Shown here: positions 1 to 64,000 of the stretch, piece by piece
Layout of the letters: each line of letters starts with the position of its first letter
How positions within the stretch are numbered: position 1 is the first letter of the stretch
Source: Quillaja saponaria
Lineage: Eukaryota; Streptophyta; Magnoliopsida; Fabales; Quillajaceae
Direction of reading: 5' to 3'
DNA: 64,000 bases
Assembly: GCA_029379385.1 (NCBI GenBank)
Contig: CM055608.1
Coordinates: forward strand, 18,598,350 to 18,662,349
The notes under the pieces: generated by a model
Database searches by the model: none
The model's input: only the letters and a program-made list of their open reading frames with translations
Told to the model about the DNA's origin: nothing
Position numbers and translations under genes: made by a program

Positions 1-204
1 CTCAGGGGTTGGAATATCAGCCAATGATTTCGTGAGATGATTTTCATATCCCTGTCCCAGAAACCATAACTCAACAAATGCAGCCCAAGACAAATAATTA
101 GATCCATTCAATTTCTCAGTAGTAATAACAGGGGATCCAGAAAACACAGAGGTAAAAGTACTAGGTTTTGACATACCGATTTCAGATTTTTCAGAGGTAG
201 ACAT
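1..204 (-). CDS. Ty1/copia gag, N-terminal part (partial, runs off the window)
   Basis: Sixty-eight codons are open from an ATG at 204 to the window edge. The N-terminal peptide includes EKLNGSNYLSW, followed by LWFLGQGYENHL, which is the typical start of plant Ty1/copia gag proteins that coat the element RNA. A second in-frame ATG lies at 174; the upstream one was chosen because the frame is open from it. A short direct repeat around the two ATGs suggests a small duplication. It sits just downstream (minus sense) of the primer site at 321-334 and the LTR at 335-543. No stop is seen in this piece, so the element may be relatively young, but most of it lies outside the window. Confidence 0.85.
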   Translation of the reverse strand, partial: MSTSEKSEIGMSKPSTFTSVFSGSPVITTEKLNGSNYLSWAAFVELWFLGQGYENHLTKSLADIPTPE

Positions 205-320
205 ACCGATGAACAGTACCCCGATGAACAATAATCGTACTGCTGGAATGAAACGCAGCAATAGAGAGACACGCTAGAAAGAAACACAGCGAAAAATAAA
301 AATTAGGGTTTTTTCTCCCT

Positions 321-334
321 AAGCTTTGATACCA
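321..334 (-). other. Primer binding site of the copia element
   Basis: On the minus strand TGGTATCAAAGC directly follows the LTR end. This is one mismatch from TGGTATCAGAGC, complementary to the 3' end of initiator tRNA-Met, the usual primer for plant copia elements. Confidence 0.85.
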
Positions 335-543
335 TGTTGAATATAAGAAGAATATATATTCAGATGATTTTCAATATACAAAAGGGAGCCTCTATTTATA
401 GGCTAAAGTGTTTAACCTAACATAGTGAACCTCGACTAAATATCAACCAAATACGCAATAGAAATTACATAGAAATAAGGAAAGAAACTATAAATAAGAA
501 AATTTGACTCACTAATTAAGCTGCCTATATTTACACTCTAACA
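335..543 (-). mobile_element. 5' LTR of a Ty1/copia element
   Basis: A 209-bp LTR with TGTT...AACA ends, oriented on the minus strand and abutting the primer site. A TATAAATA box lies at about 393-400 on the minus strand. The matching 3' LTR and TSD lie beyond the left edge of the window. Confidence 0.85.
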
Positions 544-1508
<965 letters not shown>

Positions 1509-1579
1509 CAGTCCCTAATAGCTCATTTGAGATGGTTCATTATTCAAATTGTGGTATTGATTGGTTTATATCCCTGTTG

Positions 1580-1894
1580 ATGTAGGGGTAATAGGTTAAG
1601 TAATTGATGAATTTGTTTTCTCTTCTCTTCCAATAGCTCTCTTTTTCCTCTGTATTTTCTTTCTCTTCTTAGCAACTCTTTTCTCTCCTTTAGCTTCACT
1701 ATCTTACTTCTATGGCTGTAATCAACTTTTGTTCAGTAATGGATTGGTCCTTGATTGTTTCCTCTTCATTGAACCTTGCTGAGATAGGATTGCATTCCTA
1801 TCAGCTTACTTCCACCGTGTGGAAATATAGAAAAACAGTAAACCCACCCAACCACCGACTGAAGACAAGTGAGATAGGTAATTAGTACACAAAC
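1580..1894. other. Pyrimidine-rich stretch and TON1 intron 2 start
   Basis: The plus strand at 1610-1720 is CT-rich. In the sense of TON1 (minus strand) this is the beginning of intron 2 or the truncated end of the gene. No further TON1 exon was found between 544 and 1894. Confidence 0.4.
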
Positions 1895-2528
1895 CTGAAG
1901 GAGAAGCATGAAGTTGTTTTGCACGATCATTGCAGCTACCAAGTAATGCAGGAGGTAATCCTTCTTCTTTTTCAATTACCCGATCCTCCTCTTCAATTGC
2001 CTCAAACACACTGGCTCTGAGTTCAGCCTAGCAGGAAAGACACAACACAAAATACTCCAATGAAAAAGTTAACGAGATATAAACATCTGTCCTATATGAA
2101 GGTGAAGATCGATAATGTTTTCTCACGTCTTATTCTGAAAGATTCCGTCAAAAGATCCCATTCTGTAAATCAGGTGAAGACCCACACAACAAAAAAGATA
2201 AAAAAAAATTCAAAAAAAAAAAATTCAAAAGAAAAACCTAGCTACATTTCAACTAAGCTTAAGCATCATCCACGAAAACCCTTAAATAATAATAATAACA
2301 ATAATAATAATTTTAAAGCAACCATAACAACATAGACGAATAATGAACGATCTACGCGGAGAAAATGAATGTAACAGGGATTTACTGAAAATTCAAAACG
2401 CTAAATAATTAAATAAAAAAGAAGAAGGTAAGCGATTTTACTCGGATCTTGGCGAGGACGCCTTTCTTTTCCAAAGTGCGTGTGACAAGGGTCTTTAGGT
2501 CCATCATTTCCCTCGTGTAATCGTCCAT
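1895..2528 (-). CDS. TON1: TONNEAU1 (TON1), first two exons only
   Basis: TON1 is a plant protein related to human FOP that organises cortical microtubules and the preprophase band. Exon 1 is 2442-2528, 29 codons from the ATG, starting MDDYTREMMDLKTLVTRTLE and ending KKGVLAKIR, with donor GTAAAATC. Intron 1 (2028-2441) ends in CTAG. Exon 2 is 1895-2027, 133 nt, starting AELRASVFEAI and containing EEEDRVIEKEEGLPPALLG and LHASPSG, with donor GTTTGTG; it ends in phase 1. Both exons match the family without breaks and the phases agree. The rest of the protein (the exon expected to start RLLTAL...) is not in the window. Either intron 2 is very long and contains the copia element at the left edge, or this is a 5' gene fragment. 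Identification is confident; functionality is uncertain. Confidence 0.9.
2295..2316. repeat. AAT-type microsatellite in TON1 intron 1
   Basis: Short run of AAT/AAC triplets within the intron; the plus-strand poly-Asn reading frame over it is not a gene. Confidence 0.8.
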
Positions 2529-2639
2529 TGTTTGCAAACTGCCTCTCTCACGCTGCCGTGGGTTTCAATACTTCGCTGATGCTTCAGGTGTTTGTGTATG
2601 CGCCCAGAGCAGAGGGAAAGATCCCAAAGGAAATAGAAT

Positions 2640-4060
2640 GGTCGATCTTTGGGCGTTAGATATTTGTACATATGTACTCTCAATTTTTCCCGTGTACAGT
2701 AACAAGAGTCAAATATTTCATTTTAAATCAATTTTATATCAAAATATTTAAAATGTTTGTAATATTTTTTGGCAGGAAAAAACTGCTATGGTTTAAAAAA
2801 AATTATTAGATGCTGAGTTAGCAAAAGAATTATAAATTATTGTTCCTAAAATATGATTTTATGGTCGACTTCATCTTAAAATTATCCATTTTTTTGGTCA
2901 AAATTATTTTGCAATCTTACTCACTCTCTCTCAAAAAATCTAAAAGTATGATCAAATTTTCAAAAATATTTTAATCATCACAAATTCTAATTTCATGATT
3001 TTTAAGTAAAAATGATGAAAATATGAATTTAAAAACACAAAAAATTTATCACCTCAACACACGTGGTAAAAAATTATATCTTATACTACATTAATAATTT
3101 TTATCCAAAATGTTAATTGTGGTAAACTTGAAGAAGATGTTGTAAATGTTTAAAAAATTTAAAATAAAATTGACTAAAAAAATACTTTTAAGATAAAATT
3201 AACAAAAATGTGATACTCTAAGGACTAGTTTAGTATGCATGAATAATTTTTACAGAATTAGAATGAGAATAAAATACAAGTGGAATGAAATAATCATTCC
3301 ATTTGATAGAGTAAGTAGGGAATAATCATTCCATTCTATTTATTTATTTTTTATACAATTTTTAGACACAAAATAATATATAAATTATGCTAAAATGATA
3401 AAAATTATCCCTTAGTAGATAAAATAATAAAAATTTAACATAATTTATGAAGTATATTTATTTATTTTTTAAAAAAAATTATATTTTTCATTTTTTATTT
3501 TAAATTAATTAATTATTGTTATTACTAATATTTATTTTATTGTTAATTATATTTATTTTCTTATTTTTTATTTTTATAATTTATTAATATTAATATTTTA
3601 GTTTAAAATACTTCACTAAATTATTTATTTAACATTAATTAATTATTTATGATTATATTATTTACTATAATATGAAGAGTATCTTTGTTATTTGTCTAAA
3701 TTAAATAATAAATATATTTTATTTATTTATGTATAATGTTATTATTTTATTAATATTCAACTTTTTATTTTATGTAATAGAATTATTATTATTATTTTAT
3801 TATTTTATCATTTAATTGAACTAAATTGATTTAATAGAAGTAAAAATGAGCAATTCTACCCGTAGGTGGGTTTGAGAATTTCTATTTCTATAAAGTAAAA
3901 TAAGTAGAATAGAATAAGTATTATGAAACTAAAACGTACCAAATAAAAGAAAAAAATTATTCTATTTTATAATAGATAGAAATCTTTTATAGAAATACTA
4001 TTTCATTTCATCTCCTACCAATAAAAATGTTTCACTTGTCATTTTTACATGCCCAATTAA
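2640..4060. other. AT-rich intergenic DNA
   Basis: Upstream of TON1, strongly AT-rich with many ATTATT/TTTATT runs. Stretches around 3220-3320 and 3880-4000 both carry copies of ATTCC/ATTC and GTATG/GTACC-like ends, and could be the outer parts of a decayed non-autonomous transposon, but no clean terminal repeat was found. No gene seen. Confidence 0.4.
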
Positions 4061-4084
4061 GTGATTTTGTTTTTGTAACAGACT

Positions 4085-5085
4085 GGGCAAAAGCCCAAAA
4101 CAACAAAAACTTAACATTTTCTAGGTCTTGCAAGGCCCATAAGATCTTGCCATAAAAGCTCAGCCAATCCTATGGGAGGTCTTTGAAAAACATACAGGCA
4201 CAACCCACAAGAGCACCAAGGTTGGCCATCCAATCTGCAAAATTACATTCCCTGAAGACATGTTGAATACGAACTACCCAAGCTCTGCCAAGAAGATCCT
4301 ACATCTCTAGATAAGGTGCAGAAGAAGTTGAAAAAAGGAGATCTCAAAGTTAAGTAACTCCACAGCAGTAAGAGAGTCAGATTCAAGAATTACACTTGAA
4401 ACCAAGATCCTAAGCTAGAGATAAGCCATGAAGAATTCAGAAAGCTCAACAGAAACATTGGAGCCCTTTCCTAGATTAACAGCAAATCCACCAAGCCACT
4501 CCCCACAATCACCTCTTATCAAACCCCCATAACTTATATAACAACCATGAGATTTGGTAGCTCCATCATAATTAATTTTAACCTACCCAGAAGGAGGAAA
4601 AGACCAAGCAAGCAAAACCTCAGATTTCCTAATAAAATCCTGACTACAATTAGAATCAATCTAGAGGTTCTCCATATAGTTTATTAAAACATAACCTAGG
4701 TTGTAAGGAAAACTAAATTCCTCATCAAAGATCTTTTTACATCTTTATTTCTAAACTTTCCAAGCCACAATAGAAAAGACGACGGGCCAAGGAATGTGAA
4801 GCTCAAAGAACACCAAAATAGAACTAAGGTTCATGAGAAGCCAATCCTTAAACTCAGCAGTAAAAAAACTGCTGGATAAATCACCAGACACCAATGAAGC
4901 CCAAATACTAAGAGCACAAGGGCAATCCTTCACAACATGTAAACAATCTTCATAATAAAAACCACAAAGTTCACAACACATAAAAGGACTATAATGTCTA
5001 ATCCATCTAGCTTTTAGTCATCAACTTCTGTTGACAAAGAAGCCAAATGAAAAACTTCACTCTTGGATAATAGGCAACTTCCAAC
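4085..5085 (-). pseudogene. LINE (non-LTR retrotransposon) 3' part: zf-RVT and RNase H
   Basis: Reading the minus strand from right to left of the window, a KFFIWLLCQQKL stretch is followed (frame 4751-4981) by CCELCGFYYEDCLHVVKDCP, the zinc-binding zf-RVT module of plant LINE reverse transcriptases. After breaks come NYDGATKSHG, EWLGGFAVNLG and LESDSLTAVELL, which form a plant LINE-type RNase H domain (DG..., ESDS with the catalytic acidic residues). Multiple in-frame stops and shifts show the copy is dead. The endonuclease and reverse transcriptase domains are absent, so this is a 5'-truncated copy as usual for LINEs. Confidence 0.8.
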
Positions 5086-5177
5086 AAAGTTTAGATTGAT
5101 AATTAGATTTTACCTGTAAAGATTGAGCATTATATGCTTCACCATGAGATTAAAGTGTTATTAATATAATAGTAATG

Positions 5178-5294
5178 TGTTGTTAAGTTTTACCTTACTT
5201 AGATATGGAACTCTATGTTTTATTCTTATCTTTACTATAAATAAAGAAACCAATGAAGTGAACAACTCTTTTCCTCGTTCTGTTTTATTTAACA
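5178..5294. mobile_element. Possible small solo LTR (117 bp)
   Basis: TGTTGTTAAG...ATTTAACA has LTR-like TG...CA ends, a TATAAATAA box and CT-rich downstream part. The flanking 5-mers TAATG and TGATG match at four of five positions. Too short for a firm call. Confidence 0.35.
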
Positions 5295-5604
5295 TGATGC
5301 ATACACAGAATATCAATGTCTATTTAGGCAGAGTGTAGTTCACAAAGCGAGATATTTGTTAGTCCTTACGCTACTATAGTAGAATATCCATCTCCCTATC
5401 ATGTTTTGTAGCGTATCATTTGTCCATTGTGATACCATTATTCACTTACAAGCATAATTCCTCGAGAGAAACTTTCACTTCCATCGAAATGCAGCTTCCT
5501 GCATGTGATCTTTCTGCTTTCATCTTTTATTTAATTGACCTATTGTCAATATACCACATGATATAAGTTTATTGATGAACATGAAACAGACGTTAATGAT
5601 GATT

Positions 5605-6796
5605 CAGGGAACTGAGATTTAGGTCGGTTAGCGGTTGAAAGTCAGAAGACATCTTTATATGTGAAGAGGAGGTTGGCATGTGAACAACTGATCTACTTTA
5701 GTGAGGTGTTCTTCCAATATTTTTTGTCTAGACTCTTCAATATGAAACTCCTATGCATTCCGTAAGCGTATAATAATTTGCTTTCAGAATCTTGTTTAAA
5801 ACTGAATCAGCTGGTTAAAATCTACTAACTTGTTATTATTACTTGCATGAAAATTCTCTAAACCTGTTTTATTTATACAAAATTCTCTCTCTGCAACTTA
5901 AGGTGTGACTGTTCTTTATGGTTTTCGTGATTCTCAATTTTGTTATCAGGCTTGCCACTGCTAACAGTTTTATTCTTTCGACCAGACGGAAATTCCTCGA
6001 AGCCAAGGTTCATGCAATCAGTTTTATTCTTTCTACCAGTGAATAGAGGGAAATTCCTCAAAGCCAAGGTTATTCATGCAATCAGTTTTATTCCTTCTAC
6101 CAGTGATTAGAGGGAAAAAATAACTCCTATAAACAGTACCTGAAAGATATATGTGGTTCTGCACTTGAAAATTTTCATCTCCCATTTTACACTATTACTT
6201 AATACCGTCAGGATGCAGCTTATTACTACCATGGTCTGATGCTGGCACGGGTAATGAACCATCCTGTCATGTTAGTGCCGTATCTCGTTTTCTTGCTGCA
6301 GAAGAACTTCTGTTGACGAGTAAGAAAGCATGTTTAAGCTTATGCCTTACTGCTTCTGTGACCAGGTAGGTTGTGAGTTTTGACTACTGAAAAATTGTCA
6401 TAAAACAATTCTAGACACGTGCAATAATTTTCTTTTACTCACTGATTTTTCTGTGAGAAAGGGCACCTCCACTAGGGGGGCTTATGAAATAATTACATCA
6501 GAAAATTGCTGAAGTTGCATCAAGGAAGTCTCAGAGTTACGGTTACCTCTTAGAACAAGAAAAGTAAGAAGCTTCCTTTCTGAAATCATCCCATATCCCT
6601 ATTATTACTTTAAAGATGAAGGAACTAATGGATCTGAGAATCGGCAATGATGCAGAGTTCCAGCTATCTATCACTGCAACCAGATGAATATGCATTGCCT
6701 GAAATAAATTCACTTTGGAATAGTGAGAAGTGGGAAAGCCTGGGGCAGCCGTTAAAGGAGCACGCCAGAGGTAGTGAAGATGAGATTACAATTTAA
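5605..6796 (+). pseudogene. BRO1-like domain protein, C-terminal half, broken
   Basis: Plant BRO1-domain proteins resemble the N-terminal domain of the endosomal ESCRT factor ALIX. Piece 1 (about 5605-5716) reads QGTEI, a stop at 5620, then AVESQKTSLY and VKRRLACEQLIYF. Piece 2 (6212-6365) reads DAAYYYHGLMLAR, then after a one-base shift GNEPSCHVSAVSRF and LAAEELLLTSKKACL. Piece 3 (6462-6563) reads APPLGGLMK, a TAA at 6490, then LHQKIAEVASRKSQSYGYLL and EQEK. The last piece ends with FQLS, a 4-base insertion shift, then LQPDEYALPEINSLWNSEKW, ending at TAA 6794-6796. Introns with GT...AG borders remain (for example 6366-6461), so it is not a processed copy. At least two nonsense codons and three frameshifts make it a pseudogene. 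The N-terminal half was not found. Confidence 0.82.
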
Positions 6797-7577
6797 TGAT
6801 GTATATATGGCCTTTTCACTTTTGTCTTTCAGTTGGATGCATGCTGAATTTGATTGCTAAGGATTCACTTAACACACATACATTCTATTAGATCACCTTG
6901 GGTGTTCTTTTGGCGAGGTTTTTGGGGAGCTTTTTGTGGATAGTTCCTTAATGTTTAGTATGTAAACATCATTAACCTTCAACTTGTTCCCGTAAACTGG
7001 AAATTTTTGTTCCTTGGCCATGTTTTTAAACACATTTATGTCGCCACTTATTTTAGAAGCAACAGACAGATGGACCAATCACTACGTCTCCTTTTCCGTT
7101 TTTAGCCAGAAAATAAAAATTTCCAATGAATACAGATTTGTTCCACACAAGATCCAGATATCAAAAAAATAAATAACATGATATTTGATATCCATGCCAG
7201 TTTCACCATATAATGTCAAAGAGTTGCTTTCTAGATTATTGAACTTAATTCCAGTCCAACTTTAGGATTGTCGGTATGTATTCTGTAACAAATGTCCAGA
7301 AATCCGTAGACCCTACAAAGCTCCCTCTATATGCTGGCGCTTCCTATAACATAGAAGTCATATTCCATTGTTAAGTTGTTTAATTTGGAGCTTGAAAAGT
7401 AAAAAGAACTGAAATAATTTATATAAAACTGATGTAAGCATAGAAAATTAATGATCTATCAGTAAACAGAACACGGAGAGAAGGAAATTTCTACAAGTTA
7501 ACCCTGTAAGGCCGTGGGGGTGATCTCGAAGCTCTAATTTGCTCTAAGCTGTAGGCCAGTACTGCTTAATTCCTTTC
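6797..7577. other. Intergenic spacer
   Basis: Sequence between the BRO1-like pseudogene and the CASP-like gene. The part next to 7577 is the presumed 3' UTR of the CASP-like gene. A 61-codon minus-strand frame at 6893-7078 has no recognisable motif and is not called. Confidence 0.4.
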
Positions 7578-8304
7578 TTAGCTATTGACATAGAGTTTAT
7601 AGGCTGTTAAACTTGTGAGTGCCAAATAAGCAAGGAAAGCCAAGTAAGATAGCACAACAGCTACCAAGATTTTGTTGCAAAACCTGCCCACATGATTACA
7701 GACTGGTTGCCAATACATATGCTCCTCTCCATACCGACCCACGTATCCAATAGAAGTTGCAGCCACACATCCGGATATCATCAACAACATCATCACCTAT
7801 AAATTGAAAACAAGAAGAGATTAATGATTTTTCATATATGGGCATTAGAATATTTTTCTCTTTGTTGCAGATTGCAGACCATATCATGCATAAACAGAAA
7901 GAAATAGCTCCTGGGTTGAAATCCTCCTCGTCTCAGAAGGTAATACAGTACTAGTACCAGTGTCAGCACAGAGAAGGCACAAACTACAGCTTCTACACCC
8001 ACCAAGAACCTGTAACAAAAAATTTCTATGAAAAGTCAATCACAATATTGTCCGAATAGAATCTAGAATTTTAGATGCTTTACTTGTTGGCAGATGAATA
8101 GTAAAATCGGGCTTCAATGTTGAACCCAAATATCTTAACAGATTGTCTGCTGGTGACCATCACAGAAATTGAAGTCACTGTGAATATAATAGCTAAAAAT
8201 CTGAGAATGAATTGGGCTATGAAGAAAGTTTTCTGCTCTGGAGTTGAGATTAAGATGCCTAAAGGTTTCGGTTGAAGTATGGACGAATTTCTGCCCACAG
8301 CCAT
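7578..8304 (-). CDS. CASPL: CASP-like membrane protein, three exons, intact
   Basis: CASP-like (DUF588) proteins are four-helix plasma-membrane proteins related to the scaffold that positions the Casparian strip. Exon 1 is 8084-8304 (ATG at 8304, 73 codons plus two bases), exon 2 is 7880-8009, exon 3 is 7578-7796. Introns are 74 and 83 bp with GT...AG borders, and the phases match, giving 189 residues, normal for the family. Helix 1 is at about residues 27-48 (FFIAQFILRFLAIIFTVTSI), followed by a loop with VKIFGFNIEARFYYSSANKF. Helix 2 is at about 75-97, helix 3 at about 118-136, and helix 4 at about 157-180. The second loop has the conserved GYVGRYGEEHMYWQPVCNHV. No stops or shifts, so this is the best candidate for a working gene here. 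Subfamily 1 is likely but not proven. Confidence 0.9.
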
Positions 8305-8529
8305 TTAGATAACCTCTTTCAGCTATTCACCAACATATGGATTGAAGAGGACAACAGAGGGCTTAAAATCACTCAGCTGAAATTAATTAAGCAAAAGATC
8401 TACTACTACTTTATGAGAAGATGAGGGTGAGAGCTATGCGCGATGTAAAGCACCTACCAGTGTGCGAAATCCAGTTGGATGTTAAAGTCTGTAAATGTAA
8501 AAAATTAAAAACAATAAATTAAGCGGGTA

Positions 8530-8850
8530 CAGTTCAGTTGGAAACCAACTATAAAGGTAAAGACCTGTCCGTTGTGAGCTTGGCACCAAGTCAATGTAAA
8601 ACTTATTTTGGAATTTCACTCCAGATACAGATTGTCTATATCTAACGACCTGTGAAGTCAAGCAGTTGATATTAGATGAGGCACATAAGACTAGGCATTC
8701 CATACATGCAGGGGCAACCAAAATATATAGGCACTTGAAGAAACAGTTTTGGTGGAATGGTAATAAGATAAATATAGCTCGCTTATGTGTCCCAATGTCT
8801 TACTTCTGAAAGAGTTGAAGTTAAGCATCAAAAGCTTGCTGGGTTACTAC
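8530..8850 (+). pseudogene. Ty3/gypsy integrase, zinc-finger part (left half of a split remnant)
   Basis: From about 8609 the frame reads LYLTTCEVKQLILDEAH, then TRHSIHAGATKIYRHLKKQF and WWNG, the HHCC zinc region of a gypsy integrase. After a frameshift it continues VSQCLTSERVEVKHQK, where the second zinc cysteine is Ser. The sequence stops at 8850, where the copia element is inserted, and resumes at 15988. Confidence 0.85.
8846..8850. repeat. Left TSD (ACTAC) of the copia element
   Basis: ACTAC immediately precedes the left LTR and is repeated at 15983-15987 right after the right LTR. Confidence 0.9.
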
Positions 8851-9323
8851 TGTTATAAATTTACAGGATCTTATGCATGAATTTAAATTATATTAATAAT
8901 AAGGTTTGCGTACCTGATTGAGCCATAGCAGCGAATATCTGAAATCTTAGCCAAGCACACCTCAGTAAATGATTCACACAGTCAAGTCTTCCTCTCTGTA
9001 TTTCTTAGTGGCAGCTCTCAATGGGGGAAGATGCATATATATAGAGAGGAGAAGGCACCTAGCTATTTCACGTCAGATAAAACTCTAAGAGTCCTCCCAT
9101 TAAAGACTCCTAAAGTCAAATGCCTACACTTACTGCCAATTCACATCTAATAAGATAATATATCTAATCAGATAAGAAGTGTGCTTAAGCCCTATCCTAA
9201 ATGATCACATAAACTATATAGGCTTTTACCAGCATACCTCAAATAGACCAAACCTTAAGCCCGTTTTATTATTAAAAACAAAACCATACAATTAATGGCA
9301 GCCCATATATGGAATTTCTAATA
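8851..9323 (-). repeat. 3' LTR (left) of the copia element
   Basis: Begins TGTTATAAATTTACAGG (plus-strand view) like the right LTR and ends CTAATA where the right copy ends TTAAACA, so the terminal CA is mutated here. The two LTRs differ at several percent of positions plus a short indel of about 10 bp, so the insertion is not recent. Confidence 0.9.
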
Positions 9324-9988
9324 TTCTCCCACTTGGGCAATCATTAATTGTAGTTTTAAAAATTTTGAAAAACATATTTTTAGAAAACGACTCTCGAGCA
9401 AGGTATAAGTTTTATGTGGCCACAATTTTAAAAGAAAATTTTGGTCTTGAGACGCATTTCAAACAATCAAGCCCAATTAAGTTATTAACACAGAATCATG
9501 GCAATCATTGTGCCACTTAAACGACACAAGACCAATTCATGGTTACAAATGCCAACAACCTAATCTGCAATGGATCTAGATGTGGTAGTGTAGCAAAAAA
9601 AATAGCATCTAAATGTGATCAATATATGCTATTTTTATTGTTGGTCCTCCAAGTGATTTCATTAAAACTGAATGCTTTTCAAAACACTAGAAATCACTTA
9701 AGCTTAATTTTAAGCTTGTATGTCTCAACAACCATCTCGAGATATCTAATTAGTGTCATTTGAGACATACCTCCAAATTGACAAAACCGTCATACTTAAA
9801 ACAGACTCAAAGTCTTAAGATTTTAATACAATGACATGCCATAAATAACCATATGTGCACATACAACATCAATCGTATCATAATGAAAATAACTATTATT
9901 TTCATGAAAATAAAACAAGGATGTAAGCAAACATAAAATAGCATATGTAATAGGCTATCTAGTTTGAATAAAACAACGCAAACTTCCA

Positions 9989-10600
9989 CTAACCAAAAAC
10001 ATCAAAGGACTCCATAATACTCATGTTATCAACATGACTTTTGAAAACCCTAGTCCTAAGTCCTTTGGTTAAAGGATCTACTAACATTTTTTCTATTTCA
10101 ATATATTCAAACACAATGTCTCCCTTTTTCACTAAATCCCTGGTAGCTAGATACTTAATATCTATAACTTTCAATGCATTAGAGTTCTTGTTATTCTTAG
10201 AAAAGAACATAGCAGAACTGTTGTCAAAGTAAATTTTAAGTGGTCTAGAGATTCAATCAACTACACCAAGACAGGTTATCATGTTCTTCAACCATATACC
10301 CTGTGTCGATGCTCCATAACAAGCAACGAACTCGACCTGCATAGTGGAAGAAACAGTGATTGTCTGTTTAGAACTTTTCCAAGATACGGCTCACTTAGCA
10401 AACATGAAATATATCCTGATATGGATTTCAGATCATCTTTGTAACCAGCAAAGTCAGAATCAGAATAACCAATCAACTCAAGGTGATCAACTTTTCTATA
10501 CACTAGCATAAAGTCCTTGGTCCTCTGCAAATATCTCATAACTTCTTCGCAGCAACCCAATGTTCTGGACCTGAGTTTGACTGATATCTACCAAGAACTC
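9989..10600 (-). pseudogene. Copia RNase H domain (C-terminus of pol)
   Basis: Frame 10288-10560 includes MRYLQRTKDFMLVYRKVDHL, then LIGYSDSDFAGYKDDLKSISGYI, the copia RNase H core with its DSD motif. It loses frame afterwards. The end of pol is seen at 9989-10210 with IDIKYLATRDLVKKGDI and MLVDPLTKGL, the family's closing motif (usually ADPLTKGL). At least one frameshift separates the two pieces. Confidence 0.85.
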
Positions 10601-10681
10601 CCACTGCAAAAGCAATATCAGGTCTGGTGCAAACCTGAGCATACAATAAGCTTCCAACTGCTCTAGCATAAGGCACATTCT

Positions 10682-11681
10682 TCATAAATTTCCTCTAAAA
10701 ATCATTAACGGGACACTGATCCAAGCTGAATTTATCACCCTTGACAACTGGTACATCCCCAAGCTTATATTTATGCATATTAAACTTATCGAGCACACGA
10801 TCAATGTATGTTTACTGAGAAAGGCCCAACAAATGACGAGATCTGTCCCTATGAATTTTAATGCCAAGGACAAATGATGCTTCCCCAAGATCCTTCATGT
10901 CAAAGGTCTTAGATAACATCAATTTTGTCTTATGTAATAAACCAACGTCACTACTAGTAAACAAAATATCATCAACGTATAAAACCAATATGATAAATTT
11001 GCTCCCACTGACTTTGAGATATATGCACTGATCAATCTTGTTTTCAACAAAACCAAGAGAGGTGAATACTTCATCAAACTTCAAAAACCACTGTCGAGAT
11101 GCTTGTTTTAGACCATAGATAGACTTCGTGAGTCTACAAACAAGTTCACTCTCTCCATTTTCTTTGAAACCTTCAGGTTGAACCATATAAACTTCTTCAG
11201 CAAGATCTCTATTTAAGAAGGTTGTTTTGACATTTATCTGATGTAACTCAAGATTAAAATGAGCCACCAATGCCATGATGACTCTAAAAGAGTCTTTAGT
11301 TGAGACAGGAGAGAAAGTCTTACTAAAATCCACACCTTCTATTTGAGAGAAACCTTTAGCTACAAGTCTTGCTTTGAAACGCTCAATTTTTTCCTTTGAA
11401 TCTTTCGTGGCTTCAATCCACTTGTTTGACTGTGGACTGGAGACAACATCTCCATATGTAGTAGGATCAATAATATGATCAACATCATAATCAATTTCAT
11501 CCAAATACACAATGAAGTCATCAGAAATAGCATGCCTTCTTTGCCATTCAAACCTTCTAACAGGTATTTGTGCAACTAGATTCTGTTGCTGAGGAGCTTC
11601 ATTAGGAACATGTGCAGTAGCATCAGTGGGAACAGGTGGTGCTACTTCAGCTTGTTCATTTACTTTCCCCCCCCTCCCCAA
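10682..11681 (-). pseudogene. Copia reverse transcriptase (RVT_2)
   Basis: The open frame 10812-11681 contains KARLVAKGFSQIEGVDFSKT, FSPVSTKDSFRVIMALVA, HQINVKTTFLNRDLAEEVYM, then IYGLKQASRQWFLKFD and the catalytic box YVDDILF. It reads like a typical copia polymerase. In the 'DVKTAFLNG' motif the first Asp is Asn (NVKTTFLNR), so a metal-binding residue is lost. The frame continues after a break at about 10812 into 10682-10811. Confidence 0.88.
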
Positions 11682-11689
11682 TCACCTAT

Positions 11690-13316
11690 TCTCATAACAG
11701 GCACAGAAACAGTAGCTTCTGATAGATCATATAATGGAATAGTAACATCCTCATTTCGCTTTTCCTAATCTAAAGGTAAAGACTTTTTCAACTCAGAAAT
11801 ATCAAATTCCAAGAACTTGGTAGTTTGTGATTCCACTACTTTGGTTTCTTGTGCGGGGCAATAGAACCTGTATCCTTTAGAGTGATCTGGATAACCAATA
11901 AAGTAACAGCGAGTAGATCTGGATCGATTTTCTTCTCATTTGGGTTATAAATTCTCACTTCAGCTGGACACCCCCAAACAGGAAAATGGTTCAAGCTAGG
12001 CTTTCTCCTAGTCCATAACTAAAAAGGTGTTTTAGGCACCGTTTTACTGGGAACCTTATTAAGGATGTACAAGCCAGTTTTAATGGCTTCCCCTCAAAGA
12101 TATTTAGGCAAGTTTAACCTACTCATCATACTCTTCCTCATGTCTTTAAGGGTGCGATTATGCCTTTCGGCCACACCATTTTGTTCAGGGCTACCAGGCA
12201 TGGTATATTGGGCAACAATCCCACACTCTTGTAAGTACTTGGAAAATGGTCCTATATGTTGTCCATCAACTCCATGTTTTCCATAATACTCACCTCCACG
12301 GTTAGATCTCACAATCTTAATGACTTTCCCTAATTGTTTTTCAACTTCAGTTTTTCAAATATAAATTTATCAAGAGAATCAGATTTTTCTTTAATCAAGT
12401 ATAGAAAACCAAAATGGGAAAAGTCATCAATGAAGGTAATGAAATAACAATTTTTACATAAAATGTTAGAATAGGGTCTACTAATATCTGTGTGAATGAT
12501 CTCTAAGAGTTCTAAACTACGGGTTGACCCCTTTTTCTTGATCTTAGTCAGTTTACCTCTAATACAATCAACAAAAGTTTCTAAGTCATCAAAATCAAAT
12601 GATGGTAGGATACCATCCTTAATGAGTCTTTCAACTCTTTCCCTTGATATGTGACCCAGATGATTATGCCAAAGCATTGAGGATTTCTCTTTAATTAAAT
12701 ATCTTTTGAAAACAACTTTTTCAATATTTAAAGAGGAATTAATATTTAAGGGTGCTAAACTCATTATGTATAAAACATTGGACAAAATACACCCTCCAAG
12801 AATTTCAGAATTTAAAAGCAACTGAACTTTTAAATTACCAAAATTAAAGGAATAACCAATTTTGTCCAACAAGGAAACTGAAATCAAATTCCGCCTAAAA
12901 GATGGTACATAAAAAGTGTTTTCCAAAATAAGTTCAAAACCACTTTCTAAAATTAAGGAGACGATTCCTACAGACTCGACCTCAACTTCGACATCATTCC
13001 CGACTCTAAGCTTTGCCTCTAAATCACTTGGCTTCCTTTTGTGTTTGAACCCCTGCATGGTACAAGCAACGTGAACAGGTACACCACTGTCAAGCCACCA
13101 AGAATTTGATGGAACATTAACTAAATTGGATTCAAAACAAACGAAAGCTAGTGAGTTACCTTCTTGTTTATTTTTCTTTTCTAAACGGGATTTTAATTTG
13201 AAGCAGTCTGCTTTCACATGACCTCTCTTTTTGCAAAAGAAACGTGTTATATCCTTTTTAATGGCAGCCTTAGGACCACCTACAACAGGTTTCTGACCAG
13301 TACCATGCATTTTCAC
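11690..13316 (-). pseudogene. Copia zinc knuckle, protease, GAG-pre-integrase and integrase
   Basis: Frame 12330-13316 starts with a CCHC knuckle (FFCKKRGHVKADCFKLK). The retropepsin site is WWLDSGVPVHV, keeping Asp-Ser-Gly. The integrase zinc domain is LWHNHLGHISRERVERLI, then ETFVDCIRGK, where the first Cys of CxxC is Phe. The catalytic core begins IHTDISRP and FIDDFS, then breaks. It resumes in frame 12094-12312 with RSNRGGEYYG, where the second catalytic Asp (RSDRGGEY) is Asn, and continues to the Glu-bearing GSPEQNGVAERHNRTL. The integrase C-terminal part, with a stop, reaches about 11690. Loss of catalytic and zinc residues means an inactive enzyme. Confidence 0.88.
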
Positions 13317-14030
13317 ATCTTGAGTTTTGTTATGATGAGTAGATTTAGACTTACTCTGACTACCCTTGGTAGAACTAGGTTTGGAATGGGAAACAAAAAG
13401 TGCGGTTTCACTCTTTTCTTATTTAAGCTTATCCTTCTCAGCCACACACTTAGAGATAATATCATTAATGGTTCAGGATTCATTTTGGGTGTTATAGGCA
13501 GTTTTAATTTGGGAGAAATCAGGTGGTAAAGAATTGAGGAAATGGTAAGCCACAAAACTATCAGGGATTGGAATTTCTTTGTTTTTAAGCTTAGTTTGTA
13601 CGTGAACCATTTTGAGAATAAACTCTCGAACCCCAGTTCTATTTTCATATCTCATACCTGCTAGATCATTTATTAGCTTTCCAGTCTTAGCATTATCAAT
13701 ACCTTATACCTATCCCCCACAGTTTTCATGAAGTCTTTGTCATTTTGAGTTTCAGGCAACCCAATCAAAATGTGTTCAGAGATTGATCTCTTCATATAAA
13801 TCAAACTCAACCTATTTGATATCTCCTATTTGTCAAAAGCCTCTTTCTGAGCTATGGAGCTAGCATAAGAAAGATCAGTAGGTTTCTCACTATGTAGAGC
13901 TAAATCGATATCAATAATTCTCAGGCCAAATTCAACATATTGCTTTCATTTCTTAAAGTTGGAACCGTTCAACGATTCAATAGTAGCACTATTGTTGTTA
14001 ATAGCTAGGGAGACTGATTCAATAATAAAT
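13317..14030 (-). pseudogene. Copia gag (UBN2-type), broken
   Basis: Minus-strand pieces read IESLNGSNFKK followed by TGA where Trp is expected, then LRIIDIDLALHSEKPTDLSY, IGLPETQND, and frame 13473-13655 with VREFILKMVHVQTKLKNKEI and NSLPPDFSQIKTAYNTQNE. This is the core gag fold of plant copia elements. Several stops and shifts interrupt it. Confidence 0.8.
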
Positions 14031-14099
14031 AATGCAACATGTCAACAAATTGAGTAATTAAAAATCAAGAATAAAAAAATTATTCTCCATGAATCCAAA

Positions 14100-14400
14100 G
14101 TGCATCATTACAAACTTCCCTTTGGGCAGAAAATGTAACATGTTATTAGGATCTCATGATCAACCCATGAAACTTAAATTAGAGTATCCTAGCTTTCGAA
14201 AAGTCTATCCCCTTTGGGCAGATAAACCTTCTAGGCCAGCATACCCCAAACCATATATTTCATGTATTTTCCAAAATTAAAGTATATAATAACCCCATTT
14301 GGGCAAGAAACTATATACAATAATTTAAGAAACATCACATACTATAGCTTTCAAAAATCCCACAAATCTATATAGATAGACCACTTTGGTGGCAACCATC
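14100..14400 (-). repeat. Imperfect repeats in the copia leader
   Basis: CTTTGGGCAGA-like motifs occur at 14119, 14211 and 14296, with a weaker ACTTTGGTGGCA at 14382, a spacing of about 85-92 bp. They lie in the untranslated leader between primer site and gag. Confidence 0.55.
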
Positions 14401-15485
14401 TACATAAACCTATAAGATTATCTCAAGCCGGGAAAATATAATTACTCATTATTTATCCTTTCAAACCAAAATACATTTTAAAAGTATCTCATAGGATTAA
14501 AAACATGTTACAATTTTGAAAAATTGAATCGAAATAGAAGTATTCACTAACACATGTTATGAAAACATGAGAGTACAAAATTATTTAGCTCTAACTAGGG
14601 AGAGTACCTACTATTAACAGTTCAAGAACATATAAAATATGAAAATTAAACAGTTTTCAATAATTATTTATGTGCTACCATATTAGTTTGAAACATAACA
14701 AAACATCATTAACCAAACCAATATATCATGCACATAATATCCAAAATTTAACCATACCATAAAATTATAAAATTTAAAAAATTAATTTGGTAAAATTTTG
14801 GAGGGCAAAAGGATGGCAAAAGGTGGTGCGTGTACCACATGAGCCACCTGCCTCGCGTGGGATACACTCGCGCGGCTCTGTCTTCCTCCTCCAGCCTAGT
14901 CTTCTTGACTCAAACTGGAAGAAGCGGGTCTGTTACAACCCATTTCTAAAAACTATGTTTTCTAGAAGCTTTCGAATGCTTTTGCTTAAATTTCTTGTGT
15001 GGGGTTTGTTTTAAATTGCTTTTCTAACAATAACCCTATAATAATTTCATGTTTTATCAAGATTAATTGAAATTATAATGACATGAACCCTAACTCTATT
15101 TCATAAGGGTTTAATGCCAATTTCTCAAAATAATATGAATTATCATTGAATGATTCCTGATTATGTATAAAACATACCAGAATCTAAACCTATGATTTAA
15201 ATCGATTAAAACAACATGAAATCTTAGTTTTCAAATAAAAGCTTAATTTTGATTTTAAAATAACCCGAATCTTAAAATTTAGATTTCTCGACTTATAGTT
15301 GATGAAATCACTTAAATAATATATCAAATTAAAGATATAAACGAGACCTTTAAAAACCCTAACAAATTGGGCTCGATTTCATTCATATATGAGTTTGATT
15401 TTGAGTTTAAAGAACTGACTTATATGAACCCTATAATTTTATGTTAAATAAATAAACATAAAGGTTCTAAATTCATGTATATTAG

Positions 15486-15499
15486 GCTCTGATACCACA
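15486..15499 (-). other. Primer binding site of the copia element
   Basis: On the minus strand TGTGGTATCAGAGCC adjoins the LTR end; TGGTATCAGAGCC is complementary to the initiator tRNA-Met 3' end. Confidence 0.9.
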
Positions 15500-15982
15500 T
15501 GTTATAAATTTACAGGATCTCATGCATGAATTTAGAACACATTAATAATAAGGTTTGCTTACCTGATTGAGCCATAGCAGTGGATATCTAAAATCTCAGC
15601 CAAGCACGCCTCAGTAAATGATTGACACAGCCAGGTCTTCCTCTCCGTACTCTCTGTATTTCTTAGTAGCAGCTTTCAATGGGACAATATGCATATATAT
15701 AGAGAGGAGAGGGCACCTAGCTATTTCATGTCAGATAAAACTCTAAGAGTCCTCCTATTAAAGACTCCTAAAGTCACTTAGTCTACACTTACTGCCAATC
15801 CATATCTAATCAGATAATATATATAATCAGATAAGAAGTGTGCTTAAGCCCTATCTCAAATGATCACATAAACTATATAGGCTTTTACCAGCATGTCTTA
15901 AATGGACAAAACCTTAAGCTCGTTTTATTATTAAAAATGAAACCATACAATTAATAGTAGCCCACATATGGAATTTTAAACA
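15500..15982 (-). repeat. 5' LTR (right) of the copia element
   Basis: 483 bp, TGTTATAAAT...TTTTAAACA in plus-strand view, followed by the TSD ACTAC. A TATATATAGAGAGGAG-like segment is shared with the other LTR. Confidence 0.92.
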
Positions 15983-15987
15983 ACTAC
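15983..15987. repeat. Right TSD (ACTAC) of the copia element
   Basis: Direct repeat of 8846-8850, followed by resumption of the gypsy integrase frame. Confidence 0.9.
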
Positions 15988-16450
15988 ATCCTAAGATAAG
16001 AATGGAAATGGGATAGAGTGACAATGGACTTTATTATGGGGTGTTCAAAGACTTCAAGTGGCAGTGATGCCATATAGGTTATAGTTGAGACAGGCTAACT
16101 AAGTCTGCTTACTTTTTGCCTTTAGGATAAATTATTTCTCAGATAAACTGGCTCAACTTAACATCAAGGAAATAGTTAGACTACATGGAGTACCTATGAG
16201 TATCATCTCTGACAGAGAACCTAGGTTTACCTCTAAATTCTAGCAAGCTTTGCAAAAGGCTTTGGGGACAAAATTGAAGTTTAATACTGCTTATTATCCA
16301 CAAACAAAGAGACAAACTTCACTCAAGAAGATATACTTAGAGCCTAAATACTAGATTTCAGGGGAAATTGGGATATTTACCTACCTTCGGTAGAGTTTAC
16401 ATAGAACAATACCTGCCATCGAAGCCTACAACTAGCCTCATTCATGTCTT
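15988..16450 (+). pseudogene. Ty3/gypsy integrase core (right half of the split remnant)
   Basis: Continues the integrase from 8850. It reads EWKWDRVTMDFI-like sequence with the first catalytic Asp, then [17 protein letters not shown] text, [20 protein letters not shown] with the second Asp, FNTAYYPQTK, and FRGNWDIYLPSVEFT. Stops and shifts are frequent. No LTR, reverse transcriptase or gag of this element was found, so it is a short remnant. Confidence 0.85.
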
Positions 16451-17519
16451 CCCTCTATTTTTTTTTAAAACCTTTATTTATATTTCATTAATTGTCAATT
16501 GCAGTTACCTAAACTTATGCTTCTATCAATTTTAATAAGAAATGTTATACCACTATCTTCTTTTTCAAATCTCTTCCCATTACTTGACTATTTGTCTTCA
16601 TGAACAAATATTGAAAAGTATAAATATGGACATCTATACTTTTATGCCAATATAACTCTACATATGCATAGTAGTTGTTAAGATGGTATTAGCAGTGATG
16701 GCATAGAGGAAGAGTGAAAGTTGTTCACTTAGAGGATTGCTTGACAATTGTGGCTATGATTAGTAACAAGTCAGACCATAAAATTTTCAATAGCCAAGCT
16801 TATGCAGGAGCAAGATGAAAAAGAGGAGGTTGAAGCTTTTAGGTTTCTCATATCTGGTTAGAGAGATTGAACTATAAATCATTTTCTATAATAACAATTG
16901 AAAAGAATGCAGAAAAAGATGACCAGAAATCATGACAGATTAGACAACAGATGAGTATAAAACATCTATTGAGATTTGTTAGTAGAGTTGCGTATTGTCA
17001 AAAGAGTAAAAGTGATCCATGTATTTTATCCATATTAACAATTCTATTTTAATATTTTCATATGAACACTTTATGTCATTTCTCCTTAAAGCACGTTTGG
17101 TTCAAAATTTTCATCCATCACTTGAATTTATTTACAAGTCAAGACTATAAAAATGATTTATACTCTTATCATTATTCTTTTTAAAAATAAATTTAAGATT
17201 AGTTATGTTAAAACAAAATATATAAAATGCATGCAACATAAAAAAATATTAATAAATAAAATGAAAAAAAAAAACACACTTTAATTTTATTAATGTTATA
17301 ATCTCATAAATTATAAAATACTTTGATATTAAAAATTTTAACAAAAAATTAAATCATATTAAATAAAATCATAAAAGACTCTACGATTAACAATTAAAAC
17401 CTTAAAAAAAAAAAACAATCGATTCTATATTGAAGTAAATACATAACTTTTCCTCAAAAAAAAAAAAAAAAAAAAGAAAAAAAAAAGTAAATACATAACT
17501 TAAGTTGGTAATAATTTCC
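16451..17519. other. AT-rich DNA without recognised gene
   Basis: Contains A-rich runs. The 16-mer AGTAAATACATAACTT occurs on both sides of the poly-A tract near 17457-17486. No gene or terminal repeat seen. Confidence 0.4.
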
Positions 17520-18480
17520 TCTTATTTATTAAAATTTTTTATGTAACTCCTAAAACATTTTAAAATCCAAATCATATTTAAGAAATGTACATTAATTGCC
17601 AATTACATAAAAACCTTTCAAACTTTTTTCTAATAAAAACATTCAAGCTTTTCTATATTGAAATTAATATAAAAGTTAATTAGGTGATATTTTTGTATCT
17701 ATTAAATTTTTCCAGGTAACTTCTAAAATCTCTCAAAATTGTAATCATATCTAATAAATGTTATTTTAAAAATTCAAACCTCTCAAAATCTCTATATCTT
17801 AATTTGGTGATGATTTTTCGTATCCACTAAATTTTTCAGGTAATGCCTATAACCTCTCAAAATTATAATCGTATCTAATAAATATTATTTTAAAAATAAT
17901 TAATATAGAGAATAAATTAATTATACACATTATGAATGAAATTAAAAATGGGTCATGCATTGACCTAATTAATGTAGTAATTATTAATAGTTAATGATAC
18001 AGTAAAATATGATTAATACAATGAGTGAAAACATATGAAAAAAGAAAAAATTTAGGCAAAAATTTGTGGCACAAATTACCAATAAATTAACTAAGATAAA
18101 TTAATAGTAGTATATTGCGGATGAGTTAGAAATGAGCAGTTATGCTATGTTTTTTATTTTTAAAAATGTAATTGATATAGGGAATTAATTATGACAAATT
18201 AATAGTAGTAAGTTACGGATGAATTAGAAATAAGTAGTTACACTATTTTTTTATATAACAAAAAAAAGATAATTAATATAGGGAGTAAATTAATTGAGTA
18301 TTGAGTTATGCATTATGATAATTATTGTATGAATTATTAATAGTTAGTGGTAATAAAATGTGATTAATATATATAAGGAAGGAAAACGTTATGGAAGAAG
18401 AAAATTTTCATTAAAAAAATCAATAAACACAAATTACAGATGAATTAATGATACTTCATATTATTACCTAATTATTATAA
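17520..18480. repeat. Degenerate internal repeats upstream of a Helitron end
   Basis: The motif TATTAAATTTTT.AGGTAA..CC followed by TCTCAAAATT.TAATC.TATCTAATAAA recurs at about 17695 and 17825, with a weaker copy at 17526. A second unit (ATTATTAATAGTTA..., AATAGTAGTA...ACGGATGA) recurs at about 17940/18290 and 18090/18200. They probably belong to the element that ends at 19019. Confidence 0.6.
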
Positions 18481-18987
18481 TATTTGTTGGTTGTTATTGA
18501 TTATTAATTTTATTAAAAATGTGCATATATGCCAACTTGACATGTATGTATGAATGAATAAGACAACAAAATTATTTGCTTAGAGTACTTGAAAAAATAT
18601 ATAAAAGAAGTTCAATTCCTAAACCAAAATTTAGACAACATTTATCCTCAAACTATACACTTAACTAATATTTGATGCATTACAAACTTTACTTCTTCTT
18701 TTTTTTAAACTAAAAATGAAAAATATATAAAATGTGCTACCAAAATATTTGAATTATGCTTTAATAGAGTCAAGTGATAATTTTAAGTAATAAGCAAATA
18801 AAATATAAACAAAATAATATGTCTCGAGAGCATTTAAAAATAAATAATTTTATAACAATTTTGTAAAAATAAAATATATAAAGATATATACAACACAAAA
18901 AACTAAATAAATAAAATACAAAAATATTATAAATTTATAATCTCATAAAATTAAAAATATTATAAACTTAAAATATAAAATAAAATA

Positions 18988-19019
18988 CCCCGTGCATCGC
19001 ACGGGATGAATTCATCTAG
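18988..19019 (+). mobile_element. Helitron 3' terminus (hairpin plus CTAG)
   Basis: A perfect 7-bp stem CCCGTGC / GCACGGG with loop ATC (18989-19005), then 10 bases, then CTAG (19016-19019) followed by T. This is the canonical plant Helitron 3' end, inserted between A and T. The 5' TC end was not located, so the size is unknown; no Rep/helicase coding is visible, so it is non-autonomous or truncated. Confidence 0.85.
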
Positions 19020-19788
19020 TTATTGCATATACTTGGACTTGTAAAGTAGGAACAATGAGGGCTTTTGCATGCCAAACATGTGAAGCGAAGCACAAAATAT
19101 GTTGTCCATGATTAGAAGAACCCTATATTTCTCATGCATAAATAGAGCGCAAACAGATTTTCCGTCCTATAGTTTAACATGCATATAGAAGGCATGACTT
19201 CACAAAGAGATTTAACATTGAGGCCCCCTTCATAGGGTTTGCACATAACTGTCTAATGAATTGATATTAAAACTTAAAAAAAAAAAAATGACATATTGTA
19301 TTGATATTAAGGAAAAAAACTACAAAACAGAAGGAAAGAAAAAACATAATTACTTAGAACTCATTAAAAAAGAGAAATTTAAAATAAGATTTTTTTGTTG
19401 ATACTTGGAACCAAAAATCTAATTTTTATTATTTTCTTAAATTAAATTATTTTTTAATATTTTATCTATTTTAAGGAGTGGAGAGTTGGATTTTTCAAAT
19501 TTTGAAATAATTTTGTGAAACTATTTTTATTTCTCATAAAATTGTTAGTAACCAAAATTACTTAGAACAATGCCATGTGCCTATAGAGTTACAGATATGA
19601 AAGCCTTGAAGATAGCAACTACCACAATTGTGAACGGAATTAACGCCACATACGCCATACCCAGCATTAACAAAGATGTGGCAACATCTTATTGCAGACA
19701 GGCGCCAATAGAGGGCCCCACTAAATTTTTATAACTTGCCTCTTACCATTTTTCTTCTAAGCCAAACTGAAGTTTAGGCTGTCGCATT
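19020..19788. other. Presumed promoter side of the CYSTM gene
   Basis: No recognised gene. The last 200 bp before the CYSTM coding region are less AT-rich than the surroundings. Confidence 0.35.
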
Positions 19789-22480
19789 TTGAGCGACCCA
19801 CACTACAGATCTCTCCAAGATCCCTATTCTTCTCCGGGTTATCAATAAAAACTCTTAACTTTTTACATGTTTGATCAAATTTTTTTTTCCTGTATATATA
19901 TTATTAAAAAAAAATTAACATTGAATTTGCAGTTTGAAATTATGAATTTTGATTTTAATCCATGGTTTTGTGAATTTTAAATAGGGTACGGATCTTCATA
20001 TCCTCTGCCACCGAGTTACCCAACAGCACCGCCGTCAACATACGAAGGCTACGCACAACCTCAACCTCCTCCACCTGGGTACCCGGATACCCGGGATACC
20101 CACCACCCGCATCACCAAATAGGATACCAGGGTTATTTCAATAATGGATATCCACAGCCACCACCTCTTCCACCGCAGCAACACCAACACTGCCATTACG
20201 AGCATCACCATTACGCTGATCAAACCAGTTTCCTTTCGTTTTTGCAGGGCTGGTATGCTCTTTTTCTCTTTCAATTTGGCTTCATCTTATTTTCTTTTAT
20301 TGGCGCTTCTTGCTCATGGCTTTTAGACTTAAAATTTACTCTGTTTGATTTTGTTTTGTTTCTCGAAAGTGATGAAGCCGTTTGTTGGTTTCCATTTAGT
20401 TATATAACCAATTAATTTCTGGGTTTTTATTTGGATACTTCTTGAATAAGTTTTATTTAGATGCTGATTATGTTTAGGTATGTTGTCATAGAGACCGATT
20501 CTATTAATGTCAGTACTCAACAAGCAAATAACAATGGACAAACAATAAATGCAAATTCAATTACTATTTGATTAGATTTCAGAAATTCTTTGTACATACA
20601 TTAACATGGCATTGTCACGGGCGAAAGGCTCCTCTAAGGTGATAAATTCCAAAATAACTTGAGGTGAGAGGTGTTAAAAAGGCGATAGCCTGTGTGAAGC
20701 GAAACGATAATTATCAAAATTCTACTAGATAATATTAATCTAATTCTACCAGCATGAATACTAATCTAAATAATATTAAATTAGAATACATAAGCAAGTG
20801 ATTATATAAATTTTAAATAAATAAACAGATCAATATTTGAATTAATAATTCAACTCAACATCATAAATATTAATAATTTAAAATTAAAGAAATACACATC
20901 ATTCCAATCTATTAAAATCCTCATATGTAGTTAAATTTTATAACAAAAAATGTAGTTCCAAATGATACTGAAAGAAAAAAACATCAAAAGCAACATTTTT
21001 AAGTTAAAAATCTCATAAAAAAGATAAATTAAAAAAAATAGAAACAACTATAAAAATCCTGAATATCCTATAAACTTAAGCATCATTATCTTCAAATTCA
21101 TTATTGGACTCCTCATCCGTTCCAACTTCTTCAGATTGATAATCTTCTACATTGTCTCCATCGGTTTCCTCTGAATTAGCTTCTACCTCCTCAAATATCT
21201 GCTGAGAAGTTGATGCCTTAGACCTCAATATACTAGTTTGTCCCCTTGTATTTTTGCCTCCTTCTTCAATGTCAGATGCACTTGCAACAAGACCCTAAGT
21301 CAAACCACCATCACCATCATTAAAAAATTCATCTTCTGCTATAATATCAATATTTCCCATTTTTCCAACTAGCCATTCATTACTGTCATCAATATCATTC
21401 AAAGAGATTGGGTCAATGACATCATGTCGCTCATATCTTTCCTTTAGCTTCTAGTTATACTTAACATAAACGAGATCATTAAATCGTTGTTGTTTTAGTT
21501 TATTTCTCCTTTTAGTGTGAATTTGTTCAAACACACTCCAATTGTGTTCACAACCGCAAGCACTATAAGTCAAGCTCTAAATCTTGATTGCTAATTGTTG
21601 AAGATTAGGAGCTAAACTTCCAAATAATTTCCACAAATAGGGATTTTGTCTTTATTGTATTAACAGCTAATGGCAAAGAAAAAACACCATCAATATTCTT
21701 GTAGATTGACAATTCATCTGTGATCTTCTATTGTATGCATAGATCAGGAACCAATCTCATTAGTCAAGCCTACAATCCACTTGTAACTTCAGCATCAAAT
21801 TCTAAATTTAGGTTAGAATAATAGAACTCTGGATTCAAAAAGTGACCAGCTGCATGTAAAGGTTGATGAAGTTGACACTCCCATCTTTCATCAATGATTT
21901 TAAATATCTCTTGATATTGATGTTCATTCTCATTGAATGCTTTCATCATTACTTCCTTGGCCCTATCCATAGCCTCATAAATATAACCTATAGCAGGTTT
22001 TTTCTCATTGTCAACAAGTCGAAGAACTTTAACTAGAGGACCCATGACTTTAAGAATGTAGTAAACATCATTCCAAAAGGAAGTCATACCAGCAATCTTT
22101 TCCATTCTCTTTCCTTTTGTCTCCTTTGCCCACTTACTTTTCTTTTATTCATCGGAAATAAACATGGATTTTAAATTTTGCTGTTGCTGGTGGATGCTTT
22201 TCAAGGTCAAATAAGAAGTGCAAAATTTGGTCTTACCGGCCCTTACTAACTTTTTTTTTTTTTTGTGAATCCCCCTCATCATGTTCAAAACTCCTACATG
22301 ATTATAGATATACCCGTCAAAGATACAACCCTCTTCAAAGTTTTTGAAACTCTATGAATCTTTCCAATATCTTCTAGCATAAGATCCAAACAATATGCAG
22401 CACATAGTGTCCAATATAAATGCGGCATTTTTGCTTCTAACAACTTACCTATCATTACCAAAAAAAAAAAAAAAAAAAAA

Positions 22481-22521
<41 letters not shown>

Positions 22522-25500
22522 TAAATTAATCAATAATTTCTTAATTATAATTTAAAAATAAATAATCAAGAAAGATAAATTTCAAACTAATTCCATAAAT
22601 AAAAAAAATAACTTACCAGCAAGTACATAATTGGATCCATTGTCACTTATCAATTGGATGAGATTAGCCTTTCCAACATGATCTACAAATTCATCAAGCA
22701 ATTCATATGTCTTATCTTCGATTTTCATGAATGATGAAGCATCAATTGATTTCACAAACATTGTTCCATTAGGGCAATTAACCAAGAAATTCATCAAAAT
22801 TCTATTTCTTCTATTCGTTCGTCCATCTGACATAATGGAACAACCATATTTTGTCCAAGCATCTTTATAATTCTTCAACAAATTAGTAGTATACTCCTCC
22901 TCTTTTTTGAAAAAGGGAACTCTTAATTCATGATAACTAGGAGCCTTCATGTTTGGACCATACTGGCCAATTGCTTAAACCATTATTTTAAAAGAATCCA
23001 AGTGAGCAACATCGAAAGGAATCACCGCTTGATAGAAAAATCAAGCTATTTATTGACATGTCATTGCTCTTTTCTCTTTGTCAAAATCATTCATGTTTCC
23101 TTGCTTCATCTTTCCTTGTTTTGTTTTTGAAGTACTTTTTCTGGCTTCAAATATACAAAAGAATCTATAGGACTTGTTGTGTGCTTCTTCTTTGACATTA
23201 AATTTGACTGACCACTTCCACTTCTACCAATTTCATTCTTTTTACTGTATGCACCTCTCTTTCTAGCAACATGATCCTCCTCCTCTTCTTCATCATCAAT
23301 TTTAACAACATCATGATCTAAATCATCAAAGTCAGGCATTTTTGTCATAATTTTCTTTTGTACTTTTTTTCTCCGACATATAGTTATTAAGCTCCTCCCT
23401 TACATTGTCAGGACATTTCAGACATGTTTTTACATTCTTCGACGTACCCATTTGATGTTGTTTTGCTCTATGTATGCCACCCTTTCACACCTTTGAACAA
23501 AACATGCATGTAATAGTATTTATGTCCTTAGGATCTTGTAGATAGTTATACTTGTAACCTGGATCCTTTCTATTATTATTTGATCTCGTGCCATCCTCGG
23601 TCGCCATTTATGATGACTATTTAATAATTGAACATCCAAATAAATTAAAAAGAATAACTAAAATCAAATTAAAAGAGTATTGCATTGCAATACCAAGTAT
23701 AGTTAAATTAAAACACAAATTATATATTAAAAAAAAAAAAAAGAGAAGAAAAAACAGTCTAAGTCTCTAAGAGATATTCTATTTCCTAGTTGAATGTTGT
23801 TTAATTTATAATTTCTCAAATTAATACAAAAAAATAAAATATAAGAACAAAAAATAAAATAAAAATGATGCATATAAGGATTAAGGACAAAAGATAATTG
23901 ATGCTTACAAGGAAAAAAAAAAATTATGCAAAGTATAATGTACATGGAGAATGAGAAAAAATAGTAGTTTATAAAAACAAAAAATAATTAATGCTTATAG
24001 ATCAAACAATTTTTTTAATTATTTATTTTCCAGCCATGGATTGGAAAGTGTAAATTACAATAATAAAAAAAAAAAAAGAAAAAGAAAAATAATAGTCAAA
24101 ACGCATCGTATTCTCTCCTTCTTTCTTCTAGCGTTCCATGACTTATCGACTGTGAGCTTGAGCCACTGGTACTACTTGCCAAATTCCAGCGACTTTTGCA
24201 AGCAAAATTAGCTTCATTGTCGTCGACTCCATGTGGGGATCACAAGCCTTAACAAAAGGCAAAGGTTAGCTTTCAATTTAAGGCCAAAAAATAAAAAACT
24301 CAAAAGTTGTAAAGGTTACCATATTTGCAGATCTGCAGGCGCTCGCCTCTGCCACTTCTTGACTTGACTAAGGCGGCTCCTAAGGAGGAATAGGCACACG
24401 CCTCTTCGGACTCGCCTGAGGGGTCTTTAGGCAGTGTGTCTCCGCCTTGCCTCGCCTCGCTTGAGCACCTAGGTGGTCGCCTCTGGTGCCCGTGACATCA
24501 CTGCATTAACAGTCATAGAGTAGGAATGAGAGAGATACAGGAGAGAAATAAGAAATGAGAGAAATAGACTACATGCACATCCCTTCTCACAGGCTTTCTA
24601 GCTTATATAGTTTGACATACCAAATAACCAACTTCCCTTCCCAATTGCTATGGCATTGCATTAAGCCTTAATTCCTGGAGTGCCAACCCATTGGTCCTGA
24701 TATTCTTTTGGCAGCACCCTTTTCTGTTTTGGCTTCTTTTATCCTTACTTACCACATGGCCCTCATCATCCAGCTCAACCAAATTATCCATGTTAACTGC
24801 CACTATAACATCCCTTGTGCCAGCTTGTAAGTCAGCTTGATCCAAGTAGTATTGCAAGTCCCTGGCTATGATCACTTGATTAACATTGACTTGTATTTGA
24901 TTTTTATCATGTTTATTACATCGTTGAGCTTCGTAAATTTCATGTTATATAACATATACCAGTTGTTGGGTGTTCCTTACGGTGAACTCACACAAAGTGA
25001 TTTCCATCCATCTCGCACAATTATAAAACATATGCCTCCATGTCCTTGTATTGGATTTTGTTAATGAGAATTGAGCAATAGCATGCACTCTCAACACATA
25101 AGCTACACATCTAGCATTGAATGATTAATTTACCAATTGTCTTCCAAGATTTTGAGAACTATATATCAACCCTTTTTGTTTCAAACATTAGAGTATTTTC
25201 TTAAATAGTTATAGTTTTGATTCTCAAACATCTATTAGAAATATAGTATATACATATTTACATCTTTGCGCATGTGTGAGTAATTAAGTAGTAGAAACAC
25301 ATAAAATCATGTCTATGTTCTATATTAAAAAAATTGTGTTTGAGTAATTAGATACTAGAAAAATATTTGTATACAAAGCATTCAACCAATGGGTTAGGGT
25401 TAAGGTTTGTGCTCGATTCATTCAGTAAATGAGCCCAAGTACCGGCTTGAGTTTAGTCATTTACTAATAATTTTGAGCCTAAGCCAATCCTTGATTGAAT

Positions 25501-26201
25501 AGCTTGACTCATTTACTTCATTGTATATGCTACATTGAATGTCAAACCTGTTTGAAAGGAATTTTTACAGGAGCTCTGCTCCTGTTTTATGTGTATATAA
25601 AGTTTGTGTTTTTCTCAACCAAAATAAAAAGAAAAATCTCATTATTCTATGTGAAATTTTCTCAACCGAAGAAGAATTTCTAGATCTTGCCTTAATATCT
25701 AGAAATTTGTTATTTAGCTTTTCTAGGCAGTTAAGAAGCATGGATATGCCTAAATGCATAGGGTTATCCATGTCAGATATGCATCCAATACGTATATTTT
25801 ATTTTTTAAAATAATTGTAGGATACGGCTTAGACATGGATAGGACTCAGCGGGGCATGGCTCATACTCGGCTAAAGCAAAACTTTGTGTTTTGATAAAAA
25901 AAAAAAAAAAAAAAAACTATTTCCATCTTGATACAAGGTCTGGCTTCATCAGAGGAGGAGCTTCAAGGCTTTGACTACTTTTTCTCTGTTGAAAGACAAC
26001 TCTAAGCCCCAAATTTTTTCTCTGTTATCTTGCTCACACTATAATATGAAATCATTTACAGGTAGCAAGTTTCAGTACTATACAACTTCATGCTTTTTTC
26101 TCTATGATGTTGATGCAAGAATGTGATTTTTTTCTCTTACACACAGTATGGCTGCTTTTTGTTGCTGTTGTCTGCTAGAGGAATGTTGCTTCTTTCTATG
26201 A
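19789..26201 (+). CDS. CYSTM-type cysteine-rich transmembrane protein, three exons; start codon reads TTG
   Basis: CYSTM proteins are short stress-related plant membrane proteins with a Pro/Tyr/Gly/Gln-rich N-terminus and a C-terminal Cys-rich helix. Exon 1 (19789-19837) reads SDPHYRSLQDPYSSPG; the codon before SDP is TTG where the family has ATG, and an in-frame stop lies upstream. Intron 1 is 19838-19984 (GT...AG). Exon 2 (19985-20252) reads YGSSYPLPPSYPTAPPSTYE, GYAQPQPPPPGYP, then His/Gln-rich sequence ending DQTSFLSFLQG. Intron 2 is 20253-26146 and contains the hAT element. Exon 3 (26147-26201) reads CMAAFCCCCLLEECCFFL and a TGA. Exon phases fit exactly (49+268+55 nt, 123 residues). The splice structure is inferred. 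Apart from the start codon the frame is intact. Confidence 0.8.
20599..20606. repeat. Left TSD (CATTAACA) of the hAT element
   Basis: The 8-bp direct repeat is found again at 24504-24511, the size expected for hAT insertion. Confidence 0.93.
20607..24503 (-). mobile_element. hAT DNA transposon, 3.9 kb, in intron 2 of the CYSTM gene
   Basis: Terminal repeats TGGCATTGTCACGGGC (left) and CAGTGATGTCACGGGC (right, reverse strand) share TGTCACGGGC; both ends are flanked by CATTAACA. It carries a broken transposase on the minus strand. Poly-A and TA runs at 22459-22520 lie within it. Its GC-richer ends carry CGCCT-type subterminal motifs (24340-24490), as is common for hAT transposase binding. Confidence 0.92.
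21076..23607 (-). pseudogene. hAT transposase (BED finger, DUF659, acidic C-terminus), broken
   Basis: Begins MATEDGTRSNNN at 23607 with a BED-type finger TCMFCSKV...HRAKQHQ that has a stop inside it. Frame 22582-22950 holds the DUF659 part of the catalytic domain (SIMSDGRTNRR, LISDNGSNYVLAG). Then come HLYWTLCAAYCLDLMLEDIG (22294-22533) and the helical insertion or C-terminal part at 21770-22105 (PLVKVLRLVDNEKKPAIGYI, YEAMDRAKE). The last part (21076-21530) reads NDLVYVKYN, then a highly acidic tail ending NNEFEDNDA before TAA. Stops, shifts and the simple repeat show the copy is inactive; remaining gaps may be introns. Confidence 0.85.
24504..24511. repeat. Right TSD (CATTAACA) of the hAT element
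   Basis: Direct repeat of 20599-20606. Confidence 0.93.
24512..26146. other. Remainder of CYSTM intron 2
   Basis: No recognised gene. A 75-codon minus-strand frame at 24648-24875 has no family motif that I know. Next to it, at about 24520-24620, is a purine-rich stretch with a TATATAAG-like box on the minus strand, so an old LTR is possible. A poly-A run lies at about 25890-25917. Confidence 0.4.
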
Positions 26202-26736
26202 TGATACTAAAATGAGCTTTTTCTTCAGTTTGGTGGCCTACTTATTAATGTATGTTGGAAAAATGTTGCTTCCAAACTAGTAAATTATTTATTTGATATG
26301 TGTGGACTCTGGTAATTCTTCTGTCTACCCATCTGTAAGGTCGTCTATAGGTTGTGTGACGCGGTCTATGGATTTGTGTGATATTTATTAATTTTATTTT
26401 TAAACAGGTGCTATCTTTAAATGATAACAGCTCTAACCTTCTGACTGTTGTTATATACAGATCTTATTTACACGCCATGTTGGCAGTGACTGAGTAAAAC
26501 TTCATTATAAAAAGAAAACAAGTTAGGACTGGGTTGAGAACAGGTGACACATATTTCTGTTACCGGGTGAAGATTAATTCATAATATCTTTAAATGTATT
26601 ATAACATGGTTTTATCTGTTGAATCTGTGGTGTGAATTTTAGAAAATTGGGAAATATTTTCTTTCTATAGATTCATGGTGAGATATATTGTTTACTACAC
26701 AAGAAACATTTGATAATGGCTTTGAGGTGTTTCTCA
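26202..26736. other. CYSTM 3' UTR and downstream spacer
   Basis: Directly follows the TGA; T-rich, no gene seen. Confidence 0.4.
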
Positions 26737-26794
26737 GAGACAATTAAAATCAGCAAGTAATATATATATATTACTTGCTGATTTTAATTGTCTC
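26737..26794. repeat. Perfect 58-bp palindrome
   Basis: Two 24-bp arms (26737-26760 and 26771-26794) are exact reverse complements, joined by a 10-bp TA run that is itself self-complementary. The homology stops sharply at both outer ends. Confidence 0.95.
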
Positions 26795-27217
26795 GATACT
26801 CTTGTTCAATTTCTGATTATCAAAGTTGCATGATCATGAAATTTATATGAATATGGAGATGGAAAACATGTATAAGTTTTTTCCATAAGAAAACAGGTAT
26901 GCTTCGCCATTCTAGACTTTATTTACATATTCAATATTTTGTGGATATTTTGAAATAAGGACCTAGTCAATTATAAGGAACAAAAGGCTTCTTGGAAGTA
27001 GTCACCATTCCAGGAGGAATGCCGGCCTACCATCGCCCCTCTTTCTCCCATCTACTCAAAGTCTTCTATTTCTTTAACTTATATTTTATACCAATATATA
27101 TTAGTTATTCTTGTCACTCTCCACATATGTGATGACTCCTTTTTTTCTTTTCTTTTTGGTTGAATTTATGAGCATTTCATGTAAATATGTACCAGAAGTG
27201 TACAATAGAAAGAAAAG

Positions 27218-27414
27218 AAGCTGACATAGAATTCACAAGGTTAGGTTCAAGTGGTAAGGCAAGGTTGAGGGATTTATTTAATGTTAGGTGTTCGAACTTG
27301 CATGAAAAACTTGTGGGGAAGTGTGGCTGTTAACTCCGAACGAGATTAAACTCACACCTAAAGGGTGGGTGTGGGATACTCGTGAGAAACCAAAAAGAAA
27401 TATAAGCTGCCATA
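27218..27414 (+). mobile_element. tRNA-derived SINE
   Basis: The body (27229-27403) has a box-A-like GGTTCAAGTGGTAAGG at about 27244 and a box-B-like GGTGTTCGAACTT at 27288, the split internal RNA polymerase III promoter of tRNA-derived SINEs. It ends in an A-rich tail. Flanking 11-mers AAGCTGACATA (27218) and AAGCTGCCATA (27404) differ at one position and fit a TSD from LINE-driven insertion. Confidence 0.72.
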
Positions 27415-27423
27415 AGGTGGACA

Positions 27424-27526
27424 AGATATAGCTAACCATCAAGAAAATAAATTGCTAAACAAGTGACATTACTTCCCTAGATATAGCTAACCATCAAGAA
27501 AACAAACTGCTAAACAAGTGAAATTT
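27424..27526. repeat. Tandem duplication, two units of about 56 bp
   Basis: AGATATAGCTAACCATCAAG and its continuation (to about 27470) is repeated from 27480 with few changes. Confidence 0.85.
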
Positions 27527-30192
27527 AATAGTTCGGCCTATGAAAAATTTCCCAAGAAGTCCTCCATGATGCTCTTCAACAACTTTCAAGCCAACAATTA
27601 GAAAGAAATATTAAATTATAAAGTAAAATAATCTTGATATGCAGTAGCATGATATGCACAATGGACTATGCCATAAACCAAACAAAGAAGACTGAGCACT
27701 ACCGATGAGACTTCAATGTAAAGCAAGGATGGATGAAGCTCCTTATCTAAGAAAGATTGACCTCCAGGTTTACAAGAGCTACCCATAACTTCTAAAGGCC
27801 TTGCAAATTATGTTCAAGTGCACAATTGGTGAGCAATAAGTTTTATGAGTCAGCCAAGTGAAAATTTTCGCGCTTGAGTATAACAATTATAATTAAAAAA
27901 GACATGGTGGAGAAAACTTAGTTTACAACATATTAGACACAATGGACTACACCATAATCCAATAAAGACAAATGTCACACTCTCACACAAAGGCATGATT
28001 AGCCGGAAGAATGGATAACCAAACCCCCGTAACTTAGACTTCACATCCATTAAACACAAATGACTTTTGAACACTTATAGTTAAAACAAGAGCTTTGATG
28101 CACTAGATTAATCACTTGAACTTATATAATAAACATATAATATTTTTTTTAACTAAAAATTTTGACAGAGATTTTCCGTAAAGTGAAACATGCCCAATAG
28201 TACATACATATATAATCCAGCTACAAGTAACCAGTAAGCAACATTACTAATATACACAGAGGAACTTAGCTCCAATTATCTCATCACAATCACAATTAAA
28301 CTACTATATAACTCAACATAGTGACTCAAGCTGTATGTGACTGCAACATTGTCCTTTAACTTCAAGAGTGTGATTCCAAATATACCTTGTTGTAGTGTAA
28401 TAGGCAGGTCACGACTCCCTAGGAGACGAACACTGATTTCCTGATGCTAAACAACAACAAGAGGGTGAGTTATAAGGACTCAGTGAATGAAGAACGTATC
28501 CCAAGACTACTAGTATCAATCAAAGCATCAATAACACATATATCAAATAACCTTCAGGTAACCAAATTCCATATTACATGTACGTAGATATGAATATCAA
28601 AAAATTTAACCAATATCGCTTTTTCACCATTCAAGATAAACAAGTCACTCACATCATTTAAAAAAATAAAATACAATCCAAGCAATTCAATCAAAAAGGG
28701 TCAATTGGAGTAACTCAGCACCCGCACACCAAATATCCTCCCACCAAGCAGTTTTTGTTCCCGCACATCAAATATATTCTTTATACATATTCAACTCACC
28801 GGGGCTGAGTTACCCAAGTATTTAATATCACATATCTTATAATCAAATCACAATATCCTAGGTGCACCCGGATTCTATTTCAGAAGTAAAAACTGTTTTG
28901 GAGAAAATTAACTTTATTGGCCCTTATCAAACACAAACAATTTCACCTATCAATTGCAATTCAAATAACTAAAATTCAATGCTACATATTCTAATATATC
29001 ACTAAATATAACCATCTTACTCAAATACACATAAACAATTTTACATATTCTTCTAGCAACCAAAGAGCACGTAATTCACTCACAAAGCTTAAGTATATGA
29101 TTAGTCATCCCATCTAGACTGCAAAGGTGTCAATAAATCCTTGACATGATCCAGAGCTGAAAATCATAAATTCATATATTACTTACAATAATCATTTCGA
29201 AATAAATTCTACAATTTCTTAATCATGCATAAATACAATTAACCTACTTCTTGAGAATTAATTCCTCTTAAAACCTTTCTGAATATCTCAAAGCGAATTA
29301 GTTCAATTTATTCAATAATTCAAATTCTATATCTTAACATTAACCTAGTCCAATTTCATGTTTCCTAATTAGTTATTTAACAATAGAAACCTACATAAGT
29401 TAACTTCCATGTATATATTAACATTTAACTTATACTAGTCATCTTGTCAAATACCTAAAAGTAAGTTACTTTCATGATTGTGTGTATATAAATTTATTTA
29501 TATTACTAATTCAACAAAAGTCTATAGTTTTCCATTTTATTCATGGTCAATTCCTAGTTCAATAAAACTAACTGTCAACTTTTCATAGTATTTATATATA
29601 TTCTAGAATTCAAATTAGATTATCATCTAACTTACATCAAAACTTTAAACTAGACCTTCTAATGTTATCATGTTTCTAATTCTAACTATTAATTCATGTG
29701 TATAAACTTCCCCTGTTAATATTTACTAATCCTAAAACAAACACAAACTTAACAAGATTGAACTCCCACCAATTCACCTAACTAGAGAAAATTACTATCC
29801 TAAACTCACGTAAGGCTCACGACACAAGGAGGAATTTTTCTACACCTTAAATTCCTTGTTGCTGTGACACCCTAGCGTCCTCAAAACCTCCCCCTTTTGT
29901 ATGTCAGAACCAGCGATGGGAAAAAGAAAGAGCAACCAAGTTACTGCCTAAAAAGTGGGGATGGTGGCATGGTTGTTTAGCCTCCCATGGCTGCCAAACT
30001 CACTAATATGCACTCACACACCCACAACAAGATGCATACTCCCAAGAACTTAAGCCTATGATGAACAAGACTAAATTTTCTGTTTGCTACCCTTAAAACA
30101 AATCAACCAAACCTCTATTAAAGGCAGCCACAAAAAGCAAACATGAAGACAAAACCATACAAAGTAAGAAGCAAAGGAAGGAAGAGGTTTTC

Positions 30193-32207
30193 TGTCATAA
30201 CCTGATAATTGAACGTACATCTTATAATATTTGTATGTAAACTGTAGTGAATAGGTAAATAAAATGTTACACCAAGTAAAATTAAGATAAATGAACATTT
30301 GACTATATATGTACTGTTATAACCTGACATATTAATGAATTGTCTTAGAATTTTGTATAACTTTTGTATTTAAGTGAAACAATAATAAATAATTAAAACT
30401 AATGTGAATAAATATTCACGTGTATATATATATATATATATAATATTGTGAATCTAGAAATTTTGTACACCACAAATTAGAGCCTTGACTTTGACCCAAG
30501 TTACTTTCCATTTTCTTCCGTGAATGCCTCACTGACTTTCTTTTCTTTCAAGTGTAAAAGCTTTCCTTCTTGCCCTTTTTCACATCTATTGCAGTACCTT
30601 AGTATTCTTGTTTTCTTGCCCATTGCAGCTAAGGTAGAGATTACTTAGAATCCAAAATCGACACTTTTTCTTCTTGTTGGTTACTCTTGCTGCCATCTTT
30701 CTTAGCTTAATTGTGTAGGAAATCAAGTCAGCCCTTGGTAGCTAGCCTCCCTTGTTTTAAAGGCGGTAAATTATTCTTAGTTTTCTAGACATCGAGGCTT
30801 CTAATTAACCATGAAGGGGTATGGTTAAGGGTAAAACAAAACCTTGGAAGTGTGTTTGAAGTGTGGTAACCTGTTGTAGGAAATTAGCAGCCACAAACTT
30901 TGTTGGAGCAATGGTTTGGAAGGTCCAATTGTGGACTTTGTTAGAGGAGGCAGTCATATTTATTTTGTGTTTTGTTTGTGGTAATACAATGATATCTAAT
31001 CTTGGTTAGTAGAATAAGTGAGGAGTAGAAACAAGGCTTAGGAAATTATGCATAATAGTAGGAATAGAGGATTTGTCGGATAGTTACATAATTATTAGAA
31101 ACTAAATCTTGAAAGTTGACTTGGTGAATAGTGAAATTATATGATTCAAGGTTTGATTAAATTAAATGATTAGCTTAATTTAAATTTAATATGTGAATTG
31201 TGGACTAATTATATGAAAGTGTGGTATATGTATATAAATAGACATATATACACATTAATAAAAATGGCACAAAGAAATTTACTTTGAAGAAATGTATGAA
31301 AATTATCATATTTTCTAAATGATTAATAAAATGTTTAATAGGAAGTCTAAACTTTGTTGTGTTCATGGTGAAAGTGTATAATTTAAGTTTCTGGTTAACT
31401 TTAGAAAACTAATATAAATTGAATTCTAGAGTGGGAGTATAAATACTATGAAAAGTTGATAGTTAGTTTAATTGATGTATATATGGAATCCTTAAAGAAT
31501 GGGAAAGTAGTTTAAGAATTACTTCTATATGAACTAAATAAATTCTAGTTCATTAGTCTAAATTGGAATTCAATATATTGACATTGTAGTTAAAAGCGTT
31601 AAGTGAAATTGAATTAGGATCTTGAACTAAGAACAAGAAAAGTAAGAGTTAAAGGGTGATGCTAGTACCCTTTGGGTATGATTTTCCACTCATGGAGTCC
31701 GTAGGACTCACTCCTTTCTTGTGAATTTTTTTTAGTAATAGGAGTTTAGCATATGGCGTCATCGAGCTTGTGACCGGCCGACAAAGTACATCAAGGTATT
31801 TTCTAAGATCTTAGACTTGAAGTCAAGGATAAAAGTTTGCAGTCACGCCAGAATTGTGGGGTGTCTGATTTTGTATAATGTCATAGTCTAGTTATTTGTC
31901 TTGTTTATGATGTGGACATAGCAGAGCTCCTTATTGTCTTTGTGTTATTGTTGTGTAAAAACAAGAATATATGTGTTTGCATTTTGAGGCAAGTTCCATA
32001 TTGTAGGGAACCTCTACTGAAACTTTTAGCAAATTGTCATCTGTTTTAGTAAACAAACTTTTACAGTTAACTTTTATTTTTATCAAATTTCACTTTTAAT
32101 CGTTGGTATAGTTAAGAGTTCTATTTGTTTCTTTGTCTGAAATCAGGGTTACAGAGGTTTAGTTATCCATTCCTTTGGCTAGTCATGCCTCCGTGAGGGG
32201 TGTGACA
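30193..32207 (+). repeat. 5' LTR of element A
   Basis: 2015 bp with TG...CA ends. A TA microsatellite lies at about 30423-30442. The conserved central block of the family (GGGTGATGCTAGTACCC followed by TTTGGGTATGATTTTCCACT) is at about 31658-31700. Confidence 0.85.
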
Positions 32208-32210
32208 AGT

Positions 32211-32222
32211 TGGTATCAGAGC
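32211..32222 (+). other. Primer binding site of element A
   Basis: TGGTATCAGAGC three bases after the LTR end, complementary to the 3' end of initiator tRNA-Met. Confidence 0.9.
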
Positions 32223-32468
32223 TCAGGTTTAAAGGTCCGTGACTGCAAATATGGGACGATGTTACTTTGTTTGCATACGTTACCCGGGACATATGTAGAC
32301 TTAGTGATACATTCTAATTCATCATGAAACTTCAAGTCGTAATTCTCTAACATATTATCAATGGCCTAATACAATAAATATGAGTATAATTCGTCTATAT
32401 TTGTTTAGACATGATGATGCGTAGCAATCATGTTGTGAGTCATGTGAGATAATATTGTATTAGCTTAA

Positions 32469-32520
32469 ATCAGAGTGGCGTAGTGGAAGCATAGTGGGCC
32501 CATAACCCATAAGTTTCAGG
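32469..32520 (+). ncRNA. Initiator tRNA-Met 5'-half-like sequence in element A
   Basis: The 52 nt start ATCAGAGTGGCGTAGTGGAA and include the anticodon arm GTGGGCCCATAACCCAT with CAT anticodon. From my recollection of the plant initiator tRNA-Met sequence, about 44 of 52 positions match and all differences are C/T or A/G transitions. The 3' half (T arm, box B, acceptor) is absent, so it is a tRNA remnant and not a functional gene. It lies about 250 bp after the primer site, in sense orientation. Confidence 0.8.
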
Positions 32521-32886
32521 AAGTAAAAGTGTATAAGAACCTAATGTGAGAAGTAATCAGTGGTGAGTGTAAATAGAGAAGTTCGTAAACTTTGATCAAT
32601 CTTTCGGTGAAAACTAAGAAACAAGAAACCACGTAGGAAACCGGAGTTAAATGAAACGATTTATCTATATCATTTGTTATTGAAATTTGGGACGAATTTC
32701 TTTTAAGAGGGGGAGATTGTCATAACCCAATAATTGAACGTGCATCTTATAATATTTGTACGTAAACTGTAGTGAATAGGTGAATAAAATGTTACACAAA
32801 GTAAAATTAAGATAAATGAACATTTGATTATATATATATTGTTATAACCCGACACGTAATAAATTGTCTTAGAATTATGTATAACT

Positions 32887-35800
32887 TTTGTTATATCATA
32901 ATATTATCATAGAAAAAACACAAAATAAATGTGACTGTCTCCTCTAACAAAGTCCACAGGTAGACCTTCCAAATTGTTGCTCCAACAAAGTTCATGGCTA
33001 CCAATTTCCTGCAACCGGTTGCCACACTTCATACACACTTCCAAGGTTTTATTTCACCCTTAGCCATCCCTTTCATCGTTAATTAGAAGCCTTGATGTCC
33101 AAAAAACTTTGAACAATTTACTTCCTTCAAAATATGGAGGATGACTAGCAAGAGCTGACTTGATTTCCTACACAATTAAGCTAAGAGAGATAGCGGCAAG
33201 AGTAACCAAAAAGAGGAAAAAATGTTGATTTTGGATTCTAAGTTATCTCTACCTTGGCTATAATGGGCAAGAAAACAATAATACTATGGTATTGCAATAG
33301 GCATGAAAACAGGGCAAGGAGGAAAGCTTTTACACTTGAAAGAAAAGAAAGTCGGTGAGGCATTCAAGGAAGAAAATGGAAAGTAACTTGGGTTAAAGTC
33401 AAGGCTCTAATTTGTGGTGTACAAAATTTCTAGATTTATAATTATATATATATATATATAAATATATATCCACTTATTTAATTTAAATTTCTTGAATACA
33501 ATATGTCTTACTTCGAACACAATTTATTTAAGACAAATCCTAAAGGATTTAATTCAAAGTCAAGCAAATCAATGGTATATAATTATTCTTGCTTCATACA
33601 TGTATATATATCCATAAATATATATATACATGTGAATATTTATTCACATTAACTTTAATTATTTATTATTGTTTCACTTAGATACAAATATTATACATAA
33701 TTGTAAGACAATTTATTAACGTGTCGGATTATAATAGTATATTTATAATCAAATATTCATTTATCTTAATTTTACTTCATGTAACATTTTATTCACCTAT
33801 TCACTACAGTTTACATATAAATATTCTAAGACGTACGTTCAATTATTGGGTTATGACAATCCCCCTCCTTAAAAGAAATTCGTCCTGAATTTCAGTAACA
33901 AAGGATATAGATAAATAGTTTCATTATAACTTGGTTTTCACCGAAAGATTAATCGAAGTTTAAGAACTTGTCTATTTACACTCATCATTGATTACTTCTC
34001 ACATGTTAGGTTCTTATACACTTTTACTTCTTGAAACTTGTGGGTAATAGGCCCACTGCGTTACCGCCGCACCACTCTGATCGAAGCCAATACGATATTA
34101 TCTCACATGACTCACAACACGACTGCTACAGTCATTATGTCTAAACAAATACAAACAAATTCTACGCACATTTATTGTATAAGTCTACAATCACCTCGGG
34201 TAATCTATGCAAACAAAGCAACATTGTCTTGTATTTGTAGTCACGGACCTCTAAACCCAAGCTCTGATACGAACTTGTCACACCCCTCATGGAGGCATGA
34301 TTGGCCGGAGGAACGGATAACCAAACCTCCGTAACCCTGACTTCAGACAAAGAAACAAATAGGACTCTTGACTATACTAATGGTTAAAAGTGAAATTTGA
34401 TTAAACAGAAGTTAACTGTAAAAGTTTGTTTAATGACAATTTACTAAAAATTTCAGCAGAGGTTCCCTGTAATATGGAACATGCCTCAAAATGCAAACAC
34501 ATATATTCTAGTTTTTACACAACAACAACACAAAGACAACAAGGAGCTCCACTTCGTACACATTATAAACAAGGCAAATAACTAGACTATTACATTATAA
34601 AAAATCAAACACAACACAATTCTAGTATGACTACAAACTTTCATCATTAACTTCAAATCTGAGATCCTAGAAAATACCTTGATGTACTTTGTTGGCCAGT
34701 CATGATCTTGGCAAAGCCACATACTAAACTTCTGTTACAAAAAAAAATTCACAAGAAAGGAGCGAGTCCTACAAACTTCGTGAGTAGAAAATCATATCTA
34801 AAGGGTACTAGCATCACCCTTTAACTCTTACTTTTCTTGTTCTTAGTTCAAGATCCTAATTCAATTTCACTTAACTCTTTTAACTACAATGTCAATATAT
34901 TGAATTCCAATTTAGACTAATGAACTAGAATTTATTTAGTTCATATAGAAGTAATTCTTAAACTACTTTCCCATTCTTTAAGGATTCCATATATACATCA
35001 ATTAAACTAACTATCAACTTTTCATAGTATTTATACTCCCACTCTAGAATTCAATTTATATTAGTTATCTAAAGTTAACCGAAAAGTTAAATTATACACT
35101 TTCACTATGAACATAACAAAATTTAGACTTTCTATTAAACTTTTTATTAATCATTTAGAAAATATGATAATTTTCATACATTTCTTCAAAGTAAATTTCT
35201 TTGTGGTGTTTTTATTGATGTGTATATATGTCTATTTATATACCTATACCACACTTTCATATAATTAGTCCACAATTCAGTTAACTTAATGCAACATTGT
35301 ACATGCTTATTTTTTTTCATATAACACATCTATTCAAATACACATAATAATCTTGCCACCAAAGGATAAAAATTAACCATTCACCTTAAACTGATTTCAT
35401 TCGTCACTCACACTTGCAATCATGTTCGTCGTTGATTCAGCCACACTTTCCAAAGCTGCTATTACATTTTTCAAGCGTTACTTAGTTTGACAATTCTTAA
35501 GTTATAAGCTTTTAGTTACAAAAATCTAGAGTTACTCAGTTTCAAGTATTTATTTAAAGTTAACTCTTCTTTAGTTATTTTCACAATGATCTTTGAGATA
35601 TATTTGATTTTCGGTTATATACTTAACCAAATTTAACAAAACCAAGTTTAAACATTAACTTTGGGAAGTTATCTATCTTTCTTATTTAGAAACTTTTCCT
35701 AAAATCAGCCTTGAACTCAATCGATTCCTTACATGAACAAAAATAAGTCACTGCACAAATTCCTGATTCCCAACTCCTTATTACGATGCTTATAGAATTC

Positions 35801-36663
35801 TCATACTTGGGAGTTAAATTATGAACCTTTCCATTCTAGTATTTCAAGATGTTAGGAACATTTCATCTTTAATATGTCACTCTTAATTCAACCTTTAAGA
35901 CCTCCTAATATCAGTATTACCAAAACAGATACAGTTAGTACCCGAAAATCACAATTATGAATTTAACCACCTTCAAAATTCACACAACATGGAATTAAGA
36001 CTTGCACCACCCCATAGTTGCTCTTTAGTGTGTTAGGAAAAACTTTTATTTAGAGCTCCTAAGTTAATTCCAACCACAAACCCCGACGAAGTCTCCCGAA
36101 CTGACTGAAGCTCACTAAAAATCCTGCATGGACCTAGTCTTAATTTCAATAACTGTACCAACAAATATACTTGGAACCAGGTTATGAAATTTTGTGGATA
36201 TCAATTGAAGGCCCTAAGATACATTTTTTTTTTAGAATTCATAATTTAATTCAGCTTCGAAAGTACCCCGAAATACAAGATTTCTTTAACCCACAAAATC
36301 TGGCCCTGCATCCCTTCAAAAACCTCTTAGCTCTCATTTTCCTACACTTTACCCATAACTAACACTCCTTTGTTCATATCCATTACTCACTTTCATTAAC
36401 TTCTTAACCCGCAACATTAACCAACAATTATCTACTTTTGTTTATGAACTTTTAATCAAATTCCAACAACATTAACTACCAAGACTCCAAGTTTTACAAA
36501 CATCTAAAGGGCATAATTACTTTTTTTTCATGTGTACGTATATTATATCTATATATACCCTAATTAACACAATTTCATTAATTCTCATGTTACTTATATT
36601 CTTACATCAAACTTGTAATTGGTTTAGTTAATCAAAGTAATTAAAACTTGAATTACATATGCT
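32887..36663 (-). mobile_element. Element B: inverted relative of element A
   Basis: On the minus strand: a 5' LTR reaching its end at 34277 (TGTCACACCCC in plus view), the primer site at 34262-34273 (CGTATCAGAGCTT, one mismatch), a short internal region about 33860-34276, a purine tract next to 33859, and the 3' LTR start TGTCATAACCCAATAATTG at 33859 running left to about 32887. The 5' LTR matches element A back to about 35278 and then switches to sequence like LTR C (35280-36660). No gag or pol. Confidence 0.75.
34030..34081 (-). ncRNA. Initiator tRNA-Met 5'-half-like sequence in element B
   Basis: The minus strand reads ATCAGAGTGGTGCGGCGGTA and continues through GTGGGCCTATTACCCACAAG. It aligns with the same 52 nt of initiator tRNA-Met as the copy in element A, with a different set of changes (about 40 of 52 matching by eye). 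It sits at the equivalent place between primer site and purine tract. Confidence 0.72.
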
Positions 36664-37300
36664 TACTATGAAAAGTTGATAGTTAGTTTAATTGATGTAT
36701 ATATATATATATATGGAATCCTTGATGAATGGGAAAGTAGTTTAAGAATTTGGTGTATATGAACTAAATAAATTCTAGGTCATTAGTCTAAGTTGGAATT
36801 CAATATATTGACATTATAATTAATAGAGTTAAGTGAAATTTTTCACTCATAGATTCCGTAGGACTCACTCTTTTTTTGCGAATTTTTTTAAGTAACAAGA
36901 GTTTAGTATATGATGTTGCTGAGCTTGTGAACAGCCGATAGAGTACGAGGTATTTTCTAGGGTGTTTGACTTTGTATAATGTAATAGTCTAATTATTTGT
37001 CTTGTTTATGATGTGGATGGAGCGGAGCTCCCTGTTATCTTTGTGTTGTTGTTGTGTAAAAACAAAAATATATGTGTTTGTATTTTGAGGCACTTTCCAT
37101 ATTGCAAGGAGCCTCTACCAAAATTTTTAGTAAATTGTTATCTGTTTCAGTAAACAAACTTTTACAATTAACTTTTGTTTTATCAAATTTCTTTTTAATC
37201 ATTGGTTTAATCAAAAGTCCTATTTGTTTCTTTGTCTGAAGTCAGGGTTGCAGAGATTTGGTTATCTGTTCCTTTCAACAATCATGCCTCCATGAGGGTT
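36664..37300 (+). repeat. Partial LTR of the element A type
   Basis: Matches the 3' part of the A LTR from ACTATGAAAAGTTGATAGTT through CATGCCTCCATGAGGG, with an internal deletion across the central block, and lacks the last bases before LTR C begins. Confidence 0.75.
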
Positions 37301-37301
37301 A

Positions 37302-37566
37302 TGTTATAACCCGATAGCTTAACATACGCCTTAGAATGTTATTACGTAACTTGCTGTGACTAAGTGGATAAAATTTTATGCAAAGTAGAATAAAAATAAA
37401 TAAACACTTGTATATATACACACACACACACACACACACATATATAATTAGAAAAATTAATTTTCACCATATCATGGGTTGACTTGGACTTAAATTTCAC
37501 TTTATTAAATTGTATTAGTGAGTAAAATTAGTGAATGGGTACAATAACTTAGGGAACAAAATTGTA

Positions 37567-37607
<41 letters not shown>

Positions 37608-40600
37608 TTAACCTACACCACATGTTAGTAAGTGGACTTTAGATTTAATTAGTTGTATTATTTTATTCCCTTATTTTGTTTTACTCCATTTCCCTTTTAC
37701 TTGCCAACTGACTTATTCTTGATGGGTTTCGGCTTGCAATCCATTTTCCCTTGCTTCTCTTTGTTTCCTCTTTGCTTTCTTGAACCTTCTTTGATTCTCT
37801 ACAATCAAAGGATATTTCACCTATTTTGTTTTTGTTTTAGTTGGTGAAGCCTTCAATACTTTAGCTCCAGCTGAGAAGAGTAGTTTAAAGGCTGGTTGGA
37901 TAGCCTTATGTTGGCTATAGGTGAGTCCCTGTTTTTGACTGAAAATTTCTTAGGCTAGTTAAGTAAGTTAGCTTGAGTTTTTGCTTAATAAAGTAGAAAT
38001 TCTTAGTGTGTGTGCATAATAAGTGTAGAGGTTGAAGGGAATTCTTTTAGTTCTATACCATTGAGGAAGATCTTGAAAGTCAAACTTGTATCTTTTTGTT
38101 CTATTAAAGGTTTTAAAGAGCTGGGAATTTATGACCTTGGTCAACAAAGCCTTACAAACTTGTTTATGATAAATAGGTTGAGGTTTCATGGTTGCTTAGA
38201 ATTTTAAATTGGCTTTACAGTTGAACCTAGACATTAAGTGCATTAATATAATAATCAAAATCTTCATTGTTTTGTCTTCATGTCTACAAATACTACTTAT
38301 GAAAGATGTAGAACATGGTCCCAATTTGTGGATAGCAAGATCAAGGCTCTTAAATAGCCTGGTTTTTCTGCTTTATATAAATTTTGTTATTTTCTTAAAA
38401 GATACTTAGGAAGTTAGGCTCTTTTTGTTTTTATTTCTTTATATAGCTTGTTGGAGGGAGTTTAGGTGTGTTATAGTTGAACAAGGCAGCAAGCTACTAT
38501 TTTTCCCTTCATACTATCATTTTTTTCAAACTAATAGAAGAGGTGCACAACCACCTTCTTTTCTTGATAGTTCCATGTCCTATATTTGCTTAAGATGGTG
38601 AATTGTCTTGAATTAAGATTTTCCTACTTGGTATGTGATTAAGAATTGGAAATTACATGTTAATAAGGGCAACTAGAAATTAATAGTAATAGCTAAATGG
38701 TTAGTATCATGAAATTTACAACTTGTAGGTGGTAAAAATAGTATGAATAAGGAGGAGGTCTTAGAAATTGGAATATACATATGAATGTTAGGATTGTGTA
38801 AGTTATATTTTGATGGAAGTGGATAGTTTAAGTTTTGGTTTAACTTTAGATAATTGGTTTAGCTTGAATTCAATATTTTGGAATGTGAGTAATATGAATT
38901 GAGAAAATTATGTTGGTTTCTTGGAGTTGGTATGTATATATATATATACATACTCAAGTAATAAAATAAGATGCACTTAAGAAGTTTGATAAAATGCTTG
39001 AAAGAAACTAGTTGTAATGTAAGGGTTAAAACTTAGTATATTCAAGTCTTTGTGGTTAAGGATTAATTGAATTTGAATAAAAAGCCTAAGAACAAGAGTA
39101 AAGAATGGTTGGTTGATGTGGAGAGTTGAGAATTTGATGAAAGTGGGTAGTGAGTATGAGCAAATGATATTTAGTGGTGGGGTGAAGTGTTGAAAGTGAG
39201 AGTTAAGAGGTTTTTGAAGGGATGTTGGGCTAGATTTCATGGGTTAGAAAGTTCTTGTGTTTCGAGTACTTACAGAGTTGAATTAAATTAATAGTTAAAA
39301 AAAGAAAATGTAGCTTAGGGTCTTGAGATAATGTCTGCAAAATTTCGTAACATAGTTTTGAGTATATTTGTTGGTAGAGTTGTTGGACTACAGCTAAGTC
39401 TATGTAAGATTATTAGTGAGCTTCAGTAAGTTTGGGAGACTTTGTCATAGGTTGTAGTTTGAATTAGCCTAAAACCTCTAATTATAAGTTGTTCCTAACA
39501 TACTAAAGAGTAAATCTGGAGTGGTGCAAGTCTTAATTCTATGTTGTGTGTATTTTGGAGGTATTAGAATTCTTGGCTGGAATTTTCAGGTCCTGACTAT
39601 ACTTGTTTTGAAGTAATTAAGATTGAGGGGTCTTAAAGGATGAATTGGGAGTAGAGTGATGAAGATAAAATTTTCCTTACATCTCTAAATACTAGACTAG
39701 AAATTTTTGTAAATTAACTCTCAAGTATGAGAATTCAATAAGCAATGGAATCAGGGGTTGGCAACTAGGAATTTGTGCAGTGCCCTGTTTTTGTTAATGT
39801 GAGGAATCAAGTCAGTTCAAGGCTAATTTTAGGAAAAGTTTCTGAATAAGAAAGATAGATAACTTTCTAAAGTTAATGTTTAACTTGGTTTTGTTAAATT
39901 AGGTCAAGGATATAAGCATAAATCAAATATATCTTCAAGATCGTTATGAAAATAACTAAAGAAAAGTTAATTTTAAATAAATACTTGAAATTGAGTAACT
40001 CTAGAGTTTCTTAACTAAAAGGTTATAACATAAGAATTGTCAAACTAAATAACACATGAAAAATGTAATTACAACTTCAGAAAGTATGGTTGAATTAATG
40101 ATGTACACGATCGCAAGTAAGAGTGACGAATGAAACCTGTTAAAAGTGAGTGGTTAATTGAACAGCCTATTAGGATGCTAGATTAATATGTTTATTTATT
40201 GCATATACTTGAATAAATGTGTTATTATAAAGTATAAGTATGTATAATGCTTAATTTGAGTTATTTGAATGATGTTTGGCATGTGAAATTGGTTGTGGTT
40301 GATAAAGGCCAACGAAGTGTTTTTCCTTTCGAAATGATTTTTATTTTTGAATTAAAATCTTGGTGCACCTAGGATGTTTTAAGATTTTCTTATTCTGATA
40401 AAAGTTTTTAAAGAATTGAGTGGTTAGCCCTGGTGGGTGGGTTTGAAGAAGGGATTCAGTGATTCTATTTCCAATTCTGTTTAGTGCGTGGGAGCAAAAT
40501 TGCCTTATGGTAGGTGGTGTGCGGGGCTGAGTTACTCCATTGGCCCTTTGCTTGCTTTGTATATTTTGATTGCCTTGATTATTTTGAGTGGATTATACAA

Positions 40601-41272
40601 TGTACTAATTGAACTGTGCTTGCTAAGTTTTATATATCCGTATTTGTATATGTGTAATCTTAGTAGTTTTAGAATATATGATATGTGGATATTAATTGAT
40701 TATATATTTTATAAGTATGTTGGGTGATACTAGTACCTTTTGGGTACGATTTTCCACTCATGGAATCCGTAAGATTCATCCTTCTCATGTGGTTATTTTA
40801 TTTTTAGTAACATGATCTCGAGGACGGCTATTACCAATTATGGAAGGCTATTTTATTTTTTGGAATCTTAATCTTGAAGTCAAAGGTTAAAAGTTTGCAA
40901 TCACACTAGAGTTGTGTGCTGTCAAATTTTGTGTTACGTAATAGTCTAGTTATTTGTTAATTGTGATGTGACTGGAGCGAAGCTCCTCTGTGTAATTCTG
41001 TGGTTATTGTGATTTGGTTGTATATGAGCAAGTGTACTTATTTGTATTTTGAGGCATGTTCCATATTGCAGGGAACCTCCACAAATTTTTTTTAGTAAAT
41101 TGTCATTTATTTCAATTAACAAGCTTTTGTTTTTATAAAATTTACTATGTTTTTTTTTCTTTTTTTTTTTTTAGTCAAGAGTCGTGTTTGTTTCTTGGTT
41201 CTAAAGTTAGGGCAACGGAGGTTTAGTTATCCATCTCTCCGGTCAGTCATGCTTTTATTTGGGGGTGTGACA
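37302..41272 (+). repeat. LTR 'C', 4.0 kb
   Basis: TGTTATAACCCGATAGC...GGGGTGTGACA. No primer site follows, so it is a solo LTR or the end of a recombined element. Microsatellites are at 37419-37440 (AC) and about 37569-37605 (TA). The central block is at about 40726-40765. Confidence 0.8.
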
Positions 41273-41779
41273 ACTTTTCTACCTTACACTTGTTACACCA
41301 AATAAGGATTTCAATTATCTTTACTACTATCTCTAGATGGCATAAAAAAAAAAAACCAAGGAACCCCTCAACCAAAGGGAAGAAGAAAGGAGGATGAGGC
41401 AGTGGAGGAAAATAAGACAAGGAATAGGGAAAAAAAAAGAAAAAAGTGAAATAGAAACAAACAAATTTTCAAAAGTAAGTCAAAGTAAACAAAATTTGTC
41501 ATAAAAAACTAAATCTAAGTGTGTGTGTGTATATACATGACTTTTTCCTCCACCAATTAAATTAGTTTATATATGTGTCTCATTTAAAAAATTTACATGA
41601 GATGAAAATGAAATGCCAAGTTAACTAATAATGAAATTTAATTCTTTCATTACCTATATATATTTTTTCAAATGTTCATTTATTTTAAAAGTTACTTTGC
41701 TGAAAATTTTATTCACCTATTCATAATAAATTGCGTACCAACATTCTATAATGTACGTTAACTAGGTTATAACAACAAA

Positions 41780-41946
41780 TATAGCTAAACAACTTGGCAG
41801 ACACTTGGATTGGGTGCAAACAAGCTAAGTAGTAGCATAATAGGGTAATGTAGAAAGAAAAGAAGCAAATTAAGATAACGGCAATGCAAATCTAAAAATA
41901 ACAATAACAAAAACAACAATATATATAAGTGGCTTTGTGGCAGAAT
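41780..41946. other. Short unassigned flank
   Basis: Host sequence to the right of solo LTR H; A-rich with AACAATAACA runs. The Helitron below may begin near 41925. Confidence 0.4.
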
Positions 41947-42290
41947 TTTTTTATTTCCTTAACTACCCTTATGAGTTGTTATTATCACATAGTTATCTTT
42001 AGTTGCTATTTTACTTCTAATAGACTATTAGTATTTTTTTTTTTCAAATTCTTCTCCATTATAATATAAATAGAATTGTAATAGTTTTAAAATTATTGAT
42101 TTCTTTTTTACTAATTCATCTTTGATTTTCTTAAACACCCTTATGAGTTGTTATTATTACATAGTTACCTTAGTTACTATTTTACTTCAAATAGATTATC
42201 AATATATATATATATATTCCTAATTCTTCTTCATTTTAATATCAATAGAATTGTAATTGTTTTAAAACTATTGAATTATTTTTTACTCAA
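41947..42290. repeat. Two tandem units of about 170 bp in Helitron-like DNA
   Basis: ACCCTTATGAGTTGTTATTA followed by a shared 150-bp tail occurs from about 41964 and again from about 42137. Weaker related units (AATTATATGTCAATAGTA-GTTAAGATT) recur at about 42315, 42500 and 42825. Confidence 0.75.
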
Positions 42291-43082
42291 TATTCATAAA
42301 TCGTTAAATTTTCAATAAACATATGTCAGTAATAATTAAAATTGAATTTCTCAATTTTTTGTTTAATAAGTCTCTAAAAATCATAGCTTTTTAGTTCTTA
42401 TCAAATTTATTAGTTAAAAGAAATATTAAGAATAAAATTCAATGATTATAATATTATTACTTTAATTTTTAATTCAAAAAAAATTATAATTTTTAATAAT
42501 TATATGTCAATAGTAGTTAAGATTAAATTTCTTAATTTTTTTTAATTTAATAAGTTTCTAATAATCATAATAGTTCTTAGTTTTTCTCAAATTTATGAAT
42601 TAATTTTTTTATAAAACAAAGACAATACTATGAATTAAAAAAATAATTAAGAGTATAGTTTGTGAGTTTTTACTATTACATGAAATACTTTTTTAAGTGT
42701 TATTTTTTTTACTTCTTTCTTAACTAATTCCATTTTAATATTAAGAGAATTGGATTTGTTTTATGACTATCTACTTTTTTTTGTCCTAATTTTTTTCAAA
42801 ATTAATAAATCTACAATTTTTCAATAATTATATATCAATAGTAATTAAGATTGAATTTCTCAAATTTTTATTTTTATTTTTATAAAATTAGGATGAATTA
42901 AAAGAAAAACATTTAGAGTATAGTTCTTCTAATTATAATATTGTTTTGTTGATCTTTAATTTCTTATTAAAATTTTCTATTTGTTTAATATCATTAACGT
43001 GTAGATTTTTTTAGTAACTATAATTTCTTGATATATACATTAATTGTTGATGAACATATTTGTAAATATCATTAAGACTAAT

Positions 43083-43112
43083 CACGCGTAAAGCATGTGT
43101 CACGAAAGCTAG
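43083..43112 (+). mobile_element. Probable second Helitron 3' terminus
   Basis: CACGC GTAAA GCATGTG forms an imperfect hairpin, consistent with a stem eroded by C-to-T change, followed 10 bases later by CTAG and T. The AT-rich repeats to the left probably form the element body. The 5' end is not identified. Confidence 0.55.
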
Positions 43113-43299
43113 TGTATATATCCAGTAATACTTGTTTGCAACATTTAAATTTATTCAACGATGATTGGTAAAGGTTCATGTTGTATCAAATGTATAATTT
43201 AATTCAATAATAACTTAATTTGATTTTTATGATAACTAAGTAATTATTTACAAATGCACAATAAATAATTAACATTCAAATTATCGTTTTATTGCATGT

Positions 43300-43905
43300 A
43301 CGATCAGCTGAAAGACAAAGTCAATGGCTATAGAAGTTAAAGTAAACTCAATCAATTGAAGACCATTTTTCAGTTAGGTGAAAGACTCAAACAATAGCAT
43401 TTCCCTAAAGGAGCCAGCTAAAGTAAATGAGTCAGTCAACTCAAGATCATAAATAAGTCAGCTAAAGATGCAACGCGTCATTTCATTAAAATCAGTCATT
43501 TGAAGCTTACACTTAATCAACTCAAGATGCAACATAATGTTTCATTAAAATTAATCACCTGAGCCTTACCTTTAGTCAGTTGAAGTCATATGTCAATTTA
43601 CTGAAGTTGATGCATATGATATCATTCCACTAACATAGTTAGTTGATGCTCTATTAGATCTTTTCTTTTCAATCAGTTGAGCTGCTATTCAACTGGTCCA
43701 AACGAAGTTGCTTCATTTAATCAGTTAGCTGAGCTTCTCATTTGGGATTTGATCTATCAACTAAACTAGATCATTTATCTTTTAAACGATGACATTTTTG
43801 GAAAACAATAAACCGAACATTCTTTCTAAATCAATTGTTCCTCATCTTCCTCAGCTTTTTAGAATTCAAAAATGACTCTTCGCACCATATTAGATAAAGA
43901 CAAGA
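43300..43905. repeat. Copia-type LTR piece rich in CAGTTGACTG-like motifs
   Basis: At least ten degenerate copies of CAGT(C/T)(A/G)ACT(G/C)A or its halves, such as GTCAGTCAACTCAAG and ATCAGTTGAGCT, occur in 500 bp. Such motifs are a feature of some plant copia LTRs as I recall. The same LTR probably continues at 61743-62562, beyond the inserted Athila-type element. Confidence 0.5.
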
Positions 43906-44078
43906 TGATAAGTTTATGAAATAGCCTTATTTATATTTTTTTAATTCATATTTTTTGCTATGTTCTTGAGTTTTAGTTGAAGTTTGCTTAAGTTTTTAGT
44001 TAAATCCTAGTTGAGTCCTTATCGTTTAAGGATGTTAAATCCTAATTGATTTTGATTAATATTTAGGTTATTAGTATG

Positions 44079-47000
44079 AGTTCTGTCATGACCCAAATCT
44101 ACAATCATGACCGACGTGAGATCCAAGATTGTTATAACCCGATAGTTTAACGTACATTTTAGGATATTCGTATGTAACTAGTTATGATCAAGTGAATTTT
44201 ACGTAAAATAGAAATAAATAAATAATTAATATTTGTATATTTATAATTGGGAAATTATATTTTCACCATATCAGGGGTTGAACAACTTGAAATTTACCTA
44301 TATAATTTTTCTTATATAATTTTTATTGTTGTGTGTAACATATGTAAATAAAAGAAAAGTAAACAAGGAAATAAATGGATTATAGGAATATATGTAAATA
44401 TATATGTATACAAATAGTTTTGGGAATAAATTATTACCACAAAGTGTCAAGGTTAAAGGGCAACCATGAATTTATATTAAATTATTGTTTGCCATCATAA
44501 TTCTTCTCCACTTTAGCCACCGACCTTATCTCTTGTCCATAAATATGTCCTTGCCGTGTATAGCTTGAAAGAGCCTTAGTCCCCTATTCTTATACTCGAC
44601 AAATTAGCATACAAAACTCTTGGGTTGTATAGCCGCTTAATTCTTCCAAAGTAAGTGAATTATTTTTTCCTTTCACTAGCCGTTAGCTTATTCTTCTTAA
44701 GCTTAGAGAACTTGACTTGGTGGCAACCATGGGAGTGTTTTAAGCATTTTGTTTTCTGGTAAGCTCTTGCTGTCCATGAAGTTAGCCTTTTCTTGGTTTG
44801 TTTTGTTTTGGTTTTCTTTGTGTAAACTAAGTAGAAGGTGGTTGATGGTAGGATATTGTTTTGGAAAGGCAGCTTATGTTCAGTGTTGCTGCAGCCCAGA
44901 ACAATAATGCCTTCCTTTCTTCTCCATAAAACGGTAACAACTCCCTTCAAAGATCAATAATCAAGTGTTTGTGTGTGTGTGCTGCTGTAGGCTAAGGTTA
45001 TAGCCGTTAGTGTGTTGTGCTCTCCTTCACGTGAGCTCCTAGTTATGGGGTTGGGTGATGTGTGTGAGTGAAGCAAGTGAGGGTATAGGAAATCAAACTT
45101 TTGGGTTGTTGTTGTGTTCTAAGTTGTGAGGTTTAGCAGCTGTGTAAGGGCAGTGGGGCGGAATCAACCATTTTGGCTTTAGTTTTTAAACTTTTCTTGA
45201 CTTTATTTTAGGCTAGCGTGTGCTTAAGTTAAGTTGGGGCAGCAAATATGCTGTCATGATTGTTATGTGTTTTAAAGGGATTAAACTACTCCTAACTCAA
45301 GAATTAAAAGGTTGTCTTACGAGTGAATCTTGTTGTTAAGGTGATATTATAACAAGAGGAATAGGTGCAGAAATTTTAGAACCTTAAAACTTTAGTATAG
45401 TATGTTACTCATGATAATTTATAAGTTGTCATTTCTTAATTTAATGGAATTGTTGGGAATAAAGTGAAAATAGTACTAGTTAGGAATCATGTGAAAATAG
45501 TACTAGTTAGGAATCATGAAATGTAACTAGGTAAAGTTTGAAGTAAAGAATTAAGACTTTTAAATAATTGGAAGTAATCAATTTTATTTTAAAATGTATT
45601 AATGAGGATAATAAATATGTGTTCAAAATAAATTATTTCTTAAATGGCATGTTAAATATATAAAGGATTAACAAATCAAATAATTAAGCTTGAAGTTAAT
45701 ATTGGGAATTAAGGAGGAAGAGTTAAAATTTAAAAGTGATGAAATGAGAGTTAAGAGGTCTTGAAGGGGTGTAGGGCTAGATTTTGTGGGTTGTAAAGAT
45801 CTTGTATTTTGGGTGCTTTCAGAGCTGAATTAAATTAAGAGTTTAAAAAAAGAAGTTTATCTTATGGTTTTAAGCTATTCTCTGCAAAATTTCGTAAACC
45901 TGGTTTTAAGTATATTTGTCAGTAGAGATACTGGACTGCAGCTAGGTCTATGTAGGATTTTTAGTGAGCTTTAGTCGGTTCGGGCAATTTTGTCATAGGT
46001 TTTAGTTTGAATTAGCCTAGGACCTCTAAATAAAAGTTTTTCCTAACATACTATAGAGTAAATCTGGAGAGGTGCATGTCTTAATTCTATGTTTTGTGTA
46101 TTTTGGAGGTATTAGAAGTAATGTCTGTGATTTTTGGGTCCTTACTGTACCTGTTTTGAAGTAATTAAGATTGAGGCTTCTTAAAGGATGAATTAGGAGA
46201 AGATTTCTGAAAACTAATGTTCCTAACATCTTGAAATACTATACTGGAAAGTTTCGTAATTTAACTCCCAATTATGTGAATTCTATAAGCATCGGAATCA
46301 GGGGTTGGCAACCAGAAATTTGTGCAGTGTCATGTTTTGTTCATGTGAGGAATCAAGTGAGTTTAAGACTGATTTTAGGAAAAGTGCCTAAATAAGAAAG
46401 ATAGATAATTTCTAACGTTAATGTTTAAACTAGGTTTTGTTAAATTTGGTTAAGTATATAAAAAGAAATCAAATATATCTCCAAGATCATTTTGAAAATA
46501 ACTGAAGAAGAGTTAACTTTAAATAAATACTTGAAACTGAGTAACTCTAGACTTTCGTAACTAAAAGGTTATAACTTAAGAATTGTCCAATAATGAAACA
46601 CTTGGAAAATGCAATTGCAACTTTGGAAAGTGTGGTTGAATCAATGACGCGCATGACCCCAAGTTTGAATGACCAATAAAATCGGTTAAAGGTGAGTGGT
46701 TAATTGTTATCCTTTGGTGGCTAGATTATTATGTGTATTTTCATATGTATTTGAATAGATGCGTTATATGAAAAAATAAGCATGTGCAGTGTTTTAATGA
46801 GTTATCTGAATTATGTTTGATGATTGAAAGTGTTTGTGGTTGATAAGTAAATTTTTCTCCGAAATAATTTTTATTTCTAAAATTGAAGTCTAAGCACACC
46901 TAGGATATTTTGATTTAATATTCTGATATGAGATACTCTGATTCTGACAATTGTTTTAAAAGAATTGAGTACTCAGCCCCGGTGGGATGGATTGTGTACA

Positions 47001-50000
47001 GAGAGTTAATCTGTTGTGTGGGCACGTAAATGCCCAGTGGGGGGAGATACTATTGTACGGGACTGAGTTACTCTGTTGGCTCTTTGTTTGCTTTGTATGC
47101 TTTGATTTCCTTGATTGTTTTAAGTGGATTATACAGTGTACTAATTGAATTATGCTTGCTAAGTTTTATATTTTTCATATTTGTATGTGTAATATTAATA
47201 ATTTTGGATATATGACATGTTGATATTAATTGATTATATATTCTATAGGTGTGTTGGGTGATGCTAGTACCTTTTGGGTATGATTTTTTACTCACGGAGT
47301 CTATAGGACTCATCCTCTTTAATAGTTATTTTTTAGTAACATGATCTTGAGGATTGTTATTACTAATAATAGACTTTACCAAGTGTTTGGCGGCAAGATA
47401 ATTATTCGGAATCTCAATCTTGAAGTTAAAGGGTGAAAGTTTATAGTCACACTAAAGCTGCGGGGTGTTTGGTCTTATGTGGGGTAATAGTCTAGTAAAT
47501 TGTTATTATGGTAAGAAACGGAGCAGAGCTTCTAGATTCTGTTGTCTTCGTTATTGTGTAAAAACAACAATATGTATTGTTTATGTTTTGGGCATGTTTC
47601 ACATTACGTGAAACCTTTGCTAAATTTTTTTGTAAATATTATGTATTCAATAACAAGTCTATGTGTTTATTTTAATTAAGTAAAGATTTTCTTTGTTTTA
47701 AATATAATTGTTTCAAGAGTCATAAGTGTTTAGTAGTGGTAAAGTCAGGGTTACGAAGGTTTGGTTATCCATTCCTCCGACTAGTCATGCCTTCGTTTGG
47801 GGGTGTGACAAAGGCAGGCCAAGCTCACCATGGATCAAGCTAGCCTCAAATTATGCCCTTAAGATCCTCCCACATAACTGGATAGCTAACATGATATTAT
47901 TGAATCTCAAAAGATTAACAATCTTAAGTTGCATTGTAATACTTAGTATTACATTGTTACCACATTGACCAAGTAATAAAAGCTTTCAATTTTTAATAAC
48001 GTCAATCCAACTGTACAATCTAGATATACACAGGTAACTGACACTTTAACAGCAACTCACCAAAACCACAAATACTAAATTAGATAGATTCATTCAACAA
48101 CCACACTTTTATTCCTATAGAAAACATAAAGAAACGGGCAACCTCTAAACCAATGGAAGCATTTACCAATCAAACTCATTATCCTTCTTGCAAGTATAGG
48201 ACCTAAAGTACTTTATCTCAAATTTTACCAAAGTAAAGAATCAATCTTGAAATATTATACGATCGGAATACAAAACTAATACTCCTACAAGGTAAGACAA
48301 CCATAAAAGGATTATCCTACACAAGGTCCCACAACTACCAGAGCCAACCATGTAATAGTAATTTGGCACCGTACTAGTCTTACAAAATAAATTTCCATTT
48401 GAAAAAAAATATCGTTTTTCATTTTCTTACTCGCATCTCAAAGCATTGTGTAAATTTTTATAAGAAATCATCAAACAATAATCCTATTATATTTTTAGAA
48501 AACACTTTCATAGTTTCATAATAGCTACATTTAGTCATGCATAACAAATGTCTATCGGAATATCCAATATCAACTATTCATCTAACAAAAACTGAATTAT
48601 TCCAAGTAAATATGAGTTAATATATAACTTACTAATATACAAGTCAAAAATTCATAATTAGTAAACAACATTTGAAACACAGATTTAAAAAAAAAGAAAA
48701 AAAGAAATGAAAAGAAGCTAAGGCATGAACTTTCCATTGTACAAACAATTATGCAAAAACACAATATAGTACAACAACAACGAAAATAGTTTCAAGCAAA
48801 AGAAAGAACTTATTAAGGTTCACAATTTAACAATGTGCTAATATATATATATATACATATATATATAAATATATTTTATTATACATTAAGTTCAAACAAA
48901 TATATATCTAAAACATTTATTTAGAAAACATTTATAAAATATTACTTTTGGAAGAATCCAAGACAGAATATCAAACGAACCAGTGGGCACAAAACCCAAA
49001 GGGCAGCACTAGCCCTACTGGCTAGGCATCTAAATCCATATCAATCTTATCATATCTAAACAACTCAGATCCAAGTGCTTGGCCAAGCACGGGGCTAGCA
49101 TCACCCCTACTAGTTTGGGTCGAACCAAGGTGCACCACGGCTAACAACACCACTGTTAGCTATGGATATTCTAACAAGGTTTCTTCCAAAAACAAATTCT
49201 ATGAAAACAAATTTTATCCTTCCATCATTTCACAAAAAACAAAATCCAATCATTCTCAAATCAATATTTTTCCGCTACTCGTGGGTTAACACCTTCAAAT
49301 ATAAACACCTATTAAAAAATAATAACTTAACAATGATTTTCTCACAAAAAAGAAGACATGTAGCCTGTACCTTCACAACAAATCTTCTTTTTCAATAAAA
49401 TGTCAAAGCCCACACTACTAGTAGGCGAAAAATCCAAAAATAGTTACATGTCTAAAAGACAATACAAATTCAAAAAATAATTACATTTGTAAAAGACAAT
49501 ATCAAAATGAAATTCATATCACTCTATGTACTCAAATCATTTAATAAACCAAACTATTTGTACCAAGTGCGTGTACACAATTCATTTACCAACAATTTTT
49601 TCTCCACAAATCTTCTCATATAAAATCCTTATCAACAAATCATTTCAAATGAATTTTCTCAAAACATATAATCTTGTATTGAATTCTCAATTGTTGAATC
49701 ATGATTATTTTTATAAAGAAAATGTATGTTCCCAATAAAAGCCTTTGATGTCACTCATGCAAATCCAAAATCAATAGATAACCAATAATCATTTTCATAT
49801 CTTCATAAAAAAAAATAAAAAAAATCGTTCCAAAACAAAATCATGTATGAGTTTCTAAAATAGTGCCAGATGTTGCAGTTACCACTCACCTAGACATTTA
49901 GAATCAAACTGGTGTCAATCTAATTTCATCCGAGACACATTCAAATGATGGAGCCAATTTTGATATCTGTAAAGATTCAATCTATAAAAGGAGTACTCAA

Positions 50001-51320
50001 AGAAAATAGATTACGAACCAACTCAAGAAATTCAAAGGAAGATCAGCAAAACAACAACGAAGATCGGATATAGCTGAACTAAATTAACTTGTAAAACTAT
50101 AGAAAACTTGAACTCATCAATGGAAGGCTACTAAGAACAAAATATTTTATTGTAAATGATTTTCTTTTGAAAGTCAATCCTTCACATATCATTTAAATAT
50201 AAATGCTAAAAACTTATAAAATCACATAGGTTTTAACAATGTAAGAAAATAGGTATTTTCCTAAGTAGCTTAAAAATTGGATTAATTATTTAGTAACTTT
50301 CACCAACTTAAAATCGGTAACTCTAGAAATAATATCTTAAATAACCCAATTAATAATTCCTTTAAATAGATAAATTAATAAAATATATGCAAAGAAAACT
50401 TAAGAATTAATGATTTCCCTAACATTGCATTGTCTACCTACTAAAATATACTAAGAGAATTTTCAAGTATCTAAAGTAGTTATAAAAAATAAAAGTTAAT
50501 ACACTAAGAGAAACTCAAAGCAAGGAAAAATTACTGTTTTCAACATAATAAATGTAAATTTAAATAAATTAGGACAATCATCAAGATGGTAATGAGAATG
50601 ATAATGATTTTCTTAAAGTAATAGAAAGATATATATATATATATAAAATGTTAAGGGTTTTATGCCATAATTACTTACTCACAAATATATACAAATAGAT
50701 AATTACATAATAAAATATGATTCATGGAATATGAGTTGGATCATAGAATTACCAATTCACTTTAGCATGAAGTAGGAAGATGACAAATTAACGGGTCTTC
50801 AATTAGGGGCAGCAGCAAATGTCTCTTTGCTTGCTCACAGTGGCTAGCTATTGCATTCATGAATAGGAGTTTGGAAATGTGGAAACGGTGGAAAGCAAGG
50901 CTGGTGAGGCAAAGGAGGAGGAAAAGTGACAATGAGCCAAAATGTTGTCTCAACTAAAGGAAAGGTAAAAACAAAAGATGGTACTTGTCAAATTTTGATT
51001 GGTGTAAGAATGAAAGATATTTCTAGCAATTATAAAGATTTACAAAAGAGGCTCATTACTTTAGACTTATTTTAAAAAACATAAATGAAGTAAATATTTT
51101 TATTTCAAGACCTTAAAGCAATTAAAATTTGTATATGTGAAAATAATTATTTTGACAATAATAACAACATAGGTACTTAATAAAATAATTTTATTTACCA
51201 TAAAATTAGCTAAATAAATTTTAAGAGCTCACTTAAATTAATCAAGTAGGTTTGTTATTTCACCATAAGACTTGAACCCAATATTTATTCACAAGTAAAA
51301 TTATGGGTCATCACAAGTTA
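44079..51320 (-). mobile_element. Solo LTR 'E' inside the 5' LTR of F
   Basis: In plus view TGTCATGACCC (44084) ... GGGTCATCACA (51315), flanked by AGTTC and AGTTA (one mismatch). On the minus strand this reads TGTGATGACCC...GGGTCATGACA, a gypsy-type LTR pattern. Its own length is about 3.55 kb once LTR D is removed. No coding capacity seen. Confidence 0.75.
44130..47810 (+). repeat. LTR 'D' of the long-LTR family, nested in E
   Basis: TGTTATAACCCGATAGTTTA...GGGTGTGACA, 3.68 kb, related to LTR C along its length. Flanking 5-mers AAGAT and AAGGC match only partly. The central block lies at about 47258-47300. Confidence 0.8.
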
Positions 51321-52493
51321 TAACTTATAATAACTTAGTTTATGTGTTTAGAAGGTTTTGTGCTTAAAGGAGTCCTATTGGAAGTCAAATTCGACCTCAA
51401 AACACTTAAAAATTGCAAAATAGTATGTGCTGCCAGGATCAGGCTGGGTTCTAGGTGCCAGAAAGTTAGTACCATGGCACTAGGTCCAGCGCTGAGGTGT
51501 CCCACGTGATGCATCCTTTTGAAAACCAATGTCAGTGTGCCAAAAAAGCATGGCTATGGTGCCAACCTGATTCTTAGTCAAATTGAACTCAATTTGAGTG
51601 TTTTAAAGCTTATTTACAGAGAACAAGCTTGGGGATTCAAAGCACACAAGTTTAGCTAAGAAAGTCTGGAGTTTTGAGCCATTAAGAGGGTAAGGAGTAA
51701 GAGGAGTTTAGGATAATTAAAGATTAAAGCCTGACAACCATTGATTTTCTCATTCTACTCTTTCTTTCACTTGTGTTTATTTGATGTTTTCTTTATATGT
51801 ATCCATGTTGACACTAAGTAGCATGGAGTAGTTACTTCTCTAGGATTACAATGGAACTCAACAAGTAGCTTGGTTTTATGTAATTATTTGTTGCTTACAG
51901 TTTGTTAAATGAATTATTTATCTTATTTTATGCTTCTAATTGATTAGCTACCAATTAGATTGATTTGGTAACCTAGAGGAATCTTAATGAAGGAAATCTA
52001 GGTTGAGCCTTGAATAAGATAGCACTTGTTTGAATTCAGTCAAATGCTTATTTGAATTTGATTTGTATGTAGGATAGAAATAATCCTCCATACCTTATGT
52101 AGCCCTTGCTAGGTTTATTCTTAATAGGTCTAGCTTTATTTAATTCTCATAGAAATATAGTCAATTGGTTAAGTTATATATATTGTAAGATATACGAAAC
52201 ATACTTATAACTGAATAAGAACCCTAGGTTAGTAATTTGGTATCATAACTAAGCATATTAAGATAATAATAATCCAAGCGAATGTTGAGGGAAGTTGTAA
52301 TTCTAAGTTTTCTCCATTACACTCTTGCGTACTTGCTTTAGTTTAGTTTAGTTATAAATCTCTTAAAGTTCATTTGTTTGGATAAAATTAGGATTGGAAA
52401 AATTTTGTACTTAGCAATTGTTAGATATAATTTCTCGTGGGTTTGACACTTTACTTACACTTTATTACTTGTTCACAATACATGCACTTGCAT

Positions 52494-52512
52494 TGGCGTT
52501 GTTGCCGAGGAA
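52494..52512 (+). other. Primer binding site of element F
   Basis: TGGCGTTGTTGCCGAGGAA immediately follows the LTR; differs by a few transitions from the Athila/Tat primer site. Confidence 0.8.
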
Positions 52513-52713
52513 TTAGTCTAATATTTGCTAATATTAATACCAGTCGATTCTAGTTTTAATTCAAACTTTCTTTTTTGTTTACTTTTCAAGTACTCTTGAT
52601 TGTGCATGTGACAAACTCGAAGCTTAGAGCTCGTTGCTTTTGATCCAGAGATCTATAGGACATATTGAAAACTTAGAAAAGAAAAGTCACAAGCTTCGAG
52701 TCAAGTGCCAACT

Positions 52714-54304
52714 ATGGCTGCAAATCAAGAATCTAAGCACTTGAGGGATTATGCAGTCCTTCTTGTGCAAGACCTCCATTCGAATATCCTAAGGCCGCCT
52801 ATCTAAGCCAACAATTTTGAACTCAAGGCTGGCCAAATCCATATGATTCAACAAATGAATCAATTTGCTAGATTATCAAATGATGATCCAAACTCCTACC
52901 TACTAAGCTTTCTAGAGATTTGAGACACTTTCAAGATTAACAGAGTTTCAAATGATGCACTATGGTTGCGACTCTTTCCTTCGAGATAAGGTAAAGAGTT
53001 GGCTACTAGCACTCCTATCTAACTCAATTACAATGTGGGAAGGCTTGGCCCGAAAATTCTTAACTAAGTTCTTCCCATCGGCCAAGAAGGCAAAATTGCA
53101 GAATGATATCACTTCATTCATGCAATTAGAGTTAGAGTCCTTATAGGATGCTTGGGAAAGATTCAAGGAGTTGCTTAGAAGATGTCCCCATCATGGTATA
53201 CCAACATGGCTACAAGCCCATATGTTCTATAATTGGTTGGTACACCAAACAACGACCAAAATTGATAGGGCAGCCGGGGGAGAATTCATAAAGAAGTCCA
53301 TTGATGAATCTTTCAAATTATTGGAGGAGATGGCCTCTAACAAATATCAATGGCCTTCTAAAAGGTTGGCAACTCGAAGAGTAGCTAGAATTCATGAGTT
53401 GGATGTCATTAATGCATTAACTACACAAGTGGCTGTCCTATCTAAGAAGATCGACATTCTTGCAATGCAACCAAACAAAAGCCAAGTCATGGCTTGTGAG
53501 ATTTATGGGTTAGCCATGCAAGCAACTTGTGCCCAAATAATCTTGAATCTTGGGCAATTACAATAGGTAACAAAACAACAACCCTTACTCCAACAACTAT
53601 AATCCGGGGTGGAGAAACCACCCAAATTTTTCTTGGAGCAATCAAGGGCAATCTTATGAAGCAAAACCCACTTATCCACTGGGTTTTCAAGCACAACAAA
53701 GAGTGGCTGCCCTTGAAAAGAAGCCAAACATTAAAGACATGTTCATGCAATACATGTCTACCATGGATTCCATTATACAAAGTTAAGTGGCATCATTAAA
53801 GACCCTTGAAACTCAAAATAGGCCAGTTGGCGAATGCTTTCACAAGTCATCCTCAAGGTGTTGTACCTAGTGATACTGAGTCAAACCCAAGAGGGAGAGG
53901 TCTAAACTTGGAGCATTGCAAGGCTATCACTTTAAGAAGTGGTAAAGAGCTGGAAAGTACCTCATAAGCAAGCTAAAAATCCTTCCAACCAAGTTGAGGA
54001 GGAAATTGTGAATGAAAAGAAAGAGGACTAAACACCAAAAGAGAAGACTCATTCATATCCACCTTTACCTTTTCCTCAACGCTTCCAAAAGCCAAAACTT
54101 GACATATTGTTCAAGAAATTTCTGGACATATTCAAGAAGCTTCACATCAACATTCTATTTATTGAAGCTCTTGAACAAATGCCTACTTATGTCAAGTTCA
54201 CGAAGGACATCCTGTCTAAGAAGCGAAGGATAGAGGATAATGAGATGGTTGCCTTGACCGAAGAGTATAATGCCATTTTCAAAAGAAACTACCACCAAAG
54301 CTTA
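52714..54304 (+). pseudogene. Gag of element F
   Basis: Starts MAANQESKHLRDYAV at 52714, then IQQMNQFARLSNDDPNSYLL and DALWLRLFPS, a frameshift, then SLRDKVKSWLLALLSNSITM and WEGLARKFLTKFFPSAKKAK. Frame 53171-53566 gives CPHHGIPTWLQAHMFYN, IDRAAGGEFIKKSIDESFKL and LLEEMASNKYQWPSKR. This is the capsid-type gag of plant Athila/Tat gypsy elements. A decayed zinc knuckle (ACEIYG...ATCAQ) is near 53490. The C-terminal part with PPLPFPQRFQKPK continues to 54304, where LTR G is inserted. Several stops and shifts. Confidence 0.85.
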
Positions 54305-57300
54305 TGCCATATCCCTCACGGAGGGCTGGACGATTATCAAACCTTTGTGAACTTGAATTCAAAACAAAGTAACAAACACGACTCTTGACCTAACTAAAGA
54401 TTAAAAGTAACTATTATGAAACATAAGTTAACTATAAAAATTTGTTTACCAAAACAAATAACAATTTACTAAAAATTTCAGCAAAGGTTTCTTGTAATAC
54501 GGAACATGCCTTAAAATACAAACAAGTATGTTCTTGTTTTCACATAATAACTCAAAGACAACAAGGAGCTCCAATCCGTCCACATCATGAACAAGACAAA
54601 TAACTAGACTATTACATTATACAAAATGAGATATCCCACAATTCTAGTATGACTACAAACTTTAATCCTTGACTTTAAGTCTGAGATCCTGAAAAATACC
54701 TTGCCTGTACTCTGTTGACAAGTCACAAGCTCGGCGACGCCATATACTGAACTCCTGTTACTAAAACAAAAAATCCACAAGAAAGGGATGCTATGAAATT
54801 CGTGAGTGGAAAATCATACCAAAAAGGTACTAGTATCACTCAAAGCACATATATCATCTTTTAATTTCCAGTAAAAATTTTCATTTTTTAATTCAATATT
54901 ATAAGCATGTATGTGAAATTCTTATAAAGACACGATTTACATGTTTTTATCACATATATAACTCAATTCAAATATTTGAAGTTCATAATCTCAAACAAAG
55001 CAATCAAAACATACAAAGCAAGCAAAAGGCCAACTGAGTAACTTAGCCCCGCATACCACCTCCCACCGAACAGTTTTGTACCCTCACACCAAATTGAATC
55101 AGAAACAAAATCTTTGAATCCTTTCTTCAAATCCATCCACGGAGGCTGAGCACTCAATTCTTTTAAAACACTTATCATAATCAGAAAATCTCAAAAAGTC
55201 CTAGGTGCACATGGATTTCATTTTCAGAAATAAATCATTTCCCTTATCAATTACAAACAATTTCAAATATCAAACACAATTCACTTAACTCAATTCCAAC
55301 AATACAATCTTATTCACCTCTATATAACATATATATATATATACATACACATATATCAAATAATCAAATACACTAATCTAGCAACCAAAGGGTAACAATT
55401 AATCACTCTCTTTTAACTGATTTCATTCATCACTTACACTTGCAATCACACATCTCATCAGGTCCATATGAAATTGAAATTCATATTTCCAAATAATACT
55501 TAGTTTATAAACATTATTGTTATAATCTTTTAATTACTAAGCTTATGTATCAACTTATATAGGTTTCTCTATGAAGAGACATTTTAGATGTCTTGACAAT
55601 GTATAAGGTAGAAAGAAACTATTAAAAAAGATAGAAAACACTAGTGAGTTAGAAATGTCGAAACAGTCCAAGCTTGGGTTTGGACCAGTGTTCACTCTAA
55701 CAGTCATATATTCCTTTAAGAAATTCCAAATCCCAATTTGTAAAATTTTATTAAATACTAGACACATGTAGATCTATAATGGTATAACATTTGTAATTTT
55801 TAGATTTATATATCAATACAGCTTAGTCTTTGAATTTGCATCAAATTATGCAAAACGCAAAATTTTGGCAGCTTTGACCTTACATTAGTTAATTGAACAT
55901 AACTTCCTTTAGGAAAAAGGAAATCCAATTCCGTTTATTGGAGTCATTAGAAGGCAAGTATATCTTTCTATATTGGTATCATATGTATTATTTGGATGTG
56001 TATATTAATATAGTTAATTATTTAAAGTTTACTCTTTTTTGGCATTTTCACAACCTCCTTGGATATATGTTTATTTTCACTTACATACTTAACCAAATTT
56101 AATAAAACCAAGTCAAAACATTATCTTTTAGAAGTTAGCTATCAAAACATTATCTTCAAGAAGTTAGCTATCTTTCTTATTTAGAAATTTTTCGTAAAAT
56201 TGGTCTTGAACTCACTCGATTCTTCACATAAACAAACACAGGGCACTCGTAAATTTCCTGGTTGCCAACCTCTGATTCCGATACTTATAGAATTCTCATA
56301 ATTAGGAATTAAATTATGAAACTTTTCATTATAGTATTTCAAGATGTTAGGAACAACTTTTATTAAGAGGTCCTAATCTATTTTGAACTATAACCCCTGA
56401 TGAAGTCTCCTGGACTGATTGAAGCTCACTAAAAATCCTACATGGACCTAGCCACAGTCTAATAGCTCTAATGATAAATACATTTAGAATCAAGTTATGA
56501 AATTTTCCAGACATCATGTCAAGACCCTAAGTTACACTTTCTATTTAAAACTCTTAAATTAATTAAGTCTTGTAAACACTTGAAATATTGAATTTCTCTA
56601 ACTTATAAAATATGCCTGCATCCCTTCAAAACCTACCTAACCCCCATCTACAACATTTCACATAGAAATAAACATCCTTTGTACATACTCACTCAATTTC
56701 ATAAAATTCTTAAATGTATACACTTGTATATCTACATATGCACTAAGAAATCTTATATAACTTATTAATTCAACTTTACCTATACTTAAAGTATTAAATT
56801 TAACATATGCCTAGTTAATTTTCATGTTTCCCATTTCAACAACTATGTACAATTTCCTTATGTATTCATTATTATTAGACTTTGATTTATAATTTAAACT
56901 CTCCTAAACTTCTCATATTCTAACCTTTAATACATAACAACATAAGGTTTAACATTAGGAAATTTTAATTAACTTACCTAAACTAAAATATTAATACAAT
57001 TAAATTGGTTCAAGGTCCATGGCAAGAAAGGAGTGCTACCTATAGTTCCCTTGCAGCTAGTCACTACCATCACTAAACCCTCTTGTTATTCAGCCCTCAT
57101 GACCGATCCAAAAAGAAAGAAAAGTTGCTTAAATTGCTGCCACAACTTTAATTTACATCTACTAATGGTACTTGTTTTTATAGCTAAAAAAAGAAAAGTA
57201 AGAGCTGCCAAACTTGCTCTTTCCTTATGTCCATCCATGACTCGAATTTGGTCACTAAAGTGGCAGCAAAATGAAGTGTTAGCCAAGCTGAAATAGAGTA

Positions 57301-57936
57301 TGACTCCATGTTTCAGTAGCTGCCTAAGTTTTATTCTCTCACACACACATATAGAGCTTTGAAGCTCACGGTTTGGGGGACTACTAAACATGACTAGTTC
57401 TTAGTGGCTTCCTTACCTAATTTCACTTACAAAGAGCTGAAAAATCAGAACATAATTAACCACCTTAACCCTTACCTATTGTTGCAAAACAAAACTTATA
57501 CCAAGCTTCTTCATGCTCATGGCTCACACCAAGAAATCCAAGAATATAGCTAGAAGCAAGTTATTGGTTTTGTTGCTCCAACCTACCATGGCTGCTGCCC
57601 AAGCCTCTAAAGTATGCCTATAAACTCTCCACCAACTAAGACTCAAAACTCATTTGAGCTTGTATGAAGGTAAAGGAGGAAGAAAAAAATTTCAGCTTAC
57701 AAGAAGCTAAAATTCTCTTAGCTACCAAGAACTCTCACACGGGTAGAATGAAAAGCAAGAAATAAAAACAGAGCATCAAAACCATATACAAGAAGGATAA
57801 ATAGAAAGCAAAGGCTATCAGTAATAAAAATTTAGAAAGTTAGTAAAGGAAAAGGACAAAATGGAAAGAAAATAAGGTTAAAATTCATTCTATAAATTAG
57901 TGGTGAAGAATTTTTCTTAAGTTTATACATATATTT

Positions 57937-57975
<39 letters not shown>

Positions 57976-58219
57976 ATATTTGTGTTCTTGTTTACTCTTT
58001 TTTTATTTACACATGTTACACACATCACTTTACATAAGTTTATTTTAAAATTTTTAAATCAATTAATGATGTGGTAAAAATTAATTTCCTTCTGATATAT
58101 ATTATTATTTATTTATTTATTTTAAATTCTAATTTGTGTAAAATTTTATTCATCTAATCACACAAGTTAGACATGAACATTCTAAAATGAACATTAAACT
58201 ATCAAGTTACTATAGCTTA
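54300..58219 (-). mobile_element. Solo LTR 'G' of the long-LTR family inside F
   Basis: 54305-58214, 3.91 kb, minus strand: TGCCATATCCC at the left (decayed TGTCACACCCC) and AGTTACTATA at the right (decayed GGTTATAACA). An exact TSD GCTTA lies at 54300-54304 and 58215-58219, and the gag-protease frame of F resumes after it. An AC/AT microsatellite is at 57937-57975 and the central block at about 54803-54840. Confidence 0.9.
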
Positions 58220-58890
58220 AAGATTTGGGTAGTTTCTATATTACTATTTCTATTGGCACTTCATTTTGTGGGAAAGCTTTATGTGATTTGGGAGCAAGCA
58301 TCAACTTGATGCCTTACTCCATATTTCATAAGCTTGGTCTTAAAAAAGGGAAAATTAAGTCCACTAAGGTGATCTTATAACTTGCGGATGGGTCTCAAAC
58401 TTATCCAAGAGGCATAATTGAAGATGTTCTAGTTAAGGTGGATAAGCTTATATTTTCAGCTGACTTCCTCATCCTTGACATGGAGGAAGGCAAGGAAATT
58501 CCTATAGTATTGGGGAGACAATACCTAACAATTGGTAGAACTCACATAGATGAGAGTTCAAGATCAAGAAGTGAAGTTCCATGTCTTTAAGGCTATGAAC
58601 CTTCCTTTTGAATTTAGGGAGTGCTATGCCATTGAAGTGGTGCATGAAGCCATAAAAGAAAGAAATCAAAAGTTGAGTATTCCTATTGATAAATCCTTGA
58701 TACTAAAGCACCCTTCAATTTCTAAGAAACTACCATTAAAGACGGAAAGTGCAATCAAGAGGGAAGTCATTAAGTGGTGGGAACAAAATTTGAGAGGCCA
58801 AAGCTATCAAAGGACAAGCTTGATGGCATGAATGAGTTGGCCAAGGGAAGCTAAAGGAGGAAACACAAGAGGAACCAAAAGAGGTTCAAG
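58215..58890 (+). pseudogene. Protease of element F joined to a pol C-terminal scrap
   Basis: The frame KDLGSFYITISIGTSFCGKA is followed by LCDLGASINLMPYSIFHKLG, the retropepsin active-site region in its plant gypsy form (DLGAS). Then come a stop, LADGSQTYPRGIIEDVLVKV and LILDMEEGKEIPIVLGRQYL with the closing flap and helix motif. From about 58600 the frame is no longer protease. LLLRQPKF near 58985 resembles the LGRQPR motif seen after the integrase in this group, so the whole RT-RNase H-integrase segment seems deleted. Confidence 0.8.
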
Positions 58891-60411
58891 TACTCTTTGA
58901 AAAGTAAGACCTCCATTGCTTAGGAGGACAAGGGCTAAGAATGCAAAAGTCAAGCCGATGACTAAAAATCAAGCACTTCTTTTGAGACAACCCAAGTTTC
59001 TAAACTTTTTTATTTTATGTTTTAGTTTTTATTAAGTGTTGTTTAATTTTGTAGGTATATCATTTTCACCTGCTACGAACTTAGACGTTTTTAACAAGGC
59101 CAAGGATTAGTGAGCTTTCCATGATGCTTCCATGCTAGGGAGTTTTTCTATCCTTATCCTTTATTTAATTTAGACATTGGGTACAATGTTAGTCTTTAGT
59201 TTGAGGGATGGTTTTATTGGTTTGCTTGTATTTTTAGGTTGTTAGTTAGTCAAGATGTTATTATGCTTTTATGATGAAATCCCTTTATCATATGATAATA
59301 TTTTAGTTTTCATATGATCTTTAACATTCATAAAAAAACCTCTAGTTAGTAGCATTGTAGAATGAGATTTCCAACACATTATGTACATGATATTTTTTTT
59401 GGGATTGTTTTTGCTTATCTAGATACTGTTTATGTTTAATAGTTCATATTTAGTTAGGAACCTTATAATTTGTTTGATTCTTTCTTGAGGCGAAATCCTA
59501 AACAAGACTAAGTTAAGGACATGATTTAGGCCATCTTTGGACCATTTGAGCCTTTTAAGCTTACTATATTTTATATTATATCCTTAGTCATCCCTTTTGA
59601 GCCTATATTTCCTTTTCTTGGATACCCACAAATTTTTTTTCCAACCATTCTTTTAAATTCTAGTTTTGAACCCTTACTCTTAGGCATATTAATCATTCTT
59701 TGAATATATTGAGCCATGTAAAGAAAAGGAGGAAAGGTTAGAGTTATAGAAAAGAAGAAAAAAAGTATATATTTGTACCTCTTGATCACTCCTATATGCA
59801 TAATAAAAAGAAATAAGTTTGGGGGTGTGACAAGAGTTGAAAAAGGCAAAAAAAAAGGCCACTCAAAGTAGAAAAAGACATGAAGTGGTGGAAAAGACAA
59901 TAGTATGCCGAGTTGGTATTACTTGGGTTGTGGAAAAGAGTTCTTTAAAGGTCTAGAATGATTTATGTGCTTAGGTAACTTGAGCCTTAAATTTTCCTTC
60001 ATAATACTGTTATCCTAGCCTACTTTACAAGCTTAATAAAGACCTATTGATTCTTGACTTAGTGGAGTCTATATTAGTGTAGAGAGAATTGAAAAGCAAA
60101 CTAATGGGGTTTGAGTGCTAAGTTGGATTTACTTAGACATGAACTTATCCAGATTGAATGCATTCCTTTGTTAAAAGATCATACACACACACACATTGGA
60201 AATCCATTTGATTTTGTTGCTTGCTCTTGAGTTGAAATATGAAGTTGAATGATACCTATGGTTGAAATTTAGTTAAAGGTCATGTCAAACTTTTGAGAGC
60301 ATGTTGGGGGTGTCATTATATTAGTGTGATGTATTTTTTAGCTATTCGTTTTTGTTTGTGTTTTAATTTGACTTTTGCTTAAGGACTAGCAAAACTTTAA
60401 GTTTGGGAATG
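58891..60411 (+). other. 3' untranslated region of element F
   Basis: Long non-coding region typical of Athila/Tat elements. It ends with AGTTTGGGAATG, a weak purine tract directly before the 3' LTR. No open frame with a recognised motif. Confidence 0.6.
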
Positions 60412-61742
60412 TGATAAGTCCATGAAATAGACTTATTTACATGTTTTTTTTATTCATATTATTTGCTATGTTATTGAGTTTTAGTTGAAGTTTGGTTAAG
60501 TTTTTAGTTAAATCCTAGTTAAGTCCTTATTGTATTAGGATATTGAATCCTAATTGATTTTGATTAATATTTAGGTTATTAATATGTGTTTTGAAGGTTT
60601 AGTGCTTAAAGGAATCATATTGGTGGGCTCAAAACACTCAAAAATTGTAAAACATTGTGTATTGCCAAGATCAGGCTAGGGCCTATGTGCTAGAAAGTTA
60701 GTGCCATGGTGCAGAGTTACAGCCTAGGGGCCAAAAGACTGGCGCCATGGCGCCCCACGTGATGCATCTATTTGAAAATCAATGTCGTGGCGTTGACTTG
60801 ATTCCTAGTCCAAATTGAACTCAATTTGAGTGTTTTAAAGCCCATTTAAAGAGAACTAGCTTGGGGATTCAAAACACACAAGTTTAGCTAGTGGTTGTTC
60901 TCTTTTACAAGTTTGCATAATGATATGAAATTCTCTGGCAATGGCTGAATATGATTGAAGCTTGAAGCTTGACAACCATCGATTTTCCTCATTCAACTCT
61001 TTCTTTTCCTTTGGTTTATTTGATATTTTCTTTATATGAATCCATGTTTACAATAAGTAGCATGGATTAATTACTTCTCTAGGATTACAATGAAACTCAA
61101 TAGGTAGCTTGGTTTTACGTTATTATTTGATTGTTTTAGGATTTGCTACATGAATTATTTATCTTATTCTATATTTTATGCTTCTAATTGATTAGCTACC
61201 AATTAGATTGATTTGGTAACTTAAGGGAACCTTGACGAAGGAAATCTAGGTTTAGCCTTGAATAAGATAGTGCTTGTTTGAATTCATTCACATGCTTATT
61301 TGAATTTGATTTATATGTAGGATAAAAATATGCCTTCATACCTTATGTAGCCATTGTTAGGTCTATTCTTAATGAGTATAACTTAATTCAATTCACATAG
61401 AAATATAGTGAATTGGTTAAGTTAGATATTATTATAAGCAATTTGAAAGATACATATAATTGAATAAGAACCATATGTTAGTAAGTTGGTATCACAACTA
61501 AGCATGATAAGATAATAATAATCCAAGTGAGTGTTGAGAGAAGTTGTAGTTCTAAGATTTCTCCTTTACATTTTATGTTTGCTTGCTTTAGTTTAGTTTA
61601 GTTATAAATCTCTCAAAGTTCATTTGTTTGGATAAAATTAGCATTGGTCAATTTTAGTACTTAGCAATTGTTAGATATAATTCCTCATGGGTTCGATACT
61701 CTACTTACAATTTATTACTTGTTAACGATACATGCACTTACG
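60412..61742 (+). repeat. 3' LTR of element F
   Basis: Begins TGATAAGTCC like the 5' LTR and ends CATGCACTTACG where the 5' copy ends CATGCACTTGCA. It holds a 65-bp patch at 60888-60952 that is absent from the 5' LTR. Confidence 0.85.
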
Positions 61743-62484
61743 TGGTAAATCCAACTACACAAGAATACAACTTAAAAGGAAAATATATGTGCCACCTCTT
61801 ACCTAGAATTTACAAGCAGTACCAATTATAACAGGTCATAATTAAATGTTTCAGATAAAGGATACTAGTGGTTGTTCTCTATTGCAAGTTTGCATAATGA
61901 TATGAAATTCTCTGACAACGGCTGAATTTGTCCCTGGCTATATTATGAAGAATTTAGATGCAGGGAATGCAACAACTAGGAGTTATTTGTATATAAAGAA
62001 TTCTACATGCTCCTCTGCTAATTTCAAACTTCAACTTTCAAATTTGATTTCCTTGAAAGAGAGAAAGATCTAAACTTTCATTCCCTTTCTTCTCTGTTAG
62101 CTTAATCATCAAAGCTCTAAACTTTCTTCTTCTTTTTCTTTCTAAGAGCTTTGTATTTGAGTGTTGAGTCATGATGTGAAATCATACCCTTACTTTATGC
62201 AAAAAATAGTGAGAGAGAAATTAGAGCTTAGAATTAAGTTCGGAACATTTGTAATCAGGTTAAGTTCTGAGGAACTTGTATAGGCTGTTAAGCCATACAA
62301 TTAAGTGGTTGTAAAGGTTTTGCTGAGCATTGTAAGTTAAGCTATTAATGGATTGAATTCTCGAGTAGAGCTTGAGCAGTGGACATAACCAAATGATTCG
62401 GTATACTACTATAAATCTCTGTGCAACTCTCTTTAATTTTGCTTAAGGCTTATTTCATTTTCTGTGTTTTATACAAAATAGGTT

Positions 62485-62515
<31 letters not shown>

Positions 62516-62562
62516 GGCAAAAACTATTCACTCATCCTCTAGTTTTGCCTTTTAGGCCAACA
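61743..62562 (+). repeat. 3' part of a copia-type LTR
   Basis: TTGAGCAGTGGACATAACC and CTATAAATCTCTGTGCAACT are the kind of sequence found near the 3' end of long plant copia LTRs. A run of about 27 T lies at 62489-62515. The LTR end is put at AACA (62562) because a primer-site-like TTGGTAATGGAGAAGG follows. Confidence 0.6.
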
Positions 62563-62578
62563 ATTGGTAATGGAGAAG
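62563..62578 (+). other. Decayed primer binding site of the copia element
   Basis: ATTGGTAATGGAGAAG resembles ATTGGTATCAGAGCC with several changes, at the expected place after the LTR. Confidence 0.5.
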
Positions 62579-62634
62579 GACACAATATTATTTTTTTCAG
62601 AAATATTTTCAACAAAACATTATGATAAGGTCAA

Positions 62635-62970
62635 ATGGCAGACCCAAGTACCATACTTGATGATGGTCTATCTATTTCAAGGCATTCTTTATTTAATGGT
62701 CAAAGTTTTGGTTATTGAAAAATCTATATGAGTACATGTGTACAAACTATTGATTTTGATATGTGGAATGTATTACATCTTATGGTTATTTGCTTAAGAA
62801 AATAGAAAATGATGTCAATGTTACCCAAAGAAAGAATTAAGTGTACTGAGGAAGAAAAGGAAAAGGCTCTATTAAACATAATAGCTATGAATTTGCTTTT
62901 ATATTCTTGAGATGCAAATGAGTTTAATAGATGTTCAGGATGTGCCCTGGTTGTGAAATTTGACACAAAT
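62635..62970 (+). pseudogene. Copia gag fragment, truncated by LTR I
   Basis: From ATG 62635: MADPSTILDDGLSISRHSLF, NGQSFGY, a TGA where Trp is expected (GYW), then KIYMSTCVQTIDFDMWNV. Further on: KCTEEEKEKALLNIIAMNLL and DANEFNRCSGCA. This is the gag N-terminus of Sirevirus/Tork-like copia elements (LFNGQNFGYWK, TEEEK, NEFNRIS). Three or more stops are present and the fragment ends where LTR I begins. Confidence 0.75.
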
Positions 62971-62971
62971 T

Positions 62972-64000
62972 TGTCATACCCTTATATGAAGGCATGACTG
63001 GCTAGAGGAATGAATACCTAAACCCTTATAACCATCACTTCATATCAACTAAACACATGACAACGGTACACAAAGAGGAGCTCTGCTCCAATCATGTCAT
63101 GTACAACAATAATTAAACTATTAGATAACAAAAAACATGACAACATAGCCCTAATATGACTGCAAATATCATCCTATAGCTTCAAGTGTGCGATCCTAAA
63201 AGTATACCTTGCTATATTGCAAACGGTAAGTCACGAAGCTCTCGAAGACGAACGCTAACCTCCCGATACTTAAAAAAAAAAAAAAAACAACAAATGAAGA
63301 GTAAGTCATAAAGACTCAGTGAGCGAAAATGTACCCTAAGGTTACTATCATCAACCAAAGCATAAAGAAGATACATAAAGTAAGTAATTTCAATATAACA
63401 TGAATTCTACAATAAATTAATTTCACACGTACATAAATATGACAACCTAAAATTAATTAGACCATTTTCTAGAATACATTGTACAACAAAGAAATCAATA
63501 TTCAAATCACTCAAAGCAGACAAAGGGCCAATTCAAGTAACTCAGCCCTGCATAATAAATATCCTCCTACTAAGCAGTTTTGCGTCAGCACAACAACATA
63601 TCCTCCGTCCATACCCACTCCACCAACGTTGAGCACTCAATCATTTCAAATCACTTATCAAATCAGAATATCTCATAATATCCTAGGTGCACCTGGATTC
63701 TATTTCGGAAGTAATAGCTATTTTGGAGAAAAATTCACTTCATTAGCCCTTATCAAATATAAACAATTTCACACATCAACATAATTCAAGTAACTCAAAT
63801 TAAGCATTATATATTCCAATAGACCACTAAATATAAACAACTTTACTCAATTACACATAAACAATTTCACATATTTATCTAGCAACCAAAGAGCATGTAA
63901 TCCATTTACAAAGCTTAAGGATTCGGTTTATCATTACGTCTAGCGTTTATATATTATTCATAATTCATATGTTACGATCCTGAGATAAAAGTCATAAATT
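62972..64000 (-). repeat. LTR 'I' of the long-LTR family (partial, runs off the window)
   Basis: TGTCATACCCTTATATGAAG in plus view, similar in content to solo LTR H (shared AAGCAGTTTTG, ATCCTAGGTGCACC and GAAGTAA stretches). Minus orientation; its far end lies outside the window. Confidence 0.75.

What the first reader, a model, noticed from the sequence alone, without database searches (positions are those of the whole stretch)
32469..32520. Half an initiator tRNA-Met carried inside an LTR element primed by that same tRNA
The short internal region of element A holds 52 nt that align with the 5' half of plant initiator tRNA-Met, including the anticodon arm with CAT. Differences are all transitions, as expected for decay of methylated DNA. 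Its primer site (32211) is complementary to the 3' end of the same tRNA. The piece is in sense orientation about 250 bp downstream of the primer site, so it is not simple read-through from the primer. I infer capture by template switching onto the primer tRNA, later inherited by the family. Possible roles (packaging, tRNA mimicry, annealing) are speculation. The Cassandra elements with 5S rRNA are a known parallel for captured pol III RNA.
Basis: partly seen in the sequence, partly recalled or inferred. Interest (0 to 1): 0.75.

Follow-up and report, generated by a model that had tools for sequence, protein, structure and literature searches.

The report
Host start-tRNA captured inside a retrotransposon
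A plant family of copy-and-paste jumping genes carries most of the host start-tRNA, the same kind of tRNA that starts its own DNA copying, and has spread that captured piece to dozens of places in the genome, apparently as a passenger.

Summary
Window 32469-32521 matches host tRNA-iMet nucleotides 1-53 at 45/53, all eight differences transitions; ten window shuffles reach 30 against 74. It is the 5' three-quarters, not half. The recalled tRNA equals host genes (three at 72/72, one at 71/72). Element B in the window has it too (41/53).

Of 40 element loci found genome-wide with the 3' flank alone, 31 carry the long piece, eight carry nucleotides 1-29 only, and one has no recognisable leader. 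It sits in the leader of a Ty3/Gypsy family with long LTRs; relatives with pol remnants have it too. The 250-bp spacing in A is a later deletion between two ATCAG motifs.

Best explanation: reverse transcriptase switched onto mature tRNA-iMet, probably the primer, during minus-strand synthesis, and the family inherited the result. Support: start at nucleotide 1, sense orientation, short junction homology. No function is shown: no covariation, and a hint of anticodon-arm constraint did not reach significance in a second set. No intact leader without tRNA was found, so the event is inferred.

The parts
30193..32207 (+). 5' LTR of element A (TGTCA...TGACA)
   Evidence: self-BLAST; ends read
32211..32222 (+). 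primer binding site, exact complement of tRNA-iMet 3' end
32224..32230 (+). CAGGTTT, extends PBS complementarity to tRNA position 58 after one extra T
   Evidence: alignment
32208..32717 (+). internal region of element A, no stop-to-stop frame of 110 codons or more
32469..32521 (+). tRNA-iMet nt 1-53, sense, 45/53
32469..32473 (+). ATCAG, site of a microhomology deletion of about 220 nt relative to the leader of other family copies
32518..32521 (+). AGGA, as in tRNA; the element sequence before the same 3' flank in the short-form subfamily ends AGGA in 3 of 8 copies and in variants of it in 5
32522..32700 (+). 3' flank of the segment, shared across the family
32705..32717 (+). polypurine tract region next to 3' LTR
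32718..32891 (+). 3' LTR of A, truncated; 92% identical to its 5' LTR over 174 nt
34276..35279 (-). 5' LTR of element B, truncated
34261..34272 (-). PBS of B, one mismatch
34029..34081 (-). tRNA-iMet nt 1-53 in element B, 41/53
32893..33858 (-). 3' LTR of B, truncated, head-to-head with 3' LTR of A

Best explanation
A Ty3/Gypsy LTR retrotransposon of this plant, primed by tRNA-iMet, copied part of a mature host tRNA-iMet into its leader. While copying genomic RNA towards its 5' end, reverse transcriptase reached a stretch like ...CTAGGA, moved onto the matching ...CCAGGA of a tRNA-iMet in the particle, copied it to nucleotide 1, ran off, and resumed on element RNA. The resulting leader (primer site, tRNA 1-53, then coding region or PPT) was inherited by pol-bearing elements and their short derivatives and spread across the genome. 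Shown: identity, 5' boundary, sense orientation, family-wide inheritance, short junction homology, and later deletions. Inferred: the switch itself, that the donor was the primer, and that the piece is a passenger without a function. The order of the 1-53 and 1-29 forms is open.
For: Start at mature nt 1 in nearly all copies printed, while the four host tRNA genes have unrelated leaders. The majority base of 32 copies equals tRNA at 50 of 53 sites. The 1-29 forms end in AGGA before the same 3' flank in 3 of 8 copies (L102, L103, L109) and in variants in the other five, at the place where tRNA has CCAGGA. The first 22 nt of the 3' flank match tRNA 54-75 in register at 11/22; at least that many occur in 0.4-0.7% of background windows, as expected if homology guided the switch. 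PBS of the same tRNA. pol remnants (Integrase_H2C2 in L056, SH3_Tf2-1 in L058) in relatives that carry the piece. Precedent: HIV-1 variants with 63-65 nt of tRNA, as described in PMC12220202 (passages).
Against: No relative with an intact leader and no tRNA sequence was found, so the original insertion site was not compared. The junction homology is short, only 3 of 8 short-form copies keep AGGA exactly, and the family majority at that place is AAGA. The 11/22 match was noticed after the fact and could instead be an altered remnant of a complete captured tRNA. The tree of 1-53 and 1-29 forms is unresolved. Sequence cannot tell the primer from another tRNA-iMet molecule.
Confidence: 0.66

Rival explanations
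1. The piece was inserted as DNA or as a non-LTR (LINE-type) retropseudogene of a tRNA or tRNA fragment into an element already in the genome, which then amplified.
For: LINE-1 chimeras with half-length tRNAs are known in mammals (PMC13174262, passages). A direct repeat of 8 nt (A) or 9 nt (B) flanks the segment.
Against: That repeat length occurs at 8% (8 nt) and 3% (9 nt) of random window positions, and at 6% and 2% of positions within element A, and the left copy lies in the leader of the short-leader group, which most copies do not have next to the segment. No A-tail and no tRNA-gene flank at the nt-1 junction.
Confidence: 0.17
2. Stepwise capture: a 5' fragment of 1-29 nt entered first, and later switching between that stretch and whole tRNA-iMet extended it to 1-53 in one branch, replacing about 130-200 nt of element sequence.
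For: Eight loci carry nt 1-29 only, with the same kind of 5' junction and the same 3' flank. The 29-nt stretch would offer homology for the return jump.
Against: nt 1-29 and 30-53 are equally diverged from tRNA (0.170 and 0.167 per site in 53 copies), so no younger age for 30-53 shows. The reverse order, replacement of 30-53 by other sequence, fits as well.
Confidence: 0.3
3. The piece is kept for a function, as a primer-tRNA mimic near the PBS comparable to the HIV-1 tRNA-like element, or as an RNA dimer contact.
For: It holds the anticodon arm with CAT and lies near the PBS. In the first 33 copies the anticodon arm had fewer changes than context-matched sites (39 against 77 expected, p 0.010; ratio 0.43, p 0.004); all 59 copies together 0.60, p 0.015. 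HIV-1 parallel: PMC11181671 (passages).
Against: In the 26 newly found copies the ratio was 0.74, p 0.22. The signal rests on CCH-context sites; CWH and A/T sites show no difference. Both sets were found with queries that contain the arm, which favours copies that keep it. No covariation: 437 of 500 shuffles reach the paired fraction. Neither window copy folds better than shuffles. A and B are less alike in the segment (77%) than in the flanks (82% and 90%).
Confidence: 0.1
4. Chance or convergent similarity.
For: None.
Against: Score 74 and 58 against a shuffle maximum of 30; 39 of 40 loci found with the 3' flank alone carry tRNA sequence.
Confidence: 0.001

Closest known systems
[quoted passage not shown]
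   Same: Partial tRNA sequence acquired inside a retroelement genome; similar length (63-65 nt against 53).
   Different: Experimental, other tRNAs (Asp, Glu), in the nef region in place of an introduced hairpin, later removed; here natural, the primer tRNA species, in the leader, and inherited by dozens of copies.
Helenus (PMC10886601: abstract, methods, results part 1, discussion)
   Same: Non-autonomous LTR elements carrying tRNA-like sequence.
   Different: Helenus has it in the LTRs, as a presumed Pol III promoter with boxes A and B, in elements of 311-1263 bp, thought to come from SINE insertion; here it is internal, without a recognisable B box, the LTR of A alone is 2 kb, and the tRNA is the primer species.
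Cassandra TRIM (5S rRNA in LTR; as described in PMC10886601)
   Same: A captured small RNA gene product fixed in a plant LTR element family.
   Different: 5S rRNA, in the LTR, transcribed by Pol III.
HIV-1 tRNA-like element (PMC11181671, passages)
   Same: Primer-tRNA anticodon-like sequence near the PBS.
   Different: A structural mimic with reported binding to LysRS; here sequence descent without shown function.
Ty3 bipartite PBS (PMC5371799, PMC11381356, passages)
   Same: Ty3/Gypsy element with extra sequence relating to tRNA-iMet beyond the PBS.
   Different: Ty3's extra part is complementary to the tRNA; this piece is sense. No antisense iMet match outside the PBS of A or B scored above 16.

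Membership tests
Helenus | tRNA-derived sequence lies in the LTR | tested here: not met
   segment lies between PBS and PPT in A and B and between LTR end and PPT motif in the fetched loci where both were found
Helenus | TRIM size, at most about 1.3 kb | tested here: not met
   LTR of A alone 2015 bp
Helenus | boxes A and B conserved | tested here: not met
   A-box pattern matched in A, not in B; in the 199 nt after the segment of A only matches with 3 mismatches to a B box
Cassandra | 5S rRNA sequence in LTR | tested here: not met
   Rfam gathering scan of the window: only snoR71
Retrozyme | hammerhead ribozyme in LTR | tested here: not met
   no hammerhead at gathering score in the window
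Ty3/Gypsy LTR retrotransposon | LTRs with TG..CA, PBS, PPT | tested here: met
Ty3/Gypsy LTR retrotransposon | Gypsy-type pol in pol-bearing relatives | tested here: met
   SH3_Tf2-1 in L058 (E 3e-20, above cut-off) and Integrase_H2C2 in L056 (E 7e-4, below Pfam's cut-off); reverse transcriptase itself not recovered from the broken pieces sent
Ty3/Gypsy LTR retrotransposon | chromodomain or named lineage (chromovirus) | not tested
   leader and PPT style suggest it only from recall
HITME-type tRNA acquisition | sense tRNA sequence joined to retroelement sequence with junction homology | tested here: inconclusive
   nt-1 start clear; 3' junction homology short and exact in 3 of 8 short-form copies
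HITME-type tRNA acquisition | arises during reverse transcription | not testable with these tools
   needs an experiment
HIV-1-like primer mimic | conserved structure | tested here: not met
   no covariation in the two stems
HIV-1-like primer mimic | binding to a tRNA-handling protein | not testable with these tools
   needs an experiment

The most novel reading that the evidence does not exclude
The element and the host tRNA are repeated recombination partners: the inherited tRNA stretch gives reverse transcriptase a homologous landing place on the primer, so the leader is rewritten from host tRNA more than once (forms 1-29 and 1-53 with one shared 5' junction), which could also help hold the primer or mimic it at the primer site.
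Probability: 0.15. Interest if true: 0.8.

Novelty: new variant of a known kind. Interest (0 to 1): 0.55.

Why it matters
Acquisition of tRNA sequence by a retroelement had been described in laboratory retrovirus work. Here a natural family carries the sequence of its own primer species as a heritable leader module in at least 74 loci, so the rate and rules of switching onto tRNA could be read from genomes. It also warns that tRNA-fragment reads and short tRNA annotations in such genomes can come from transposons.

Tried and rejected
Chance similarity: rejected. Other tRNAs as source: elongator Met and plastid fMet score far lower; no full plant tRNA set was at hand. Target-duplication signal around the segment: not significant. 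Duplication of PBS-downstream sequence at the segment: 52 of 300 shuffles as high. Antisense iMet pairing outside the PBS: best score 16. tRNA-like folding: none. Pairing retained in the D and anticodon stems of A and B (8 of 9 each) is what random C/G transitions give. Selection on the anticodon arm: seen in the first set, not significant in the second, so not claimed. Whether A and B are separate insertions or an inverted duplicate could not be settled from 174 nt of LTR; the genome copies make this unimportant. Viral contigs: one pattern scan, no match. Leaders with the S sequence but no tRNA: that search did not complete. The whole-tRNA query against the genome did not complete, nor the leader-only query.

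Full report
What is there. Element A (5' LTR 30193-32207, internal 32208-32717, truncated 3' LTR 32718-32891) and element B on the minus strand (5' LTR 35279-34276, internal 34275-33859, 3' LTR 33858-32893, both LTRs truncated) are related LTR elements meeting head to head through their 3' LTRs. Both have a primer site for tRNA-iMet, exact in A, one mismatch in B. Both carry tRNA-iMet nt 1-53 in sense: A 45/53 (8 transitions), B 41/53 (10 transitions, 2 transversions). Four changes are shared, four are only in A and eight only in B. A Copia element at about 8845-15979 with an exact iMet primer site (15497-15486) shows no tRNA match above chance level other than the primer site.

Is it initiator tRNA? 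The sequence I compared with was recalled. ARAGORN folds it as tRNA-Met(cat), and the host genome contains it: three loci at 72/72 and one at 71/72, each with its own unrelated flanks. Ten shuffles of the window gave at most 30 against 74 and 58.

Family-wide inheritance. The genome (352 Mb, 213 contigs; a plant, the closest named Copia protein being Quillaja saponaria at 79%; the species itself is only inferred) answered three searches. One search, with A's segment and flanks: 40 matches (60 candidates, 40 scored), of which 4 are tRNA genes and 36 are elements including A and B. One search, with segment and flanks of L058: 40 matches (100 candidates, 40 scored), 14 already seen and 26 new. 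One search, with the 3' flank alone and no tRNA segment in the query: 40 matches (184 candidates, 40 scored), 27 already held and 13 new. Of these 40 flank-found loci, 31 carry the long form (some with small indels, one only to nt 43, one interrupted by an insert of about 550 nt), 8 carry nt 1-29 only, and 1 (L108) has no recognisable leader. In all 75 loci were found, two pairs of them near-identical (L022/L023, L080/L081); 74 carry tRNA sequence. The first two searches are biased towards carriers because the segment was in the query. Counts are lower bounds because only the best candidates are scored.

Anatomy across the family. Most copies have ...GGTGTTTAATT|ATCAGAGTGG... or a variant of it. 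A PBS with at most two mismatches was found within the fetched 700 bp upstream in 15 of 38 loci examined (four of the 38 are tRNA genes): 332-535 bp upstream in 12, and 245-256 bp in three of the short-leader group. Six of the 36 copies (A, B, L009, L015, L034, L041) have the shorter leader...TTGGCTTCG|ATCAGAGTGG, which is the common leader minus about 220 nt, joined at ATCAG present at both ends. So A's 250-bp spacing is secondary. Two of the six (L034, L041) leave the tRNA match after about nt 35. Where an LTR start was found downstream, it lies about 250-300 bp after the segment in the short elements and 3.4-3.6 kb after it in L057 and L058. L058 and L056 hold pieces matching SH3_Tf2-1 (E 3e-20) and Integrase_H2C2 (E 7e-4, below Pfam's cut-off) in that stretch; the other pieces from it gave no convincing match. 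So the piece belongs to the leader of a Ty3/Gypsy family and its short derivatives.

The short form. L102-L107, L109 and L110 share the 5' junction and the first 29 nt, then run into 131-197 nt of other sequence before the same 3' flank. That sequence ends CTAGGA in L102 and L109 and CCAGGA in L103; the other five have variants (for example CTATGA, CTTGGA, CTAGGT). tRNA has CCAGGA there, and the long-form majority is CCAAGA. Shared AGGA is what a switch from element RNA to tRNA would leave, but the evidence is short. The next 22 nt also match tRNA 54-75 in register at 11 of 22 (0.4-0.7% of background windows); this is a single register but noticed after the fact, and a degraded remnant of a whole tRNA is an alternative. 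Which form came first is open: the flank tree mixes them and nt 1-29 and 30-53 are equally diverged.

Decay and selection. A and B are less alike in the segment (77%) than in the flanks (82% and 90%). In the first 33 copies the anticodon arm changed about half as often as context-matched sites (39 against 77 expected, permutation p 0.010; ratio 0.43, p 0.004), the effect resting on CCH-context sites. In 26 new copies the ratio was 0.74 (p 0.22); all 59 together 0.60 (p 0.015). Both sets were found with queries that include the arm, so I treat this as unproven. The segment as a whole changes at about the rate of its flank (0.80, 1.24 and 0.93 of expectation in first, new and all). The sets leave out the four tRNA genes, L034, L041 and L023; the 32-copy counts also leave out L015, which has an indel. 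No covariation in the D and anticodon stems (32 sequences), no Rfam match, no folding signal.

Mechanism. Reverse transcriptase copies genomic RNA from 3' to 5'. A jump onto tRNA at about nt 48-53 followed by copying to nt 1 gives exactly a sense piece beginning at nt 1. The piece stops at position 54, four short of position 58, the methylated base at which copying of primer tRNA usually stops (recalled), and the PBS match covers 58-76, so piece and PBS together represent nearly the whole primer; I take this as suggestive only. Precedent: HIV-1 variants with 63-65 nt of tRNA (PMC12220202, passages; the original, Konstantinova 2006, is not held). That the donor was the primer is likely because it is in the particle, but most plant LTR elements use this tRNA (recalled), so agreement of donor and primer species proves little.

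Known or new. Ten paper searches (some searches listed only part of their hits, and I saw titles and abstract openings) listed no report of primer-tRNA sequence inherited in the leader of an LTR family; the library holds open-licence papers only. Helenus (PMC10886601: abstract, methods, results part 1, discussion read) is the nearest named family and fails on location, size and B box. I file this as a new variant of a known kind: retroelement capture of tRNA, here natural, heritable and of the primer species. In mending, confidence in the switch went from 0.68 to 0.66 and the insertion rival from 0.15 to 0.17, because AGGA is exact in only 3 of 8 short-form copies.

Noticed in passing
window 32891-32893: Elements A and B meet head to head through truncated 3' LTRs (LTR position about 174 of A against about 803 of B); cause unknown.
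   Followed up: partly
window 8845-15979 (-): Copia element with LTRs of about 480 bp (89%), iMet PBS, RVT_2, gag_pre-integrs and Pol_BBD pieces; no tRNA segment.
   Followed up: partly
window 53093-53199 (-): Plant snoRNA snoR71, above Rfam gathering score.
   Followed up: no
window 22585-22974 (-): Open frame with DUF659 (E 4e-34), a domain of hAT-type transposases (recalled).
   Followed up: no
window 39185-41272 and 45734-47810: Repeats ending like the LTRs of A but without an adjacent PBS, possibly solo LTRs of sister families.
   Followed up: partly
L034, L041: Short-leader copies that leave the tRNA match after about nt 35 and run into unrelated sequence.
   Followed up: partly
L111 (G000:C8:14303420-14304450): tRNA segment interrupted after about nt 38 by an insert of about 550 bp.
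   Followed up: no
L056:176-820: Open frame matching Peptidase_A3 of pararetroviruses (E 4e-15), upstream of the element.
   Followed up: no
L022 and L023 (contigs C87, C76): Identical segment and flanks as far as printed (25 nt before, 100 nt from its start) on two small contigs, possibly one locus assembled twice.
   Followed up: no
32522-32543 and homologues: First 22 nt of the 3' flank match tRNA 54-75 in register at 11/22 in the family majority (10/22 in A); homology at the switch or a remnant, not settled.
   Followed up: partly
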